Origin: Streptomyces mangrovisoli
GTDB lineage: Bacteria; Actinomycetota; Actinomycetes; Streptomycetales; Streptomycetaceae
Direction: 5' to 3'
NCBI RefSeq assembly: GCF_000974985.2
Contig: NZ_LAVA02000015.1
Location: forward strand, 124,001 to 188,000
Length of the DNA: 64,000 nucleotides
This document shows positions 1 through 64,000 of this stretch, in pieces. The notes below the pieces were generated by a model, which worked only from the letters and a program-made list of their open reading frames with translations, was not told where the DNA came from and searched no databases. The position numbers and the translations under genes are program-made. The stretch's first letter is position 1, and each line of letters starts with the position of its first letter.

Positions 1-39
1 GCGTTCGCACCCTCTGACGAGTATCTTCTCCGCGGACCG

Positions 40-68
40 TTGACCAGAAAGCGCTTACCCTCTACGGT
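40..68 (+). promoter_or_regulatory. Promoter with internal palindrome, upstream of pectate lyase
   Basis: TTGACC (40-45) and TACGGT (63-68) are separated by 17 bases, a good match to a vegetative Streptomyces promoter. The palindrome AAGCGCTT (49-56) lies between the two hexamers, where a LacI-family repressor would block RNA polymerase. A role in sugar-responsive control of the pectate lyase is inferred. The coding start is at 199, so the leader would be about 125 bases. Confidence 0.6.
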
Positions 69-140
69 CCGTTCAACAACGTGACCGCCCAGCGCGGATT
101 TGCGCCGGTACGGCCATGATGCTCGCGCGCAGCGTTCCCC

Positions 141-154
141 ATGACGTACGTCAT
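141..154. promoter_or_regulatory. Perfect 14-bp palindrome in the pectate lyase leader
   Basis: ATGACGTACGTCAT is a perfect 14-base inverted repeat in the presumed 5' leader of the first pectate lyase, 44 bases before its start codon. It could be a regulator binding site. The protein that binds it is unknown. Confidence 0.35.
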
Positions 155-198
155 TCACGTATACGTCCATCCGACCCCACTCGAAGGGACGCACCCGC

Positions 199-1164
199 AT
201 GTATGTCTTACGTGCGCAGTCGCAAAGAACCGTCCTGGCGGCAGCAGCCGCGCTCGCCGCGGCCGCGGTGCTGGCACTCCCCCGCACCGCGGCGGCCGCC
301 GACTCCTCGCCGGTCGGCTACGGCGCCGGCACCACCGGTGGCGGCAGCGCCACCGCGGTCACCGTGTCGACGCTGTCCGCCTTCACCTCGGCGGTGAGCG
401 GCAGCACGGCCAAGGTGGTCAAGGTGAACGGCCTGATCTCGCTGAGCGGTCAGGTCGACGTGGGCTCCAACACCACGATCCTGGGCGTCGGTTCGGCGTC
501 CGGGTTCACCGGCGGCGGCCTGCGCCTGAAGAAGGTCACCAATGTCGTCGTGCGCAACCTGAACATCAGCAAGGCCGTCGGCACGGACGCCATCACCGTG
601 CAGACCTCGACGAAGGTGTGGCTCGACCACAACACCCTGTCCTCGGACCGGGATCACGACAAGGACTACTACGACGGCCTGGTCGACATCACCCACGCGT
701 CCGACTACGTCACCGTCTCGTGGAACGTCTTCAAGGACCACTGGAAGGGCTCGCTGGTCGGGCACAGCGACAGCAACGCCAGTGAGGACACCGGTCATCT
801 GCGGGTGACGTACCACCACAACTGGTTCAGCGACGTCAACTCGCGTATCCCCAGCCTGCGTTTCGGCACCGGGCACTTCTACGACAACTACGTCGTCGGG
901 GCCGAGACCGCGGTGCACTCCCGCATGGGCGCCCAGATGCTGGTCGAGAACAACGTCTTCCGCGACACGGAGGTCGCCGTCACCACGAGCCGGGACAGCG
1001 ACGAGGACGGCTACGCCAACCTCACGGGCAACGACCTCGGCGGGGCCGCCACCGAGATCTCGCAGGTCGGCACGTTCACCTCGCCGCCGTACGGCTACAC
1101 CGCGGAGCCCGCCTCGACGGTCGTCGCCTCGGTCACGGCCGGCGCGGGCACCGGAAAGATCTGA
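199..1164 (+). CDS. Secreted pectate lyase, polysaccharide lyase family 1 type, with a TTA codon
   Basis: This is a 321-residue secreted enzyme that should cleave polygalacturonate by beta-elimination outside the cell. Residues 1-34 form a signal peptide: basic residues, an alanine/leucine-rich core and an AAAAD cleavage region. The mature part is a right-handed parallel beta-helix with the family 1 signatures WLDHN, the block DGLVDITHASDYVTVSWN (about residues 156-173) that supplies calcium-binding acidic residues, and RIPSLRFG with the likely catalytic arginine. The length is normal for short actinobacterial family 1 lyases. The start follows GAAGGGA at 9 bases. Codon 4 (208-210) is TTA, the only in-frame TTA I found in the window, so translation probably depends on the bldA tRNA. 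A second pectate lyase follows 47 bases downstream, so the two may be cotranscribed. Confidence 0.92.
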   Translation: MYVLRAQSQRTVLAAAAALAAAAVLALPRTAAAADSSPVGYGAGTTGGGSATAVTVSTLSAFTSAVSGSTAKVVKVNGLISLSGQVDVGSNTTILGVGSASGFTGGGLRLKKVTNVVVRNLNISKAVGTDAITVQTSTKVWLDHNTLSSDRDHDKDYYDGLVDITHASDYVTVSWNVFKDHWKGSLVGHSDSNASEDTGHLRVTYHHNWFSDVNSRIPSLRFGTGHFYDNYVVGAETAVHSRMGAQMLVENNVFRDTEVAVTTSRDSDEDGYANLTGNDLGGAATEISQVGTFTSPPYGYTAEPASTVVASVTAGAGTGKI

Positions 1165-1211
1165 ACTCCCCCCACCTCCACGCACGTCTCCACGGAAGAA
1201 GGCATCGGGAC

Positions 1212-2066
1212 ATGACGCCCTCCGTACGGACCCGCACGCGCTCCACCACCTCACCCCCCGTTCCCGCCCCCGCCGCGACGCGACCGCGCACGGGCCGGCG
1301 CGCCCTCACCGGCGCGATCGCCGCACTCGGCCTCGCGAGTGTCCTGCTGATGACGGACTCGCCCGCGGCGAGCGCCGCCACCTGGCCCACCGCGACCGGC
1401 AGCCAGGCGGTCACCGCGACCATCTCGGTGTCCGGCACCAAGGACTACGGGCTGAAGCGCCTCTACGGCAGCGGGGACCTCGGCACCGACGGCCAGAGCG
1501 AGGACCAGGACCCGATCCTCGAACTGGCCCCCGGCGCCGTGCTGAAGAACGTCATCATCGGCGCCCCCGCCGCCGACGGCATCCACTGCCTGGGCAGTTG
1601 CACGCTCCAGAACGTGTGGTGGGAGGACGTCGGCGAGGATGCGGCGACCTTCCTCGGCTCCTCGTCGTCCAACGTCTACACCGTCTCGGGCGGCGGCGCG
1701 AAGGAGGCCGACGACAAGGTCCTCCAGTTCAACGGCGCCGGAACGCTCAACGTCACCGGCTTCTCCGTGCAGGACTTCGGGAAGCTGGTCCGCTCCTGCG
1801 GCAACTGCTCGACGCAGTACAAGCGCACGATCAACCTGAACACGATCGAGGCCACCTACAAGGGCGGCGCGCTCGTCGGGATCAACACCAACTACGGCGA
1901 CAGCGCGACCCTGAAGAACATCACCATCGTCGGCGACAGCAGCAAGAAGATCGTCCCGTGCCAGAAGTACGTCGGCAACAACACGGGCGCGGAGCCGACG
2001 AAGAACGGCACCGGTCCGGACGGCACGTACTGCAAGTACGCGTCCTCGGACATCACCTACAAGTGA
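1212..2066 (+). CDS. Secreted pectate lyase, polysaccharide lyase family 3 type
   Basis: This is a 284-residue secreted enzyme. A long positively charged leader of about 35 residues precedes a hydrophobic core ending near ASAAT, giving a signal peptide of roughly 56 residues. The mature part has the family 3 features: repeated short beta-helix turns, the segment LKNVIIGAPAADGIHCLG, then CTLQNVWWEDVGEDAATF, and cysteine pairs (CLGSC, CGNC, a late CQK and CKY) typical of these small calcium-dependent lyases. It should attack pectin or pectate alongside the family 1 lyase just upstream. The start is ATG after a purine-rich GGAAGAAGG. A strong hairpin follows the stop, so the two lyases form a self-contained unit. 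Confidence 0.88.
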   Translation: MTPSVRTRTRSTTSPPVPAPAATRPRTGRRALTGAIAALGLASVLLMTDSPAASAATWPTATGSQAVTATISVSGTKDYGLKRLYGSGDLGTDGQSEDQDPILELAPGAVLKNVIIGAPAADGIHCLGSCTLQNVWWEDVGEDAATFLGSSSSNVYTVSGGGAKEADDKVLQFNGAGTLNVTGFSVQDFGKLVRSCGNCSTQYKRTINLNTIEATYKGGALVGINTNYGDSATLKNITIVGDSSKKIVPCQKYVGNNTGAEPTKNGTGPDGTYCKYASSDITYK

Positions 2067-2071
2067 GCCCA

Positions 2072-2108
2072 CGGGCCGGCCGGGGCGACCTCCGCCCCGG
2101 CCGGCCCG
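2072..2108 (+). terminator. Strong hairpin terminator after the pectate lyase pair
   Basis: A perfect 16-base inverted repeat (2072-2087 with 2093-2108) encloses a 5-base loop six bases after the family 3 lyase stop codon. There is no long T-run, as is common in Streptomyces terminators. Confidence 0.75.
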
Positions 2109-2214
2109 CTTGAGCCGGTCGTGTGCGGGCACAAGCACCTCAGCGGGACCAGCGCCCCCTCCCCCGCGGCGCCGCCCCGTCCCGCCCCCTCCGCACGACC
2201 GGAAAGGCCCGCAC

Positions 2215-2526
2215 GTGACCCGAGTCGCTCTTCTCACCGCATACGCGGGGCTCTTCTGCTGGCTCGCCTACTGCGCCGCCGCGTCCGCCCTGCACGGCGG
2301 CTGGTGGCAGACCGCGGTGTTCGTCCTCGCGGCACCGGTCCCGCTCGTCGCCGCTTCCCGCGAGGGTCTGCTCGCCGAGGCCCTGCGCCGCGAGGCCGTC
2401 CGCGCCGAGCGCGGGGCCCGCCTCGCCGCGCACAACGGGCCGCCCCTGACCGCCGTGGAACGCGCGGCCTGGCAACGTCTCGCCGCGGCACTGGAAGGAC
2501 CGGAGGACACCCGGGGCGCGGCCTGA
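2215..2526 (+). CDS. Small predicted membrane protein of unknown function
   Basis: This 103-residue protein starts at a GTG preceded by GGAAAGG at good spacing. Two hydrophobic helices span roughly residues 3-22 and 27-45 with a short WW-containing turn between them. A charged, arginine/alanine-rich cytoplasmic tail follows (REGLLAEALRREAVRAERGARLA), probably helical. No catalytic motif is visible. It sits between the lyase terminator and the PaaX-type regulator, which is convergent to it. I do not recognise the family. Confidence 0.6.
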   Translation: MTRVALLTAYAGLFCWLAYCAAASALHGGWWQTAVFVLAAPVPLVAASREGLLAEALRREAVRAERGARLAAHNGPPLTAVERAAWQRLAAALEGPEDTRGAA

Positions 2527-2541
2527 CCCGAACGACAGACC

Positions 2542-3291
2542 CTAGCGTCCGCGCCCGAGCACGTCCTCGGTCAACTCCCGCTGGTAGGCGGTGTACCGGT
2601 GCCGTAGCTCGTCCGCCGGCCAGTCGGCGGGGAGGAGTTCGGCGGGCAGCACCGGATCGGCCAGCAGATGGCGTACGGCGGCGGCCAGGGCGGTGAACCG
2701 TTCGGCGGGCCCGCGTGTCCGCGCGATGTGCGCGAGCAGCGCGCGGGCCGTCTCCGCCCAGTCGCCCAACGGCCAGAGTTCCGCGGCCAGTTCACAACCA
2801 GGCCGTTCGGGGCGGCTGGTGAAGGACTGCACCGCAGGCCCCAGCCGGGCGGCGTCACGGCGCAGGTTGGCCGGACGCAGCCAGACGCCCTCGCGGAGTT
2901 CGGCGAGCCGGTGTGCGGTCAACCGGGCACGCAGTTCGGCGCGTTCGGCGGGTTCGCGGCCGGTGGCGGTGACGACGACCATCTCCCAGTCGCCGTCCCA
3001 GGGCCGGGTCGCGGGGCGGACGGCCTCGTCCTGGCGGCGCTGGCGTTCCAGCAGCCGGCCGCTGAGCCGGTGGACGCCGTCCGAGCGGACCAGGTCGCCC
3101 GCGGCGACCATCCGGCTGAGCGCGGCACGCAGCGTGGACCCGCCGACCCCGAAGGGCTCGACACCGCGCACGAGGTCCTTGACGGGCAGCTCGGGCGGGT
3201 GGGTGCCGAGCAGCAGGCTCAGCACGACGGAACGCGCGGACAGCGGGCGCAGGACGAGCTCGCCGGTCCGCTCCGTCACGTTCATGCGCAT
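2542..3291 (-). CDS. PaaX-family transcriptional regulator
   Basis: This 249-residue protein matches the PaaX architecture. Residues about 15-90 form a winged helix (RPLSARSVVLSLLLG, then STLRAALSRMVAAGDLVR and the wing), followed by a central ferredoxin-like domain starting at WDGDWEMVVVTA and a C-terminal helical domain. PaaX proteins repress phenylacetate and related acyl-CoA catabolic genes and respond to an acyl-CoA ligand. The gene is divergent from an AidB-type acyl-CoA dehydrogenase with 87 bases between starts, and an inverted repeat lies in that gap, so it very likely controls that neighbour and itself. I chose the ATG at 3291; a second in-frame ATG lies two codons further in. Confidence 0.85.
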   Translation of the reverse strand: MRMNVTERTGELVLRPLSARSVVLSLLLGTHPPELPVKDLVRGVEPFGVGGSTLRAALSRMVAAGDLVRSDGVHRLSGRLLERQRRQDEAVRPATRPWDGDWEMVVVTATGREPAERAELRARLTAHRLAELREGVWLRPANLRRDAARLGPAVQSFTSRPERPGCELAAELWPLGDWAETARALLAHIARTRGPAERFTALAAAVRHLLADPVLPAELLPADWPADELRHRYTAYQRELTEDVLGRGR

Positions 3292-3320
3292 GGTCACGTA
3301 CTGTACGCGGCTCCTGGTTT

Positions 3321-3358
3321 TGTTGCAGGATCGCTGCGGCCGTAGAAAGGATGCAACA
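3321..3358. promoter_or_regulatory. Candidate PaaX-type operator between divergent genes
   Basis: TGTTGCA (3321-3327) and TGCAACA (3352-3358) are perfect inverted arms 24 bases apart, in the 87-base gap between the PaaX-type regulator and the AidB-type gene. Position and symmetry fit binding by the adjacent regulator. Which regulator binds is inferred. Confidence 0.5.
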
Positions 3359-3378
3359 TCCCGTGCCACACTCCTCGC

Positions 3379-5058
3379 ATGGTCTCGACATACGCGCACA
3401 CCCCGGCGCCGCGGCTGAGCGCCCCGCGACCGGACGCCACGCACGACGTCACCAACCAGGCCCCGCCCCTGGCGCCGTACGACGCCGCCGAGGACGTGGC
3501 CCTGATCGAAGGCCTGCACCGCGAGGGCGCGGCCTGGGCCGAGGAGGACGTACGGCGCCTCGGGCTGCGGGCCGGCAGCCCCCAGGTGCAGGAGTGGGCC
3601 GAGCTGGCCAACCGGCACGAGCCGGAGCTGCGCACCCACGACCGGTGGGGCCACCGGATCGACGAGGTCGAGTTCCACCCGAGCTGGCACCGGCTGATGG
3701 ACAGCGCCGTCACCGCGGGCCTGGCCGGGGCGCCCTGGGCGGACGACCGCCCCGGCGCGCATGTCGCGCGCACCGCGGGCGGCCTGGTGTGGGGGCACAC
3801 GGACGCCGGACACGGCTGCCCGACGTCGATGACGTACGCCGCCGTGCCCGCCCTGCGCCGCCAGCCGGAGCTGGCCGCGGTGTACGAGCCGCTGCTCACC
3901 GCGCGGGAGTACGACCCCGGTCTGCGCGTGCCCACGGAGAAGCGCGGGCTGCTCGCCGGGATGGGCATGACGGAGAAGCAGGGCGGCTCCGACGTGCGGA
4001 CCAACTCCACGACGGCCACGCCCACTTCCGAGCCCGGCATGTACGCCCTGCGCGGGCACAAGTGGTTCACCTCGGCGCCGATGTGCGACGTCTTCCTCGT
4101 CCTCGCGCAGGCGCCGGGCGGGCTGTCCTGCTTCCTGGTACCGCGCGTCCTGCCGGACGGCACCCGCAACCCGTTCCGCATCCAGCGGCTCAAGGACAAG
4201 CTGGGCAACCGCTCCAACGCGTCCTCCGAGCCGGAGTTCGACGGCACCCTGGCCTGGCTGGTCGGGCCCGAGGGCGAGGGCGTGAAGACCATCATCGGGA
4301 TGGTCAACTGCACGCGCCTGGACTGCGTGATGATGTCGGCGGCGCTGATGCGCAAGACGCTCGTCGAGGCGGGCCACCATGCCCGCCACCGCAGCGCGTT
4401 CGGCGCGCGCCTCGCCGAACAGCCCTTGATGCGCAACGTACTTGCCGACCTCGCGCTGGAGTCGGAGGCGGCGACGACGCTGACGCTGCGGCTCGCGGGC
4501 GCCGCGGACCGCGCGGTGCGCGGGGACGCCGACGAGTCGGCCTTCCGCCGGATCGCCACCGCCGTGGGCAAGTACTGGGTGACCAAGCGCGGTCCCGCCT
4601 TCACCGCCGAGGCGCTGGAGTGCCTCGGCGGCAACGGCTACGTCGAGGACTCCGGGATGCCCCGCCACTACCGGGAGGCCCCGCTGCTGTCGATCTGGGA
4701 GGGGTCCGGCAACGTCAACGCGCTCGACGTGCTGCGGGCGCTCGGGCGCGAACCGGGCGCGGCGGAGGCGCTGTTCGCCGAACTCGCCCTCGCCGAGGGG
4801 GCGGACGCGCGGCTGGACGCGGCCGTCGCCCGGCTGCGGCGGGACCTCGCCACGGCCGAACAGGCGGGCGCGCGGCGGCTGGTGGAGCTGATGGCGCTCA
4901 CCCTCCAGGCGTCGCTGCTGGTGCGGCACGCGCCGCCGGCGGTCGCCGACGCGTTCTGCGCCTCGCGGCTGGGCGGCGACTGGGGCCACTCCTTCGGCAC
5001 GCTGCCGTCCGGGGCGGACCTGACCACGATCCTGACCCGATCCCTGCCGGCCACCTAG
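3379..5058 (+). CDS. aidB: AidB-type acyl-CoA dehydrogenase family flavoprotein
   Basis: This 559-residue protein is close to the usual AidB length and longer than ordinary acyl-CoA dehydrogenases. The diagnostic block GMGMTEKQGGSDVRTNST (about residues 193-210) is nearly the same as in E. coli AidB. Further landmarks are GHKWFTSAPM, the flavin-proximal region LGNRSNASSEPEFDG, and ALECLGGNGYVEDSGMPRHYREAPLLSIWEGSGN near the C-terminal part of the catalytic core. AidB is an FAD protein that binds DNA and is linked to the alkylation response; its true reaction remains debated. Pairing with a PaaX-type regulator suggests acyl-CoA-responsive control here rather than Ada control. Confidence 0.88.
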   Translation: MVSTYAHTPAPRLSAPRPDATHDVTNQAPPLAPYDAAEDVALIEGLHREGAAWAEEDVRRLGLRAGSPQVQEWAELANRHEPELRTHDRWGHRIDEVEFHPSWHRLMDSAVTAGLAGAPWADDRPGAHVARTAGGLVWGHTDAGHGCPTSMTYAAVPALRRQPELAAVYEPLLTAREYDPGLRVPTEKRGLLAGMGMTEKQGGSDVRTNSTTATPTSEPGMYALRGHKWFTSAPMCDVFLVLAQAPGGLSCFLVPRVLPDGTRNPFRIQRLKDKLGNRSNASSEPEFDGTLAWLVGPEGEGVKTIIGMVNCTRLDCVMMSAALMRKTLVEAGHHARHRSAFGARLAEQPLMRNVLADLALESEAATTLTLRLAGAADRAVRGDADESAFRRIATAVGKYWVTKRGPAFTAEALECLGGNGYVEDSGMPRHYREAPLLSIWEGSGNVNALDVLRALGREPGAAEALFAELALAEGADARLDAAVARLRRDLATAEQAGARRLVELMALTLQASLLVRHAPPAVADAFCASRLGGDWGHSFGTLPSGADLTTILTRSLPAT

Positions 5059-5425
5059 CCGGCGAGCCCGAGCCCCGTGGTCGACCGCGGGCCGTCGGGG
5101 GCCGTTCGCGCAGTTCCCCGCGCCCCTGGGGACGCGGGGAACTGCGCGAACAAGCCCCACACACCCGCAGGATCGAACCGGGCAGAAGTCCCACCCACCC
5201 AGGGGCGCGGGGAACTGCGCGAACAAGCCCCACGCACCCGCAGAACGAAACCGGCCGCAAGGCCCACCCACCCCAGGGGCGCGGGGAACTGCGCGAGCGA
5301 GCCCCGCCCACCCGCAGGGACCGCCGATCCCGCCGAAGGCATACCGTCACGTCTCGATTCCGCTGCGTTGTCGGTGGCGTGGTGCAGACTCGCGAACGGT
5401 TGGCACTTCGCCTGGGAGGGACAAC
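5059..5425. other. Intergenic region with a cluster of interspersed repeats
   Basis: This 367-base gap has no convincing gene. Most of it (5104-5317) is a cluster of a repeat also found elsewhere in the window. The last hundred bases hold the start region of the HEAT-repeat gene, including GGGAGGGA five bases before its GTG. Confidence 0.7.
5104..5317. repeat. Three tandem copies of an interspersed repeat plus one inverted copy
   Basis: The core GCGGGGAACTGCGCGAAC occurs at 5134, 5207 and 5281 (the third reads GCGAGC at its end), spaced 73-74 bases, each followed by an AGCCCC and CACCCGCAG element. An inverted copy at 5104-5126 faces the first and can form a long hairpin with it. Related copies lie at 12831-12876 and 36062-36107. 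All are intergenic, which argues for a mobile or structural repeat rather than coding sequence. Confidence 0.75.
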
Positions 5426-7441
5426 GTGTTCACGGGTATGGACGAGGTCGACTGGGCCTCGCTGCGACACGCGTACGGAAGCGCGGAGGACGTGCCCGCC
5501 CTGCTGCGGGGACTCGCCTCCGCCGACCCCGCCGAGCGGGAGACCGCGCTGGACGGCATGTACGGCGCGGTCCACCACCAGGGAGACGTGTACGACTCGA
5601 CGCTGGCCTGCCTGCCGTACCTGTTCGCGCTGGCCGCCCGCGAGGAGGTCCCCGACCGGGGCGCGATCGTGGAACTGCTGGTCAGCATCGGCGTGGAGGG
5701 CGACCGTGCCCCCCGGGCGTCGGCCCGCGCGGCCGTGCGGGCCGGCGCCGAGGAGTTCGTCCGCCTGGGCGCGGACCGGGACGCGAGGGTCCGGCGGGCG
5801 TCCGCCGCGGGCCTGGTGCGGTTCCTGGACGACCCGGTGCGGGTGCTGACACTGCTGCGGGAGCGCATCACCGTCGAGCGCGACGACCGGGTGCTGCTCG
5901 CCCTGGCGGAGGCCCTCGGCGTGTTCGCCCTGCGGCACCCCGGGCACGCCGCCGGGGCCGTGGAGCTGCTGGCCGCGCAGAGCGCCCCGCCGTACGGCCC
6001 CGGCCTGCGGCTCGCGGCCCTCGGCCAGCTCGCGGGCTGCGCGCCGGAGCGGCTGCCCGCGGACCTGGTGCCCGTCGTCGTAGGACTGCTGCGGGACCGG
6101 TCCGGACGGCCGAGTTGTGCACGGGACGAACCGGCGGCCCGCGCGGCAACGGACACGCTCGTGGGCCGGCTGCGGCGGCTGCGGCCCTCCGACGAGGAGG
6201 GCGCCCAGCTGCTGCGCACCCTGCACACCGCGCTCGGTGACCGGGTGGGCGAGCGGACCGCCCTGCTCGCCGGGCAGTTGACCAGCCCGTCGGCGACCGA
6301 CCGGCGCAACGCGGTGTGGATGTCCGCGGGACTGCTGCGCGAGTGGCGCGGCGACCATGCCGCTCTCGTCGCCGCGATCGGCGGGCAGTTGGGCACGGAG
6401 GACGGCCCCGGGCACGAGCCGCTGCGCGACGCGGCCGTCTCCGTCCTCACCGACCTGTTCGGTCTCGCCGCCCCGGCCGCCGACCCGCTGCACGCACTCG
6501 TGTCCGCCCGCCCGGACCTTCGGGTACGGCGCTGGGAGCGCGGCGCGCCGACGCTGGGCAGTGCCCTCAAGGCCCTGGCCCGCACGGGCGATCCGCGGGC
6601 CGTGCCACAGCTGGCGGAGGTGCTGGCGGGCTCCGTCGTGCCGGACGACCTGGGCCAGGTCGTCCCCCTGCTGGGCCGGGCTGCGGCGCCGCTCGCGCCC
6701 GCCCTGCGGCACCGGCTCGGGGCCATCGCGCCGGACGCGCCCGACGTGTTCGAGCGGGCGTCGTCGCTGCTGCTCGCGCTCGGCGCGCTGCGGGACGCCG
6801 AGTCGGTGCCGCTGGTGCTGCGCCTGCTGCGCGGCGCGCCCGAGGGGGTGCGGCTGCGCGACCTGCTGGTGCGGTCGGCGATCGGCGCCCTGCGCGGCTG
6901 CGGCCCCGCGGCCGGGGAGGCCGTACCGGCGCTGCGCGGGATGCTGGACACGGCGTACTCCGTCGAGGCGGCCGAGGCGCTGTGGGCGGTGGAGGGCGAT
7001 CCGGGCGCCGTACTGCGCGCCCTGCCGGGCGAGTTGGCGGCCGAGGACGGCCGGCGGCGCACGGCGGCCGCACGGGTGGCCGCCCGGCTGGGCCCGGGGG
7101 CGGTGGACGCGGTGGGCGGACTGCGCAGGATGCTCCGCTCCGAGGATCCCTGGGAGAGCACCCTCGGCGCGTGCGCGCTCTGGCAGGTCGCCGGGGCGGC
7201 GGAGCGCACGGAGCCGGTGCTGCGGGCGGCGTGGACGGCGCAGCCGTCCACGCGCCGCACCATCGCCGCGGCCGTCGTCGCCCTGGGCCCCTCGGGGGCC
7301 GCGCTGCACGACCTGCTCCGGGCCGAACTGGCCTCCGCGCGACGACATCAGGCCATATCCGAAGGCGGATACGGCAGCCACGACATCGCGAACGACGAAG
7401 CGCTGCTGCGGCTGTGCCGGGAGGGGGTGGCGGGGCGCTGA
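5426..7441 (+). CDS. HEAT-repeat protein of unknown function
   Basis: This 671-residue protein starts at GTG with GGGAGGGA five bases upstream. It is an all-helical alpha-solenoid: repeated units of about 35-40 residues with the pattern D(R)xVRRASAAGLVRFLDDP, RRTAAARVAARLG and similar run through most of its length. The N-terminus (DWASLRHAYGSAEDVPALLRGLASAD) resembles immune-protein-like HEAT modules common in Streptomyces. There is no signal peptide, membrane segment or enzymatic motif, so it is probably a cytoplasmic scaffold. Upstream is a repeat cluster and downstream a 50-base duplication, so it appears to be a lone transcription unit. Confidence 0.75.
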   Translation: MFTGMDEVDWASLRHAYGSAEDVPALLRGLASADPAERETALDGMYGAVHHQGDVYDSTLACLPYLFALAAREEVPDRGAIVELLVSIGVEGDRAPRASARAAVRAGAEEFVRLGADRDARVRRASAAGLVRFLDDPVRVLTLLRERITVERDDRVLLALAEALGVFALRHPGHAAGAVELLAAQSAPPYGPGLRLAALGQLAGCAPERLPADLVPVVVGLLRDRSGRPSCARDEPAARAATDTLVGRLRRLRPSDEEGAQLLRTLHTALGDRVGERTALLAGQLTSPSATDRRNAVWMSAGLLREWRGDHAALVAAIGGQLGTEDGPGHEPLRDAAVSVLTDLFGLAAPAADPLHALVSARPDLRVRRWERGAPTLGSALKALARTGDPRAVPQLAEVLAGSVVPDDLGQVVPLLGRAAAPLAPALRHRLGAIAPDAPDVFERASSLLLALGALRDAESVPLVLRLLRGAPEGVRLRDLLVRSAIGALRGCGPAAGEAVPALRGMLDTAYSVEAAEALWAVEGDPGAVLRALPGELAAEDGRRRTAAARVAARLGPGAVDAVGGLRRMLRSEDPWESTLGACALWQVAGAAERTEPVLRAAWTAQPSTRRTIAAAVVALGPSGAALHDLLRAELASARRHQAISEGGYGSHDIANDEALLRLCREGVAGR

Positions 7442-7470
7442 ACGGCGCGCCGGTGACCGGGTGGTGGGGC

Positions 7471-7567
7471 CGGCGTCCGGCCTGCCCATCGACGCCCGGC
7501 CCCGCTGAGGTCACCCCCGTCGGCGTCCGGCCTGCCGTCGGTGCCCGGCCCCGCCGGGGTCACCCCG
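7471..7567. repeat. Imperfect 50-bp tandem duplication
   Basis: A segment beginning CGGCGTCCGGCCTGCC and ending GGTCACCCC occurs at 7471-7517 and again at 7521-7567 with a few changes. It lies in the gap between two converging genes and looks like a local replication duplication. Confidence 0.6.
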
Positions 7568-7603
7568 CCCCGCCGGAGTCACCCAGGGGTCACCCCGCGC
7601 GCG

Positions 7604-8188
7604 TCACCACGTCATCCGGCCCCACATCGGTCCGAACCGCGCCCATTCCTCGTCCCAGCGGTCCATACGGCGGCGTTCCAGGCGGGCGCAGAGCAGCCGC
7701 CCGCCGATCAGCGGGACCGCCGCCGCGCTCACCCCGAGCAGCACGCCTATGACCGCGCCGCGCAACTGGGCCTGGGTCGTCGTGGGCGGACGGGTCACGA
7801 GGTGGCCCTGGGGGTCGTTCCAGACGGTGATCGCGGTGCCGACGGCGCTGCCCGGGGCGACCCGGGCCTGACCGGAGTGCCGGGAACCGTCGGGGCCGGT
7901 CCAGCGCACCTCGGTCCACACCCGCTCGGTGGTGGGGCGCGCGCCGTGGCCGGCGGCCGCTCCGGGCGCCTTCTCCGTCACCAGCGCGACCGCGGGGCGC
8001 CACTCGGCGCGCTCACGGGCCAGGCTGTGCTCCACGGTCCTGGACGCCACCAGTCCGGCGACCACCCCGGCGACGAAGGTGAGCAGCCAGGCACCGAGCA
8101 CCACCCACGCCTCCATCGCATCGGCACGCCGCCTGAGCGGATTGCGCCGCCACCGCCACAGCCACACCTTCGGACCACGGAACGCCAT
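7604..8188 (-). CDS. Rv1733c-like two-helix membrane protein
   Basis: This 194-residue protein matches the actinobacterial Rv1733c-like family. A basic start RGPKVWLWRWRRNPLRRRAD leads into a first membrane helix (about residues 27-47, WVVLGAWLLTFVAGVVAGLVA). An extracytoplasmic domain follows with WTEVRWTGPDGSRHSGQARV and GTAITVWNDPQGHLV, then a second helix (about residues 145-165) and a charged tail. The start at 8188 is favoured because GAGGAGG lies nine bases upstream. Function is unknown in the family; the M. tuberculosis member is a dormancy-regulon antigen. It is convergent with the HEAT-repeat gene. Confidence 0.8.
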   Translation of the reverse strand: MAFRGPKVWLWRWRRNPLRRRADAMEAWVVLGAWLLTFVAGVVAGLVASRTVEHSLARERAEWRPAVALVTEKAPGAAAGHGARPTTERVWTEVRWTGPDGSRHSGQARVAPGSAVGTAITVWNDPQGHLVTRPPTTTQAQLRGAVIGVLLGVSAAAVPLIGGRLLCARLERRRMDRWDEEWARFGPMWGRMTW

Positions 8189-8494
8189 CGACGGCATCCT
8201 CCTCACGCGCACACGGACCTGCCGGACCGCCCTCCCATACGGGAGACGGCACCGTGATGCTCACGACCGGGTACCCCCTGTCGACGTTTCCACGGCTGCC
8301 CGCCCGAACGGGACTCCCTTCACGAATCAGCCGGAAACCGACCTTGCTCAACCAGGCGTGCGCAGCCGACGCCGCCGCGCTGAGCTGGGACGATACCTCT
8401 CAGGAGGGCCACTGTCAGTGGTCCGGAGCAGACTGACCATGTCCGAGTTTCGCGATCCGTTCCCTGTGACGAAGACGTCCCGGAGGTGGTCGGC
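8189..8494. other. Divergent intergenic region
   Basis: This 306-base gap separates the divergent Rv1733c-like and BNR-repeat genes and must hold promoters for both. I see no convincing gene. The one clear structure is the 13-base odd palindrome CCACTGTCAGTGG at 8409-8421, a possible operator about 75 bases before the BNR-repeat start. Confidence 0.5.
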
Positions 8495-9580
8495 ATGACC
8501 GAGGTCCTGCTCGCCGTGGGCACCCGCAAGGGGCTGTTCCTCGCCCGACGGCGAGGCGGCGCCTGGCAGTTCGACGAGGGCCCGTACTTCAACGCCCAGG
8601 CGATCTACTCGGTCGCCATGGACACCCGCGGCGACACGCCGCGCCTGCTGGCGGGCGGCGACAGCGCGCACTGGGGTCCGTCGGTCTTCCACTCGGACGA
8701 CCTGGGCCGCACCTGGACCGAGCCGTCCCGCCCCGCCGTCAAGTTCCCGCAGGACACGGGCGCCTCGCTGGAGCGCGTATGGCAGTTGCACCCGGCGGCC
8801 GCCGAGCCGGACGTGGTGTACGCGGGCACCGAACCGGCCGCGCTGTACCGCTCGGAGGACCGCGGGGAGAGCTTCGAGCTGGTACGGCCGCTGTGGGAAC
8901 ACCCCACGCGGGGACGGTGGGTGCCGGGCGGCGGCGGTGAGGGCCTGCACACCGTGCTCACCGACGAGCGGGACGCGCGGGCCGTGACCGTCGCGGTGTC
9001 GACGGCCGGGGTGTTCCGCACGGTGGACGGCGGCGCGAGCTGGACCCCCGCCAACTCCGGTGTCTCCGCGGTGTTCCTGCCCGACCCGGACCCCGAGTTC
9101 GGCCAGTGCGTGCACAAGGTCGCCCGGGACGCGGCCACCCCCGACCGGCTGTACCTCCAGAACCACTGGGGGGTGTACCGCAGCGACGACGCGGGCGGGC
9201 ACTGGACGGACATCGGCGAAGGCCTGCCGTCCACCTTCGGTTTCGCGGCGGCGGCGCACCCGCACCGGGGCGACACGGCCTACGTCTTCCCGATCAACGC
9301 CGACGCGGACCGGGTCCCCGCCGGCCACCGGTGCCGGGTGTTCCGCACGGCGGACGCGGGCGCGACCTGGGAGCCGCTGTCCGCGGGCCTGCCGGAGGGC
9401 GACCACTACGGCACGGTGCTGCGCGACGCGCTGTGCACCGACGACGCCGATCCCGCGGGCGTCTACTTCGGCAACCGCAACGGCGAGGTGTACGCGTCGG
9501 CCGACGACGGCGACAGCTGGCGGCAGTTGGCGTCGCATCTGCCGGACGTGCTGTGCGTGCGGGCGGCGGTGGTCGGCTGA
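8495..9580 (+). CDS. BNR/Asp-box beta-propeller protein (sialidase- or photosystem-stability-factor-like fold)
   Basis: This 361-residue protein starts at ATG with GGAGGT seven bases upstream. Repeated Asp-box motifs of the form S-x-D-x-G-x-T-W are obvious: [40 protein letters not shown] and SADDGDSW, roughly 50-60 residues apart. They predict a six-bladed propeller. It begins [18 protein letters not shown] without a signal peptide, so it is probably cytoplasmic. The catalytic residues of true sialidases are not evident, so I call only the fold. Homologous proteins are commonly annotated as exo-alpha-sialidases or glycosyl hydrolases without biochemical support. Confidence 0.8.
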
Positions 9581-9615
9581 GCGCCCGCGGGCGGCCGGGG
9601 AGGGCCGCGAGAAGC

Positions 9616-9660
9616 TCCCGGGCACACGGAGCCCGGGTCCTGGGCACCGTGTGCCCGGGA
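9616..9660. terminator. Hairpin terminator after the BNR-repeat gene
   Basis: A perfect 14-base inverted repeat, 9616-9629 with 9647-9660, lies 35 bases after the stop codon. The 17-base loop itself contains complementary GCCCGG and TGGGC stretches. It lacks a T-run. Confidence 0.65.
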
Positions 9661-9775
9661 AGGGCGCCACAGGGGCGCCCGGGGCCGTCCCCGGCCGGAT
9701 CACGGGTGCGGGACGGCGTACTGCACAGTGCGGACGAGACGCGCGAGACACGCGCGGAGGACTTGGGGGGCACAC

Positions 9776-9832
9776 ATGGCCATGGGCCTTGGCCACCGGT
9801 TGATCGCCGCTGCCGTTACGGCAGTAGGGTGA
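9776..9832 (+). CDS. Possible 18-residue leader peptide upstream of ung
   Basis: A short frame starting at ATG 9776 has GGGGGG six bases upstream and encodes [18 protein letters not shown] before TGA at 9830-9832. It overlaps the proposed ung promoter (9800-9830) and ends just before the ung start. It may be an unannotated small protein, or simply chance in GC-rich DNA. Confidence 0.25.
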
Positions 9833-9838
9833 CGCCCG
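9800..9838 (+). promoter_or_regulatory. Promoter giving a leaderless ung transcript
   Basis: TTGATC (9800-9805) and TAGGGT (9825-9830) are spaced by 19 bases. The GTG at 9838 lies exactly 7 bases after the -10 hexamer, where transcription should begin. No ribosome-binding site precedes this GTG, which is consistent with leaderless translation. Confidence 0.55.
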
Positions 9839-10515
9839 TGGCACCACGACCGTTGCACGAGATCGTCGAACAGGGCTGGGCGAACGCCCTGGAACCGGTG
9901 GCCGGACAGATCGCCCGCATGGGCGACTTCCTGCGCGCCGAGATCGCCGGGGGCCGGACCTACCTACCGTCCGGCGCGAACGTCCTGAGGGCTTTCCAGC
10001 AGCCCTTCGACGACGTACGCGTCCTGATCGTCGGGCAGGATCCGTATCCCACGCCGGGACACGCCGTAGGGCTTTCCTTCTCGGTGGCGCCCGACGTGCG
10101 TCCGCTGCCCGGCAGTCTGATCAACATCTACCGGGAGCTCACCAGCGACCTGGGCGTGCCGCAGCCCTCCAACGGCGATCTGACGCCGTGGACCCGGCAG
10201 GGCGTGCTGCTGCTCAACAGGTCGCTGACCACGGCGCCCAAGCGCCCCGGCGCGCACCAGGGCAAGGGCTGGGAAGAGGTCACTGAGCGGGCGATACGGG
10301 CGCTGGCCGGCCGCGGCAAGCCGCTGGTGTCGATCCTGTGGGGCCGGCCGGCGCGCAACTGCCGCCCGTTCCTGGGCGACCTGCCGTCGGTGGAGTCCGT
10401 GCATCCCTCGCCAATGTCGGCGGACGGCGGCTTCTTCGGGTCCCGCCCGTTCAGCCGGGCCAATGACCTGCTCATCCGGCAGGGCGGACAACCGGTGGAC
10501 TGGCGCCTGCCGTGA
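9838..10515 (+). CDS. ung: Uracil-DNA glycosylase, family 1
   Basis: This 225-residue enzyme removes uracil from DNA to start base-excision repair. Both active-site motifs are present: the water-activating loop [18 protein letters not shown] (catalytic Asp at about residue 68) and the late [18 protein letters not shown] (His at about 189). Family 1 proteins usually have GQDPYH; the Pro after the Tyr is a common actinobacterial variant. The start is uncertain between GTG 9838 and GTG 9829. I prefer 9838 because it lies 7 bases after a TAGGGT hexamer, suggesting a leaderless message. The next gene overlaps its stop by four bases (GTGA), so the two are translationally coupled. Confidence 0.93.
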
Positions 10516-11507
10516 CCCGTCCGGCGTCCGCGGCCGAGGGGGCCGGATTCCTCGCGGTGGACTCGGGGGGTTCGGGGATGCGCGTCGCCGTCGGCCGGGC
10601 CGGCCGGGGTGCTCTCGGCGTCCGGGCGTCGGCGGTGCCGGTGCGGACCGGGGCCAGGGGCATCGATCCGCGGCACCTCATGGAACAACTGACGCCGCTC
10701 GTCCGCGCCTTGTGCGCGGAGACCGGGGTGGCGGAACCGGTGGCGGCCGCCGTGGGCGCCGCGGGGCTCGCCACACTGGGTGACGCGCTGCGCGCCGAGC
10801 TGCCGGGCGCGCTGGCGCGGGAGTTCGGGGTGCGCAGGGTCGCTCTGGCGGCCGACGCCGTCACCGCGTATGTCGGCGCGCTCGGGCCGCGGCCCGGTGC
10901 CGTGGTCGCCGCGGGCACCGGTCTGATCGCGATCGGGACCGACCTGGAGCGCTGGCGGCGGGCGGACGGCTGGGGCCATCTGCTCGGCGACTGCGGCGGC
11001 GGCGCGTGGATCGGGCGGGCCGGCCTGGAGGCGGCGCTGCGCGCCCACGACGGCCGGCCAGGCGGCTCGGACGTGCTGCTGGCGCTCGCCCGGGAGCGGT
11101 TCGGGCCGATGCCGGGGCTGCCCGCCCAGTTGTATCCGCGGCCCGACCGCCCCGCGGTCCTCGCCTCCTTCGCGCCGCAGGTGGCGGCGGGCGCGGCGCG
11201 GGACCCGGTCGCCGCGGGCATCCTGCGGTCGGCGGCCCGGCACATGGCCGAGTCGGCCGCCGCGGTCTGCCCCGCCGACGGCGCCGCCCGGGTGGCGCTC
11301 ACCGGTGGACTCGTCGGGATCGGCGACCCGCTGCTCGTACCGCTGGACGAGGAACTGGCGGCCCTGCTGCCGCACGCCTCACGGGTCGCGGCCGCGGGCG
11401 ATCCGCTCGACGGATCGGTGCACATCGCCACCGATCTCACCACCGGCACACTCGCCCTGCCCGAGGACGCGGCGATGCTGTGTCTCACCTCCACGAAGAC
11501 GGATTGA
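10512..11507 (+). CDS. BadF/BadG-type ATPase, N-acetylglucosamine-kinase-like
   Basis: This 331-residue protein belongs to the actin/hexokinase-fold ATPases. The phosphate-1 motif [16 protein letters not shown] is at about residues 13-28, the second motif is [12 protein letters not shown], and an adenosine-type motif [15 protein letters not shown] lies near the C-terminus. [25 protein letters not shown] is typical of the BadF/GlcNAc-kinase group, which phosphorylates amino sugars. The substrate is not fixed by sequence. Its GTG start overlaps the ung stop by 4 bases, so expression follows ung. A DasR-like site lies about 2.5 kb away upstream of the lactonase gene, which is compatible with amino-sugar metabolism but does not prove it. 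Confidence 0.75.
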
Positions 11508-11785
11508 TCATCCGATGGGCGCCAGATCCGTCAACCACCCTTTTGCACCGGCGTCGGCGATGGTCCGGCCGCGTCCGCCGCGGGCCCGCCTCCGCCGCCC
11601 CGCAGGCCTCTGACCATGGCTTGACCGATCGTGAGCCGACGCGATCCAGGTCACACGCGAGAGGTGCGGGCGATCCCCACCGGGGGCCGTACCGGGGGTA
11701 ACTCATCAGACAAAAGCGGACGGATACCGCTCACCTGCACCCTCCCCGAACAGGGGAGCCACGGAAGCCAGTAACATGCGGCGCC
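11508..11785. other. Intergenic region with a candidate leaderless promoter
   Basis: This 278-base gap has no convincing gene. Near its end, TAACAT (11772-11777) lies 8 bases before the ATG of the CbiX-like gene, a spacing expected for leaderless transcription. No convincing -35 hexamer was found. Confidence 0.4.
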
Positions 11786-12715
11786 ATGAGCTCCCCCACT
11801 GGGCCCGCGTCCGGCCTGCCAGTACGAATGCCGCGACCCCGCCAGCCCGGACGGCACCGCCGCCCCGAACCGCTGGTGGCTCCCGAGGGCGCGCCCGCGC
11901 TCGTCCTCGCGGTGCCCGGCGCGCCCAGCACCGCCACCCGCAGCCTCGCCGAGGAGGTCGTGAGCATCGCCCGCTCCGAGCTGCCCGGCCTGGACGCGCG
12001 CATCGGTTACCTGGACGGGGACGACGCGGACGCCGACTACCCCACCCTGCAGGCCGTGCTGACCCGTGCCGCCGAGGAGCGCACGGCCCGCTACGAGCAG
12101 GCCGTCGCCGCGGGCGTGGAGGCCAAGGAGCCCGAGGGCCCGGTCGCGGTCGTCGTGCCGCTGCTGGCCGGTCCGGACGGGGCGCTGCTGCGCCGGGTCC
12201 GCCAGGCCGTCATGGACAGCCGGATCGCGGCCGAGCTGACCGACGTCCTCGGCCCGCACCCGCTGCTCGCCGAGGCGCTGCACGTGCGGCTCTCCGAGGC
12301 GGGCCTGGCCCGCGCGGACCGCGCCCGCCTGTTCACCGTGGCGACGGCCGCGGACGGCATCGTGCTGGCCTCCGTGGGCGGCGACGAGGCCGTGCAGGCC
12401 GCCGGGATCACCGGCATGCTGCTCGCCGCGCGCCTCGCCGTGCCCGTGATCGCCGCGGCCCTGGACGAGGACGGCTCGATCGCCTCCGTGGCCGAGCAGC
12501 TGCGCGCCTCCGGGTCGCAGCAGCTGGCGCTGGCGCCGTACCTGATCGGCCCGGAGATCGACGCGGCCCTGCTGGAGGCCGCCGCCGCCGAGGTCGGCTG
12601 CGCGACCGCCGAGCCGCTCGGCCCGTACCCGGCCATCGGCAAGCTCGCGCTGGCCAAGTACACGACGGCCCTGGGCATCGCCCCGCCCCAGACGCAGGGC
12701 ACCCCGACCCACTGA
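11786..12715 (+). CDS. CbiX/SirB-like sirohydrochlorin chelatase-family protein
   Basis: This 309-residue protein has the duplicated chelatase-like fold. Each half opens with a beta-strand rich in small residues (ALVLAVPGAPSTATRSLAEEVV; VATAADGIVLASVGGDEAVQ) and contains a second strand-turn (VAVVVPLLAGPDGALLRRV; LAPYLIGPEIDAALLEAAAAE). In family members that chelate Co or Fe into sirohydrochlorin, His residues such as GHGS and PLFL-H bind the metal. Here the first motif reads VPGAPST and the second VVPLLAGP, so the usual histidines seem to be missing. True chelatase activity is therefore doubtful. There is no clear ribosome-binding site, and the transcript may be leaderless. Confidence 0.65.
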   Translation: MSSPTGPASGLPVRMPRPRQPGRHRRPEPLVAPEGAPALVLAVPGAPSTATRSLAEEVVSIARSELPGLDARIGYLDGDDADADYPTLQAVLTRAAEERTARYEQAVAAGVEAKEPEGPVAVVVPLLAGPDGALLRRVRQAVMDSRIAAELTDVLGPHPLLAEALHVRLSEAGLARADRARLFTVATAADGIVLASVGGDEAVQAAGITGMLLAARLAVPVIAAALDEDGSIASVAEQLRASGSQQLALAPYLIGPEIDAALLEAAAAEVGCATAEPLGPYPAIGKLALAKYTTALGIAPPQTQGTPTH

Positions 12716-12729
12716 CCCACCCGCACGCC

Positions 12730-12766
12730 GAGGGCCCGCTTTCCCGTACGACGGGGGCGGGCCCTC
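12730..12766. terminator. Hairpin terminator after the CbiX-like gene
   Basis: GAGGGCCCGC (12730-12739) and GCGGGCCCTC (12757-12766) form a perfect 10-base stem with a 17-base loop, 15 bases after the stop codon. It probably also serves the convergent lactonase gene. Confidence 0.75.
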
Positions 12767-12830
12767 ACCATGCTCGCCTGCGGCGGGCTCGCGGAGTCTC
12801 CCCGCGCCGCCCCTTGCATGTGCGGGCCCG

Positions 12831-12876
12831 GTGGGGCTTGTTCGCGCAGTTCCCCGCGCCCCTGACGGGGCTCCAC
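12831..12876 (-). repeat. Interspersed repeat copy, inverted orientation
   Basis: GTGGGGCTTGTTCGCGCAGT followed by TCCCCGCGCCCCT is the reverse complement of the repeat unit clustered at 5134-5317. It lies between two convergent genes. GTGGGGC and GGGGCTCCAC at its ends may add to hairpin formation. Confidence 0.7.
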
Positions 12877-12886
12877 CCGGCCGCCC

Positions 12887-12914
12887 GGCGTCAGGCGTCA
12901 GGCGTCAGGCGTCA
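12887..12914. repeat. Four tandem copies of GGCGTCA
   Basis: The heptamer GGCGTCA is repeated four times without change, and a fifth partial copy follows. The last copy supplies the stop codon of the lactonase gene on the minus strand (12912-12914), so copy-number change here would not alter the protein. Confidence 0.8.
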
Positions 12915-13940
12915 GGCGAAGACCACGCAGGAGGCCGCCGGCACGGCCACGGAGCCCGTGCGCCGCGGCAGGCCGGTGGCGGGGTCGACCGCGAACCACG
13001 TCACGTCGCCGGAGCGCTCGTTGGCCACGTAGAGGAAGCCGCCGGACCCGGCGAGCGCCCGCGGCCAGTGGCCGCCGCAGGGCACCGTGCCGAGGGCCCG
13101 CAGCTCCTCCCCCTCGACGGCGAACGCGGACAGCACGTCCTCGCCGCGGGTGGCCGTCCACACGAACCGCCCGTCGGGCGAGACGACGATGCCGGAGGGG
13201 TAGGCGTCACCGGTCGGCGGCCCCGGCAGGACCGGCACCTCCGCCAGCGGCTTGAGCGAGCCGTCCGCCCCGTCCCAGCGGCAGACGGTCATGGTCGGGG
13301 TGAGTTCGTTGACGACGTAGGCATACGACCCTTCCGGGTGGAACGCCAGATGCCGGGGCCCGGAGCCGGGGCGCAGCGCGATCTCCCGGTGCACCGTCGG
13401 GGTGCCGTCGGCCAGGGTGCACACCCGCACCGAGTCCGTGCCGAGGTCCACGCTGACCGCCCAGCGGCCCGTGGGGTCCGGCAGGACCTGGTGGGCGTGC
13501 GGGCCGCGCTGACGCTTCTCGTGCGGCCCCGAGCCGGTGTGCCGCAGCAGACCCGCCCGCGCGGCTGCGAGGCCGCCGTCGGCGCGCAGGGGTACCGCCG
13601 TGACGCTGCCGGAGCCGTAGTTGGCTGTCAGCACATGGCCGTCGTACAGGCTGAGGTGGGTGGGGCCGCTGCCCCCGACGGGGACCGGGCGCCCGGTGAG
13701 CTCGGGCCGGTCGCCGGTGACGCGGAACGCGGCCACCGCGCCCTCGGAGGTCTCGCTGACCGCGTAGAGGGTCTCGCCGCCCGGCGCCAGGGCCAGGTAC
13801 GACGGGTCGGGGACGTCACCGGCGCCGCCCAGGAGCGTGAGCGCGCCGCTCTCCGGATCGACGGTCGCGGTGACGACACCCGGGCCGCCCGCCGCCGTGA
13901 ACGACCCGATGTACGCCCGCCGCATTCCACCGTCTGCCAC
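12912..13940 (-). CDS. Beta-propeller lactonase-family protein (6-phosphogluconolactonase-like)
   Basis: This 342-residue protein is a seven-bladed propeller of the YbhE/lactonase family. It starts AYIGSFTAAGGPGVVTATVD and has repeated DPSYLALAPGGETLYAV, GPTHLSLYDGHVLTANYGSGSV, GPRHLAFHPEGSYAYVVNEL and YPSGIVVSPDGRFVWTATR blades. The motif HAHQVLPDPTGRWAVSVDLGTDSV is typical of these enzymes, which hydrolyse 6-phosphogluconolactone or related lactones. No signal peptide is seen. I chose GTG 13940 because GAGAGGGGA lies six bases upstream; the open frame extends further without an equal site. A near-perfect DasR-type operator lies about 55 bases upstream, suggesting control by amino-sugar availability. 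Confidence 0.8.
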   Translation of the reverse strand: MADGGMRRAYIGSFTAAGGPGVVTATVDPESGALTLLGGAGDVPDPSYLALAPGGETLYAVSETSEGAVAAFRVTGDRPELTGRPVPVGGSGPTHLSLYDGHVLTANYGSGSVTAVPLRADGGLAAARAGLLRHTGSGPHEKRQRGPHAHQVLPDPTGRWAVSVDLGTDSVRVCTLADGTPTVHREIALRPGSGPRHLAFHPEGSYAYVVNELTPTMTVCRWDGADGSLKPLAEVPVLPGPPTGDAYPSGIVVSPDGRFVWTATRGEDVLSAFAVEGEELRALGTVPCGGHWPRALAGSGGFLYVANERSGDVTWFAVDPATGLPRRTGSVAVPAASCVVFA

Positions 13941-13992
13941 CGCAGTCCCCTCTCGGTCGTGCCGTCGAGGGTGACGGTAGCAGTCGATCATT

Positions 13993-14008
13993 TAAGGTCT
14001 AGACCAGC
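13993..14008. promoter_or_regulatory. DasR-like operator (dre site)
   Basis: On the minus strand the site reads GGCTGGTCTAGACCTT. Twelve consecutive bases (CTGGTCTAGACC) match the published dre consensus, which is built around GGTCTAGACC. It sits between the FUSC stop codon and the lactonase start, about 55 bases upstream of the lactonase gene. Binding by DasR is inferred from the motif alone. Confidence 0.6.
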
Positions 14009-14018
14009 CGCCAGGGCC

Positions 14019-15524
14019 TCAGGCCCCGACCAGCGGTGACCCCGAAGGTGTCCGCAGCGGCTCCGCCAGGGACGCCAGCGCGCTCTCCAGGCCGTGCAGG
14101 TGGGCGAGGGCCGGCTCGGCCTCCTGCGCGCGGCCGGTCGCGGCCCGCGCGTCCCCCCGTGCGTCGCCCGCGCCGCCGGTGAGCGCCTCGACCGCCGCCT
14201 CCACCCGCCAGCACGCGGCGGCGAGCCGCGCGTCGTGCGAGGCCACCGGGTCCGCGGCGACGGCGACGAGGCCGCGGATCTCGCGCGCGCAGTCGTCGAG
14301 CAGGGCCAGTACCCGGCGGGCGCGCCGCTTGCGGCCGAGCATCGGGTTGAGCGGGTGCACGAGGGGCGCCACGGACAGCCGTACCCGCCCCAGCAGCGCT
14401 TCGAGCTCGGCGGCTCGTGCCGCCGGGTCGGCCCCCTCCGCGCCGGCCAGCCGGGCGGCGGCCTCGCTGGTGCAGGCGTGGACGCAGCGCAGGGCCCGCT
14501 GGATCCAGGCGTGCGTGGTGGCGTGCGTGGTCACCGGCAGGACGAACAGCACGGCCAGTACGGCGCCCAGCGCGCCGACGCCGGTCTCGACCGCGCGCAG
14601 CGCCAGCAGGGCGGGGTTCAGGACGCCGAACAGGCCGTAGAGCAGGCCCGCCAGGAACGTCACCCACAGCATCATCCAGGTGTAGGAGACGGCGGCCGTG
14701 TAGAAGATCCCGAAGACGCAGACGGCGAGGAGGAGCGCGGAGGCGACAGGCGCGCCGTGCACCGGCACGGCGACGGCCAGGCCGAGGCCGATGCCGATGA
14801 CCGTGCCGAGGAACCGCCGGAAGCCGCGCACCAGGGTCTCGCCGCGCGAGGCGGTGTTCACGAAGATCCACCAGGTGGCGCCGACGGCCCAGTACCAGCG
14901 CTGTCCGGACACCAGCTGCCCCACGACCAGCGCGAAGCCGGCGCCGGCGGTCGCCTGGACCGCCTGCCGGGTGGTCACCCGGGCGAGGCCGCGGCCCGCG
15001 GGCGGGGCGGGCACGACGGGCGGCGGCAGGCGGCGCTCGTAGCACCACAGTCCAAAACGCACGACGGCCGCGGCGAGCACCGACAGGACCACCGCGGCGT
15101 ACAGCTCGGGCAGCTGCCCCGGGGTGGCGTGCAGGAACTGCGCCATGAAGAAGGTCATGAAGGCGAACACGCCGAGGCTGTGCCCGCGCGGCCCCCAGCG
15201 GCGGGCGTACACGCCCGCGCCGACGACGGCGAGGAAGGCCAGGTCGCGGGCGACCGGGAAGGTGTGCAACCCGGCCGCGGCGGTGAGCACGGGCAGGCCC
15301 ACGGCGGGCAGCAACGCCGTCGTGACGGCCTGGCCGCGCACGGTGGCGTCGGCGACGGTGAACAGGGCGAGCAGCGCCGCGAGGCCGCCGGTGACGGCCC
15401 CGGCCAGGGACTGCCCGGTCGTCAGGCACACCGTCACTGCGAGCCCGATACCGAGGACGGCGCGCGCCGCGAAACGCAGCCGCATCCGCCCCGGGTCCGA
15501 GGCCACGAACACCCTCTTCAGCAC
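14019..15524 (-). CDS. FUSC-family aromatic-acid exporter-like membrane protein
   Basis: This 501-residue protein has two clusters of membrane helices (roughly residues 15-150 and 190-340), each with the FUSC-type pattern: RFAARAVLGIGLAVTVCLTTG in the first, and QAVQATAGAGFALVVGQLVSGQRWYWAVGATWWIFV and GETLVRGFRRFLGTVIGIGLG in the second. The R-G-x-R-F-x-G-T-x-x-G motif is diagnostic. A long cytoplasmic helical C-terminus follows. FUSC proteins are linked to efflux of aromatic carboxylic acids. The GTG start at 15524 follows GGGGGAG at seven bases. The gene is divergent from an Lrp-type regulator, a natural candidate controller, and its leader contains a possible attenuator. Confidence 0.82.
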   Translation of the reverse strand: MLKRVFVASDPGRMRLRFAARAVLGIGLAVTVCLTTGQSLAGAVTGGLAALLALFTVADATVRGQAVTTALLPAVGLPVLTAAAGLHTFPVARDLAFLAVVGAGVYARRWGPRGHSLGVFAFMTFFMAQFLHATPGQLPELYAAVVLSVLAAAVVRFGLWCYERRLPPPVVPAPPAGRGLARVTTRQAVQATAGAGFALVVGQLVSGQRWYWAVGATWWIFVNTASRGETLVRGFRRFLGTVIGIGLGLAVAVPVHGAPVASALLLAVCVFGIFYTAAVSYTWMMLWVTFLAGLLYGLFGVLNPALLALRAVETGVGALGAVLAVLFVLPVTTHATTHAWIQRALRCVHACTSEAAARLAGAEGADPAARAAELEALLGRVRLSVAPLVHPLNPMLGRKRRARRVLALLDDCAREIRGLVAVAADPVASHDARLAAACWRVEAAVEALTGGAGDARGDARAATGRAQEAEPALAHLHGLESALASLAEPLRTPSGSPLVGA

Positions 15525-15890
15525 TACTGGTCTCCCCCTGCGGAAATCGGCACGAAAAAGGCGCCGCGGAGGTCCGCAGCGCCATCGACACCTCCATGAG
15601 AGCATCACGCGGGCGGCTGGCTCAAGTGACACCGGAACGACTGGGCCAACGGCCCAGCATCGGAGATCCACCGTCGTCCACCGCAGGGCCAACGGACCAG
15701 GACCAACGGCCGGGACGAAGGGCCCCGACCAGCGGCCGGGACGCACGGTCGCCCGCCCGCCGGGACGAACGCTCCCGACCGCCGGCCGGGGCCACGAGCC
15801 CGCGCCCGTGCGGGGCCGCTGGTCCATTGGTACAGTCACCACAAGATCATTTGCCGTGTCGGCCGTAGGTGAGGAGGTGGCGGGAGCGTC
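15525..15890. other. Divergent control region between the FUSC gene and the Lrp regulator
   Basis: This 366-base gap contains no convincing full gene. The FUSC-proximal part holds the leader frame and terminator-like hairpin described separately. The middle (about 15640-15800) is low-complexity, with iterated CCAACGG and CGGGACGAA words. The Lrp-proximal end (15825-15860) is less GC-rich (TTGGTACAGTCACCACAAGA) and probably carries its promoter. Confidence 0.5.
15553..15585 (-). terminator. Terminator-like hairpin in the FUSC leader (possible attenuator)
   Basis: On the minus strand a GC-rich imperfect hairpin (15583 to 15560: GGCGC, A/C mismatch, GCGGA, GG loop) is followed at once by a TTTTT run at 15559-15555. 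This is a textbook intrinsic terminator shape but lies about 30 bases before the FUSC start codon. A short frame begins at ATG 15585, with GGAGG five bases upstream, and runs through the hairpin. Transcription attenuation is inferred. Confidence 0.5.
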
Positions 15891-16364
15891 ATGGCCGTCG
15901 ACGAACTCGACACCCGCATCCTGCGGCTGCTGCTGGAGCAGCCGCGCACCAGCGTCCGGGAGTACGCCCGCATCCTCGGCATCGCCCGCGGCACCCTCCA
16001 GGCCCGCCTCGACCGCCTGGAGCGGGACGGGGTGATCACCGGCACCGGGCCCACGCTCTCGCCCGGCGCCCTCGGCCATCCGGTGCTGGCCTTCGTGCAC
16101 ATCGAGGTCACGCAGGGGCACCTGGACGACGTCGGCGACGCGCTGGCCGCCGTGCCGGAGATCGTCGAGGCGCACTCGATCACCGGCGGCGGCGATCTGC
16201 TCACCCGGGTCGTGGCCCGCGACAACGCGCATCTCGAGGACGTGATCCAGAAGCTGATCAGCCTGCCGGGCGTGGTGCGCACCCGCACCGAGGTCGCGCT
16301 CCGCGAGCGCGTGCCGCACCGGCTGCTGCCGCTGGTGGAGTCGATCGGGCGGGCGTCTCACTGA
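15891..16364 (+). CDS. Lrp/AsnC-family transcriptional regulator
   Basis: This 157-residue protein has the standard layout. The N-terminal helix-turn-helix (about residues 1-55) reads ELDTRILRLLLEQPRTSVREYARILGIARGTLQARLDRLERDGVI, and the C-terminal ligand-binding domain (about residues 65-140) includes PVLAFVHIEV and ITGGGDLLTRVVARDNAHLEDVIQKLISLPGVVRTRTEVAL. Such proteins form octameric rings and respond to amino acids. The start is well supported by GAGGAGGTGG upstream. The gene is divergent from a FUSC exporter, so control of that exporter is plausible. Whether it activates or represses cannot be read from the sequence. Confidence 0.88.
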   Translation: MAVDELDTRILRLLLEQPRTSVREYARILGIARGTLQARLDRLERDGVITGTGPTLSPGALGHPVLAFVHIEVTQGHLDDVGDALAAVPEIVEAHSITGGGDLLTRVVARDNAHLEDVIQKLISLPGVVRTRTEVALRERVPHRLLPLVESIGRASH

Positions 16365-16525
16365 GATCCGCCGCGGCGGTGCCCACGGCCGCTGCGACGA
16401 TCTCCACGACGGCCGGTACGACCGCGGCCATGGCTGTCGGCCGCGAGGACAACCACCCGCGCCGGTGTGACAGCCGGGCCCCATGGCCAGGCGTCGCGTG
16501 GCCGACGGGAATGTGACGACAGGCC

Positions 16526-17362
16526 CTAGGACCGGCGGCGGGGCTTGCCGCGGCCGGCTCCGCCCTTGGACGCGCCACCGGTGCCGCCGGAGCGGCCCGC
16601 CGGCTTCCGGCCCCCGGACCTCCCGGCCGCGGACTTGCCAGTGGCGGACTTGCCGGTGGCGGACTTTCCGGCCGCCGCCTTCTTCGCCGGCGGCTTCTTG
16701 TCGCCCGCTTTCCGGTCCGCCGTCTTCTGCTGGGCCTCCGCCGGGGACGGCCCACGTCCCCGAGTGCTGTTCACCGTACGACCGCGGACGACACCGATGA
16801 AGTCGTCGACCAGGTCGGTGGTGGCGTCCTCCGGCCAGGACAGGGCGACCGCGGACTGCGGCGCGTCGGTGACCGTCCGGTAGGTGAGGTCCTTGCGGTG
16901 GTGCAGCCTGGCCAGCGACTGCGGAACGACGAGCAGGCCGACCCCGGCCGCGACCAGCTCGACGGCGTCGGCCGTCGTCGCGGGGCGCTCGAAGGCCGGC
17001 CGGCCCGGCGGACGCTCCCAGTCGAGGACGTCGTCCAGCGGGTGGAAGAGCACGTCGTCGGCGAGGTCGGCGAGGGTGACCTCGTCCGCCGCCGTCACGA
17101 CGTGGTCCTTCGGTACGACGACCACCGTGAGCTCGGTGTAGAGGGGGATCGCGCTGAAGACCGCCCGGTCGACGGGCAGCCTGACGATTCCGGCGTCGGC
17201 CGCGCCGTCCCGCAACACCTCGGGGGCCTCGGCGGGCTCGACCGCCAGCAGGTCCAGCGGGACCTCGGGGTAGCGCTCGCTCCAGATCCGCACCCACTTG
17301 CCGGGGGTCGTACCGGGGACGTAAGCGAGCCGGAACGAAGGGGATACCGCGGAGCCAGTCAC
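16526..17362 (-). CDS. LysR-type ligand-binding domain without HTH, with a histone-like Lys/Ala/Gly tail
   Basis: This 278-residue protein starts directly at the effector-binding domain of LysR regulators: FRLAYVPGTTPGKWVRIWSERYPEVPLDLLAVEP, then VLRDGAADAGIVRLPVD, YTELTVVVVPKDHVV and GVGLLVVPQSLARLHHR. No helix-turn-helix precedes it; the frame lacks one and the upstream gene is divergent. From about residue 205 the protein becomes a basic repetitive tail of KSATGK, KSAAGRSGGRKP and KGGAGRGKPRRRS type, resembling histone H1 or the tails of actinobacterial nucleoid proteins. The tail could replace the HTH for DNA binding. The neighbour, 57 bases away and divergent, is DUF5997; the two are probably a conserved pair. 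Confidence 0.75.
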   Translation of the reverse strand: MTGSAVSPSFRLAYVPGTTPGKWVRIWSERYPEVPLDLLAVEPAEAPEVLRDGAADAGIVRLPVDRAVFSAIPLYTELTVVVVPKDHVVTAADEVTLADLADDVLFHPLDDVLDWERPPGRPAFERPATTADAVELVAAGVGLLVVPQSLARLHHRKDLTYRTVTDAPQSAVALSWPEDATTDLVDDFIGVVRGRTVNSTRGRGPSPAEAQQKTADRKAGDKKPPAKKAAAGKSATGKSATGKSAAGRSGGRKPAGRSGGTGGASKGGAGRGKPRRRS

Positions 17363-17407
17363 CCCGCCAGGTTACCCGGCGTGGTCGGCGGTCCCGCACC
17401 CGGCGGA

Positions 17408-17420
17408 TAGGCTGGGGAGA
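17408..17420 (+). promoter_or_regulatory. Candidate leaderless promoter of the DUF5997 gene
   Basis: TAGGCT (17408-17413) lies six bases before ATG 17420. GGGGAG directly abuts the ATG, too close for a normal ribosome-binding site. The hexamer is therefore more likely the -10 element of a leaderless transcript. No clear -35 is visible. Confidence 0.4.
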
Positions 17421-17818
17421 TGAAGTCGCACCAGACCGCCCAGACGATGAAGCCCGCCACCGCGGCGAAGAAGCTGGGCGTGTACCTCCCCGCCACGCCC
17501 GCCTCCTTCCAGGAGGGCGTGGTCTCGCGCGCCGAGCTGAACGAGCTCCAGGCCGATCCGCCGCAGTGGCTGCGCGACCTGCGCAACGACGGCCCGCACC
17601 CGCGCCCGGTCGTCGCGGCCAAGCTGGGCGTCTCCATCGCCGGCCTCGCCCGCGGCGGGGTCACCGAGGCCCTCACCACCGCGCAGATCGACGAGCTCAA
17701 GAACGACCGGCCGGAGTGGCTGGAGAAGGAGCGCGCCACCCAGGCCGAGGTCCGCAAGGAGACCGCGCGGATCAAGAAGAAGAACGCCGAGCAGGCCGAG
17801 AAGGCGGACAAGGCCTAG
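17420..17818 (+). CDS. DUF5997-family protein
   Basis: This 132-residue cytoplasmic protein is typical of the actinobacterial DUF5997 family. It has TMKPATAAKKLGVYLPATPASFQEGVVSRAELNELQADPPQWL and a second related element, KLGVSIAGLARGGVTEALTTAQIDELKNDRPEWL, so the protein looks like two copies of a small helical unit. A lysine/glutamate-rich helical tail (TRKE, IKKKNAEQAEKADKA) follows. Function is unknown. An internal ATG at codon 10 is an alternative start, but the leaderless arrangement favours 17420. It is divergent from the LysR-ligand-domain protein, whose basic tail it parallels. Confidence 0.75.
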   Translation: MKSHQTAQTMKPATAAKKLGVYLPATPASFQEGVVSRAELNELQADPPQWLRDLRNDGPHPRPVVAAKLGVSIAGLARGGVTEALTTAQIDELKNDRPEWLEKERATQAEVRKETARIKKKNAEQAEKADKA

Positions 17819-17846
17819 CCAGGGCCCGACCGGCGGACGGACCCGA

Positions 17847-17900
17847 GGGGCGGGCACGCCGAAAGGGGCGGCGCACCGAAAGGGGCGGGCACGCCGAAAG
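17847..17900. repeat. Short direct repeat after the DUF5997 gene
   Basis: GGGGCGGGCACGCCGAAAG occurs at 17847-17865 and 17882-17900, 35 bases apart, with a degenerate copy between. It is in the 184-base gap before the TerD-like gene. No function is evident. Confidence 0.55.
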
Positions 17901-18002
17901 AGGCGCTGGGAAGTGCGCGCCCGGCGCCCGCGAACCCCCGCCACCCCACGCACGCGGGAAAACCCGTAGGCGCCGAGCCCGCCCCTTTGCGACCATTCCG
18001 GC

Positions 18003-20174
18003 ATGGTCATCACCCTCGAACCGCTGGTCGTCCGGCACACCCTGCGCGTCCCCTCCCCCACCGGCCCCGCCGGCCAAGGCGGCGTCGCGGCCCGGCAGTT
18101 CGACACCGCGCTGATGTCCGCCGGGTTCAAGCTCTCGGCCGACCTGCTGCGGCATCTGTCCGGGCTCTCCGAGGGCGTGGTCGTCGACACCGCCGTACGC
18201 ACCCTGCGCACCGTCCGCGAGATGGCCGGCGACCACGTGCGGCACAACGTGTACTTCGTCGACTTCCCGGCCAACGTGCCCGACACGGCCGACTTCTGGA
18301 TGAAGTGCGTCCTCCAGGCACTCGCCGACGGCACGGTCCGCGACAGTGTCCTCGCGCAGCTGGACGACGGCGTCGTCGACCTGCTCACGCTGCCGTCCTA
18401 CGGCACCTACCAGCACTCCTACGACGACCTGCTCGCCGCGCACGACGAGTTGCTCGCGGCGACCGGCGACCGTACGACGGTGCTGCACCTCGGGGCCGGC
18501 CTCGACGACGAGGTGAGCGCCCTGTACCTGGCGCTCGCGGGCAGCACCACGCCGCTGGGCGAGGAGGGCCTGCGCGACCTGGCCACCCTCGCCGGGCCTT
18601 GTGCGGACGGGCCCCAGCCCGCCGAGATCCCGGTGCGGGAGAACCGCGCGGTGGTCAACCGGGCGCGCCTGGAGGCCGGTTCCGCGCCGCTGCTCGACAC
18701 CGTGACCGATGTGCTGCGCCTGGCCTGCGCGTTGTCGGACGGCGACGTGAGCCTCGCGGAGCCGACCCGGTTCCGCTCGCCGTCCCGCTCCCTGCGCCGC
18801 GCCTTGCTCACGGGCCTGGACTCGGTGGTCGCCGACGCCCCGGCCAAGCTGGCCGACGTCGCGCGGCACCGCGAGGCGTGGAAGCGGCTCGGCGAGCGGA
18901 TCCACCCGCACGACTACCCGGAACTGCCGCACGCCGCCGAGGTGTTCGCCGTGGCCCGCGGCGAGCGGACCGTGCGCTCCCTGGACAGCCTCGCGGAGGA
19001 ACTGCTCGGCCGGGCCGATGTCCCCGGCGCCGTGAAGCTGCTGAAGTCGGCTCCCGGCAAGCTGTTCCGCTCGCTCGACCGACTGCTGCGCGAGGCGCTC
19101 ACGCAGCAGGAGCGGGACGCGGTCGTGGCCGCCGCCGAGGAGGTCCTGCCCGAGGTGGCCGGACGCGTCGTCCTGTCGGTCCGTGAGCATCTGCACAACC
19201 GCGCCGCGAGCAGCGGTGAACGCCGGGTCTTCGTCAACCGCTCGGGCCGCGCGTGGGCCACGGCGGACGACCGCGCACTGGTGCTGCCGCCGGAGCGCGA
19301 GCGGCTGATCGCCGCGCTCGACGCGGAGATCGGCGGGCGGCTCCCGGAGACGGCACGGGTACTGGTCGACCCGGACGTCCTCGACGTGGCGCTGCCGCTC
19401 AGCGGGAAGGCGACGGCGGCCGGTCTCGGCGTGCTGCCGCGCGGCTCCGTCTCACCCGTCGACGGCGAACTGCTGCGCTTCTTCGTCTACTGGAGGCAGA
19501 CCGCCCGCACCACCGACTTCGACCTGTCGGCGCTGATGCTCGGTCCGGGCTACGAGACGATCAACTGGCTCTCCTACACGGCTCTTTCGGACGTGGAGGG
19601 CGAGCACTCGGGCGACATCGTCGACGCGCCCGAGGGCGCCTCGGAGTTCATCAACCTGCGCCTGGGGGCCGTGCGCGGCACCTTCGTCGTGCCGCAGGTC
19701 AACATCTTCGCGGGCGAGTTGTTCGAGGAGGTCGAGGAGTCGTTCTTCGGGTTCATGCTGCGAGAGGCCGAGCAGGGCGGCCGCCCCTTCGAACCGGCCA
19801 CCGTGCGCATGAAGTCGGAGCTGCGCGGGCCGGGGCGGGTGGCGCTGCCACTGGCCTTCCGCCGTGCGGACGACGGCAGTTGGCAGGCGAAGTGGCTGCA
19901 CCTGTATCTGCGGGGCGCGCCCTCGGCGAACCGGGTCGAACGCAACCGGGTGACGGTGGCGATGCTGCTGCGCGCGATCGCCGAGCGGGAGTATCTGACG
20001 GTACGTCATCTCGTCGGGCTGATGGCCGGGCGCGGCACGGCCGTGTCCCTCTGGGACGGCGGGACGACGCCGATCGGCCCGGTCACGTACATCGGCCTGG
20101 AGCGGCCCGAGGGGTTGCACCCGGATTCCCGGATCGTCACTCCCGAAAATCTGCGCGACCTGATCCCCGCCTGA
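18003..20174 (+). CDS. TerD-fold protein related to the MXAN_6230/SCO0854 family
   Basis: This 723-residue cytoplasmic protein has no signal peptide or membrane helix. The first two thirds are mostly helical (LRRALLTGLDSVV, EELLGRADVPGAVKLLKSAPGKLFRSLDRLLREAL) with LSVREHLHNRA near residue 395. From about residue 490 there is a TerD-like beta-sandwich: RTTDFDLSALML, SDVEGEHSGDIVDAPEGASEFINLRL, VVPQVNIFAGELFEEVEESFFGFMLRE and VRMKSELRGPGRVALPLAF. The conserved Asp residues fit the calcium-binding sites of TerD. The layout resembles the C-terminal part of MXAN_6230/SCO0854 proteins but without the RING finger. It precedes the DUF4132-MoxR-VWA cluster by 226 bases in the same direction, recalling known Ter/MoxR/VWA associations. 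Confidence 0.6.
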   Translation: MVITLEPLVVRHTLRVPSPTGPAGQGGVAARQFDTALMSAGFKLSADLLRHLSGLSEGVVVDTAVRTLRTVREMAGDHVRHNVYFVDFPANVPDTADFWMKCVLQALADGTVRDSVLAQLDDGVVDLLTLPSYGTYQHSYDDLLAAHDELLAATGDRTTVLHLGAGLDDEVSALYLALAGSTTPLGEEGLRDLATLAGPCADGPQPAEIPVRENRAVVNRARLEAGSAPLLDTVTDVLRLACALSDGDVSLAEPTRFRSPSRSLRRALLTGLDSVVADAPAKLADVARHREAWKRLGERIHPHDYPELPHAAEVFAVARGERTVRSLDSLAEELLGRADVPGAVKLLKSAPGKLFRSLDRLLREALTQQERDAVVAAAEEVLPEVAGRVVLSVREHLHNRAASSGERRVFVNRSGRAWATADDRALVLPPERERLIAALDAEIGGRLPETARVLVDPDVLDVALPLSGKATAAGLGVLPRGSVSPVDGELLRFFVYWRQTARTTDFDLSALMLGPGYETINWLSYTALSDVEGEHSGDIVDAPEGASEFINLRLGAVRGTFVVPQVNIFAGELFEEVEESFFGFMLREAEQGGRPFEPATVRMKSELRGPGRVALPLAFRRADDGSWQAKWLHLYLRGAPSANRVERNRVTVAMLLRAIAEREYLTVRHLVGLMAGRGTAVSLWDGGTTPIGPVTYIGLERPEGLHPDSRIVTPENLRDLIPA

Positions 20175-20400
20175 CTGCTAGCGTTGCCCGTGGCGAGGCC
20201 ATGAAGGGGCTTCCTTCTCAACCTCCTTGACCCTAGTCCTCTCGCTCTCCTCGCCACCGACCTCGGGCCCGTGGGCGCCACCCGGCACCCCGGGCCCTGG
20301 TCGTGCCCGTCGTGGGCCCGTTTCCCCTGGTCAGCCGTGTTGTCAGTGGCCTGATCTACAGTTCCTGGCACTTGATCAGAACGGTGCTGGGGAGGCACAC
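20175..20400 (+). promoter_or_regulatory. Structured leader region of the DUF4132-MoxR-VWA operon
   Basis: TAGCGT (20179-20184) could be a -10 element. Just after it, GTGGCGAGG (20190-20198) pairs perfectly with CCTCGCCAC (20249-20257), enclosing a smaller hairpin (GAAGG 20203-20207 with CCTTC 20213-20217). Inside lies a nine-codon frame, MKGLPSQPP, starting at 20201, whose end contains CCTCCTT, complementary to the GGGGAGG ribosome-binding site at 20389. A regulated leader is possible but unproven. Confidence 0.35.
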
Positions 20401-21255
20401 ATGGGGTGGGTGTCGGCCGGTGACTACGAAGTCGCCCTCGACGACGGAAAGGTCGTGTGCCGCAACGCCACGGGCCGGCGGCTCAAGTCCGTTCCGGCGA
20501 AGCTGGCGGACGATCCCGCCGTGCGGGGCCTGCGGCAGCTGGCCGAGTGGCTGGAGCGGCACGAGCGGCAGTGCCTGACCGACGTGGAGCGCTGGATGGT
20601 GCGCTCGCTGCCGGTTCCGCTCGCGGTGCTCGCCCGGGTCTGGCCCGACCCCGCGTGGCAGTCGGCCCTGCGCGACCTCGTCGTCACCGGAGAGGACGGC
20701 GAGGTCGCGGGCTTCCTGCGGGACGCCGACCCCGAGCGCGGGCTCGGCCTGGTCGACCTCGACGGCGACACCGTGCGGATCAGCCCCGCGCTCGTGCGCC
20801 TCCCGCACCCGGTGCTCCTCGACGACCTGGAGGAACTGCGCGAGTTCGCGGTGGAACTCGGCGTCGAGCAGCGCGCCCAGCAGCTCTTCCGCGAGGTGTG
20901 GCACCGCCCGGCGGGCACCGACGCGGAGGCGACCGAGGTCGAGGAGTACGCGGGCGGCGCGTTCAAGGAGCTGCGCTTCCTGCACGGCCGGACCACCCAG
21001 CTCGGCTACCGGGTCCGCGGCGGCCACGCCGTCTGCCCGGTCCTGGAGGACGGCCGCGCCGTCGAGGCCCGCGTCTGGATCGGCGACTACGACAGCTACG
21101 ACAGCGCCGAGACCGGCTCCCTGGTGTGGACCGACACCGCGGGCCGGACGCTGAAGCTCGGCCGGATCGGGCCCGTCGCCTGGTCGGAGGGCATGCGCAT
21201 GGCGGCCGCGCTGTACGCGGGCCGCGACATCGAGGACGAGGAGCAGGCGGCATGA
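20401..21255 (+). CDS. DUF4132-domain protein
   Basis: This 284-residue protein starts at ATG with GGGGAGG five bases upstream. It is a compact DUF4132 module: MGWVSAGDYEVALDDGKVVCRNATGRRLKSVPAKL at the start, then LTDVERWMVRSLPVPLAVLARVW, GLGLVDLDGDTVRISPALVRLPHPVLLDD and ELGVEQRAQQLFREVWHRP, followed by KELRFLHGRTTQLGYRVRGG and a C-terminal LGRIGPVAWSEGMR. In E. coli the domain is part of YehI (with a WGR domain), encoded next to MoxR, VWA and SWIM genes. Here it is a stand-alone first gene of the operon, and its stop overlaps the next start (ATGA). Biochemical function of the domain is unknown. Confidence 0.75.
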   Translation: MGWVSAGDYEVALDDGKVVCRNATGRRLKSVPAKLADDPAVRGLRQLAEWLERHERQCLTDVERWMVRSLPVPLAVLARVWPDPAWQSALRDLVVTGEDGEVAGFLRDADPERGLGLVDLDGDTVRISPALVRLPHPVLLDDLEELREFAVELGVEQRAQQLFREVWHRPAGTDAEATEVEEYAGGAFKELRFLHGRTTQLGYRVRGGHAVCPVLEDGRAVEARVWIGDYDSYDSAETGSLVWTDTAGRTLKLGRIGPVAWSEGMRMAAALYAGRDIEDEEQAA

Positions 21256-24200
21256 CGTACGACGACACCACCACGGCCACCCTGCTCGACGCGGGCGCGG
21301 TCCTGCCGGCCGGCACGACCGCGCGCGAGGACGCCGACGCGCTCACCGCCCGCACCTACACCCACCCCGCCCTGGACGGGCGGCGGATCGTGCGGCTGGT
21401 ACCGGGCACGCTCGGCGAGGCCGAGGACCTCGCCCTGGACTTCCTGGGCCTGGCCCGCGAGCCGGAGGCGCCGCAGGTCGGCCAGGTCCGCAAGGAGACC
21501 CTCGGCTTCCCCGCCTGGGCGCTGGTCAACGACCCGGCCAACGGCCACCACGCGCTGGCCCTGGTGCAGGACATCGAGCGGCTGGCCCGGCAGGCCAAGT
21601 CCCGCCCCGGCACCGCGAAGGAGGGCTTCGAGGCGCTCGGCGAGCGGCTCGGGCGGACCGTGCCGCACTTCCTGCCCACGTTCTACGAGCAGGCGGCCCG
21701 GGTCTTCCTCCAGCACGAGAACGCCACGTACGCCGCCGCGTTCTTCGGCCGCGCCCGCGCCGCGGAGCGGGTGCACGCGCTCGCCGTCGACGAGGAGCGG
21801 CAGCGCGCGGTGTTCCTGGAGTTCGCGTTCGCCGGGGCGCTCACCGTCAAGGCGCTCAAGGAGCATGTGCGGGACCTGACCCGGCGGCTCGACGCGGCCA
21901 CGGCGTGGGCGCAGTTCCGGCAGCTGATCGTGGAGCGCTGCGCGGCCGGCATGGCGCCGTACGCGTCGCTGCCGCAGGATGCCCGCGGGCTGATCAAGGC
22001 CGCCGGTCTCGACCGGACCGAGGAGGAGTGCGGTCTCGTCGCCGACCTGATCGGCTCGCCCGCCGCGGTCCGCGCCCCGGCCTCCTTCTGGACGGCCTAC
22101 CGTGCCGTGCTGCCCGTCCTCGCCGAGCGCCGGCCGGAGGTGCGGGTCCGGCTGCTGGAGTTCATGCCGGCCGCTCTGGGCCGCCGTACCGAGGACGACG
22201 AGTTCTGGCTGGCCGTGCTCGCGGAGACGGGCGCGGACCGGCTGCTCACCGGGGAGGACGGTTCGGTCACCGCTGTGGAGGGCGGTCGCGCCGCCGTCGA
22301 CGCGGCGGAGTGGCTCGGCCGCTGGTCCACCCACCGCAAGCACGGCAACTCGGTCGGCGACCGCTCCCCCGCCACCCTCGCTCTCGTCGCGCGGATGGCG
22401 TCCCGGCTGCGCGCCGACGGCCGCCCCGTCGACCTCTTCAACGGCCGCTGGTACGCCGGGGCCGACCTGGACCTGCTGGACCTGTGCGCCTCGGAGGGTG
22501 TTCCGCTCGCCGTGCCGGACGCCGGCAAGGAGGTGCGGATCCCGCTCGACCGCTGGCTGCGCGACAAGGGCGAGGGCCGTCGCGACCTGACGGCCACGGC
22601 CGCCGACGTCCGGCTGCGCCCGTTGCTGCACCTGGCCCTCGGACACCTCGGCGACCAGCGGACGGCGGCGGGGCTGCTCGACCGGATCGCCGCGCACCCG
22701 GTCCTCTCCGACGTGCTGCGCGAGTGGCTGGGCGACGCGGCCGACGCGTTCGTGCGCGCGTCCGGCCTGCCGGGCGCCCAGGCGGCCCTTCAGCGGCTGC
22801 GGCCCTACCGGCCCGTCGCCGCCCAGGTGAACCCGGAGGCCGTCGCGCGGGTGGCCGCCCACCCGCTGGCACCGCTGCTCGGCCGGACCCTGCGCGCCGG
22901 CATCCCCGACGAACTGGGCTGGCCCGCGCTCGACGAGGCGTTGCGGCTGCTCGCACCGGAGACCCGCAAGAACCAGGACAACTCCCTGACCGTCGCCGAC
23001 GCGTGGCCCGCGCTGATCCTGGCGCGCGGCCGCAAGGCGGTCGTCGTCGGCCCCGACGCGGTGCTCCTCGAACACGACCTGCGCGTGCCCGTCGACCTGA
23101 ACCGCTGGCAGCGCCCGCACTTCCGCTGGGCCGACGGCGAGCTGCTGGTCATCTGGCACCGGGACGGCAAGCAGCACGGCTACTGGTCGAACCGGCCCAC
23201 GGAGGTGTTCACGCTCGGCGGGGAGCAGGTCCCGCAGTGGTACGGCGGCGGAACCGCCGACCCCTCCGTCCCGCTGCCGGACGGCGGCCGCGCCACCGGC
23301 GGACGCACCCTGCACGCGGGCGACACCGTCCTGCCGCCCTCCCGGCCCGTCCTCGGCGACGGCACCGGCCTGTGGCGCCAGGGCCGGCAGGGCCGCAGCC
23401 AGGTGTGGCTCGAGTACGACCCGGTGACCGGCACCCACGGCCGGGCCTCGCTGCCGGAGTTCCTGCGCTCCGCCGTCCGGGACGACGCGACCCTGCTCCA
23501 GGACCAGTGCGAGGTGCTGCCGCTCCAGCCCGGCCTGGAATCCAGCCCCTTCGGCACCGACGGTGTCGTGCTGGGCCGCTGGGTGCGCCACGAGGGCCAG
23601 GGCGCGGACGCACTGCGGACCGCCGGCACGCCCGACGGCCGGACGGTCACCCTGGAGGCCGCTCCGGGCCGGGCGCCCGGCCTGCCGCTCGGCGCGCTGC
23701 GCCTGCCCGGCGGCGCCGAGCCGGTCGCCGTCCGATACCACCGCCAGGTCGCCCTGTTCGCGCCGGGCGAGCGCGCCTCGGGCGGCGAACTGGGCCGGGT
23801 CACCCTCGGCGAGCGGGGCGGCGAGTTCGCCGCCGGCACGCAGCTGGTGCCGCCGCTCCCCTTCTGGCACGCGCTGCGGCCCCGCGACGAGAAGGCCTCG
23901 GCCGTGCTGCGCGACCTGGACGACGACCGGGTGGGCGAGGTGCTCCTGGCAACCGCCCAGGCCTTGGCCGAGCGGCAGGCGCTGCTGGTCCGGGACCCCT
24001 CGGACAAGGGCGGCTCGGGAAGCGGCACGGCAGGTCCCGCCGGCGGGTCGGTCGCCGCCTCCTCGGTCGCTGCCTCCGCGATTGCCGCCGCCGCGATCGC
24101 CGCCGCCCGGTCGGCCCTCGCCGCCTCCGGCGTGGCCGTCGCCACGACGGGGTCGGCGACCGGAGCCACGACCGGATCGTCGACCGGTGGCCCGAACGGT

Positions 24201-26501
24201 TCGGGGGCCGGTGGCACGACCGGTTCGGGGGCCGGTGCCTCCGCCTCCGGGCAGGCGGCGGTGCCGCCCGCCGACGAGGTCGCCCGGCACGCCGTGGCAC
24301 TCGCCCTGCCCACGCTGACCGACGACCGGCTGCTCACCGGCGTGAGCGCCCTCGTGCGCGCGACGCTGCGGCTCGTCGAGTCGGCCGCGGCGTTCATCGC
24401 GCCCGTGGTCGAGCGGCCGCGGGCGGAACGCCGCCGTACCGAGGGCATGTTCGCCGACTTCAGCCCGAAGCACGGAGACGACGGCACCCTGCGCCTGGCC
24501 ACGGCCGGGATCGCCGAGCAGTTCGGCTGGTGGGGCGACAGCACGCAGTGGAGCGCGCAGCGGCAGATCCGCGCGGTGAACCACGTGCTGTCCGGCCTCC
24601 CGGCCGACGGCAAGCCGCTGCCCGCCAAGACCCGCGAGGCCACCCCCGGTGACGGCTGGAGCAGCGACACGCACACGATCCCCGACATCGGCACGGTGAT
24701 GTGGCCGACCGTCCTGAAGGCGCTGCGCCCGCTGGTGTACAGGGCCGCCACCCCGACCGTCCCGGAGGAGCAGCGGGAGGCGCTGCTGCTGCTGTGCGAG
24801 GCGATCGCCGAAGGGCCGCTCGCCGCGCCGTCCGGCGCGCTGCGCGAGGCGGTGCTGACCGAGCCGCAGAGCAAACTGGAGCGCGCCGGTCAGGTGCTGC
24901 GGCGCAACGGCCGCACCGTGGTCGTGCTCGGCTGCGAGTCCATCGACACCGAGCGCGGACTGGTCAACTGGCGCGCTCTCGACCACGATCCGACCGGTGC
25001 CTTCGGCGCGGTCGACCGGTTCACCCTGAAGCGGGAGACCCGCTACACGCCCGCCTTCCCGGAGGGCGGCCTCGCCGCCGCGACGCGCCTGATCCGGGAC
25101 AAGGGCGCCGCGCCGGCCCGGCCCGAAGCACCCGACGCGCTCGCCGCGGAGACCGGCGGCGGGCTCGGCCCCGCCCAGTCCGCCCTGCTGCTCGCCGGGC
25201 GGCCGCAGCAGCCCGGCCACGAGGAGAGCGCCGCCCTCGGCCTGAAGCCCGGTCAGCGGGACCTCGCCGGCCGCCTGCTCGGCGCGCTGGGCCAGGACCA
25301 CCGGGTCGCCCTGGTCGAGGCCCTGCTGCCGCGGGACCCCGCCGATCTGTGGACCGTGGGCCCGGACATCCGCGCCGCGGGGCAGGTGTGGGCCGAACGG
25401 CTCGGCGGGCTGGTCCGGCTCCCCGAGGACGTCGCCGCCGACCTGCCGGGTGTCTCCGCGGAGGCGGCCGAGGCCGTGCTCAACCCCGCGCGCACCCCGT
25501 GGCTGAGCAGGACCACGGTCCAGCGGCTCGCCAAGGCGGGCACCGGCGTCGGTCTGCTCCCCGAGGACCCGCAGGCGATCCCCACGGCGTCGAACCTGAT
25601 CAGCGCCGTCGACGCGCTCGCGCAGCTCGCCTACGACCTGCCGCACGGCCACCCGCTCCGGGCCGCTCTGCCCGCCGGGCTCACCGCGCTGCGCCGGCGG
25701 ATGGCCGACGAGGGACTGCTGCTCGAACTCGGCATGGGCTGGTCGGAGAAGGGCAGGCCCACCTCGGTGGAGCTGCGCACGGCGTACGGCCTGCCCGAGT
25801 CCGGTGGGGCCGACGCCGACGGTCTGACCCGGGTGGGCGAGGCCTTGGCGCTGAGCCCCTGGTACCACGGCGCGGAGGCCGTGCTGCTGCGCCCGGCCGC
25901 CCTCACCGGCCCGGACGACGCGGTGTTCGGACTGCTGGAGGGGCTCGTCGGGACCGGCCGGTCGGCCGCCCTGCGGGCGCTGCGCACGGTCCTCGCGGAC
26001 GACCTGATGCAGGCGCTCACCGCGGGAGCCGAGGGCGACCCCGGCCATGCGCAGGACCCCGCCCGCAGCGTGCCGTCCCTGGTGGCCGAGGTGGCGCGGG
26101 CACACGGCCTGGGCGAGGACGCGGCCGCGCTGTATCTGCAGCTGCTCGCCCTGCCCGACCCGACGGACCGCAACTGCGTCCGCTGGACCGGCTGGAAGCC
26201 CGCCCGCATGAAGAAGGCCCGCGCCGAACTCGCGGCGACCGGCCTGGTCGTCGAGGCGAAGCGGGCGCGGGCCGGGCGCACGCTGTTCCTGCCGTGCGGC
26301 TGGTACGACCTCAAGGCCCCGGCGCTGCCGCTGGAGATCTGGAAGGACGGCCTCTACCCGATCCCCCCACGCGGCCGCGTGGTACCGCTGCTGCCGGTCG
26401 CCGACCTGTTCGCCCGCGCCTGGACCCGCGCGAGCACCGGGGACGCCCCGGCCTACGAAGAACTCACCACCCGTGCCACCCGGAAGGGCCGCCGCCGATG
26501 A
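21252..26501 (+). CDS. Giant 1,749-residue protein of unknown function in the MoxR-VWA cluster
   Basis: Start and stop are fixed by four-base ATGA overlaps with both neighbours. The protein has no signal peptide or membrane helix. The N-terminal third is helical and repeat-like (AARVFLQHENATYAAAFFGRARAAERV; FEALGERLGRTVPHFLPTFYEQ), followed by a beta-rich middle with many RxxLHAGDTVLP, WYGGGTADPSVPLPDG and WLEYDPVTGTHGRASLPEFL segments suggesting propeller-like blades. Residues about 916-1003 are a low-complexity Ala/Ser/Gly/Thr linker. The C-terminal third is helical again, with WSEKGRPTSVELRTAYGLP, WTGWKPARMKKARAEL and a basic end. No nuclease, protease or NTPase motif was recognised. Its coupling to the MoxR gene suggests it is the substrate or scaffold of that ATPase. 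Confidence 0.7.
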   Translation: MTYDDTTTATLLDAGAVLPAGTTAREDADALTARTYTHPALDGRRIVRLVPGTLGEAEDLALDFLGLAREPEAPQVGQVRKETLGFPAWALVNDPANGHHALALVQDIERLARQAKSRPGTAKEGFEALGERLGRTVPHFLPTFYEQAARVFLQHENATYAAAFFGRARAAERVHALAVDEERQRAVFLEFAFAGALTVKALKEHVRDLTRRLDAATAWAQFRQLIVERCAAGMAPYASLPQDARGLIKAAGLDRTEEECGLVADLIGSPAAVRAPASFWTAYRAVLPVLAERRPEVRVRLLEFMPAALGRRTEDDEFWLAVLAETGADRLLTGEDGSVTAVEGGRAAVDAAEWLGRWSTHRKHGNSVGDRSPATLALVARMASRLRADGRPVDLFNGRWYAGADLDLLDLCASEGVPLAVPDAGKEVRIPLDRWLRDKGEGRRDLTATAADVRLRPLLHLALGHLGDQRTAAGLLDRIAAHPVLSDVLREWLGDAADAFVRASGLPGAQAALQRLRPYRPVAAQVNPEAVARVAAHPLAPLLGRTLRAGIPDELGWPALDEALRLLAPETRKNQDNSLTVADAWPALILARGRKAVVVGPDAVLLEHDLRVPVDLNRWQRPHFRWADGELLVIWHRDGKQHGYWSNRPTEVFTLGGEQVPQWYGGGTADPSVPLPDGGRATGGRTLHAGDTVLPPSRPVLGDGTGLWRQGRQGRSQVWLEYDPVTGTHGRASLPEFLRSAVRDDATLLQDQCEVLPLQPGLESSPFGTDGVVLGRWVRHEGQGADALRTAGTPDGRTVTLEAAPGRAPGLPLGALRLPGGAEPVAVRYHRQVALFAPGERASGGELGRVTLGERGGEFAAGTQLVPPLPFWHALRPRDEKASAVLRDLDDDRVGEVLLATAQALAERQALLVRDPSDKGGSGSGTAGPAGGSVAASSVAASAIAAAAIAAARSALAASGVAVATTGSATGATTGSSTGGPNGSGAGGTTGSGAGASASGQAAVPPADEVARHAVALALPTLTDDRLLTGVSALVRATLRLVESAAAFIAPVVERPRAERRRTEGMFADFSPKHGDDGTLRLATAGIAEQFGWWGDSTQWSAQRQIRAVNHVLSGLPADGKPLPAKTREATPGDGWSSDTHTIPDIGTVMWPTVLKALRPLVYRAATPTVPEEQREALLLLCEAIAEGPLAAPSGALREAVLTEPQSKLERAGQVLRRNGRTVVVLGCESIDTERGLVNWRALDHDPTGAFGAVDRFTLKRETRYTPAFPEGGLAAATRLIRDKGAAPARPEAPDALAAETGGGLGPAQSALLLAGRPQQPGHEESAALGLKPGQRDLAGRLLGALGQDHRVALVEALLPRDPADLWTVGPDIRAAGQVWAERLGGLVRLPEDVAADLPGVSAEAAEAVLNPARTPWLSRTTVQRLAKAGTGVGLLPEDPQAIPTASNLISAVDALAQLAYDLPHGHPLRAALPAGLTALRRRMADEGLLLELGMGWSEKGRPTSVELRTAYGLPESGGADADGLTRVGEALALSPWYHGAEAVLLRPAALTGPDDAVFGLLEGLVGTGRSAALRALRTVLADDLMQALTAGAEGDPGHAQDPARSVPSLVAEVARAHGLGEDAAALYLQLLALPDPTDRNCVRWTGWKPARMKKARAELAATGLVVEAKRARAGRTLFLPCGWYDLKAPALPLEIWKDGLYPIPPRGRVVPLLPVADLFARAWTRASTGDAPAYEELTTRATRKGRRR

Positions 26502-27673
26502 CCACCACACTCCCCGCCGCCACCGACACGGCCCGCCAGATCGTCCCCCCGGAGGAGCGGTACGCCACCGAACTGGCCTTCCTCGCCGCCTACGACGACG
26601 GGCCGAGGCCGCCCGCCTGGCGGCTCACCCCGCGTGCCGTGGTCACGTTCGTCATGGGCAGCGACGGCCAGGCGCTGCGCCTTCCCGACGACGCCGTGGT
26701 GCCCGACGGAGTGCCGCGCCGCCTGCGGGTGGAGGGCAAGTTCGTCGGCGACCGGGCCCTGGTGGAGCGCTGTGTCGTCACGCTCGCCGGGGAGCGCGGG
26801 CTGCTGCTCGTGGGCGAGCCCGGCACCGCCAAGTCGATGCTCTCGGAACTGCTGGCCGCGGCCGTGTGCGGCACCAGCGGCCTGGTCGTGCAGGGCACGG
26901 CCGGCACGACCGAGGACCAGCTCAAGTACGGCTGGAACTATGCCCTGTTGCTGGCCCAGGGGCCGAGCGGCAAGGCGCTGGTGCCGTCGCCGGTCCTCAC
27001 CGCGATGAGCCGCGGCGCCGTCGCCCGGGTCGAGGAGGTCACCCGCTGCCTGCCCGAGGTGCAGGACTCACTGGTGTCGCTGCTCTCCGAGCGACGCATC
27101 GCGGTACCCGAACTGGCCGCCACCGAGGGCGCGTTGGCGCACGCGGCGCCCGGGTTCACGCTGATCGCGACGGCCAACCTGCGGGACAAGGGCGTCTCCG
27201 AGATGTCCGCCGCGCTCAAGCGGCGCTTCAACTTCGAGACGGTCGGCCCCATTCCGGACCTCGACGCCGAGACGGCGCTGGTGCGCAGCCAGGCACGGGC
27301 GTCGGTCGAGCGGGCCGGGGCGCCGTTCCAGGTCGACGACGCCGTGCTGGAGGCCCTGGTGACCGCCTTCCGCGATCTTCGGGAGGGCCGGTCCGCCGAG
27401 GGCTGGGAGGTCGAGCGGCCGTCGACCGTGATGAGCACGGCGGAGGCGGTCTCGGTGGCGGGCGCGCTGGGCCTCGCGGCGGCGTACTTCCCGGGCGACC
27501 GCGACGTGCTCGGGCTGCTGCCCGGCCATCTGCTCGGCGTGGTCCGCAAGGACGACCCCGCCGACGCGGCCCGGCTGCGCGGCTACTGGGACGGTCCGGT
27601 ACGGCGCCGTGCCGAGCAGGGCTCCGCCACCTGGCGCACCCTGTGGGACCTGCGCACGGTGCTGGAGGGCTGA
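26498..27673 (+). CDS. MoxR-family AAA+ ATPase (YehL-like)
   Basis: This 391-residue protein overlaps the giant gene by four bases. The AAA+ core starts near residue 80 with Walker A GEPGTAKS (106-113). The Walker B region reads GAVARVEEVTRCLPEVQDSLVSLLSERR (about 173-200); the usual Asp-Glu pair is replaced by Val-Glu-Glu, leaving E179/E180 as the candidate catalytic acid. Sensor 1 is LIATANLRDKGVSEMSAALKRRFNF (222-246) with the arginine finger region. The C-terminal lid includes RPSTVMSTAEAVSVAGA. MoxR ATPases remodel or load metal into client proteins, working with VWA partners, and a VWA gene follows directly. The 70-residue N-terminal extension resembles YehL-type members. Confidence 0.88.
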   Translation: MTTTLPAATDTARQIVPPEERYATELAFLAAYDDGPRPPAWRLTPRAVVTFVMGSDGQALRLPDDAVVPDGVPRRLRVEGKFVGDRALVERCVVTLAGERGLLLVGEPGTAKSMLSELLAAAVCGTSGLVVQGTAGTTEDQLKYGWNYALLLAQGPSGKALVPSPVLTAMSRGAVARVEEVTRCLPEVQDSLVSLLSERRIAVPELAATEGALAHAAPGFTLIATANLRDKGVSEMSAALKRRFNFETVGPIPDLDAETALVRSQARASVERAGAPFQVDDAVLEALVTAFRDLREGRSAEGWEVERPSTVMSTAEAVSVAGALGLAAAYFPGDRDVLGLLPGHLLGVVRKDDPADAARLRGYWDGPVRRRAEQGSATWRTLWDLRTVLEG

Positions 27674-27677
27674 CGCG

Positions 27678-30600
27678 GTGTCCCTCGCCCCCGACCCCGG
27701 CGCCCACGGCCCCGGCGCGCCCGACCCCGGATCGCGCGTCACCGGCCTCGGCGCCCGCTCCGCCGTCCCGGACCCGCTCTCCGCCACCCCCGACGAGGCG
27801 CTGGCCGCCCTCACCGATCCGGCCGGTCCGTTCCTCATCGGCGTACGGCACCACGCGCCCTCGCTGGCCGCCGCCGTACCGGCGCTGCTGGAGGAGGCGA
27901 AGCCCGATGTGCTGCTGGTCGAGCTGCCTGCCGAGATGCAGGACTGGCTGCCCTGGCTCGCCCATGAGGAGACCCGGGCCCCGGTCGCGCTGGCCGCGGC
28001 CCCGGCCGGCGGGGTCGGCGGCCCGGCCTTCTACCCGTTCGCCGATTTCTCGCCCGAACTCGCCGCGGTGCGCTGGGCGGCCCGGCACGGAGTGCCGGTC
28101 GTCGCCTGCGATCTGCCGCTGGCGGACCGGGCCTGGGCGGAGGGACGGCAGGAGGCGGATCCCGGGGCCGCGGAGACCGGGGCCGCCGAGGCGGACCGCG
28201 CGGAGGGGGTCTCGGCGATCGCCCCGATCGGTCCGGGGCTCGCCTCCGCCCTGCGGTCTCGGCTGACCGGGCGGCCGGGGGACGACCTCTGGGACCGGCT
28301 CGTCGAGGCCACCGCGCCCGGCTCCCCGCCCGCGGCACTGCGCCGCGCGGCCCTGCTCACGGGGTGGGCGCTGCGCGCGGACGCGGTCGCCTCCGGCGGG
28401 GTGCCGCGCCTGGACCTGCGCCGGGAGCGGTGGATGCGGTCGTGCCTGGCGGCCGCGACCGCCGGGGGCGAGCGTGCGGCGCTGGTCGTGGGCGCCTTCC
28501 ACGCCCCGGCGCTGACCGCGGTGCGGGACGAGCCTGCCGTCTCCCCCCGGGAGGGCGCGGAGGAATCGCGCTGGACGACCTCGCTGATCCCGTACACGTA
28601 CGCCCTGCTGGACGAGCGGTCGGGATATCCGGCGGGCATCCGGGACCCGGAGTGGCAGCACCACGTGCTGCGGGCCGCGGGCGATCCGGCCGCGCTGGAG
28701 GAGGCGTTGACGCGGGCCGCGGTCGAGGTGACCGCGGCGCTGCGGACGCTCGGACATCCGTCGGGGCCCGCGGACGCGCGGGAGATCGTCCGGCTCGCCG
28801 GAGATCTGGCGCGGCTGCGTGGGCTGCCCGCGGCGGGGCGCGGCGAACTGGTCGAGGCGGTGCAGACGGTTCTCACGCAGGGCGAGCCCTACGGCCGTGG
28901 TCGCGCCGTGGCACGGGCGATGGAGCGGGTGCTCGTCGGCAGCCGGGCCGGCCGCCCCGCACCCGGCGCCCCGCGCAGCGGCCTCGCGCCCGCGGTCGAG
29001 GCCGAGTTGGCGGAGCTGGGCCTGCCGGGTCCGGGCGTGGACGGCCCGGGAACGGGCGGCTCACGCGCCGACTCGTCCGGCAGGGGCGGCGGTTCCGCGC
29101 GGGATCTGCGGCTCGATCCGCTCCGTTCCGACCTCGACCGCCGCCGTGAACTGCTCCTGCGCCGGCTGACGGTGTGCGGGGTGCCCTACGGCGAGCCCAA
29201 GGAGGTCGCCGGAACGGGCGGCGCCGACGCGCTGACCGCACGCTGGGAGGTGCACTGGACGCCCGCCACGGCGGCCATGCTGAACGCGGCGGGGGTCCGC
29301 GGCGTCACGCCGGCCCAGGCCGCCGAGGGCGTCCTGCGTGAGCGGCGGCGCACGGAGACGGACGAGGGCGGACCTACGGCCGCCCAGGCGCTGGAGGGTC
29401 TGCGGCAGGCCGCGGAGTGCGGTCTCGACGCGCTGGCGGACGAGCGGCTCGACGACCTCGCCGAGGTGCTGCCCGGCTCCGGCACGCTGCCCGAACTCCT
29501 CGCCGGGCTGGGGCTGTCGGACCGGGTGCGGGCCGGGCACATCCCGGGGCTCGGCGCCGACGACGGCCGCACCGCGCGGGCCGCCGCCGTGAGCGAGCTG
29601 CTCACCGCCGCCGCGGTGCGCCAGGTCGACGGGCTCACCGGCTCCGACGACCCGGCCGACGCGCGGGCGCTGGTCGCGCTCGCCCACCGCGCCGACGCCC
29701 TGGGCGGCGTCCGGCTCGCCGACGCGCTCGCCCGGCTGGCGGCCGACGGCTCGCCGTTGATGCGCGGCGCCGCCGGTGCCGTACGCGTGCTGCTGGGGCA
29801 GGAAGCCGCGCGTGAGCTCGGGGACCGGGTCGCCTCCTGGGTCGACGCGGCGACCGGTCCGGAGTCCCGGTCGGCGCTCACCGCCCGGCTCACCGGGGTG
29901 CTGACGGCGGCGGGGCCGCTGCTCGAGGCGGCTCCGGCCGCGCTGGAGCCGCTGCTCGACCGGGTCGCGCTGCTGCCGGACCGAGGCTTCCTCGACCGGC
30001 TGCCCGCGCTGCGCGGCGGATTCGACACGCTGAGCCCGGCGGCCCGCGAACGCCTGCTGGGCACCGTGGAGGAACGTCTCGGGGAGACGCGCCTGGCCGA
30101 CACCGGCGACGTCGATCCGGTGGCGCTCGCCGTCTGGACGTCGGCGGATCTCGCGGCGCGGTCGGCGCTGCGGGCGTTCGGGCTGCTGCCCGCGGAACTC
30201 GGCACCGGGGCGGCGGAGTCGACGGAGGTCACGGGGGGCGCTCCCACCGCGGAGGGCGCGGACACCCCTTCGACGCCGGTCACGTCGGGGAGCACGGCCG
30301 CGGACGCGGTGCCCGGCGGTGGGATGCGGCTGGCGGCCGGGGACCGCTGGCGGCTCGTGCTCGGGCGGCGCAGGGATCAACTGCCGCCGCCCGCGGCGGC
30401 GTTGGCGACGGCGCTCGACGAGTTGTACGGCAGTGGACGGGGCGAGGGAAGCCGCGGCGAGCTGGGCGGCCGGGGCGGCGGACGGGAGGCGCCCTACCCG
30501 TCGGCGCGGGAGTGGTCGCAGGAGCTCGCGGCCCTGTTCGGGCCCGGCGTACGGGAGGAGGTGCTCGCGGCCGCGGCGGCGTCGGGCCGGACCGACGTCC

Positions 30601-31427
30601 TCTCCGAGCTGGACGCGGAGGGCGTACGGCCGTCCGTCGACCTGCTGCGGACGGTGCTGCGGCACGCGGGCGGCCTGCCCGAGGCGCGGCTCGCGGCGCT
30701 GCGGCCCCTGGTGCGCCGCCTGGTGGAGGCGCTCACCCGGCAGCTGGCGACCCGGCTGCGGCCCGCGCTGCACGGCGCGGTGCTGCCCCGGCCCAGCAGG
30801 CGCGCGGGCGGCGGGCTCGACCTGCCCCGCACCCTGCGGGCCAACCTGGCGACGGCGCGGCGCGCTCCGGACGGCACGGTGCAGGTCGTCCCCGAGCGTC
30901 CGGTCTTCCGCAGCCGGGCGCGGCGGGCCGCCGAGTGGCGGCTGGTCCTGGTCACCGACGTGTCGGGGTCCATGGAGGCGTCCACCATCTGGGCGGCGCT
31001 GACGGCCTCGGTGCTGGCCGGGGTGCCCACCCTGTCCACGCACTTCCTGGCCTTCTCCACGGAGGTCATCGACCTCACCGAGCACGTCGGCGATCCGCTG
31101 TCGCTGCTGCTGGAGGTCAGCGTCGGCGGTGGCACGCACATCGCGGCGGGGCTGCGGCACGCGCGCGAGCTGGTGACCGTGCCGTCCCGCACGCTCGTCG
31201 TGGTGATCAGCGACTTCGAGGAGGGCTATCCGGTCGGAGGGCTGCTCGCGGAGGTGCGGGCGCTGGTCGGGGCGGGCTGCCATGTGCTCGGCTGCGCCAG
31301 CCTCGACGACACGGGGCGGCCCCGCTACTCGACCGGTGTCGCGGGGCAGCTGGTCGCCGCGGGGATGCCGGTCGCCGCCCTCAGTCCGCTCGAACTCGCC
31401 CGCTGGGTAGGGGAGAAGATCGCATGA
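27678..31427 (+). CDS. DUF5682-VWA fusion protein (YehM-YehP-like)
   Basis: This 1,249-residue protein starts at GTG 27678, five bases after the MoxR stop, with GGAGGG nine bases upstream. Residues about 45-880 are DUF5682: the signature GVRHHAPSLAAAVPALLEEAKPDVLLVELPAE (about 55-86) is followed by WTTSLIPYTYALLDERSGYPAGIRDPEWQ and a long helical region (TVCGVPYGEP, LRQAAECGLDALADERLDDLAEVLPGSGTLPELL). Residues about 1085-1249 are a von Willebrand A domain with an intact MIDAS: DVSGSM (1094-1099), a conserved Thr in GGGTHIAAGLRHA and Asp in VVVISDFEEGYP. In E. coli the two parts are separate proteins (YehM, YehP). Fusion implies they act together, with the VWA domain docking the MoxR ATPase. 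Confidence 0.82.
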   Translation: MSLAPDPGAHGPGAPDPGSRVTGLGARSAVPDPLSATPDEALAALTDPAGPFLIGVRHHAPSLAAAVPALLEEAKPDVLLVELPAEMQDWLPWLAHEETRAPVALAAAPAGGVGGPAFYPFADFSPELAAVRWAARHGVPVVACDLPLADRAWAEGRQEADPGAAETGAAEADRAEGVSAIAPIGPGLASALRSRLTGRPGDDLWDRLVEATAPGSPPAALRRAALLTGWALRADAVASGGVPRLDLRRERWMRSCLAAATAGGERAALVVGAFHAPALTAVRDEPAVSPREGAEESRWTTSLIPYTYALLDERSGYPAGIRDPEWQHHVLRAAGDPAALEEALTRAAVEVTAALRTLGHPSGPADAREIVRLAGDLARLRGLPAAGRGELVEAVQTVLTQGEPYGRGRAVARAMERVLVGSRAGRPAPGAPRSGLAPAVEAELAELGLPGPGVDGPGTGGSRADSSGRGGGSARDLRLDPLRSDLDRRRELLLRRLTVCGVPYGEPKEVAGTGGADALTARWEVHWTPATAAMLNAAGVRGVTPAQAAEGVLRERRRTETDEGGPTAAQALEGLRQAAECGLDALADERLDDLAEVLPGSGTLPELLAGLGLSDRVRAGHIPGLGADDGRTARAAAVSELLTAAAVRQVDGLTGSDDPADARALVALAHRADALGGVRLADALARLAADGSPLMRGAAGAVRVLLGQEAARELGDRVASWVDAATGPESRSALTARLTGVLTAAGPLLEAAPAALEPLLDRVALLPDRGFLDRLPALRGGFDTLSPAARERLLGTVEERLGETRLADTGDVDPVALAVWTSADLAARSALRAFGLLPAELGTGAAESTEVTGGAPTAEGADTPSTPVTSGSTAADAVPGGGMRLAAGDRWRLVLGRRRDQLPPPAAALATALDELYGSGRGEGSRGELGGRGGGREAPYPSAREWSQELAALFGPGVREEVLAAAAASGRTDVLSELDAEGVRPSVDLLRTVLRHAGGLPEARLAALRPLVRRLVEALTRQLATRLRPALHGAVLPRPSRRAGGGLDLPRTLRANLATARRAPDGTVQVVPERPVFRSRARRAAEWRLVLVTDVSGSMEASTIWAALTASVLAGVPTLSTHFLAFSTEVIDLTEHVGDPLSLLLEVSVGGGTHIAAGLRHARELVTVPSRTLVVVISDFEEGYPVGGLLAEVRALVGAGCHVLGCASLDDTGRPRYSTGVAGQLVAAGMPVAALSPLELARWVGEKIA

Positions 31428-33367
31428 GTCCGGACCTGCCTCCGGTCGACCCGTCCGTGACCGCCGAACTCGTCGCGGCCCTCTCCCCGCGGCTGCGCAA
31501 GCGGCTCGACGCGGGCATCGCCAAGCTGGCTGACCGCCCGGCCGTACGGGACGGCGACACCGTGCGCGTCGCCGTGGACGACACCACGCACGTCGAACTG
31601 CACGCACCGGGCGGCGCGGTGACCGGTGCGGCCGCCGTGCGCTGCGGCTGTCTGCTGGCCCCGGACTGTCTGCACCGGGCGGCGGCGGCGTCGCTGGCCC
31701 CGGTGCACGAACCGGCCCCGGAGGCGGCCGGGGAAGCGGAGGCGGCCGCGGTGGCGGAGACCACTGCGGCGGAGGCCCCGGCGGGCGAGGAGGCCACTGC
31801 GGCCGGGGAGGCGCCGTCCCCTCCCCCGCACCCCGAGCCCGAGCCCGGCCTCGGCCCCGATCCCGGCCCCGGGCCCGAGGCCCCGACCCCCGACCAGTGC
31901 GCCGCCGCGCGGGCCGTGCGCGACGCCGTCGTGGCCGTGCTGGAGGCGGGCGTGGACGGGGCCGGGGGCGTGGTGCAGGCGGAGTTGCTGCGGGCGGCGC
32001 ACGCGGCGCGGATCGCCGGACTCCCGCGGCTCGCCACGGCGGCGGTCGCCGTGGTGACCGGGGTGCGCGCGGCCCGCTCCGCCGACCCGGCGTACCGCCT
32101 CGCCGACCTCGGCGCGGCGCTCCGCGAGACCCTGCTGACCGCGCACCTGCTGCCGCGGGCGACGGGCGCGGAGTTCGCGGCGCTGCGCGGCACCGCCCGC
32201 CGCCCGTACACGCCGGACGGCTCGCTGCGCCTGTACGGCCTCTTCACCGAGCCGGTGCTCACCACGACCGGGTACGCCGGCGCGGTCACCTGGACCGCGG
32301 ACGCCGAGGGCCGCCTGCTGACCGTCTCGGACGTGGCGCCGGGCGGCGCCGGGCGGGCCGTGGGCGCGGCGGGCCGGGCCGTGCGGATCGGCGACACGGC
32401 GCTGACGCACCGCGAGTTGTCGCGGGCGGGGCTCGCCGTGTCGGGGGCGACGGTCTCCCCGACGGGCCGGCTGGGCGCGGGTGCCGGGGTGCGGGCCGTA
32501 CGTGCCGCCGGGGCGGCCTGGACCGCCGAACCGCTGGACCGGCTGTGGGCCGAGCCCGTCGCCGAGCAGGTCGGCCGGGCGCTCGCGGGCGAACGCGACC
32601 TGCTCTTCCTCGACCTCACCCTCACCGGCACGGTGCGGGAGGCGGCGGGCGACTGCCTGGTCGCGGAGTGCGGCGGCCGTACGGTGCGGCTGGCCGTCGC
32701 GCACGACGACCCGGCGCTGCCGTACCGCGACAATCTGCGGCTGCTGGCCGCGGCCCCCGGCACGCGGCTGCGGGTGGTCGGCCGGCTCGCCCTGGCACCG
32801 CACCCGCGCGTGCTGCTGCTGGCGTCGAGCCTCCCGGGTGCGGCGGAGGGCCATGTCGACCTGGGGACCGACCGGTTGCAACGCGCGGACCTCGCCGTCG
32901 CCGCGGCCTCGCCCGCCCCGGCCATGGGCCTGCCCGAGGCGGACGAGGCTCCGGTGCACGTGCTGAGCCGCCGGGTGCTGCAAGGGGTCGCGGGCGGCCG
33001 TCCCGTGCTGGCGGCGCCCGGTGAGGGCGGCCGGGCCGGTGAGCGCAACGACAGCGACGGCCGGCGGCTGCGCCGGGCCGGTCTGACGACGGCGGCCGAA
33101 CTGCTGCGGGAGCTCGTCGCCGCGGCGGCGGACCGTTCACGGGACGCCTTCGGCCGGCTGCTCCCGGCCGACGCGGACCGGTTCGGCCGCGCCTGGCTGG
33201 CCGCCGCCTGCTACACGGCCGAGGTGGAACGCGCGCTGTGCGCGGCGGCGTGGGGCGCGGACATACGCGACGCGGACGCGCGGCACGGGGACACCCCTGA
33301 CGCGGACGTACGGGGCGCCGACGTACGGGACGCCGACGTACCGGACGGGACTCCGGTGGTGCGCTGA
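31424..33367 (+). CDS. SWIM zinc-finger protein (YehQ-like)
   Basis: This 647-residue protein overlaps the VWA gene by four bases (ATGA). A SWIM-type finger lies at residues 74-84: CGCLLAPDCLH, giving CxC-x5-CxH, preceded by VRVAVDDTTHVELHAPGG. A Pro/Ala/Glu-rich linker (about 95-150) leads to a large alpha/beta region with RPYTPDGSLRLYGLFTEPVLTTTGYAG and ERDLLFLDLTLTGTVREAAGDCLVAECGGRTVRLAVAH. The last 35 residues repeat A-D-[IVA]-R-x steps (ADIRDADARHGD, ADVRGADVRDADVPDG), resembling a short pentapeptide-repeat coil. SWIM fingers bind nucleic acid or protein. This is the last gene before a strong bidirectional terminator. Confidence 0.78.
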   Translation: MSPDLPPVDPSVTAELVAALSPRLRKRLDAGIAKLADRPAVRDGDTVRVAVDDTTHVELHAPGGAVTGAAAVRCGCLLAPDCLHRAAAASLAPVHEPAPEAAGEAEAAAVAETTAAEAPAGEEATAAGEAPSPPPHPEPEPGLGPDPGPGPEAPTPDQCAAARAVRDAVVAVLEAGVDGAGGVVQAELLRAAHAARIAGLPRLATAAVAVVTGVRAARSADPAYRLADLGAALRETLLTAHLLPRATGAEFAALRGTARRPYTPDGSLRLYGLFTEPVLTTTGYAGAVTWTADAEGRLLTVSDVAPGGAGRAVGAAGRAVRIGDTALTHRELSRAGLAVSGATVSPTGRLGAGAGVRAVRAAGAAWTAEPLDRLWAEPVAEQVGRALAGERDLLFLDLTLTGTVREAAGDCLVAECGGRTVRLAVAHDDPALPYRDNLRLLAAAPGTRLRVVGRLALAPHPRVLLLASSLPGAAEGHVDLGTDRLQRADLAVAAASPAPAMGLPEADEAPVHVLSRRVLQGVAGGRPVLAAPGEGGRAGERNDSDGRRLRRAGLTTAAELLRELVAAAADRSRDAFGRLLPADADRFGRAWLAAACYTAEVERALCAAAWGADIRDADARHGDTPDADVRGADVRDADVPDGTPVVR

Positions 33368-33372
33368 GCGCG

Positions 33373-33407
33373 CGGTGGGCCCGCCCGGATCGCGGGCGGG
33401 CCCACCG
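33373..33407. terminator. Bidirectional terminator closing the MoxR-VWA operon
   Basis: CGGTGGGCCCGCCCG (33373-33387) and CGGGCGGGCCCACCG (33393-33407) form a perfect 15-base stem with a 5-base loop. It lies in the 57-base gap between the SWIM gene and the convergent phytase-like gene. Confidence 0.85.
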
Positions 33408-33424
33408 ATGACGCGCGAGGGGCG

Positions 33425-35098
33425 TCAGCGCACGTTGACGGTGACCGTGACCGTCTTCAGGACCGCGGGCAGCTTCGTGGTGTCGACCTTGAGAATCTCG
33501 CCGTTGTCGGTCCGGCCGGTGGACGGCAGGGTCTTCTGGTGGACGGTCCACTTGCCGTCGGGGTCGACGGAGATGGTGTCGATCCCGAAGTCGTCGTCAT
33601 TGGAGAGGTACAGGGTCCGGCCGCCGTCGCTGGTGGCGACGCCCTCGACCTTGTCGTGGCCGAAGAAGGCGCCGGTCGGGTCGAGCTGGCTGACCAGGTT
33701 GCCGACGTCGACGTACGACTGCTTCTGCGCCACGTGGACGCCGGCCTTGGTGAGCGCGGCGAGCGCGTCGTTGGTGGCGGCCTTGCCGACGAACGCCTCG
33801 GGCGACTTGCCGTCGATGGTCAGGCCGCTGACGTCGGTGGCGCCGTTGGTGTCGACCTCGTACAGGTGCTTGCCCGCGAACGGCTCGAAGTTGCCGTCCC
33901 GTTCGTCGACGATGAACTTCGTCGCGGAGACGGCGGTGATCTCGCTGTTGGCGTCACCGGTCGTCGCGGCGTTGTCCAGCAGGTACAGGTACTGCTTGGT
34001 CTTGTACGTGCGCAGGTCGACAGTCACGATGCGGGTGACGGAGACGTTGCCGGCCTTGGTGGTGCCGAGGTCGGGCTGCTGGAGCGCCGACTGCATGACG
34101 CCCACCAGGGTCTTGCCGTCGGGCGTGACCGTCAGGCCCTCCATGCCCTTGTTCTTGGCGCGGTAGGCGAGTTCGGACGGAAGGTAGCCGAGGACGTTGT
34201 GCGAGGCGTTGTCCTGGCTGTCCTTGTACGGCGTCAGCCGGCCCAGCTCGTAGCCGTTGGCGTCGAAGTGCGTGATGTACGGCCCGTACTCGTCCGACAC
34301 CCAGAAGGTGCCGTCGGACAGCGCCACCAGGCCCTCGGAGTCGTAGCCGTTGGCGTCCTTGGCCACCGGGACCGGGGTGCCGCCGTTGGCGTTGGTCGCG
34401 TCGACGTCGTCGATGACCTCGCTGGTGTCGTGCGGCGGACGCCCGCTGTAGTTCACCCCGCCGAGCTTCTTGGGCCCCTTGAGGGTGATCTTCCTGACCA
34501 GTTCGGCCTTGCCGTCGACCAGCTTGAACTCGCCTATCTGAGGCGTGAAGTCGGTGGCCATCTCCGACTTGTTGCCGTCGGGGGCGTCGGCGTTGGGGCC
34601 GCGGTCGGTGAGGCCGTAGAACCAGCCCTTCTTGCCCGGCACGGGTGTCAGGGCCGAGCCGTAGCCCTCGCCGGAGATCTCGGTGGTGGTGCCGTTCGGC
34701 CCGGCGACCGTCTTGAGCGCCGGGATCGCGCTCCCGTCCGTCCGGGTGTCCTTGTAGAGCTCCACCGCGTCGGACGCGGTGTAGGTGAAGGTGTCCGTAC
34801 CCGTGAACCCGGCCTCGGGCGTGTACGTGAACGACCCATCCGCGCCGACCGTCACCTTGCCGTGCGCGGCGTCGGTGTGCCGTACGACGGCGGTCGCTCC
34901 GGAGTCGTTGCGCAGGACGTTGCCGGACACGTCGCCGTGGCCGGAGAACGTGTCCGGGGCCGCGTTGAAGTCGTGGGTCGGGGCCGACAGCCAGCCGCCC
35001 GCCTGGGCGGCGACGGTGCCCGCCCCGACCACGGCGACGGTCACGCCGATCGCCAGGGCCGCACGGGTACGCGAACGGGAGAAGGATCTGTGAGTCAT
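33425..35098 (-). CDS. Secreted phytase-like esterase with an N-terminal cadherin-like domain
   Basis: This 557-residue protein has a signal peptide (RSFSRSRTRAALAIGVTVAVVGAGTVAAQAGG). A bacterial cadherin-like/Ig module (about residues 40-115) follows: PDTFSGHGDVSGNVLRNDSGATAV with GSFTYTPEAGFTGTDTFTYTASD. The remainder is the 'esterase-like activity of phytase' propeller with DRGPNADAPDG, DSEGLVALSDGTFWVSDEYGPYITHFDANG, KGMEGLTVTPDGKTLVGVMQSALQQP and VVDERDGNFEP. Calcium-dependent phosphoester hydrolysis outside the cell is likely for the family; the exact substrate is unknown. The ATG at 35098 is chosen because the signal peptide begins there. It shares a bidirectional terminator with the SWIM gene. 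Confidence 0.82.
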   Translation of the reverse strand: MTHRSFSRSRTRAALAIGVTVAVVGAGTVAAQAGGWLSAPTHDFNAAPDTFSGHGDVSGNVLRNDSGATAVVRHTDAAHGKVTVGADGSFTYTPEAGFTGTDTFTYTASDAVELYKDTRTDGSAIPALKTVAGPNGTTTEISGEGYGSALTPVPGKKGWFYGLTDRGPNADAPDGNKSEMATDFTPQIGEFKLVDGKAELVRKITLKGPKKLGGVNYSGRPPHDTSEVIDDVDATNANGGTPVPVAKDANGYDSEGLVALSDGTFWVSDEYGPYITHFDANGYELGRLTPYKDSQDNASHNVLGYLPSELAYRAKNKGMEGLTVTPDGKTLVGVMQSALQQPDLGTTKAGNVSVTRIVTVDLRTYKTKQYLYLLDNAATTGDANSEITAVSATKFIVDERDGNFEPFAGKHLYEVDTNGATDVSGLTIDGKSPEAFVGKAATNDALAALTKAGVHVAQKQSYVDVGNLVSQLDPTGAFFGHDKVEGVATSDGGRTLYLSNDDDFGIDTISVDPDGKWTVHQKTLPSTGRTDNGEILKVDTTKLPAVLKTVTVTVNVR

Positions 35099-35219
35099 GG
35101 CCCGAATGTGACGCTCGCCCATGGATCCACGGGAGACGCCAGATGAACTCTCGGTGCACAGGGCTTCCGTATTTCCCGATGCGCAACAGCCCTCGCCCGC
35201 ACCGGAGTTCCGGGCGGGG

Positions 35220-35867
35220 TCACCTGCCGCGCAGCAGGGCGTACGCGAACACCAGCCGGCGGTCCAGCCACGGGGCCCGGATCAGGAAGCGCAGGTCGCG
35301 TTCGGAGGTCAGGACCAGTTCGCGACCGGACCGCCAGTCCAGCGGGCGCGGGCCCGGCTGGTCGCCGCCCTCGGCACCCAGGTCGCCGATCATCTGGAAG
35401 GCCGTCTTGAAGACGGCCGCGACCCCCGCGGCCGCCATGTCCTTCGGCCCGTTCTTCGCCCATTCGGCACCGCTCACGACGAGTTCGCGGCCGGGCTGTT
35501 CGATGCGCCAGGTGGGCCTCAGGGCGTGCCGGCCCGGCGGCAGCCGCCGCAGGGTGCCCAGGGCGGTGCCCGCGCCGTCGCGCACGGTGTGGTGCCGCTC
35601 GCCGTCGGCCTTGCGCGCGGGGTCGACCGAGCACAGCGGAATCCGGCCGTCGGGATCCTCGAACAGGCACGGGCCGTCGGACGAGCCCGCGGCGGAGGAG
35701 CTGGGGTCGGAGAGGCTGGGGTCGGACGGCGCGAAGAAGGCGCAGGGGGCCATCACCCGTTGCTGCTCCGGGCCGTACGGAACCCGCAGTGCCCGCACCC
35801 CGAGCACGGCCTGCCTGCGCAGCAGCGTCCTGGGCCGCTCCTCGTCGGTGACCACGAACTCCCCCAC
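35220..35867 (-). CDS. Protein of unknown function, start uncertain
   Basis: The C-terminal 215 residues look genuinely coding: EVGEFVVTDEERPRTLLRRQAVLGVRALRVPYGPEQQRVMAPCAFFAP, a Ser-rich linker, CLFEDPDGRIPLCSVDPARKADGERHHTV, WRIEQPGRELVVSGAEWAKNGPKDMAAAGVAAVFKTAFQMIGD and a C-terminal RELVLTSERDLRFLIRAPWLDRRLVFAYALLRGR. Coherent protein sequence continues upstream of 35867 (TVIVDPGTATHLPTLEPP, to about 35980), but no ATG or GTG is in frame there before the hexanucleotide and interspersed repeats begin. GTG 35867 and GTG 35855 are the available starts, neither with a good ribosome-binding site. I do not recognise the family. Confidence 0.5.
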   Translation of the reverse strand: MGEFVVTDEERPRTLLRRQAVLGVRALRVPYGPEQQRVMAPCAFFAPSDPSLSDPSSSAAGSSDGPCLFEDPDGRIPLCSVDPARKADGERHHTVRDGAGTALGTLRRLPPGRHALRPTWRIEQPGRELVVSGAEWAKNGPKDMAAAGVAAVFKTAFQMIGDLGAEGGDQPGPRPLDWRSGRELVLTSERDLRFLIRAPWLDRRLVFAYALLRGR

Positions 35868-35987
35868 CTCGCGCCAGGGGAGGACGGGTATCGGCGGTTC
35901 GACGAAGGTGCTGCGCTTGCCGAACAGGGGGGGCTCCAGGGTCGGAAGGTGGGTCGCGGTTCCGGGGTCGACGATAACCGTCCGGTC

Positions 35988-36017
35988 GGGTGCGGGTGCG
36001 GGTGCGGGTGCGGGTGC
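35988..36017. repeat. Five tandem copies of GGGTGC
   Basis: The hexamer GGGTGC is repeated five times perfectly. It lies just upstream of the minus-strand unknown gene and may vary in copy number by slippage. Confidence 0.85.
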
Positions 36018-36061
36018 GTGGTGGTTTCCCGCGCCGCTTGAGGGAAGTCTCGCCGCAACTC

Positions 36062-36107
36062 CTCCAGGGGCGCGGGGAACTGCGCGACCGGCCACGACGC
36101 ACCCGCA
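36062..36107 (+). repeat. Interspersed repeat copy
   Basis: The core AGGGGCGCGGGGAACTGCGC is identical to the copies at 5201-5220, and is followed by a degenerate GACCGGCCACGACGCACCCGCA in place of GAACAAGCCCCACGCACCCGCA. Confidence 0.7.
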
Positions 36108-36148
36108 CCCGCTGCCCCAACCGCACCCCCCGGCCAGGGCCACCGCTT

Positions 36149-36178
36149 GGATACCCGGCGGGATACAGGCTGGGATAC
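36149..36178. promoter_or_regulatory. Three GGATAC direct repeats at 12-bp spacing
   Basis: GGATAC begins at 36149, 36161 and 36173, exactly 12 bases apart, about 130 bases before the first cysteine hydrolase. Regular direct repeats of this kind are typical of iterated operator sites. The GntR-type regulator of the same locus is a candidate binder, by inference only. Confidence 0.4.
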
Positions 36179-36305
36179 GGCATTTACCGGACGGACACGA
36201 CTCCGACTCGCCGGGGAAAAGCGCCACCCCCACAGTCGTGCGCACAACGGCGAGAAACAGCCCCCGCAAACCGCCGGAGGCATCCCGCCCGGTCAGGGAG
36301 CAGTC

Positions 36306-37082
36306 ATGACGGATTCCCGTACGACCGCACCACCTCCCCCCTCTACGCCCGCCCCGGAACCCACGGCCACGGCCACCGCCGCCGTCGCCGCCGCGGTCAC
36401 CGCCGTCCCCGGCGCATTCCCCTTGTCCGAAGGAGACTTCGCTCTGGTCGTGATCGACATGCAGCGCGACTTCCTGGAACCCGGCGGGTTCGGGGAGACG
36501 CTCGGCAACGACGTGAGCCTGCTGCGCCGCGTCATCGCGCCCCTGCGCGCGGTGCTCGCGGCGAGCCGGGCCGCCGGCGTACCGGTGATCCACACCCGGG
36601 AGGGCCATCTCCCGGACCTGTCCGACTGTCCGCCCGCGAAGCTGCTGCGCGGGGCCCCGTCGAAGCGGATCGGCGACCCCGGTCCGATGGGCCGGATCCT
36701 GGTCCGGGGCGAGTACGGGCAGGACATCATCGACGAACTGGCGCCCACGCCCGGCGAGTTGGTGTTCGACAAGCCGGGCAAGGGCGCCTTCCACGCCACC
36801 GGCTTCGGGGACGCGCTCGCCGCCCTGGGAGTGAGCCGGCTGGTCGTCACCGGCGTGACCACCGAGGTCTGCGTGCACACCACCGTGCGTGAGGCCAACG
36901 ACCGGGGCTACGACTGCCTGGTGCTGGAGGACTGCACCGGCTCGTACTTCCCGGAGTTCCACCGCACCGCCCTGCGCATGATCTCGGCCCAGGGCGGCAT
37001 CTTCGGCTGGACCGCCGGGTCCGCCGCCTATCTCCAGGCCCTCGCCGAACTCACCGAACTCGCCGCGCCCGCAACCGCGTAG
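36306..37082 (+). CDS. Isochorismatase-fold cysteine hydrolase (biuret/ureidoacrylate amidohydrolase-like)
   Basis: This 258-residue protein has the cysteine hydrolase triad: Asp in VVIDMQRDF (D51), Lys in FDKPGKGAF (K156 or K159) and the nucleophile in TTEVCVHTT (C189) with the preceding cis-peptide region. [17 protein letters not shown] and [17 protein letters not shown] are shared with the second hydrolase at 40757 and with biuret and triuret hydrolases. A Pro/Ala/Thr-rich N-terminal extension of about 38 residues is unusual. The start ATG 36306 follows GGGAG. An NCS2 permease gene lies 88 bases downstream in the same direction, so this enzyme probably hydrolyses an imported urea- or purine-like N-compound to release ammonia. 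Confidence 0.8.
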
Positions 37083-37170
37083 AGCACCGGCACGGTCCCG
37101 CGCCACCACGACTCCTCGGCCGCACGGCCGGCCGCGTCCCCGTCTCCCCTTCCTCCTTCAGGAGTCATCC

Positions 37171-38892
37171 ATGTCCGCTTCCGGTACCGGCACCGCTCCG
37201 TCCGCGCCGCCCGAACCGTCCGAGCCCTCCGCACCGGCCCCGTCCCGCTCCCCGATGGCCCTGCCCTGGTGGTCCGCGGGCGACACCAACGCGTTCTTCG
37301 GTCTGACCTTCAACGTCCTGGTCAACGTCCTCGTGCTGACGGGCCTGTTGATCGGCGTGGTCGGACTCGGCACACACGACGTCTACCACACGGTGCTGCC
37401 CGCCCTGGGCATCGAACTGCTGGTGGGCAACGTGTACTACACCTACCTCGCGCGCCGGCTGGCCCGCCGCGAGGGCCGCAGCGACGTCACCGCGATGCCG
37501 TACGGGCCCTCGGTGCCGCACATGTTCATCGTCACCTTCGTGATCATGCTGCCCACCTATCTGTCCACCAAGAACCCGGTCCGGGCCTGGGAGTCCGGTC
37601 TCGCCTGGGCGTTCGTCATCGGGGTGATCGTCCTGATCGGGGCGTTCGTGGGCCCGTACGTCCGCCGGTGGACACCGCGCGCGGCGCTGCTCGGCACCCT
37701 GGCCGGCATCTCGGTCGCCTTCATCTCGATGCGGCCCGCCGGGCAGATGTGGGAGGCCGGGTGGATCGCGCTGCCCGTCCTCGTGATCATCCTGATCGGC
37801 TTCTTCACCGACCTCAAGCTGCCCGGCAACATCCCGATCGGTCTCGCCGCGCTGCTGGTGGGCACCGCGATCGGCTGGATCGGCGGCTTCATGGAGCCCG
37901 CCGACGTCGGCTCCGCCGTCCACGACATCGCGCTCGGCGTGCCGACGCTCCAGTTCCACCTGCTCTTCCAGGGTCTCTCGCACATCGGGCCGTTGCTGGC
38001 GACGGCGATCCCGCTCGGCATCTACAACTTCACCGAGGGCATGACCAATGTGGAGAGCGCCGCCGTGGCGGGCGACGAGTACAACCTGCGCTCCGTGCTG
38101 CTCGCCGACGGCACCGGTGCCGTGGTCGGCGCCGCGCTCGGCTCACCCTTCCCGCCGGCCGTCTACATCGGGCACCCGGGCTGGAAGGCCGCGGGCGGGC
38201 GCACCAGTTACTCGATGGGGACCGGGGTCGTGGTCGCCGCGCTCTGCTTCAGCGGGATGTTCGGTCTGCTCGGCGCCCTGCTGCCGATGCCCGCCATCGT
38301 CCCGATCCTCCTCTACATCGGCCTGCTGATCGGGGCCCAGGCGTTCCAGGCGGTGCCGCGCGCCCACGCGGCGGCGGTGATGATCGCCATCATTCCCAAC
38401 GTCGCCTCCTGGGCGCAGGGGCAGATGGCGGACGTGCTCTCCGCGGTCGGCTACCAGACGGTCGACTTCGCCTCGGACGCCAAGCTGATCCCGCCCAGCG
38501 GCGGCAGCGGGGGCGTGGTCCCGGAGAGCGCGCTCGTGAACGCGGGCGTCATCTACAAGGGTCTGCTGACCCTCGGCGAGGGCGCGGTCCTGGTGGGCCT
38601 GATCCTCGGCGCGATCGTGGTCTTCCTCATCGACCGGCAGTTCCACAAGGCGGCGGCGTACTGCGCGGCGGGCGCGGCGCTCTCCTTCGTCGGGCTGATC
38701 CACGGGGCCAAGGTCGGCTGGGACATGAACGGGCAGATGGCGCTGGGGTATCTGTTCGCCGGTCTGGTCTGCGTCGGCTTCCACTTCCGCGACCGCCGCA
38801 AGGCGGCCGGGGCAGCCGGGGCAACGGGGGCCGCGGGCGAGGTCGGGGCAGTGCAGGCGGCGGACGGAACCGCCGAAGCGGCCACCGCCTGA
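37171..38892 (+). CDS. NCS2-family permease (purine/uracil/xanthine-type)
   Basis: This 573-residue integral membrane protein has at least 12 hydrophobic helices beginning near residue 40 (AFFGLTFNVLVNVLVLTGLLIGVV). The pattern matches NCS2/AzgA-like transporters: VTAMPYGPSVPHMFIVTFVIMLPTY, GIYNFTEGMTNVESAAVAGDEYNLRSVLLADGTGAVVGAALGSPFPPAVYIGHPGWK and YSMGTGVVVAALCFSGMFGLL. These carriers bring nucleobases or related ring compounds in with protons. The cytoplasmic N-terminus (Pro/Ser-rich) and C-terminus (Ala/Gly-rich) are low complexity. It follows the first cysteine hydrolase and precedes a regulator and second hydrolase of the same kind, so it probably imports their substrate or precursor. 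Confidence 0.85.
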   Translation: MSASGTGTAPSAPPEPSEPSAPAPSRSPMALPWWSAGDTNAFFGLTFNVLVNVLVLTGLLIGVVGLGTHDVYHTVLPALGIELLVGNVYYTYLARRLARREGRSDVTAMPYGPSVPHMFIVTFVIMLPTYLSTKNPVRAWESGLAWAFVIGVIVLIGAFVGPYVRRWTPRAALLGTLAGISVAFISMRPAGQMWEAGWIALPVLVIILIGFFTDLKLPGNIPIGLAALLVGTAIGWIGGFMEPADVGSAVHDIALGVPTLQFHLLFQGLSHIGPLLATAIPLGIYNFTEGMTNVESAAVAGDEYNLRSVLLADGTGAVVGAALGSPFPPAVYIGHPGWKAAGGRTSYSMGTGVVVAALCFSGMFGLLGALLPMPAIVPILLYIGLLIGAQAFQAVPRAHAAAVMIAIIPNVASWAQGQMADVLSAVGYQTVDFASDAKLIPPSGGSGGVVPESALVNAGVIYKGLLTLGEGAVLVGLILGAIVVFLIDRQFHKAAAYCAAGAALSFVGLIHGAKVGWDMNGQMALGYLFAGLVCVGFHFRDRRKAAGAAGATGAAGEVGAVQAADGTAEAATA

Positions 38893-38976
38893 GCGTGCGT
38901 GCTCGCTGAGCGAGCGTGCCCGCTGAGGGTGTGGGCCCTCCGAGCGTGCGTGCTCGCCGAGCGGGTGCGCCCGCTC
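38891..38976. terminator. Repeat-rich terminator after the NCS2 permease
   Basis: GAGCGTGCGTGCTCGC with a GAGCG tail occurs at 38891 and 38942. Between and after these copies are several hairpins, the clearest being GAGCGGG (38959-38965) with CCCGCTC (38970-38976) around a TGCG tetraloop. The region separates the permease from the convergent hydrolase gene. Confidence 0.6.
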
Positions 38977-39000
38977 AGCCCTGAAGTGGTACGGCCCCGG

Positions 39001-39735
39001 TCACGCCCGATCGGGGCCGGGGCCCGCTGCCGCCGCGCCCCTCGCCCGTGCCACCACCCGCAGCACCGCGTCGGCCAGCAGGTCCGGCCGTTCGAGGTGC
39101 ACCGCGTGTCCGACGTCCGCAAGCACCATGAAGGGAAGCCCGATGGACGCCTCGAGCGCCTCCGCCGCCCGCCGCCGGGGCCCGGGCGACAGTCCGCCGA
39201 GGCTGCCCAGCACGGGCGGCCGCCCGGCCCGTATCCCGGACGGCAGCGGGATCGGCTCGAAGGCCCGGAACATCGCGAAGTCCCGTGCCACGCGGCCCTC
39301 GTCGGCGGGGGCGAGCGCGGTCGTCCAGGCCGGTCCGTACAGCGCGGCGCCGAAGCCGGGAACGCCGTCCCGCGCGTACCCCTCGGCGACATGCGCCAAC
39401 AGGCCCGGGACCAGGGCGCCCGCGGCGGGTTCGTGCAGCACGGCGCCGGCCACCGGAACCCCGGCCGCCACCAGCGCCATCCCCAGCGTCGCGCCGCCGG
39501 AGACGCCCACCACCACCGCGTTCTCGGCGTACGGCGTCAACGCGGCCGTCTCCAGGGCGAGTTCACCGGTGCAGTCGCGTTCGGGCACCGACACCCGCAA
39601 CTCGGGCGCCCGGCGCCGTAGTTCCGCGACGACGCCGTCCCACACCGCCCCGGTCGTCGCCGCGCCGTGCACCAGCAGCACGTGCGGCGGCGCCCCTGTC
39701 CGCCTGCCTTCGGTCCGCTCCGCCGGATGGTCCAC
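39001..39735 (-). CDS. Alpha/beta hydrolase-fold protein
   Basis: This 244-residue protein has the alpha/beta hydrolase layout. Strand-loop VLLVHGAATTGAVWDGVVAELR carries the oxyanion HGA motif, the nucleophile elbow is VVVGVSGGATLGMALV (Gly-x-Ser-Gly-Gly), and the late histidine lies in ADVGHAVHLERPDLLADAVLRVV. The acid residue is less certain. The GTG start at 39735 lies 7 bases downstream of TATCCT (minus strand), so the message is probably leaderless. It is divergent from the GntR/FCD regulator and may hydrolyse an ester or amide in the same pathway. No substrate can be read from the sequence. Confidence 0.78.
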   Translation of the reverse strand: MDHPAERTEGRRTGAPPHVLLVHGAATTGAVWDGVVAELRRRAPELRVSVPERDCTGELALETAALTPYAENAVVVGVSGGATLGMALVAAGVPVAGAVLHEPAAGALVPGLLAHVAEGYARDGVPGFGAALYGPAWTTALAPADEGRVARDFAMFRAFEPIPLPSGIRAGRPPVLGSLGGLSPGPRRRAAEALEASIGLPFMVLADVGHAVHLERPDLLADAVLRVVARARGAAAAGPGPDRA

Positions 39736-39858
39736 ACCGCCCAGGATAGGAGCAGAGCCGAGCGGCCCCCGCCCGGCCCGCCCGCCGCCCGGGGGTGCTT
39801 GACTGCCGCGTAACCCGTGCGGAACGCCGCAGACACCCGTGATCATCAGGATGGGGCC

Positions 39859-40629
39859 ATGGATACCGTCCAGGACTCGGAACAGCCCAGGTCGGCAACG
39901 CTCCGGAACTCCGCCGACGATCCACCGCCGCCGGCCACGGCCCGCGACGAGGACGTGCCGTCCGGCACCCCCAGCGAGCGGGCCTACCTCCACCTGCGGG
40001 ACCGGCTCCTGGCCGGCGGCTTTCCGCTGACCCGGCGGCTGGGCGAGGAACGGCTCGCCACCCTCATCGGCGTCTCCCGGACCCCGGTGCGGCACGCGTT
40101 GATCCGGCTGCACGGCGAAGGGCTGGTGGCCCGCCACCCCGAGGGCGGCTACCGGCCCGCGGTCGCCGACCCGCAGGACATCGCGGCCCTGTACGAGGCC
40201 CGGCGGACGCTGGAGATCGGCTCCCTGTGGGGTCCCACCGAGACCGGTCGCCGCCACGACCTCGGCCAACTCGCCGTCCTGCGGGAGGAGTGGGAGCGGA
40301 TGCGCCGCGAACTCCCGCCCGCCGAAGCCGGGTTCGTCGCCACCGACGAGGACTTCCACGTCCGGCTGGCCGGGGCGGCCGGGAACGACGTCATGGTCGA
40401 ACTGCTCAAGTCGGTGAACGCGCGCATCCGGGTCGTCCGCATCCACGACTTCCTGACCGAGGACCGCATCGAGGAGACCGTCGACGAGCATCTCCAGCTC
40501 CTCACCGCCGTGATGGCCGATCTGCCCGCCGAGGCGGAGCGGATCTTCCGCGCCCACCTCGCCAAGTCGAAGGCGGTCGCGGAGGAGCGGGCGCTGCGCG
40601 CCATCGCCCGCATGGCCGCCCTGGGCTGA
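39859..40629 (+). CDS. GntR/FCD-family transcriptional regulator
   Basis: This 256-residue protein has a winged helix at about residues 35-105 ([64 protein letters not shown]). An all-helical FCD ligand domain follows, with [55 protein letters not shown] and [33 protein letters not shown]. The conserved Asp and His residues of FCD domains ([20 protein letters not shown]) are present, so a metal-assisted carboxylate ligand is likely. ATG 39859 is preferred; an upstream in-frame GTG at 39817 is possible. Its place between two hydrolase genes and the permease makes it the likely regulator of the locus. Confidence 0.85.
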
Positions 40630-40756
40630 CCCCACGCACCACGAGGCACGGCGCCACCCCGCACGGCACGCCCGCACCGCACGGCACACCCGCGCCACCC
40701 GCGCACCCGCACCCCGCCGTTCGTGCCCGCCCACCCCTGCCACGAAGAGGTGCCCC

Positions 40757-41524
40757 ATGCCCGCAACGCCCACGCCCGAGCCGTCTCCCCCCGCCTCCGC
40801 GCCGCACGCCGCAGCCCCCGAGCCGCCCGCCCCCACCGCACCCGGAACCGTCGCCGCGGACCCGTACACCTGGCCGTACGACGGACCGATCCGGCCCGAG
40901 CGGACCGCGCTGCTCTGCATCGACTGGCAGACCGACTTCTGCGGCCCCGGCGGCTACGTCGACGCCATGGGCTACGACCTGGCCCTGACCCGCGCTCCCC
41001 TGGGCCCCACCGCCAAGGTCCTCGCCGCGGCCCGGTCCGTCGGGCTGACCGTCGTCCACACCCGCGAGGGCCACCGCCCCGACCTCTCCGACTGCCCGCC
41101 GAACAAGCTGTGGCGCTCCCGCCGGATCGGCGCCGGGATCGGCGACGCGGGACCCTGCGGGCGGATTCTGGTGCGGGGCGAACCGGGCTGGGAGATCGTC
41201 CCGGAGGCGGCGCCGCTGCCCGGTGAGCTGATCATCGACAAGCCCGGCAAGGGCTCCTTCTACGCCACCGACCTGGACCTGCTGCTGCGCACCCGCGGCA
41301 TCACGCATCTGATCCTCACCGGCATCACCACCGACGTCTGCGTCCACACCACCATGCGCGACGCCAACGACCGCGGCTACGAGTGCCTGCTGCTGACCGA
41401 CTGCACCGGCGCCACCGACCCCGCCAACCACGCCGCCGCGCTCCACATGGTCACCATGCAGGGCGGCGTCTTCGGCGCGATCGCCCCGTCCGCCGCCGTG
41501 CTGGAGGCCCTGGCCGCCCTCTGA
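40757..41524 (+). CDS. Biuret/triuret hydrolase-like cysteine hydrolase
   Basis: This 255-residue protein is strikingly like characterised biuret amidohydrolases. [42 protein letters not shown] (about 34-75), the substrate-loop [38 protein letters not shown] and [32 protein letters not shown] follow that family almost position by position. Catalytic residues are D56, K162 or K165, and C195. The reaction would be biuret to allophanate (or triuret to carboxybiuret) plus ammonia. A Pro/Ala-rich extension of about 30 residues precedes the core. Start ATG 40757 has GAGG eight bases upstream. It follows the GntR regulator in the same direction. The motif match is strong, but biuret versus triuret cannot be separated by eye. 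Confidence 0.82.
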
Positions 41525-41718
41525 CCCGGCGAGCCACCCGCCGTCCGCCGATCCGCCCGTCCGTCCGGCCGTCCGCCGATCCGCCGGTCCGCCCGCCCAA
41601 CGGCCCGCTCGTGGGGTGAACGGCCCGTGGAGAGGAACGACCCGTCAGGAGAACCGTCGGCCCCTCCCGCGCGTATTGATCTACGGTGCCTTGAATCCGC
41701 TGCGACCCGGGAGGGCGT

Positions 41719-42712
41719 GTGCACGAGCCGAGGACGGCGCTCGCCGAGCGGATCGCCCGGCGCAGGAGGGGTGTCGGCGACCCTCGTGCGCTGGTGGGCG
41801 AGATGCGGCGGGCGGTGCTGCTGGTGCCGGTGGCCGACGGGGGTCTGTGGTCGGTGCGTTCGGGCGGGGTGCGGTGGATCTGCGGCTTCTCCGACGAGGC
41901 CGCACTGGCGGAGTTCGCGGTCCGGCACGCGCCCGGCGACCAACCGCTCGACTACGCGGCGCTGCGCGGTGCGCGCATCGTCGACGAGATCGTGCCCGCC
42001 CTGGGCGAGCCCGGGGGTCTGGCGGTCGACATCGCCACCGAGGGCGGGGCGATGTTCTTCCCGCCGGTCGCGGGTGTGGTGCCGGACGCGGTCGCGGTCG
42101 ACACCGGACGTACGGGTTCGAACTGGACCCGGTCGGCCGGGTCACCGCCGTACGGGCTCAGGGCTGGACCGAGCGCTACGCCTACGACGCGAGCGGCAAC
42201 CAGACCGAGGCGTCCTGGCCGTCACGCCACCCCGGCGGCGAGGCCGTCGGGCCGCGCACCCACACCGGCACGGCCGTCACCAGCGCCGGGCGCGTCCGCA
42301 TCGAGCACGACGCGCTGGGCCGGGTCGTCCTCCGGCAGAAGCCCCGCCTGTCCCGCAAGCCGGACACCTGGCGCTACGAGTGGGACACCGAGGACCGCCT
42401 CGTCTCCACGACCACCCCCGACGGGACACGGTGGACGTACCGCTACGACCCGCTCGGCCGCCGCGTCGCCAAACAGCGCCTGACGGCCGACGGCGACGGC
42501 GTGGCGGAGGAGATCCGGTTCACCTGGGACGGCCCGACCCTGTGCGAGCAGACCAGCCGCCGGCGGGACCTCCCGCACACGGTCGCCCTGACCGCGGAGC
42601 GCACTGTGGGGCGCGACCGCCTGGTCCCGCGACAGCAGCGCCTACACCCCGCCGCGTTTCCCCGGCCAGTACTTCGATCCCGAGACGGGCTTCCACTACG
42701 GGAAACCTGAAC
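41719..42712 (+). pseudogene. SseB-like gene fused to decayed Rhs-repeat fragments
   Basis: From GTG 41719 an SseB-like domain of about 130 residues reads normally (RAVLLVPVADGGLWSVRSGGVRWICGFSDEAALAEF; GARIVDEIVPALGEPGGLAVDIATEGGAMFFPPVAG). At about 42111 coding sense jumps frame to Rhs/YD repeats (YGFELDPVGRVTAV; RYEWDTEDRLVSTTTPDGTRWTYRYDPLGRRVAKQ) up to about 42585. It jumps again at about 42604 to LWGATAWSRDSSAYTPPRFPGQYFDPETGFHYG, the end of an Rhs core. The missing blocks show internal deletions rather than single-base errors only. As written, the first frame runs on to 42483 as nonsense. Confidence 0.7.
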
Positions 42713-42935
42713 AAGGCCAACCTGCAGCGGTTCGAGGACGCCATGCGCGAGCACATGACGGCGGACGGGACGAAGATCTACCGGTTCAATTACCGGAATC
42801 AGGGACCGGCGGTCGGTTTCATCGACCCGGCCTCCCAGAAAATGGTCATGTTGCACACCGATGGTAAGTTCTGGTCGGCGTGGAAACCGGGCGACAAAGT
42901 TCCAGGGAATCATCGGCAAAGGATTTCTGTGGTAG
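42704..42935 (+). pseudogene. Colicin-D-like toxin tip of an Rhs protein, detached and frameshifted
   Basis: NLNKANLQRFEDAMREHMTADGTKIYRFNYRNQGPAVGFIDP then MVMLHTDGKFWSAWKPGDK reads like the C-terminal tRNA-nuclease toxin of colicin-D type. It is out of frame with the preceding Rhs end (HYG). Near 42898 a one-base shift is needed to reach the expected ending FQGIIGKGFLW and TAG at 42933-42935. The last bases overlap the immunity start by seven, the usual toxin-immunity spacing. The module therefore appears dead but recent. Confidence 0.6.
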
Positions 42936-43732
42936 CCGACCGAGAACACGGAACGCCGTCGCGCCTCGGAGGTGTCCTCGACGCGGACGGCTCCTTCGCC
43001 TCGGCCTGGCTGCGGGGGAAGACGGTGGCGCCGGTGGCCGCGGGCGCACGGATCGACGCGGCACTGGCGCGGCGGATCATGGCCGGCTTCCACGCCGTGG
43101 CCGCCGCGTACGTCGTGGCCACGGATCTCTCCGACCCCTCCGGGGCAACGTCCCGGCTGCCCGCCGACGCCGACCCCACGGGCACCCCTCCGCCCGTGCT
43201 GCTCCGTACCCTCGACGCGCGGGGCGCGGTTCTCTTTCCCGAAGCGGGTTACGCGCTGGCGGCGGGAGACTCCGCCTTCATGGGCGCGGCCCTCGGCGAG
43301 GGCGCCGACGCGGCCCGCGCGCGCTTCGGCCGGTACGCGCGATCGGTCCTGGCACAGCACCCCTCGGTGGCGGCCGTGGCCGCCTCCCACCCGCCGGCCC
43401 ACAGGGCCTGGTCACGTCCTGACGACGTCGATCCGGACAGCGCGACGGCGCGGCAGCTGGCCCTGCTGGACGCGTTCGCCGACGGCAGGTGCGGCGCACC
43501 GGACTTCGCGCACGGCTGGTGGGAGGCCCGCCGCGCCTCCCAGGCGCGGGGGGAGCGGATCCGTGGGGCGCTGGGCGACCTGTTCGACCAGGTGTTCATG
43601 ACGCTCGAGGACTACGCGGTCGACCCCGCGTTCGCGGAACCCGGCGACCTCGACGATGCGGGACTCCAGGCCGCCGTACGCGCGGCCTGGGAGGAGTTTC
43701 ACCGGCCCGGAACCGGCCGCGGCGGGCAGTGA
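42929..43732 (+). CDS. Colicin-D-type immunity-like protein
   Basis: This 267-residue protein starts at GTG 42929 with AAAGGA six bases upstream. The C-terminal about 85 residues resemble colicin D immunity proteins: QLALLDAFADGRCGAPDFAHGWWEARRASQARGERIRGALGDLFDQVFMTLEDYAVDPAFAEPGDLDDAGLQAAVRAAWEEF, a helical domain rich in acidic residues that would cover a basic nuclease. The N-terminal 150 residues (GGVLDADGSFASAWLRGK; RIMAGFHAVAAAYVVATDLSD; VLFPEAGYALAAGDSAFMGAAL) are a separate domain I cannot name. The frame is intact although the adjoining toxin is broken, so it may persist to neutralise the same toxin from neighbouring strains. It begins within the toxin end. Confidence 0.6.
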   Translation: MVADREHGTPSRLGGVLDADGSFASAWLRGKTVAPVAAGARIDAALARRIMAGFHAVAAAYVVATDLSDPSGATSRLPADADPTGTPPPVLLRTLDARGAVLFPEAGYALAAGDSAFMGAALGEGADAARARFGRYARSVLAQHPSVAAVAASHPPAHRAWSRPDDVDPDSATARQLALLDAFADGRCGAPDFAHGWWEARRASQARGERIRGALGDLFDQVFMTLEDYAVDPAFAEPGDLDDAGLQAAVRAAWEEFHRPGTGRGGQ

Positions 43733-43789
43733 TCGCGGCTCGGTCCACCGGGTGATCCGGCGCGCGACGCGGGAGCGTCGGCGCACGCG

Positions 43790-44212
43790 TCAGCCCAGGA
43801 AGCTCAGCCGGACCTTGCGCTGCGGGTTGTCCTTGTTGGTGTCGACCAGGCACACCGACTGCCACGTGCCGAGCTCCAGTCGCCCGCCGACCACCGGGAG
43901 CGTCGCGTGCGGCGGGACGATCGCGGGCAGGACGTGGTCGCGGCCGTGGCCGGGGCTGCCGTGCCGGTGCTGCCAGCGGTCGTCGGCGGGCAGCAGGGAG
44001 TGCAGGGCGGCCAGCAGGTCGTCGTCGCTGCCGGCGCCCGTCTCGATCACCGCGATCCCGGCGGTGGCGTGCGGCACGAAGACGTTCAGCAGGCCGTCGC
44101 GGCCGCCGGCCGCCTCGCGCAGGAAGGTCTCGATGTCACGGGTGAGGTCGACGACCGTCTCCCGGGAGCCGGAGGCGACGGTGAGGATCCGCGTGGTGAA
44201 GGCGTCTGACAT
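43790..44212 (-). CDS. YjbQ/UPF0047-family protein
   Basis: This 140-residue protein matches the YjbQ family, also called secondary thiamine-phosphate synthase enzyme. It has FTTRILTVASGSRETVVDLTRDIETFLRE, GLLNVFVPHATAGIAVIETGAGSDDDLLAALHSLLP, HGRDHVLPAIVPPHATLPVVGGRLELGTWQSVCLVDTNKDNPQRKVRLSFLG. The conserved His, Glu and second His that bind metal are visible (PHATAGI, IETG, PPHAT), and the GTWQ motif is diagnostic. Physiological function is uncertain. I chose ATG 44212; another ATG three codons upstream is possible. It is divergent from the flavin monooxygenase gene. Confidence 0.88.
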   Translation of the reverse strand: MSDAFTTRILTVASGSRETVVDLTRDIETFLREAAGGRDGLLNVFVPHATAGIAVIETGAGSDDDLLAALHSLLPADDRWQHRHGSPGHGRDHVLPAIVPPHATLPVVGGRLELGTWQSVCLVDTNKDNPQRKVRLSFLG

Positions 44213-44295
44213 GCCTTCCATCCTCACCCATGGGCCGCCCGCCACACCCGTACGACGTCGGGAAGATCCGTGGGCCCGGCGCGGTTCGTACAGGC

Positions 44296-45372
44296 GTGAA
44301 CGACATGCGTGAGGTCGAGGTGGTCGTCGTCGGTGCCGGGCAGGCCGGGCTGTCGAGCGGCTACCACCTGCGGCGCACCGGTTACGAGCCGGGGCGCGAC
44401 TTCGTGGTGCTCGACCACTCCCCCGGCCCCGGTGGCGCCTGGCAGTTCCGCTGGCCGTCGCTGACGTACGGCAAGGTGCACGGGATGCACGCGCTGCCCG
44501 GCATGGAGCTGACCGGCGCGGACCCGGCGCGGCCCTCGGCGCAGGTCGTCCCGGAGTACTTCGCCGCGTACGAGCGCGCCTTCGACCTTCGGGTACGGCG
44601 TCCCGTGGACGTACGGTCCGTGCGCGAGGGCGACGGCGGGCGGCTGCTCGTGGAGACGTCGGCCGGCGACTGGTCGACGCGGGCGCTGATCAACGCCACC
44701 GGGACCTGGGACCGGCCGTTCTGGCCGCGCTACCCCGGTCAGGAGACCTTCCGCGGGCGCCAGTTGCACACCGCGCGGTACCCCGGGCCGCAGGCGTTCG
44801 CCGGGCAGCGGGTGATCGTGGTCGGCGGCGGCGCCTCGGGCACGCAGCACCTGCTCGAACTCGCGCCGTACGCCGCCTCGACGACCTGGGTCACCCGGCG
44901 GCCGCCGGTCTTCCGGGAGGGCCCGTTCGACGAGGGCGCGGGGCGGGCGGCGGTGGCTCTCGTGGAGGAGCGGGTACGTCAGGGGCTGCCGCCGCGGAGC
45001 GTGGTCTCGGTGACCGGGCTGCCGCTGAACGACGCGGTCCGGCAGGGTCTGGAGGACGGCGTCCTGGACCGGCTGCCGATGTTCGACCGGATCACCCCCA
45101 CCGGGGTGGAGTGGGCCGACGGGCGGCGCGTCGAGGCCGACGTCATCCTGTGGGCGACCGGCTTCCGGGCCGCGATCGACCATCTCGCGCCGCTGCGGCT
45201 GCGCGAGCCGGGCGGCGGGATCCGCGTCGAGGGGACCCGCGCGGTCGCCGACCCGCGCGTCCACCTCGTCGGCTACGGCCCCTCGGCCAGCACGATCGGC
45301 GCCAACCGCGCCGGCCGGGCGGCCGTACGGGACATCCGGAGGCTGCTCTCGGACGAGCCCGTGGCCGCGTGA
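44296..45372 (+). CDS. FAD/NAD(P)-dependent flavin monooxygenase-like oxidoreductase
   Basis: This 358-residue protein has two Rossmann dinucleotide motifs: VVVVGAGQAGLSSGYHLRRTG near the start for FAD, and VIVVGGGASGTQHLLELAPYA near residue 175 for NADPH. VVLDHSPGPGGAWQFRWPSLTYGKVHGMHALPGM fits the CzcO/flavin-monooxygenase group, and VILWATGFRAAIDHLAPLRL matches the late ATG motif. Such enzymes hydroxylate or oxidise small molecules. No substrate can be inferred. I chose GTG 44296, with ATG 44305 as an alternative; neither has a strong ribosome-binding site. It stands alone between the YjbQ gene and mltG. Confidence 0.8.
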   Translation: MNDMREVEVVVVGAGQAGLSSGYHLRRTGYEPGRDFVVLDHSPGPGGAWQFRWPSLTYGKVHGMHALPGMELTGADPARPSAQVVPEYFAAYERAFDLRVRRPVDVRSVREGDGGRLLVETSAGDWSTRALINATGTWDRPFWPRYPGQETFRGRQLHTARYPGPQAFAGQRVIVVGGGASGTQHLLELAPYAASTTWVTRRPPVFREGPFDEGAGRAAVALVEERVRQGLPPRSVVSVTGLPLNDAVRQGLEDGVLDRLPMFDRITPTGVEWADGRRVEADVILWATGFRAAIDHLAPLRLREPGGGIRVEGTRAVADPRVHLVGYGPSASTIGANRAGRAAVRDIRRLLSDEPVAA

Positions 45373-45415
45373 CACCGGTCCGGCGCGTGACGCCGGTCCG
45401 GCGCGGGGCTCACGC

Positions 45416-46429
45416 TCACGGCGTGGGGTGCAGACTCTCGGCGCTCTGCGGCTGCTGACTGCCGGGGTTCTGGGGTTGCCCGCTGCCGGTGTTCTGGGGT
45501 TGCCCGCTGCCGGTGCTATGCGGTGGCGAATCGGCGGTGGGCTTCTGCTGCTGTTCGTTCTGTTGCTTCTTCTGCTGTTGCTTCTTCTGCTGCGTCTTCT
45601 GCTGGTTGGCGTTGAACTCCGCGACGTTGCGCTGGTGCTGCGCGTAGTCGGACGTGAAGCGGGTGTCGCCCGGCTTGACCGTGACGAAGTACAGCCAGTC
45701 GCCGGGGGTCGGGTTGATCGCGGCGCGCATCGCGTCCGCGCCCGGGTTGTCGATGGGCGTGGGTGGCAGGCCCATGCGCTCGTAGGAGTTGTAGGGGCTG
45801 TCGATCCGGGTGTCGCCCGTGGTGGTCCTGAGAGTGCTGCGGTTGAGCGCGTAGTTGATGGTGGAGTCCATCTGGAGGGGCATCCCGCGCCCCAGCCGGT
45901 TGAACACCACCCGGGCCACCTTGCCCATGTCGGCCTTCGAGGCGGCCTCCGCCTGGATGATGCTGGCGATGGTGACGGCCTGGTAGACGTTCATCGCGTT
46001 GCGCTGGGCGCCCGCCGCGACCGGGGCCCCGGTGAACCTGCGGTTCGCGGTGTCCACCATGGCCGACAGCAGCGCCTCGGGCGTCGTCGCCCTGCGGTCC
46101 TTCGGCAGGGGGTAGGTCGCCGGGAAGAGGTAGCCCTCCGGGTTGCCGCCCGCCTCGCTCGGCAGCTTGAGATGCGCCTTGGCCGCGGCCTTCGCGGTGG
46201 TGCCGGCGGGCACTTCGAGGGCCTTGTCGACGGCCTCGTAGACCCGGTTCGCGCGCCAGCCCTCCGGGATGACGAGCGCGGTGGGGCGGGAGTCCTCCTC
46301 GCCGCCGCCCAGCGTCAGCAGCGGCACCGCCACGGCGGTGCCGGCCACGACGGCACCGGTCGCGATGAGGGCGAGCCGGCCCCGACGCGTCAGTCGGATC
46401 GTCTTGCGTGGCGGAGTGTTCGTCTGCAT
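45416..46429 (-). CDS. mltG: Endolytic transglycosylase MltG-like
   Basis: This 337-residue protein has a short basic cytoplasmic start, one membrane helix (about residues 19-40, LALIATGAVVAGTAVAVPLLTL) and an extracellular YceG/MltG domain. The catalytic Glu is in VTIASIIQAEAASKADMGKVARVVFNRL (E161), followed by GMPLQMDSTINYAL, SPYNSYERMGLPPTPIDNPGADAMRAAINPTPGDWLYFV and a terminal HQRNVAEF. MltG cuts nascent glycan strands and limits their length. The C-terminal 60 residues are an unusual Gln/Lys then Ser/Gly/Gln/Pro repeat (QQKKQQQKKQQNEQQQ; SGQPQN twice). The length before this tail is shorter than the division-cluster MltG of Streptomyces, so this may be a second paralogue. Confidence 0.85.
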   Translation of the reverse strand: MQTNTPPRKTIRLTRRGRLALIATGAVVAGTAVAVPLLTLGGGEEDSRPTALVIPEGWRANRVYEAVDKALEVPAGTTAKAAAKAHLKLPSEAGGNPEGYLFPATYPLPKDRRATTPEALLSAMVDTANRRFTGAPVAAGAQRNAMNVYQAVTIASIIQAEAASKADMGKVARVVFNRLGRGMPLQMDSTINYALNRSTLRTTTGDTRIDSPYNSYERMGLPPTPIDNPGADAMRAAINPTPGDWLYFVTVKPGDTRFTSDYAQHQRNVAEFNANQQKTQQKKQQQKKQQNEQQQKPTADSPPHSTGSGQPQNTGSGQPQNPGSQQPQSAESLHPTP

Positions 46430-46501
46430 GCGGGTACGTTAGCCCGCTTATCGTTCTAATTCCGGCATACAGGGGCGTATCGCCGAATATTTGGCATAGC
46501 G

Positions 46502-48472
46502 TCAGCTGGTCGGCTCCAGGCCCGAGTCGACCCGCGGCCCCGGCCGGGAGTCGCCCCGCGGTGACGGGCGGCCGCCGCCGTGAGGTGACGGGCGGGAGCC
46601 GCCCCGACGCGACGGTTGGGAGTCGACGCGCGGCTCCGGGCCGGTGCGGGCCTGCGCCTCCGGACGCGCCTCGGCCTGCGGCTGCTGCCGGGCGTCCCGG
46701 CGGACCAGTTCCGCGTACCGTCCGTCGAGCTCGAGCAGCTCCTCGTGCGTGCCGCGCTCGGCCGTGCGGCCGCCGTCGAGGACGACGATCTGGTCGGCGT
46801 CGCGGATGGTGGACAGCCGGTGGGCGATGGTGAGCGTGGTCCGGTTGGCGGACAGCGCGTCGATCGCCTCCTGCACGGCGTGCTCGGTACGGGTGTCCAG
46901 CGCGCTGGTCGCCTCGTCGAGGATGAGCACCGGCGGGTCGCGCAGGATGGTGCGGGCGATCGCCAGGCGCTGCTTCTCTCCGCCGGAGAAACGGTGCCCG
47001 CGTTCGCCGACGACCGTGTCGTAGCCGTCGGGCAGCGCGGAGATGTGGTCGTGGATCTGGGCCGCCTTCGCGGCCGCGTGCAGCTCCTCGTCGGTGGCGT
47101 CCGGCTTCGCGAAGCGGAGGTTGTCGGCCACCGAGGCGTGGAAGAGGTACGTCTCCTGGGAGACCACCCCGACCGCGCGGGCGAGGGTGTCGAAGTCCAG
47201 GTCGCGGACGTCGACGCCGTCCAGGGTGACCCGGCCGCCGGTGACGTCGTAGAGCCGTGGCACGAGGTAGCCGAGGGTGGACTTGCCGGCGCCGGTCGGG
47301 CCGACGACCGCGAGACTGCTCCCGGCCGGGACGGTGATGTCGATGCCGTCGAGGATCGGGCCGCTCTTGTCGTCGTAGCGGAAGGCGACGTCCTCGAAGC
47401 GGACCTCGCCCTTGACGCGGTCGAGGTGGACCGGGTCCTGGCGCTCGGTGATGTCGATCGGCAGGTCGAGGTACTCGAAGATGCGCTGGAAGAGCGCGAG
47501 CGAGCTCTGGATCTGCACACCGGTCGCCAGCAGGCTGACGGCCGGGCGGAACAGGCCCTGCTGGAGGGAGACGAAGGCGACGATGGTGCCGATGGAGACC
47601 TTCGGGCCGCCCATCTGGAGGGCCATCCCCGCGGTCCAGTAGATGACGGCCGGCATCGCGGCCATCACGATCGTGATCACGGCCATGCGCCAGCGGCCGG
47701 CCATGTTCGACCTCACCTCGAGGTCGACCAGGCGCTCGGACTCGTCCGCGAACGACTCGGTGAGCGAATCGGCGCGGCCCATCGTGCGGCCGAGCAGGAT
47801 GCCGCTGACCGAGAGCGACTCGGTGACGGTCGCGGCCATGGCGGCCATCTGCTTCTGGCGCTGCGTGGTGATCTTCTTGCGCTCGTTGCCGACGCGGCGG
47901 CTGATCCAGACGAACGCCGGCAGCAGGACCAGGGAGACGACCGTGAGCCGCCAGTCGAGGGCCAGCATGGCGACGACGGTGGCGACGACGCTCGTGAGGT
48001 TGGAGACCAGCGAGGTGGCGGTGGACGTGACCGTGGCCTGCATACCGCCGATGTCGTTGGCGATGCGCGACTGGACCTCGCCGGTCCGGGTGCGCGTGAA
48101 GAACGCCAGCGACATGCGCTGCAGCCGCCCGTACACGGCGGTGCGCAGGTCGTGCATGACGCGCTGGCCCACGGTGGTGGAGATCAGCGTCTGCAGGACA
48201 CCGAAGACGCTGTTGAGGACGGCGCTGAGGATCATGCCGAGCGCGAGCAGGCTCAGCAGGCCGGTGCGGCCCTGCGGGATGGCGGTGTCCAGGGTCGCCT
48301 TCAGCAGGAAGGGCGTGGCCACCGAGACCAGCGAGGCGGCGCCGACCAGGAGGCCGACGATCGCGAGCCGGCCGCGGTAGGGCCTGAAGAGGCCGAGGAT
48401 GCGACGCACCTGACGGGGCTGTTCCTTGGCGTCGGCGGGCGGGGTCCAGGTGATCTGGCTGTCGGGGCGCAT
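46502..48472 (-). CDS. ABC transporter, fused permease and ATPase (multidrug exporter type)
   Basis: This 656-residue half-transporter has six membrane helices (about residues 35-320) followed by an ATPase domain with all elements intact: Walker A GPTGAGKST, signature FSGGEKQR, Walker B VLILDEATSALD and H-loop IAHRLST. FLLKATLDTAIPQG and GEVQSRIANDIGGMQATVTSTATSL are typical of MsbA/BmrA-like exporters, so it should act as a homodimer exporting a hydrophobic compound. The C-terminal about 60 residues are an Arg/Pro/Ser-rich repeat (RGGSRPSPHGGGRPSPRGDSRP) of unknown role. It is divergent from a MarR-type regulator with an inverted-repeat operator between them, so induction by its substrate is likely. 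Confidence 0.88.
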   Translation of the reverse strand: MRPDSQITWTPPADAKEQPRQVRRILGLFRPYRGRLAIVGLLVGAASLVSVATPFLLKATLDTAIPQGRTGLLSLLALGMILSAVLNSVFGVLQTLISTTVGQRVMHDLRTAVYGRLQRMSLAFFTRTRTGEVQSRIANDIGGMQATVTSTATSLVSNLTSVVATVVAMLALDWRLTVVSLVLLPAFVWISRRVGNERKKITTQRQKQMAAMAATVTESLSVSGILLGRTMGRADSLTESFADESERLVDLEVRSNMAGRWRMAVITIVMAAMPAVIYWTAGMALQMGGPKVSIGTIVAFVSLQQGLFRPAVSLLATGVQIQSSLALFQRIFEYLDLPIDITERQDPVHLDRVKGEVRFEDVAFRYDDKSGPILDGIDITVPAGSSLAVVGPTGAGKSTLGYLVPRLYDVTGGRVTLDGVDVRDLDFDTLARAVGVVSQETYLFHASVADNLRFAKPDATDEELHAAAKAAQIHDHISALPDGYDTVVGERGHRFSGGEKQRLAIARTILRDPPVLILDEATSALDTRTEHAVQEAIDALSANRTTLTIAHRLSTIRDADQIVVLDGGRTAERGTHEELLELDGRYAELVRRDARQQPQAEARPEAQARTGPEPRVDSQPSRRGGSRPSPHGGGRPSPRGDSRPGPRVDSGLEPTS

Positions 48473-48530
48473 GGGCTCCTACGGAGGATGAGGGAACGGA
48501 GAGTGAGGTGACGGAGGGCTCAGGGACGAG

Positions 48531-48563
48531 GCCTCACGGAGCTGAACGAAGCCTCACGGAGCT
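48531..48563. repeat. Two GCCTCACGGAGCT direct repeats
   Basis: GCCTCACGGAGCT occurs at 48531-48543 and 48551-48563, exactly 20 bases apart (about two helical turns), beside the MarR-type operator. It may be an additional protein-binding element. Confidence 0.4.
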
Positions 48564-48567
48564 TAGC

Positions 48568-48592
48568 TCATTGTTACCTATACTCACAATGA
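48568..48592. promoter_or_regulatory. MarR-type operator between regulator and ABC exporter
   Basis: TCATTGT (48568-48574) and ACAATGA (48586-48592) are perfect inverted arms separated by 11 bases in the AT-richest part of the divergent gap. Size and symmetry fit a MarR dimer. The centre contains TATACT, which could be a -10 element, so binding would block transcription. Confidence 0.6.
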
Positions 48593-48616
48593 ACGGCATC
48601 CTGATATTGTTCCCCC

Positions 48617-49066
48617 ATGACCTCCCCCGACCCCGACGGCCTGCTGGCCGAGCAGTTGCTGCGGCTCACCCGCCGGGTGCACCGCATCCAGAAGCACCAT
48701 CTGGAGCAGCGCGATGTGGGCATCACCCCGGCCCAGTCACGGCTGCTGCGCACGCTCGCGCACTACGGCTCGCCGCCGCGCATGGCGGACCTCGCGGAGC
48801 GCCTGGAAGTGGTGCCGCGGGCGGTCACGACCCTGGTCGACGGGCTGGAGGCGCACGGCAAGGTGCGCCGGGCACCGGACCCGACCAATCGCCGGGTCAT
48901 CCGCATCGAACTCACCGAGGACGGCCACAAGTCCCTGCGCGAGCTGCACGCGGCACGCCGCTCGGCGGCGGAGGAGATCCTCGCACCGCTGACGGACGAG
49001 CAGCGCGAGGTGTTCGGGACACTGCTGGACACGCTGATGGACGGGGTGGCCACGCGCCGCTGCTGA
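48617..49066 (+). CDS. MarR-family transcriptional regulator
   Basis: This 149-residue protein has the MarR winged helix: ITPAQSRLLRTLAHYGSPPRMADLAERLEVVPRAVTTLVDGLEAHGKVRRAPDPTNRRVIRIELTEDG, with the conserved wing Asp-Arg pattern (DPTNRRV). N- and C-terminal helices (LLAEQLLRLTRRVHRIQKHHL; LTDEQREVFGTLLDTLMDG) would form the dimer interface. It is divergent from an ABC exporter and flanks a symmetrical operator. It is most likely a ligand-released repressor of both genes. Confidence 0.88.
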   Translation: MTSPDPDGLLAEQLLRLTRRVHRIQKHHLEQRDVGITPAQSRLLRTLAHYGSPPRMADLAERLEVVPRAVTTLVDGLEAHGKVRRAPDPTNRRVIRIELTEDGHKSLRELHAARRSAAEEILAPLTDEQREVFGTLLDTLMDGVATRRC

Positions 49067-49108
49067 GCCCGTCCCTCTCGCGGTGCGAGGCCTGATGCCG
49101 TAGGCGCC

Positions 49109-49849
49109 CTAGGCCGCCAGGTCGGCCTTGTCCCCCATCAGCACCACCGGGTGCTGGGCCGGGTCGAGCGTGCGCAGCAGGTACTGCATCCGCGACTTGG
49201 ACATGCTCACGCACGCGGACGTGCCGCTGCCGTGGTCCATGTGCAGCCAGATGCTGCCGCCCTTGCTCTCGCCCTCGGGGCGGGTCGGGTTGTTGGGCGG
49301 GGTGCCCTTGACGCGGTTGTAGTCGATGGCGATGACGTAGTCGAAGTCGTGCCAGTGCGACTTGGGCCAGTAGTGCGGCGCCTGGATGGACGCGTCCTGC
49401 GTGTACGGCAGCTTCGCACCGGGGTCGGCCAGCACGCCTCCCGCGTCGCTCAGCGTGAAGACGCCGACGGGGCTGCGCTTGTCGCCCTCGTGGTGGTCGG
49501 TCGTCCAGCCCTTCTTGCCGTTGTGCGCGGCCCAGCTGCTCACGCGCTTCCACGTCTTGCCGGTCCGGGTGTAGAGCACGACCGTCGAGTCCGCCGAGTC
49601 CCGGCCCGCGCCGTAGACGGCCACGACCTGCCGGGAGTTCGCCGGGATCTGCTGCTGGAGGCGACTGCCGACCTGCGGGATCTCGGTGAGGGCGGCCTTG
49701 TCCGCCGCCTGCGCGCCGGACTTCGGCTTCGCCGCGCCCCCGGCGCCGCCGCTGCCGTCGCCCTGGTCGCCGTCCTTGCCCCCGCCGCAGCCCGACAGGG
49801 TCGCCAGGAGGACTCCACAGGCCGCCAAGGCGACCGCCGTACGCCGCAT
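49109..49849 (-). CDS. L,D-transpeptidase-family lipoprotein
   Basis: This 246-residue protein begins with a lipoprotein signal: MRRTAVALAACGVLLATLSGC with lipobox LSGC (C21), followed by a Gly/Asp-rich tether. The catalytic domain contains RSPVGVFTLSDAGG, WHDFDYVIAIDYNR and GGSIWLHMDHGSGTSACVSMSKSRMQYLL, where C213 in SACVSM is the expected acylated cysteine and the His/Asp before it complete the site. The motif differs from the classical SHGCVR form, placing it in the more distant YafK/YkuD-related group. It should act on peptidoglycan stem peptides at the outer membrane face, or be a relative without that activity. GTG 49864 is an alternative start. Confidence 0.78.
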   Translation of the reverse strand: MRRTAVALAACGVLLATLSGCGGGKDGDQGDGSGGAGGAAKPKSGAQAADKAALTEIPQVGSRLQQQIPANSRQVVAVYGAGRDSADSTVVLYTRTGKTWKRVSSWAAHNGKKGWTTDHHEGDKRSPVGVFTLSDAGGVLADPGAKLPYTQDASIQAPHYWPKSHWHDFDYVIAIDYNRVKGTPPNNPTRPEGESKGGSIWLHMDHGSGTSACVSMSKSRMQYLLRTLDPAQHPVVLMGDKADLAA

Positions 49850-50141
49850 TTCACCGTTCCGCACCGCCCCATGGTGCCATCCCGGGTCGAACGGACGGGC
49901 GGCGGGCGGGGCGGCTGGTTCAGGGCTGTGACATGAACGGGGGCCGCGACGACCGGCGGTTCCTCGCCATCGCCGCGCCGGCGGCCGGGAAAACCGTTTG
50001 CTTCCGACCACGCTGCGAGGCGAACCTTTCACGGTTTGCAGTCGCGCTCCGGCGCGGCCCCATCCCCCCTCCCCCTGACCTCTGACCCCTGAGCCCTGCC
50101 CCTCCCTCGCCGACCGTCCCTCACCGAGCCCCTGGATCGTC
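49850..50141. other. Divergent intergenic region with an inverted repeat and a pyrimidine tract
   Basis: This 292-base gap has no convincing gene. AAACCGT (49991-49997) and ACGGTTT (50031-50037) are inverted arms in the least GC-rich stretch and may mark a promoter or operator for the ABC pair. The 80 bases before the ABC gene start are strongly pyrimidine-rich on the plus strand, and no good ribosome-binding site precedes ATG 50142. Confidence 0.4.
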
Positions 50142-51992
50142 ATGCAGATTCAAGACCTTCCGTATCCCGACCCGGGCGTGCCTGACGCCCGTTCGGGACC
50201 CCGATTCCTGTGGTGGCTCGGGCGGAACCAGCTGCGCGGCCAGTTCAAGGCGCTGGCCTGGGGGCTGCTTCATTTCGTCGCCGTCGCCGGGCTGCCGTTC
50301 TGCGTGGGTCTCGCCGTGGACGCCGTCGTCCGGCGCTCGGGCGCCGACCTCGCGTGGAGCGGGGCGCTCATGCTGCTGTGCGGTGTGGCCATCGCGGTGG
50401 GCGACACCTTCCTGCACCGGGCCGCGGTCACCAACTGGATCACCGCGGCCGCCCGTGTCCAGCAGCTGCTGGCCCGCAAGGCCGCGCTGCTGGGGTCCAC
50501 GCTGACCCGGCGGGTCGCGGCCGGCGAGGTCGTCGCGGTGTCGACCGGCGACGTCGAGAAGATCGGCTGGTTCGTCGAGGCCGTCTCCCGCTTCACCGCG
50601 GCCGCGCTCAGCGTCGTCGTGGTCTGCGTCGCCCTGCTCTGCTACCAGCCCGCGCTCGGCGTGGTCGTCGCCGTCGGTCTGCCGGTGGTGGCGCTGGCGG
50701 CGCTGCCCCTGCTGCCCCGCGCGACCCGGCGCGCCGACGTCCAGCGGGAGAAGGCGGGCCGCGCCACCGAACTGGCCTCGGACACCGTCGCTGGACTGCG
50801 CGTGCTGCGCGGCATCGGCGGCGAGGAACTCTTCCTCGACCGCTACCGCCGCGCCTCCCAGGAGGTCCGCCAGGCCGCCGTGCGCAGCGCCCGGATGTGG
50901 TCGCTGATCTCCGCGGTCCAGGTTCTGCTGCCGGGGCTGCTGCTGATCGGCGTGGTCTGGTACGGCGTCGGGCTGGCCCGCGAGGGCCGTATCGGCGTCG
51001 GCGAACTGGTCACCGTCTACAGCTCGATCATGATGCTGATGTACCCCCTGCGCCATTTCGAGGAGATCGCGATGGCCTACTCCTTCTCCCGTCCGTCGGC
51101 CAGACGGGCCGCCGGGGTGCTGGCGCTGGAGCGGCCCACCACGACCGGGTCCGACCCGGACGCCGAGGTGCCGCACGGCGATCTGCACGACCCGGACACC
51201 GGACTGCTGGCGCCCGCCGGGCGGCTGACCGCCGTGGTGTGCGGCGATCCCGACGCGGCGGGGGTCCTCGCGGAGCGGCTCGGCGGACACCCCGCCGAGG
51301 CGGGCACGTCCGTGCTGCTCGGCGGCGTACCGCTCGACGGACTCCCGCTGGACACGGCCCGCACGGCCGTCCTCGTCCAGGACAAGGACCCGGTCCTGCT
51401 GTCGGGCACCCTGCGGGAGCTGCTCGACGTGCCCGCGTCCGGTGACGTGGACGCGCGCGACGCCCTCGCCGCAGCGCAGTGCGACGACGTACTGGAGGCC
51501 CTGGTCCAGGGCTCGCTCGACGTCAAGGACCCGATGGACGCCCGTCTCACCGAGCGCGGCCGCTCCCTCTCGGGCGGCCAGCGCCAGCGGCTCGCCCTGG
51601 CCCGCTCGCTGATCACGGACCCGGAGGTCCTGGTGCTCGACGAGCCGACGTCCGCCGTGGACTCGCACACGGAGGCGCGGATCGCCGAGGGCGTACGGCG
51701 GCTGCGCGCCGGGCGCACGACCGTGGTGCTCACCTCCTCGCCGCTGCTCCTGGACCGCGCGGACCGGGTGGTCCTCGTCCACGAGGGCGCGGTCGCCGCG
51801 GTCGGAGTCCACCGCGAACTGCTGCACACCGAGCCCCGGTACCGCGCCGTGGTGACCCGCGAGACGGACGACGAAGCCGCGCACGGCGGCCGTGCGACCG
51901 AAGCCGGGCGCGGCGGGCGAGGGACCGAAGCCGCCGGACCTGGCGCCCTGGAAGAGCTCGACCGGCTGGAACAGATCGAGGAGACCGCATGA
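50142..51992 (+). CDS. ABC exporter subunit with degenerate Walker A (first half of a heterodimer)
   Basis: This 616-residue permease-ATPase fusion has six membrane helices in residues about 35-300. In its ATPase domain the Walker A position reads VVCGDPDAAGVLAERL (about 365-380), lacking the G-K-S/T that binds phosphate, and the H-loop position reads VVLTSSPLLLDRAD without the histidine. The signature LSGGQ (476-480) and Walker B VLVLDEPTSAVD with the catalytic Glu are intact. It therefore cannot bind ATP normally in its own Walker A but can complete the ATP site of a partner. The partner gene overlaps its stop (ATGA). A charged low-complexity tail (GGRATEAGRGGRGTEAAG) ends the protein. Confidence 0.85.
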   Translation: MQIQDLPYPDPGVPDARSGPRFLWWLGRNQLRGQFKALAWGLLHFVAVAGLPFCVGLAVDAVVRRSGADLAWSGALMLLCGVAIAVGDTFLHRAAVTNWITAAARVQQLLARKAALLGSTLTRRVAAGEVVAVSTGDVEKIGWFVEAVSRFTAAALSVVVVCVALLCYQPALGVVVAVGLPVVALAALPLLPRATRRADVQREKAGRATELASDTVAGLRVLRGIGGEELFLDRYRRASQEVRQAAVRSARMWSLISAVQVLLPGLLLIGVVWYGVGLAREGRIGVGELVTVYSSIMMLMYPLRHFEEIAMAYSFSRPSARRAAGVLALERPTTTGSDPDAEVPHGDLHDPDTGLLAPAGRLTAVVCGDPDAAGVLAERLGGHPAEAGTSVLLGGVPLDGLPLDTARTAVLVQDKDPVLLSGTLRELLDVPASGDVDARDALAAAQCDDVLEALVQGSLDVKDPMDARLTERGRSLSGGQRQRLALARSLITDPEVLVLDEPTSAVDSHTEARIAEGVRRLRAGRTTVVLTSSPLLLDRADRVVLVHEGAVAAVGVHRELLHTEPRYRAVVTRETDDEAAHGGRATEAGRGGRGTEAAGPGALEELDRLEQIEETA

Positions 51993-53770
51993 TCGGCGTG
52001 GCGCCACCGGCCTACGACCCCGCCGCCCCCACGACGGCCCACACACTGCCCGTCGGCTCGCCCGGAACCGTGCGCGCCTACGTGGCCGAACTGCTCCGCC
52101 GGCACCGCCGCGCCTTCGCGCTGCTGATCGGCGTGAACACCGTCGCCGTGCTCGCCTCCATGGCGGGCCCGTGGCTCCTGGGCGACCTGGTCGAACGGCT
52201 CTCGGACGGCGCGAAGGAGCTCCGGCTGGGGCCGACCGTCGCCCTGTTCGCACTGGCCCTCGTCGTCCAGGCGGCCTTCGTGCAGCAGGTGCGGCTGCGC
52301 GGGGCGATGCTCGGCGAACGGATGCTCGCCGATCTGCGTGAGGACTTCCTGGTCCGCGCCGTGGGCCTGCCGCCGGGCGTGCTGGAGCGAGCCGGCACCG
52401 GCGACCTGCTGTCCCGCATCACCACCGACATCGACCGGCTGGCCAACGCCATGCGCGAGGCCGTGCCGCAGCTGACGATCGGCGTGATGTGGGTGGCGCT
52501 GCTGCTCGGCGGGCTCGTCGTGACGGCTCCCCCGCTGGCCGCGACGGTGCTGCTGGCCGCCCCGCTGCTGATCGTCGGCTGCCGCTGGTACTTCCGGCGC
52601 GCACCCTCCGCCTACCGCTCCGAGGCCGCCGGCTACGCCGCCGTGGCCGCCGCCCTGACCGAGACCGTCGACGCGGGCCGCACCGTGGAGGCCCACCGCC
52701 TCAGCAACCGCCGCATCCGCCTGTCGGACCAGCGGGTCAAGGAGTGGACGGCGTGGGAGCGCTACACCCTGTGGCTGCGGTCGGTGCTCTTCCCCGTCGT
52801 CAACCTCACCCATACGACCGTTCTCGGCTCGGTCGTGCTCTGCGGCGGCGTGTTCGTCATCCAGGGGTGGATCGACGTCGGGCAGCTCACGACGGGCGCG
52901 CTCCTCGCGCAGATGCTCGTCGAGCCGGTGGGCCTGATCCTGCGCTGGTACGACGAGCTCCAGGTGGCCCAGGTGTCCCTGGCGCGGCTGGTCGGCGTGC
53001 GGGAGATCGAGCCCGCGGCCGGTGACGAGTCCATGGCCCCCGGCGGACGCCATGTCCACGCGGACCGGGTGCACTTCGGCTACCGCGAGGGCGTCGACGT
53101 GCTGCGCCGGGTGTCCCTGGAGGTCGCCCCCGGCACGCGCATGGCCCTCGTCGGCCCGTCCGGCGCGGGAAAGTCCACCCTGGGCCGGCTGCTCGCCGGG
53201 ATCTACGCGCCCCGCGAAGGCCGGGTCACCCTGGGCGGCGCGGAGCTCTCGCGGATGCCCGCCGAACGCGTCCGCGCCCATGTCGCCCTGGTCAACCAGG
53301 AGCACCACGTGTTCGTCGGCTCCCTGCGCGACAACCTGCTGCTGGCCAGGACCGCCGCCGGGGACGACGAACTGTGGTCCGCGCTGGCCGCGGTCGACGC
53401 GGACGGCTGGGCGCGCGCCCTCGGCGACGGCCTGGACACCGAGGTCGGCTCGGGCGGCACCGCGCTCACCCCGGCGCAAGCGCAGCAGATCGCGCTGGCC
53501 CGGCTGGTGCTGGCCGATCCGCACACGCTGGTCCTGGACGAGGCGACCTCGCTGCTCGACCCGCGCGCGGCGCGCCATCTGGAGCGTTCGCTGGCCCGGG
53601 TGCTGGACGGCCGCACCGTGGTCGCGATCGCCCACCGGCTGCACACCGCGCACGACGCCGACGTGATCGCCGTCGTCGAGAACGGCCGGGTGAGCGAGCT
53701 CGGCAGCCACGACCGCCTCGTCGAGGCGGACGGCGCCTACGCGGCACTGTGGCGGTCCTGGCACGGCTGA
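51989..53770 (+). CDS. ABC exporter subunit with degenerate signature motif (second half of a heterodimer)
   Basis: This 593-residue permease-ATPase fusion is translationally coupled to the preceding subunit. Its six helices occupy residues about 40-320. The ATPase domain has intact Walker A GPSGAGKST (389-397), Walker B LVLDEATSLLD and H-loop IAHRLHT. The signature motif, however, is LTPAQ (493-497) in place of LSGGQ. This is the mirror image of the partner's defects: in the dimer the good Walker A here faces the good LSGGQ of the partner, giving one working ATP site and one dead site, as in TM287/288-type exporters. The substrate is unknown. Confidence 0.87.
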   Translation: MIGVAPPAYDPAAPTTAHTLPVGSPGTVRAYVAELLRRHRRAFALLIGVNTVAVLASMAGPWLLGDLVERLSDGAKELRLGPTVALFALALVVQAAFVQQVRLRGAMLGERMLADLREDFLVRAVGLPPGVLERAGTGDLLSRITTDIDRLANAMREAVPQLTIGVMWVALLLGGLVVTAPPLAATVLLAAPLLIVGCRWYFRRAPSAYRSEAAGYAAVAAALTETVDAGRTVEAHRLSNRRIRLSDQRVKEWTAWERYTLWLRSVLFPVVNLTHTTVLGSVVLCGGVFVIQGWIDVGQLTTGALLAQMLVEPVGLILRWYDELQVAQVSLARLVGVREIEPAAGDESMAPGGRHVHADRVHFGYREGVDVLRRVSLEVAPGTRMALVGPSGAGKSTLGRLLAGIYAPREGRVTLGGAELSRMPAERVRAHVALVNQEHHVFVGSLRDNLLLARTAAGDDELWSALAAVDADGWARALGDGLDTEVGSGGTALTPAQAQQIALARLVLADPHTLVLDEATSLLDPRAARHLERSLARVLDGRTVVAIAHRLHTAHDADVIAVVENGRVSELGSHDRLVEADGAYAALWRSWHG

Positions 53771-54178
53771 CCGGCTCCGGGGCCGGACGGCGGGCGTGGC
53801 GCGCGGGGGCCGGCCGGCGAGCGTGCGGCGCGGGAGCCGGACGGCCGGCGTGGCGCACGGCAACGGGGCCCTGGGGGTGACCCACGAAGGCCGGGCAGCG
53901 GGCGGCACACCGAGCGGCGGCGGGACCGTGGGCGTGCGGCGCGGGAGCCGGACGGCCGGCCCGGCGGGCGGGGGCCGGACGGCGGCCCCGCCGCCGACGC
54001 CGGGCCCCGTGCCGTTGCGCGGTCCCGAACCGGGGTGGAAGTCTGGAAGACGGCACCGGCTCGGGGAGCGCTTCGTGACCGTACGGTTCGGTGACGGACG
54101 CAGCGGGTGCTCCGGCCGTCGTGCGCCCACCCCGGGCCACGCCACGGACGGACCCTTCCCCACCCTCTGGAGGTTCCC
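53771..54178. other. 408-base GC-rich low-complexity intergenic region
   Basis: No convincing gene is seen. The first 260 bases are low-complexity and include a 29-base perfect direct repeat listed separately. A Gly/Arg-rich open frame here has no family character. The last 80 bases carry the ribosome-binding site (GGAGG at 54168-54172) of the DUF5709 gene. Confidence 0.6.
53821..53960. repeat. 29-bp perfect direct repeat, 111 bp apart
   Basis: The block starting GCGTGCGGCGCGGGAGCCGG and ending ACGGCCGGC occurs at 53821-53849 and 53932-53960. The 111-base offset is divisible by three, but the surrounding frame looks non-coding. Confidence 0.75.
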
Positions 54179-54649
54179 GTGAACAGCGTCGACGGATGGG
54201 GGGACGACGTCTACCAGCCCGACGGCTCCGAGATTCAGGACGACACGGGGCTGCTCGACGCCGAGGACACCCTGGAGAACGACGGGGTCGCCGATCCGCT
54301 CGATCGCGGCTGGTCGCCGCCGGAACGGCCGTGGGCCGTGGAGCACGACGGGGTGACGGCCGCGGAGCGGCGGGTGGGCGAGACGCTGGAGCAGCGCCTG
54401 GCCGAGGAGCTGCCCGACCTCGCGACACCTGACGGCGACGGCATCGGCGACACCACGGGCACCGACGGCGAGGCGCTGGACAACGAGGTGGGCGACACCC
54501 GCTCCGGACGGCTGGTGGCTCCGAACGAGGGCGCCCACGAGGAGGAGGACAGCGCGCTGGTCGCCACCGACGTGGGCATCGACGGCGCGGCCGCCTCCGC
54601 GGAGGAGGCCGCCATGCACATCGTCGACGAGGACTACCTCTCCGGCTGA
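54179..54649 (+). CDS. DUF5709-family acidic protein
   Basis: This 156-residue protein starts at GTG with GGAGG five bases upstream. It is strongly acidic and probably largely disordered: NSVDGWGDDVYQPDGSEIQDDTGLLDAEDTLENDGVADPLDRGWSPPERPWAVEHDGVTAAERRVGETLEQRLAEELPDL is the actinobacterial DUF5709 signature. DTRSGRLVAPNEGAHEEEDSALVATDVGIDGAAASAEEAAMHIVDED follows. Function is unknown. It stands alone between the ABC pair and a convergent membrane protein gene, with a hairpin terminator after it. Confidence 0.85.
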   Translation: MNSVDGWGDDVYQPDGSEIQDDTGLLDAEDTLENDGVADPLDRGWSPPERPWAVEHDGVTAAERRVGETLEQRLAEELPDLATPDGDGIGDTTGTDGEALDNEVGDTRSGRLVAPNEGAHEEEDSALVATDVGIDGAAASAEEAAMHIVDEDYLSG

Positions 54650-54686
54650 CCACGCCCCGCCCGCGAACGGGTCGGTCCGCCGTACG

Positions 54687-54714
54687 GGCGGCGCCCCGCG
54701 CGGAAGGCGCCGCC
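54687..54714. terminator. Bidirectional terminator between DUF5709 and the YdjM-like gene
   Basis: GGCGGCGCC (54687-54695) and GGCGCCGCC (54706-54714) form a perfect 9-base stem with a 10-base loop in the 74-base gap between convergent genes. Confidence 0.7.
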
Positions 54715-54723
54715 GTGGGGCGC

Positions 54724-55518
54724 TCAGATCACGTTGAGCGCCGCCGCGCAGCCCAGTCCGCCGAGCAGCATGAAGGCCGGCATCAGCACCTTGAGCTCGA
54801 CCCAGCTGCCCGCGCGGAACCGCATCGGCTTCGGCGTCCCTATCGGGTACCAGCGCCTGCGGCCCAGCGGGATCGGCCACAGGATCGGGCAGCCGGATAT
54901 GGTCAGCGCGTCCCCGATGTCGTGCACCAGGGCACCCAGCACGATGGGCAGGCCCAGCCACAGGTACTGCTCGCTCGGGCCGGTGAACAGCCAGTGCGAG
55001 CCGTTGCCCGGCTTGTCGAGGATGCCCGCGAGGATCCACGCGCTGGTAGCGGCCAGCAGCCAGACCAGGACGTCGCTGCTGTGGCCGCGCGCCGCCCGCC
55101 ACAGCAGACCCTCGATGGCCAGCACCATGTGGACGAACAGGATCGCCAGCACCGCCCAGCGGCCGCCCGCGATCGCCAGCGCGGAGGTGCCCGCGCCGAT
55201 CAGCACCGCCCACAGCCAGGTGTGCGTGAGGGTGCGGTGCCCGCCCGAGCGACGAGGGTCGCCCGGCTTGCGGGTCGACTTGTAGGCGGCGTACGAGAGC
55301 TTGTCGACGATCTCGCAGATCCACAGCGAGATGGGTCCGAAGGCGCGCGAGATGGTCGCGGCCTTGTGGTCGAGGTCCGGGGCGAGCGCGGCCCCGGCGC
55401 AGATCAGCGCTCCCACCAGCACGACCGGCCACGGCATCGGATGCCCGGCCGCCGCGGCAGCCGCTCCGACCCCGAGCCAGGCCGCGGCCCCCGACAGTGA
55501 GTGTGCTGGTCCCATCAT
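54724..55518 (-). CDS. YdjM-like (DUF457) metal-dependent hydrolase-family membrane protein
   Basis: This 264-residue protein has about six membrane segments and the histidine/aspartate pattern of the LexA-binding YdjM family: GPAHSLSGAAAWLG at the start, ALICAGAALAPDLDHKAATISRAFGPIS, then GGHRTLTHTWLWAVLIGAG and LGALVHDIGDALTISGCPILWPIPLG. The conserved His and Asp residues (GPAHS, PDLDH, HRTLTH, HDIGD) probably bind metal in the membrane. Actual activity is unproven. The tandem ATG at 55518 is preferred, with GGGGAACGG upstream. It converges on DUF5709 and is divergent from the helicase gene. Confidence 0.85.
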   Translation of the reverse strand: MMGPAHSLSGAAAWLGVGAAAAAAGHPMPWPVVLVGALICAGAALAPDLDHKAATISRAFGPISLWICEIVDKLSYAAYKSTRKPGDPRRSGGHRTLTHTWLWAVLIGAGTSALAIAGGRWAVLAILFVHMVLAIEGLLWRAARGHSSDVLVWLLAATSAWILAGILDKPGNGSHWLFTGPSEQYLWLGLPIVLGALVHDIGDALTISGCPILWPIPLGRRRWYPIGTPKPMRFRAGSWVELKVLMPAFMLLGGLGCAAALNVI

Positions 55519-55663
55519 GGCCGTTCCCCGCCCCATCCTTCTTGCACCGCTGTCCAGTTGACCCGGTGCGCCGACGCCGTGCCGGCGGCACAGCGTACCT
55601 GTCGTGATCATCCCGTCGGCAGCCGATTCCCCGGTAGGGGAGGACGCCAGGCAAGATGGGACC

Positions 55664-58177
55664 GTGACCCTCATCGATCAGCTGCCGCCGACCGCCGACC
55701 CCGACGCCCTCTACGAAGCCTTCGAGTCGTGGGCACAGGAGCGCGGTCTCACGCTCTACCCCCACCAGGAGGAGGCGCTGATCGAGGCGGTCTCCGGCGC
55801 GAACGTGATCGTGTCGACGCCCACGGGCTCCGGCAAGAGCATGATCGCCGCAGGTGCACACTTCGCGGCGCTGGCCCGCGACGAGGTCACCTTCTACACC
55901 GCGCCGATCAAGGCGCTGGTGTCGGAGAAGTTCTTCGAGCTGTGCAAGCTGTTCGGCACCGAGAACGTCGGCATGCTCACCGGTGACGCGTCCGTGAACG
56001 CCGACGCCCCGGTCATCTGCTGCACCGCTGAGGTGCTGGCGTCGATCGCGCTGCGCGACGGCAAGCAGGCCGACGTCGGCCAGGTCGTCATGGACGAGTT
56101 CCACTTCTACGCCGAGCCGGACCGCGGCTGGGCCTGGCAGATCCCGCTGCTGGAGCTTCCGCAGGCGCAGTTCGTGCTGATGTCGGCCACCCTCGGCGAC
56201 GTGTCGTTCTTCGAGAAGGACCTCACGCGCCGCACCGGCCGGCCCACGTCCGTGGTCCGCTCCGCCACCCGTCCGGTGCCGCTGTCGTACGACTACGAGT
56301 TCACGCCGCTGACGGAGACGCTCACCGAGCTGCTGGAGAGCCGGCAGGCGCCAGTGTACATCGTGCACTTCACCCAGGCGCAGGCGGTGGAGCGGGCGCA
56401 GGCGCTGATGAGCATCAACATGTGCACGCGGGAGGAGAAGGACAAGATCGCCGAGCTGATCGGCAACTTCCGCTTCACTACCAAGTTCGGCCAGAACCTC
56501 TCCCGTTACGTCCGGCACGGCATCGGCGTGCATCACGCGGGGATGCTGCCGAAGTACCGGCGACTGGTGGAAAAGCTCGCGCAGGCCGGTCTGCTGAAGG
56601 TCATCTGCGGCACCGACACGCTCGGCGTGGGCGTCAACGTGCCCATCCGCACGGTGCTGTTCACCGCCCTCACCAAGTACGACGGCAACCGCGTCCGCAC
56701 CCTGCGCGCCCGGGAGTTCCACCAGATCGCGGGGCGCGCGGGACGCGCGGGCTTCGACACCGCGGGCTTCGTCGTCGCGCAGGCCCCCGAGCACGTCATC
56801 GAGAACGAAAAGGCGCTGGCCAAGGCGGGCGACGACCCGAAGAAGCGCCGCAAGGTGGTCCGCAAGAAGGCGCCGGAGGGCTTCGTCGCCTGGAGCGAGA
56901 ACACCTTCGAGAAGCTCATCGCCTCCGAACCGGAGCCGCTGACCTCCCGCTTCCGGGTCACCCACACCATGCTGCTGTCGGTCATCGCCCGCCCGGGCAA
57001 CGCGTTCGAGGCGATGCGTCACCTCCTCGAGGACAACCACGAGCCGCGCAAGCAGCAGTTGCGGCACATCCGCCGGGCGATCGCCATCTACCGCTCGCTG
57101 CTGGACGGCGGCATCGTCGAGAAGCTGGACGAGCCCGACGCCGAGGGCCGGATCGTCCGGCTGACGGTCGACCTCCAGCAGGACTTCGCGCTGAACCAGC
57201 CGCTGTCCACGTTCGCGCTCGCCGCGTTCGAGCTGCTGGACCCGGAATCGCCTTCCTACGCCCTGGACATGGTGTCCCTGGTGGAGTCCACCCTGGACGA
57301 CCCGAGGCAGATCCTGGCCGCCCAGCAGAACAAGGTGCGCGGTGAGGCCGTCGCCGCGATGAAGGCGGACGGCGTCGAGTACGAGGAGCGCATGGAGCGG
57401 CTCCAGGACATCACCTACCCGAAGCCTCTGGAGGAGTTGCTCTTCCGCGCGTACAACACCTACCGCAAGAGCCACCCCTGGGTGGGCGACCACCCGCTGT
57501 CGCCGAAGTCCGTGATCCGCGATATGTACGAACGGGCCATGTCCTTCACGGAGTTGGTGTCGTTCTACGAGCTGGCCCGGACCGAGGGCATCGTCCTGCG
57601 CTACCTGGCGAGCGCCTACAAGGCTCTCGACCACACCATCCCCGACGACCTGAAGTCCGAGGACCTCCAGGACCTGGTCGAGTGGCTCGGCGAGATGGTG
57701 CGCCAGGTCGACTCCAGTCTGCTCGACGAGTGGGAGCAGCTGGCCAACCCGGAGGAGATGACCGCCGAGGAGGCCCAGGAGAAGGCCGACGAGGTCAAGC
57801 CGGTCACCACCAACGCCCGCGCCTTCCGGGTGCTCGTACGCAACGCCATGTTCCGCCGGGTGGAGCTCGCCGCCCTCGACCAGGTCGACCAGCTGGGCGA
57901 GATGGACGGCGAGCAGGGCTGGGACGCCGATGCCTGGGGCGAGGCGATGGACAGGTACTGGGACGAGTACGAGGACCTGGGCACCGGGCCCGACGCCCGC
58001 GGCCCGAAGCTGCTGGTGATCCAGGAGGAGCCGCAGAACGGCCTGTGGCGGGTCCGGCAGATCTTCGACGACCCGAACGGCGACCACGACTGGGGCATCA
58101 GCGCGGAGGTCGACCTCGCGGCGTCGGACGCTGAGGGCCGCGCGATCCTCCGCGTCACCTCCGTCGGCCAGCTCTGA
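55664..58177 (+). CDS. Ski2-like DEAD/DEAH-box RNA helicase
   Basis: This 837-residue protein has the two RecA-like domains of superfamily 2: motif I STPTGSGKS (51-59), Ia YTAPIKALVSEKFFEL, Ib TGDASVNADAPVICCTAEVLA, II VVMDEFHFY, III LMSATLGD, IV YIVHFTQAQAVERAQAL, V VGVNVPIRTVLFTAL, and VI HQIAGRAGRAG. The HHAGMLPKYRRLVEKL and KVICGTDTLGVGVN blocks are characteristic of Ski2/Mtr4-type helicases. The C-terminal half (residues about 400-837) is helical with no recognised catalytic motif. It presumably unwinds structured RNA for turnover. I chose GTG 55664; an upstream GTG at 55604 is open but has no better signal. Confidence 0.9.
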   Translation: MTLIDQLPPTADPDALYEAFESWAQERGLTLYPHQEEALIEAVSGANVIVSTPTGSGKSMIAAGAHFAALARDEVTFYTAPIKALVSEKFFELCKLFGTENVGMLTGDASVNADAPVICCTAEVLASIALRDGKQADVGQVVMDEFHFYAEPDRGWAWQIPLLELPQAQFVLMSATLGDVSFFEKDLTRRTGRPTSVVRSATRPVPLSYDYEFTPLTETLTELLESRQAPVYIVHFTQAQAVERAQALMSINMCTREEKDKIAELIGNFRFTTKFGQNLSRYVRHGIGVHHAGMLPKYRRLVEKLAQAGLLKVICGTDTLGVGVNVPIRTVLFTALTKYDGNRVRTLRAREFHQIAGRAGRAGFDTAGFVVAQAPEHVIENEKALAKAGDDPKKRRKVVRKKAPEGFVAWSENTFEKLIASEPEPLTSRFRVTHTMLLSVIARPGNAFEAMRHLLEDNHEPRKQQLRHIRRAIAIYRSLLDGGIVEKLDEPDAEGRIVRLTVDLQQDFALNQPLSTFALAAFELLDPESPSYALDMVSLVESTLDDPRQILAAQQNKVRGEAVAAMKADGVEYEERMERLQDITYPKPLEELLFRAYNTYRKSHPWVGDHPLSPKSVIRDMYERAMSFTELVSFYELARTEGIVLRYLASAYKALDHTIPDDLKSEDLQDLVEWLGEMVRQVDSSLLDEWEQLANPEEMTAEEAQEKADEVKPVTTNARAFRVLVRNAMFRRVELAALDQVDQLGEMDGEQGWDADAWGEAMDRYWDEYEDLGTGPDARGPKLLVIQEEPQNGLWRVRQIFDDPNGDHDWGISAEVDLAASDAEGRAILRVTSVGQL

Positions 58178-58186
58178 GCACGGGCC

Positions 58187-58220
58187 CACCAGCAGCCACA
58201 GGCACAGGCACAGGCACAGG
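58187..58220. repeat. Short ACAGGC tandem repeat
   Basis: The hexamer CACAGG is repeated four times between about 58196 and 58220, directly before the ribosome-binding site (AGGAGAAG) of the thioesterase gene. Slippage here could change the spacing between the helicase and thioesterase genes. Confidence 0.6.
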
Positions 58221-58232
58221 AGAAGCGCACCC

Positions 58233-59099
58233 ATGACGAACCCCGCCGAAAGACTCGTCGACCTGCTCGACCTGGAGCAGATCGAGGTCAACATCTTCCG
58301 GGGCCGCAGTCCCGAGGAGTCCCTCCAGCGGGTCTTCGGCGGGCAGGTCGCGGGGCAGGCGATGGTCGCCGCCGGGCGCACGACGGACGGTGAGCGTCCG
58401 GTGCACTCGCTGCACGCGTACTTCCTGCGTCCCGGCCGGCCGGGTGTACCGATCGTGTACCAGGTCGAGCGGGTGCGGGACGGGCGGTCGTTCACCACCC
58501 GCCGGGTCACCGCCGTGCAGCAGGGCCGCACGATCTTCAATCTCACCGCCTCCTTTCACAAGCCTGAGGAAGGGCCGTTCGAGCATCAGCTGCCGCCGGC
58601 CCGTGAGGTCCCGGACCCGGAGAGCCTGCCGACGGTGTCCGAGGAGATCCGGGAGCATCTGGGCGCGCTGCCGGAGCAGTTGGAGCGGATGGCGCGCCGT
58701 CAGCCGTTCGACATCCGCTATGTGGACCGGCTGCGCTGGACGGCCGAGGAGGTCCAGGGCGCGGAGCCGAGGAGCGCGGTGTGGATGCGCGCGGTCGGGC
58801 CGCTGGGCGACGATCCGCTGGTCCACACGTGCGCGCTGACCTACGCCAGCGACATGACGCTGCTCGACGCGGTGCGCCTGCCGATCGAGCCGCTGTGGGG
58901 TCCGCGGTCGTTCGACATGGCCTCGCTGGACCACGCCATGTGGTTCCACCGGCCGTTCCGGGCGGACGAGTGGTTCCTGTACGACCAGGAGTCGCCGATC
59001 GCGACGGGCGGCCGGGGCCTGGCCCGCGGTCGCATCTACGACATCCGGGGACGCCTTCTCGTATCGGTGGTGCAGGAGGGGCTGTTCCGGCGGGTCTAG
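58233..59099 (+). CDS. tesB: Acyl-CoA thioesterase II (TesB family)
   Basis: This 288-residue protein is a double-hotdog thioesterase of normal length. LLDLEQIEVNIFRGRSPEESLQRVFGGQVAGQAMVAAGRT and HSLHAYFLRPGRPGVPIVYQVERVRDGRSFTTRRVTAVQ mark the first hotdog, and WMRAVGPLGDDPLVHTCALTYASDMTLLDAV and MASLDHAMWFHRPFRADEWFLYDQESPIATGGRGLARGRIYD the second. The conserved Asp, Thr/Ser and Gln of the TesB site (ASLDHAMWFH with the late Gln of VVQEGLF) are present. It releases free fatty acids from acyl-CoA. AGGAGAAG lies eight bases before ATG 58233, and the gene closely follows the helicase. Confidence 0.92.
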   Translation: MTNPAERLVDLLDLEQIEVNIFRGRSPEESLQRVFGGQVAGQAMVAAGRTTDGERPVHSLHAYFLRPGRPGVPIVYQVERVRDGRSFTTRRVTAVQQGRTIFNLTASFHKPEEGPFEHQLPPAREVPDPESLPTVSEEIREHLGALPEQLERMARRQPFDIRYVDRLRWTAEEVQGAEPRSAVWMRAVGPLGDDPLVHTCALTYASDMTLLDAVRLPIEPLWGPRSFDMASLDHAMWFHRPFRADEWFLYDQESPIATGGRGLARGRIYDIRGRLLVSVVQEGLFRRV

Positions 59100-59151
59100 C
59101 CGCCTGTCGGGCCGCGGTCGGCCACCGGGCGGGACACCGAGTGGAACACCG

Positions 59152-60234
59152 TCAACGCGCCGCGGGACGCTGGGTTCGCGGGTGTCTGCGGAGCAGCCGG
59201 GCCAGCAGTCCGCGTCCGCGCTCCGGGCAGCGCGCTGAGGGTTGCTCGGACACCGGGCACGGCGCCTGAGCGGTGCGCGGTGACAGCGCCCGACCGGTGC
59301 CGGGTGACGGGATGGGGGCGGTACCCGGTGACAACGACTGGTCGTCGCCTCGTGACAGCGGCTGGTCGGTACCCGGCGACAGCCACTGGTCGATGCCGAG
59401 GGACGGCGCCGGCACGTGCGCGGTGGTGGCCGCAGCGGCGGGACGCGGGGCCGGACGGTCGGCGCGGGCCTCATCGAGGGCCTGGGTCAGGTCGGCCGCC
59501 AACCACGCGATCTCGTCGGCGTCCTGCGCCGTCGTGAGCGTCTCGATGAGCTGGGCGGCGGGCGAGCCGGGCGCCGCGTGCACGGGCGGTTCCGGCCGGA
59601 GGTGAAGCAGCTGGGCCCGCTCGCCGGGGTCGGGGACGATGTCGGCGAGGTCCTCCGGGTCGAGCAGGGCTGCGACGGCTCCGGCGCGCCGCCACGGGTC
59701 GTCCGCGTGGCGCAGCAGGAACCCCAGATGGCGTCCGCGCCAGTTGCGCGGGCGCAGGTCGAGGCCGGTGCCGAGCTGGTCGCGCAGTACCGCGGGGATC
59801 CGGCCGCCGAGCAGGGACCTGTTGTGCGCTCCGGCGGCGAACTGCCGTAGCTCGTCGGCGAGATACAGCCAGACCACCACGCGGTAGCGGTTGACGTAGA
59901 AGGTCACGGGCGCGAACAGGCCCAGGCGGGCGAGGCGGGTGAACCTGGTGGGCGGTACGTCCAGAACACCGGCCGCCTCCCTCGTGCCGACGGCTCGGAC
60001 GCTCTCCCGCAGCAGCGTGGGGAATCCGTCCTGGGCGCGCAGCCGCTCGATCTCGGCGCGGGCGACGCGCCGGCCTCCGCCCCGGTCCACGGCGCCGTGC
60101 CCCTCCGGCAGGGTGCGGACGCGTCCGAGGTGGACGGCGAGGTCGAACTCGCCGCGCTTGAGTTCCAGTTCGCGTGCCGCGCGGCTGGGCGCGTACGACA
60201 GGTGCTGGGGTTGCAGGGTGGTGTTGCCGGGCAT
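59152..60234 (-). CDS. DUF6397-like protein
   Basis: This 360-residue protein starts at ATG with GGGGGAG seven bases upstream. The N-terminal 100 residues look DNA-binding: RAARELELKRGEFDLAVHLGRVRTLPEGHGAVDRGGGRRVARAEIERLRAQDGF, then VGTREAAGVLDVPPTRFTRLARLGLFAPVTFYVNRYRVVVWLYLADEL, i.e. two MerR/HTH-like units. The centre (WRGRHLGFLLRHADDPWRRAGAVAALLDPEDLADIVPDPGER) is helical. The C-terminal 100 residues are disordered and contain LSPGTDQPLSRGDDQSLSPGT-type repeats. I place it in DUF6397 from memory of Streptomyces proteins; function unknown. It converges on the thioesterase gene. Confidence 0.65.
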   Translation of the reverse strand: MPGNTTLQPQHLSYAPSRAARELELKRGEFDLAVHLGRVRTLPEGHGAVDRGGGRRVARAEIERLRAQDGFPTLLRESVRAVGTREAAGVLDVPPTRFTRLARLGLFAPVTFYVNRYRVVVWLYLADELRQFAAGAHNRSLLGGRIPAVLRDQLGTGLDLRPRNWRGRHLGFLLRHADDPWRRAGAVAALLDPEDLADIVPDPGERAQLLHLRPEPPVHAAPGSPAAQLIETLTTAQDADEIAWLAADLTQALDEARADRPAPRPAAAATTAHVPAPSLGIDQWLSPGTDQPLSRGDDQSLSPGTAPIPSPGTGRALSPRTAQAPCPVSEQPSARCPERGRGLLARLLRRHPRTQRPAAR

Positions 60235-60373
60235 GGTCGGTCTCCCCCGTGGAGTGCCGGGCCGTCGCCGTCCGCGTCGGCCTCGGAAAAAACCGTAGCC
60301 CGGTTCGCGGATCTCGTGGCGAGCCTGTGGATAACTCCAGCGAAGTGACGAACCCGCAGGTCAGGGGTGGTTG

Positions 60374-60787
60374 TCAGAAGTCCGGCAGCGACGTGCGCTC
60401 GGGCCGGCGGGCGTCGACGTCGAGATGTTCGCCGACCCGGTTGACGAGCAGCGTCATCTCGTAGGCGATGTGGCCGATGTCGGCCTCGGCGCCGCTGAGC
60501 ACGCACAGGCAGCTCCCGTTGCCCGCGGCGGTGACGAACAGGACGGCGTCGTCGTACTCGATCATCGTCTGGCGGACCCGGCCGGCGCCGAAGTGGCGCC
60601 CCGATCCCTTGGCGAGGCTGTGCAGTCCGGACGAGACGGCGGCGAGGTGTTCCGCGTCCTCGCGGCGGAGGCCGGTGCTCGCGCCGGTCACCAGGCCGTC
60701 GTTGGACAGCACCAGCGCGTGCCGTACGTGCTCGACTCGCTGGGTCAGGTCGTCCAGCAACCAGCCGAGGCTCTGGTTCTGCGCCAT
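60374..60787 (-). CDS. Roadblock/LC7-domain protein
   Basis: This 137-residue protein is a single Roadblock/LC7 domain: LGWLLDDLTQRVEHVRHALVLSNDGLVTGASTGLRREDAEHLAAVSSGLHSLAKG, then GRVRQTMIEYDDAVLFVTAAGNGSCLCVLSGAEADIGHIAYEMTLLVNRVGEHL. In Streptomyces conservons it is the second component (CvnB), working with a membrane histidine-kinase-like protein, DUF742 and a small GTPase, and acts as a GTPase-activating or scaffolding partner. Here a matching GTPase lies 574 bases further on the same strand, but the kinase-like and DUF742 parts are not in the window. GGGGAG precedes the ATG at seven to eight bases. Confidence 0.9.
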   Translation of the reverse strand: MAQNQSLGWLLDDLTQRVEHVRHALVLSNDGLVTGASTGLRREDAEHLAAVSSGLHSLAKGSGRHFGAGRVRQTMIEYDDAVLFVTAAGNGSCLCVLSGAEADIGHIAYEMTLLVNRVGEHLDVDARRPERTSLPDF

Positions 60788-60881
60788 GATCCGGTCTCCC
60801 CGCGTGGTGTCTCCCCCAGGCCCGGAGGAACTGTCCGCCAGCCTTCACCACTGCCGCCGTCCCGGCAAGGAGGATGGAGAT

Positions 60882-61319
60882 ATGGCACAGAAGATGACCG
60901 ATGACGAATGGCGGGCGTTCGTCCTGCACGGCACCCGCACCGGCAAGCTCGCGACGGTCCGCGCCGACGGGAGCCCCCATGTCACGCCGGTCTGGTTCCT
61001 GCTGGACGGCGACGAGGTGGTGTTCAATACGGCCGCGGTCAGCATGAAGGGGCGCAATCTCGCCCATGACGGGCGGGTCGCGCTCTGCGTGGACGACGAC
61101 CGGCCGCCGTACGACTTCGTGGCGCTGCGCGGCCGGGCCACGATCTCGGAGGATCTCGACGAGGTCCGGCACTGGGCGACGCGGATCGGCGCGCGTTACA
61201 TGGGCGAGGAGCGCGCGCAGGAGTTCGGCGCCCGCAACGGCGTCCCGGGTGAACTCCTCGTCCGGATCAGGATCGAGCGGGTGACGGCGTTGCGGGGCAT
61301 CGCGGAACAGGCGGGGTGA
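60882..61319 (+). CDS. PPOX-class F420-dependent oxidoreductase
   Basis: This 145-residue protein is a split-barrel flavin/deazaflavin oxidoreductase: MTDDEWRAFVLHGTRTGKLATVRADGSPHVTPVWFLLDGDEVVFNTAAVSMKGRNLAHDGRVALCVDDDRPPYDFVALRGRATI. The G-K-L-A-T-V-R-x-D-G-x-P-H-V-x-P-V-W motif and the basic KGRNL segment match F420-binding members. It should use reduced F420 to reduce an unknown substrate. AAGGAGG lies seven bases before ATG 60882. The gene is inserted, on the opposite strand, between the Roadblock and GTPase genes. Confidence 0.88.
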   Translation: MAQKMTDDEWRAFVLHGTRTGKLATVRADGSPHVTPVWFLLDGDEVVFNTAAVSMKGRNLAHDGRVALCVDDDRPPYDFVALRGRATISEDLDEVRHWATRIGARYMGEERAQEFGARNGVPGELLVRIRIERVTALRGIAEQAG

Positions 61320-61361
61320 GCGGAGCGCACGGGGCGAGCGGACGGGGGTCGCCCGGTGCGG

Positions 61362-61967
61362 TCAGCCCACCGAGTCGAGGAGCCGGGCGGTGTGCACGCG
61401 TCCGGCGTACTCGACGAGCCGGATCAGCACTTCCTTGCCGGAGGCCCGGTCGCGGGCGTCGCAGCGGACCACTGGGGTGCCGGGTTCCAGGTCGAGGGCG
61501 CGCGCGACATCCCGGGTGCCGTACGTGCGTGCTCCGCCGAAGGAGTTGAGGGCGACCACGAACGGGATCCGGCGGTGCTCGAAGTAGTCGACGGCGGGGA
61601 AGCAGTCCTGGAGCCGCCGGGCGTCGGCGAGGACGACGGCGCCGAGGGCCCCGTGGGCCAGCTCGTCCCACAGGAACCAGAAACGGTCCTGGCCGGGGGT
61701 GCCGAAGAGGTAGAGGGACAGGTCGGGGCGGATGTCGATGCGTCCGAAGTCCATCGCGACGGTGGTGGCGACCTTGCGGTGCACCAGATCGGTGTCGTCG
61801 ACCCAGTGGCCCGCCTCGCTCAGCAGTTCCTCGGTGCGCAGCGGCCTGATCTGACTGACCGCGCCCACCAGGGTGGTCTTGCCCGCGCCGAAGCCACCGG
61901 CGACGACTATCTTCATCGCGAGCGTCGACGTCTCTGCGCCCGCGGCGTCGCAGTACTCGGAGACCAT
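61362..61967 (-). CDS. Conservon-type small GTPase (CvnD-like ATP/GTP-binding protein)
   Basis: This 201-residue protein has the P-loop GGFGAGKT (24-31), a switch-region Thr-rich segment (HRKVATTVAMDFGRI), the G3-like motif LYLFGTPGQDRFWFLWDELAHGA and a G4 region PFVVALNSFGGART where Asn is followed by Phe-Gly rather than the usual Lys-Asp; conservon GTPases also deviate here. It matches CvnD proteins, which cycle between GDP and GTP with a Roadblock partner and control development or secondary metabolism. The Roadblock gene is on the same strand 574 bases away. I chose ATG 61967 with AGAGG five bases upstream; the open frame continues further without support. Confidence 0.88.
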   Translation of the reverse strand: MVSEYCDAAGAETSTLAMKIVVAGGFGAGKTTLVGAVSQIRPLRTEELLSEAGHWVDDTDLVHRKVATTVAMDFGRIDIRPDLSLYLFGTPGQDRFWFLWDELAHGALGAVVLADARRLQDCFPAVDYFEHRRIPFVVALNSFGGARTYGTRDVARALDLEPGTPVVRCDARDRASGKEVLIRLVEYAGRVHTARLLDSVG

Positions 61968-62205
61968 GATCACCTCTTCCGGAGGGCCGGCGACGGTGGA
62001 CGGCGGCGCTGCCGCCGCCCGGATGCCGCACGCGACGGCCTCGACGGGAGGCCCGGCACCCTTTCGTCCCGACGAGGGCAAGGCAGCATCATGACAACTC
62101 ACGCCTCACTGCGAGGGATTCGACCGCACTTTGTGGGTTCTGACCGACTTTCGGTCCTTTGCGGCGCGGATGGGTGTGGCGGCGATCGGCCAGGGGTGCG
62201 CCATC

Positions 62206-62814
62206 ATGCGGGTCATGAGTGACGATCACACGCACGTCCAGGAGTTCTTCACCGCCCGCGCGGCCGACTGGGACCGGCGCTTCCCGGACGACGGCCCCGC
62301 CTACGCGGCCGCCGTCGCCGACCTCGGTCTGCGCGCGGGCGACCGGGTGCTCGACGCGGGCTGCGGGACGGGCCGCGCCCTGCCGCCGTTGCGGGCGGCG
62401 GTCGGCACCCGGGGGACGGTCGTCGGTGTCGATCTGACCGAGGCCATGCTGACCGCCGCCCGCGACGCCGGGCGGGAGGACGCGGGACGGCTGCTGCTCG
62501 CGGACGTGTCCGCGCTGCCGCTGCGCACGGAGGTCTTCGACGCGGTGTTCGCCGCGGGGCTCATCGCGCATCTGCCGCATCCCGCCGAGAACCTCCGGGA
62601 GTTGCGGCGCGTGGTGCGGCCCGGGGGCACGCTGGCGCTGTTCCATCCGATCGGGCGGGCCGCGCTCGCCGCCCGGCAGGGGCGGCGGATCACGCCGGAC
62701 GACCTGCGCGCCGAGGGCAACCTCCGGCCGCTGCTCGCGGGTTCCGGCTGGCGCATGACGTCGTACGCCGACGAGGACTCCCGCTTCCTCGCCCTCGCAG
62801 TGCGCATGGACTGA
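62206..62814 (+). CDS. Class I SAM-dependent methyltransferase
   Basis: This 202-residue protein has the standard methyltransferase motifs: I VLDAGCGTGRALPPL, II VVGVDLTEAMLTAARDAG, and later LLLADVSALPLRTEVFDAVFAAGLIAHLPHPAENLRELRRVVRPGGTLALFHPIGR. The acidic residue after motif I and the GlyxGly turn for SAM are intact. The substrate is unknown; the UbiE/methyltransferase-11 type acts on small molecules. AGGGG nine bases upstream supports ATG 62206, with ATG 62215 three codons in as an alternative. It is divergent from the GTPase gene. Confidence 0.85.
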   Translation: MRVMSDDHTHVQEFFTARAADWDRRFPDDGPAYAAAVADLGLRAGDRVLDAGCGTGRALPPLRAAVGTRGTVVGVDLTEAMLTAARDAGREDAGRLLLADVSALPLRTEVFDAVFAAGLIAHLPHPAENLRELRRVVRPGGTLALFHPIGRAALAARQGRRITPDDLRAEGNLRPLLAGSGWRMTSYADEDSRFLALAVRMD

Positions 62815-62919
62815 GCGCTTCCGCCCCTCCCACGACGACGGAGGACGGGCCGCAGGCCCGGGGCCGCACCGGGGCCGGAACAGCGGCGGGGGGACGGGCC
62901 CTCTTCTGCCGCCGTCGCT

Positions 62920-62957
62920 TCAACTCTACGTTGAGGGGCAGAGGCTGAACGTTCAGC
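62920..62957. promoter_or_regulatory. Two palindromes upstream of a small unknown gene
   Basis: TCAAC (62920-62924) and GTTGA (62930-62934) flank a 5-base centre, and 9 bases later GCTGAACGTTCAGC (62944-62957) is a perfect 14-base palindrome. Both contain AACGTT/AAC-GTT symmetry and lie 30-65 bases before ATG 62986, as expected for an operator pair overlapping a promoter. Confidence 0.5.
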
Positions 62958-62985
62958 GCGTTCCCGGCCAGGGGAGGGTGGTCCC

Positions 62986-63282
62986 ATGTTGGACAGGCTC
63001 CGCAAGTCCGTCGCCAGAACGGTCACTTCGATGCGGACGGGCGGGGGCGACGGCCGCGACACCCGCGCGCACAATCTGTTCGAGGCCGCCGCCGCCTATG
63101 TCACGGCCCGCGCGGAGGACGACCAGGACCGCATCGACGAGACGGCCGGCTGGGTCTCTCCGGAGGCGCTGTCCTTCGGTGTCAGCGAGCTCGCCTGCCG
63201 GGCCGTGATCGCCCTGGCACGCGAGCGGGACGAGTCGCCGCAGGTCGTCGCCCGAGCGCTGCTCGGACTGCCGACCACTTGA
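62986..63282 (+). CDS. Small conserved-looking protein of unknown function
   Basis: This 98-residue protein starts at ATG with GGGGAGGG about six bases upstream. It is helical and slightly basic at the N-terminus (LDRLRKSVARTVTSMRTGGG), followed by AHNLFEAAAAYVTARAEDDQDRIDETAGWVSPEALSFGVSELACRAVIALARERDESPQVVARALLGLP. The second part could be a helical bundle of the kind seen in small Streptomyces regulators or toxin-antitoxin-like proteins. I do not recognise a named family. Two palindromes upstream suggest tight regulation. Confidence 0.65.
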   Translation: MLDRLRKSVARTVTSMRTGGGDGRDTRAHNLFEAAAAYVTARAEDDQDRIDETAGWVSPEALSFGVSELACRAVIALARERDESPQVVARALLGLPTT

Positions 63283-63374
63283 TCGACACCGCCCCGACTG
63301 GTGCTTTCGTCCCATCCCGAGGTAAAACAGCAGCTCCGGGAGGCCGGGCAAGTGGTGACTGGCAGTTTGCGCCC

Positions 63375-63404
63375 GTGACAAGCGGCTTCCGCTCGCACTA
63401 GGGT
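63375..63404 (+). promoter_or_regulatory. Candidate promoter of the last gene
   Basis: GTGACA (63375-63380) and TAGGGT (63399-63404) are spaced by 18 bases. Transcription would begin near 63411, about 29 bases before ATG 63440, which is preceded by GGGGAGG. Confidence 0.5.
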
Positions 63405-63439
63405 GCGCCGCGACGGGACGAACCTATGGGGAGGCAGTG

Positions 63440-64000
63440 ATGGCCGTGACGGACGAGGACGACGCCGTCGCCGCCGACGATGACGCGCTCTATGTGCTCA
63501 CCGCGGTGCTGCTGACCCCTGCGCAGTTCCCCAGCGTGCTGGGCGACGACTACCCGGAGGCGTGCGCTGCCCTGGGGCTGGCCCCGCTCGCCGACGGCTA
63601 CGGCCTGGTGCTCGGCCAGGACGGGGAGGGGTCCCGCTGGACCGTCGTCATCGACGACGTCTCGCTGGTCGCCGTCGCCGTCGCGTCCTGGGACTGCGGC
63701 ATGGAGTACGACCTGTCGCCGGACGAGCGCACCGTCGTGGCCGCGCTGCCGGGCTGGCCGCTCGCCGTGGCGGTGGCCGCACCCAACGTGCCGGCCCCGC
63801 ACGACCCGGACCCCGAACTCGCGGACCGTCCCCCGCTGGCCCCGCCGGACACCAGCACCTGGGGTGCGCCGCAGCGCCGTCTCGGGGCGGACGAGATCGC
63901 GCAGCAGTGGGCGGTCTGGCGCGAGCAGATCGACGACGACACGTTCCTTCCCGCCCTCGGAACGGCGGGGAAGGACGGATCCGCCGCGTCGTCGGCGAGC
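63440..64000 (+). CDS. Protein of unknown function, truncated by the window end
   Basis: The frame opens at ATG 63440 with GGGGAGG five bases upstream and is still open after 187 codons. The visible part begins with an acidic stretch (MAVTDEDDAVAADDDALYVL), then LTAVLLTPAQFPSVLGDDYPEACAALGLAPLADGYGLVLGQDGEG, RWTVVIDDVSLVAVAVASWDCGMEYDLSPDERTVVAALPGWPLAVAVAAP and a Pro-rich segment. It has alternating strands, no signal peptide and no catalytic motif. I do not recognise the family. The C-terminus lies outside the window. Confidence 0.7.
   Translation, partial: MAVTDEDDAVAADDDALYVLTAVLLTPAQFPSVLGDDYPEACAALGLAPLADGYGLVLGQDGEGSRWTVVIDDVSLVAVAVASWDCGMEYDLSPDERTVVAALPGWPLAVAVAAPNVPAPHDPDPELADRPPLAPPDTSTWGAPQRRLGADEIAQQWAVWREQIDDDTFLPALGTAGKDGSAASSAS

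Follow-up and report, generated by a model that had tools for sequence, protein, structure and literature searches.

A five-gene operon of Streptomyces mangrovisoli with a PafBC-type promoter motif encodes a Yeh-family MoxR-VWA machine that is probably induced by DNA damage

The closest described relative of the operon analysed here is the yehI-L-M-P-Q locus of E. coli (with yehF and yehH), which contains the same kinds of parts, that is, a YehL-type MoxR ATPase, a DUF5682 protein, a VWA_CoxE protein, a SWIM protein of the YehQ kind and a DUF4132 domain. This gene set and most of the component domains were already known, and in the literature searched we found no role for the Yeh-type MoxR-VWA set, nor the term DUF5682 in its open part. 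CoxD and CoxE provide the precedent for action as a cofactor- or metal-insertion chaperone. Pairs of MoxR and VWA proteins, as well as propellers, are also found in published conflict systems, and the third component of the ternary ones is described as having propeller regions too (PMC7159879, Kaur et al. 2020).

Here we studied a stretch of 64,000 nucleotides of S. mangrovisoli (the window), in which a set of genes related to the yeh genes of E. coli had been predicted. Relatedness to YehL, YehM, YehP and YehQ was indeed found, and the new elements are a DNA-damage motif common to four architectures, a giant protein with a predicted propeller, and a TraB-like reading of DUF5682. We consider it probable that these five genes form an operon with a PafBC motif, likely induced by DNA damage, whose Yeh-family MoxR-VWA machine is predicted to remodel, and perhaps to cleave, proteins at damaged DNA.

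Organization and spread of the operon

The features of the locus are the following (window coordinates, strand, description):

18003..20174, +, neighbour gene outside the operon, MXAN_6230/SCO0854-like with a family score below the cut-off, absent from related loci
20340..20362, +, PafBC/RecA-NDp promoter motif TTGTCAGTG-N8-TACAGT, 61 bases before the DUF4132 start codon (contig C57, 144340-144362)
20401..21255, +, DUF4132 protein, 284 aa (PF13569, 103 bits)
21252..26501, +, giant protein, 1,749 aa, conserved operon member
22899..23915, +, beta-propeller predicted in the giant, residues 550-888 approximately (model)
26073..26288, +, C-terminal segment of the giant resembling a winged helix, residues 1608-1679 approximately (secondary structure of the model only)
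26498..27673, +, MoxR AAA+ ATPase of YehL type, 391 aa (AAA_5, 128 bits)
27678..31427, +, DUF5682 and VWA_CoxE in a single chain, 1,249 aa (PF18934, 728 bits; PF05762, 220 bits)
27807..28673, +, predicted TraB/TIKI-like N-terminal domain of DUF5682, residues 44-332, with motifs G-x-x-H, E, R-E-x-x-M and G-A-x-H
30744..31409, +, VWA domain with intact MIDAS (DVSGSM, GGGT, SDFEE; Pfam and motif check)
31424..33367, +, SWIM protein, YehQ relative, 647 aa (hhalign and finger motif)
31643..31675, +, SWIM finger C-G-C-x5-C-L-H, residues 74-84
33368..33414, +, strong terminator-like hairpin directly 3' of the SWIM stop codon (-44.8 kcal/mol, z -7.2)

The packing of the five genes between 20401 and 33367, as had been predicted, was confirmed by gene calls and Pfam, with three junctions being 4-base overlaps and the one between the MoxR and DUF5682 genes a 4-base gap. 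The 47-base hairpin 3' of the SWIM gene is a plausible end of the transcription unit.

The original prediction had also counted as part of the set a "TerD-fold" gene located before the operon, and neither the fold nor the membership held. The gene at 18003-20174 matches no Pfam family, TerD included, at E≤0.1, and reaches 321 bits against the MXAN_6230/SCO0854 family, the cut-off of which is 600. Its homologue was found in 0 of 29 named Streptomyces loci, and the promoter motif sits between it and the DUF4132 gene. A Ter gene as a component of the operon was rejected on these last two observations, and the unit was taken to begin at 20401 because the gene is absent from the 29 loci and has no TerD match. 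From the position of an MXAN_6230/SCO0854-family gene directly upstream on the same strand, the operon could be proposed to act in general stress with Ter as one of its components, but the same data leave this reading hardly credible.

The 29 loci, all titled Streptomyces, were obtained by scanning species genomes with the giant. DUF4132 and MoxR genes flank the giant in all of them, DUF5682-VWA is present in 27 and SWIM in 25, and the gene order recurs in 28 as far as the stretches reach, having in mind that three of these (L006, L019 and L024) end early. In L023, VWA and SWIM are missing though the stretch continues, and the giant and MoxR are matched only in part, by segments that overlap each other. 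Short frames were found in the gene calls for the giant (L006, L016), VWA (L016, L025) and SWIM (L016). The retention of gene set and order across these loci supports the prediction of one conserved gene block. MoxR follows the giant in 29/29 named loci and in 6/6 further loci of the window type (G204 included), and distant relatives of the giant (1,311-1,619 aa) are solitary in the six cases examined, none having MoxR, VWA or SWIM neighbours. Linkage of the giant to these genes was seen with the close homologues and not with the distant relatives examined.

The giant had no match in Pfam, NCBIfam or PADLOC, and some of its homologues are named "DNA-binding protein" by their sources. Modelling of the protein without residues 1-549 suggests a beta-propeller inside it. 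Profile comparisons of low sensitivity were negative for the giant as a split or rearranged relative of YehI, DUF5691, DUF4132 or RING0854; the negative result with YehI is weak evidence, because the same comparison missed the relation between DUF4132 and YehI that is seen by Pfam. The claim that the giant makes this operon different from that of E. coli fits these data, in which no relation to YehI, DUF4132 or DUF5691 was found at that sensitivity. One of the distant giant relatives (G341) begins with a fused DUF4132 domain (34% over 267 residues), a fusion that supports DUF4132 and the giant as partners.

Regarding their spread, 36 of the 81 Streptomyces genomes contain a match to the giant, a count that takes in weak hits from distant relatives, and DUF5682 was found in 21 of 296 Actinomycetota genomes. 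Relatives were found on plasmids of several phyla, one of them adjoining restriction genes and transposases, and a Streptomyces plasmid carries an operon of the window type with an exact PafBC motif. This patchy spread, the plasmid relatives and the MoxR-VWA pairs and propellers of published conflict systems (PMC7159879) speak for an anti-phage or anti-plasmid system, which would be under DNA-damage control only because phage also exposes single-stranded DNA. However, no member had a PADLOC match better than E=0.03 (the scan of eight proteins with PADLOC 2.0.0 gave as sole match that of MoxR to the REase_II model, E=0.033), no toxic effector was recognisable among the five proteins in a Pfam scan, and the canonical SWIM-DUF5691 version is present in 9/9 same-genus genomes, being located here near sucC/sucD-like genes. 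A conflict system is therefore a possibility that we take seriously but consider doubtful.

The promoter motif and its regulon

The consensus of the RecA-independent DNA-damage promoter was printed as tTGTCRgtg - 8 nt - TannnT (PMC5656591), and a form for M. tuberculosis is TGTC(GG/AG/AC)N10TAN3T (PMC8151990); in mycobacteria, this RecA-NDp promoter is assigned to PafBC by reviews and structures. The strict form (PMC5656591) was exact in 12 of 30 operons, the other 18 having one or two substitutions, and the M. tuberculosis form was found in 29 of the 30, at 200 bases or less upstream of the first gene. These 29 were the sole matches in the 1.49 million strand-bases that the 30 sequences comprise over both strands, versus a single match for the reversed pattern. 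In a second set, from further same-genus genomes, the M. tuberculosis form preceded 22 of 23 operons, with no match of the reversed control, and in ten of the 23 the DUF4132 protein is only 54-60% identical to that of the window; the two sets are not fully independent, since they probably share at least one genome (L013, L141). The operons lacking the consensus (L004 and L153) show near-matches containing TGTCCG. By contrast, none of nine distant giant relatives was preceded by the motif, which argues that the motif follows the machine and not the giant alone. From these sequence matches, regulation of the operon by a DNA-damage promoter is well supported.

In the genome to which the window belongs, the strict motif has 31 sites, and the reversed control none. 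Thirty of these sites were examined, 29 of them being intergenic by our own gene calls, and twenty downstream proteins, plus three more, were scanned. The motif stands before recA, ruvC, uvrA, uvrB, uvrD and ung, among others, in such a way that the repair proteins downstream include UvrA, UvrB, O6-methylguanine methyltransferase (MGMT), UvrD helicase, an HhH-GPD glycosylase, uracil-DNA glycosylase (UDG), RuvC, RecA and a RadA-like protein. A SWIM protein and a WGR protein were also found downstream, together with non-repair proteins (isochorismatase, YjbR, SUKH, DUF4253, ribosomal S6, PhoH, a methyltransferase, a HAD hydrolase, an MFS transporter and a MazG-like protein). Since its motif is that found before the DNA-repair genes of the genome, DNA damage is probably the signal that turns the operon on. 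The stress-response machine that had been proposed as one possibility, and that these data support as likely, can be narrowed with the same likelihood to DNA damage. Two WYL genes 1 kb apart on contig C177 constitute a candidate PafB-PafC pair.

Summed over 12 genomes holding DUF5682, 262 sites were detected versus 2 in the control, G204 alone having none. This census bears on an earlier negative for one Streptomyces species, S. venezuelae, for which an initial search suggested that the motif is not conserved (PMC9380542); for S. coelicolor, two papers on SCO6735 report a RecA-NDp promoter.

The promoter also bears on a chaperone for cofactor or metal insertion, in which MoxR and VWA would mature one metalloenzyme. 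Such a role would agree with the CoxE type of the VWA domain and with the origin of the E. coli name MolR in molybdate work (PMC8533742). However, no metalloenzyme was recognised in the operon by a Pfam scan, the motif groups the operon with repair genes, and moeA and moeB were reported as unchanged in DdrO-depleted cells (PMC8533742), so we consider this role very unlikely.

Thirty-one stretches from the genome search with DUF5682 were labelled, and four arrangements were distinguished. In arrangement (a), SWIM-DUF5691 is divergent from MoxR-DUF5682-VWA; it was found in the 9/9 same-genus genomes of this search, and in all of them the motif facing SWIM is exact and that facing MoxR has one mismatch. 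The genome of the window also holds such a SWIM-DUF5691 copy (C119), adjoining the sucC/sucD-like genes, which were named by eye. Arrangement (b) is that of the window, with the motif at one mismatch or less in 5/5 further same-genus loci and none in the G204 locus. In arrangement (c), the genes follow each other as in E. coli (YehI-L-M-P-Q), YehI begins with a WGR domain, and the only locus has the motif (1/1). Arrangement (d) consists of an unrecognised protein, VWA, MoxR and a protein of 925-984 aa, with the motif in 3/4; this last protein was detected as DUF5682 at 97-105 bits in the genome search, and the whole-protein scan of the L120 member gave no match. Loci from other actinobacterial classes were mostly without the motif. 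Its presence before four architectures turns a vague "chaperone" label into a DNA-damage role that can be tested directly.

Outside the Actinomycetota, yehF of E. coli, located upstream of the yeh genes, appears in a table of SOS genes with log2 changes up to 1.14, about a 2-fold rise (PMC11002266). No E. coli-type LexA box (CTGT-N8-ACAG) was found in the yeh locus; a CTG-N10-CAG site lies at 6450-6465 of the E. coli stretch (L002), 9 bases before the yehF start, and is notable only because of its place and the SOS table, this lax pattern having many matches in the same stretch. In D. radiodurans, an operon containing DUF4132 was reported as strongly up upon DdrO depletion (PMC8533742). On a Deinococcus plasmid, a DdrO-like palindrome lies upstream of SWIM-DUF5691-MoxR-DUF5682-VWA. 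In Deinococcus taeanensis, TTACGCCAGAAACATAA lies around 20 bases before the SWIM gene, with one mismatch to the palindrome pattern that we take to be that of DdrO-type boxes; its assignment as such a box, made from this sequence likeness, is suggestive only. No convincing LexA box was seen in the rhizobial, Methylosinus, Iodobacter and Hymenobacter loci, and for this reason DNA-damage control is not established as universal.

Protein parts and proposed mechanism

In the MoxR protein, the Walker A (GEPGTAKS) and Walker B (..VEE) motifs, the sensor 1 and the arginine finger are all in place, and its best segment against E. coli YehL reaches 46%. The EE of Walker B is found in 41 of the 42 MoxR proteins listed, YehL included, the exception being the partial one of L023; the list excludes MoxR proteins of the canonical type, which the patterns did not fit, and the one of these that was seen (L101) has EE. 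The SWIM protein had no match in Pfam, Pfam SWIM included, and was related to YehQ by hhalign (probability 88 over 61 columns) and by the finger spacing C-x-C-x5-C-x-H, common to both proteins.

The DUF5682 protein matches YehM by BLASTP (3e-20). Two G-x-x-H motifs and a glutamate are what we take to be the conserved motifs of the TIKI/TraB/PrgY family, and a pattern for their order, drawn from YbaP and DUF5682 themselves, was matched by 118 of 120 database DUF5682 proteins and by 19 of 26 from the neighbourhoods, some of the seven misses being partial gene calls. Elsewhere it matched a single one of 346 other neighbourhood proteins (that of 935 aa in L120), none of 240 giants and none of 2400 shuffles. 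The best structural matches of the N-terminal domain were two entries of one chain of Tetrahymena complex IV, a complex reported to contain a TraB-family protein; with the whole DUF5682 model, the Foldseek matches were filled by helical repeats. A search of solved structures gave one meaningless match (E=1.9) for the DUF5682 profile and none for the domain of the window alone, and with YbaP the search retrieved no TraB chain. TraB itself is present in 1 of 149 Actinomycetota genomes. Taken with the model, the motifs suggest a TraB/TIKI-like fold in DUF5682.

With these parts, we infer the activity of the machine and its client as follows. Single-stranded DNA activates PafBC in mycobacteria (PMC11804915), and single-stranded DNA at a lesion would likewise activate PafBC here and turn the operon on. 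MoxR hexamers, with VWA as adaptor, would unfold a client, and the giant (through its propeller and winged-helix-like end), DUF4132 and the SWIM finger may bring the machine to that client on DNA. The TraB-like domain, being on the same chain as VWA, could be a hydrolase that acts on the delivered chain, and if so, the family would bring to DNA repair a novel type of ATP-driven protease. A more specific version can be imagined, in which this would be a bacterial machine for the repair of DNA-protein crosslinks, analogous to eukaryotic p97-SPRTN, with a DNA-damage-induced MoxR-VWA unfoldase, a TraB/TIKI-type DUF5682 metalloprotease on the adaptor chain and placement on DNA by SWIM, winged-helix, WGR or DUF4132 parts, under PafBC, LexA or DdrO in several phyla; we regard this version as unlikely.

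Comparison with known systems

The MoxR-vWA-beta-propeller ternary systems have MoxR, VWA and a beta-propeller in common with the operon, the propeller being predicted here. However, in those systems the propeller is fused to vWA, whereas here VWA is fused to DUF5682 and the propeller is predicted in the giant; DUF4132 and SWIM are extra parts of the operon, and the bpMoxR model (PF20030) gave 20.5 bits with the operon MoxR, the cut-off being 27. With respect to the TIKI/TraB/PrgY proteins, DUF5682 matches the motif order G-x-x-H, E, R-N/E-x-x-M/W, G-A-x-H of E. coli YbaP, but the Pfam model TraB_PrgY_gumN remains below its cut-off (12.2 versus 26.8 bits, E=0.16).

The canonical locus of the same genome (C119) shares MoxR, DUF5682, VWA, SWIM and PafBC motifs with the operon and differs from it in being divergent, with two motifs, and in having DUF5691 in place of DUF4132 and the giant; no profile similarity was detected between its SWIM protein and that of the operon. 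The E. coli yeh locus shows the same order MoxR-DUF5682-VWA-SWIM. There, DUF4132 occupies residues 954-1138 of the 1210 of YehI, whereas here it stands alone in a separate gene of 284 aa; YehM and YehP are separate proteins, whereas here DUF5682 and VWA are fused; and the place of the 950 N-terminal residues of YehI is taken here by the predicted-propeller protein of 1,749 aa. We read the operon as a variant of the E. coli YehL-M-P-Q family that is likely induced by DNA damage.

Copies and arrangements of the machine

The window's own genome was found to carry a second DUF5682 locus (L092, on contig C119), a cluster of the canonical type in which SWIM-DUF5691 diverges from MoxR-DUF5682-VWA, with PafBC (RecA-NDp) DNA-damage promoter motifs placed as a divergent pair. 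A single genome can, as here, hold two versions of the MoxR-DUF5682-VWA machine. This cluster is adjoined by sucC/sucD-like genes, identified by eye. The machine was also found on plasmids of Proteobacteria, Deinococcota, Bacteroidota and Actinomycetota (L123-L131), in one case adjoined by restriction genes and transposases.

A fourth MoxR-VWA arrangement, with a protein of 925-984 aa, was observed at loci L119-L122, three of the four carrying the DNA-damage motif. These proteins matched DUF5682 in the genome search; hmmscan of the L120 member gave no DUF5682 match, and the same protein fits the TraB-like pattern of ordered motifs (G-x-x-H, E, R-N/E-x-x-M/W, G-A-x-H).

Components of the operon and their relatives

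The Walker B motif of MoxR proteins is usually read as DE. In 41 of 42 listed proteins (window 26498-27673 and relatives, a list without MoxR proteins of the canonical type; that of L023 is partial) it reads EE, as it also does in L101, the only canonical-type MoxR viewed, from outside that list.

Distant relatives of the 1,749-aa giant, 1,311-1,619 aa in length, stand alone at L173-L178, apart from MoxR/VWA genes, and the PafBC motif is absent at these loci. One of them has a DUF4132 domain and so unites in one chain what the window operon encodes in its two leading genes, DUF4132 and the giant:

L176 10354-15213 (-), genome G341: stand-alone distant giant relative with an N-terminal DUF4132 domain (34% over 267 residues)

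The gene preceding the operon was also analyzed, and no cysteine-rich RING region was seen by eye at the start of its protein:

18003-20174: MXAN_6230/SCO0854-family protein; the family model has 842 positions, of which the best-matching stretch covers 386-732

Leader and regulon

The interval from the promoter motif to the start codon of the window operon contains a conserved block, CACTTGATCA (20363-20400), which, judged by eye and uncounted, recurs at the same position in many main-clade loci. This block may belong to the leader or represent a second operator.

Elsewhere in the genome, a PafBC-type motif precedes a protein with WGR domain and beta-propeller matches (L091, contig C181 near 25183), a pairing reminiscent of the WGR/DUF4132 and propeller parts found in the MoxR-VWA loci. 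With 31 motif places in the census, this Streptomyces-like genome has a well-defined RecA-NDp regulon, whose members extend beyond DNA repair to genes such as those for isochorismatase, YjbR and PhoH. This regulon contrasts with a statement on S. venezuelae in the literature (PMC9380542).
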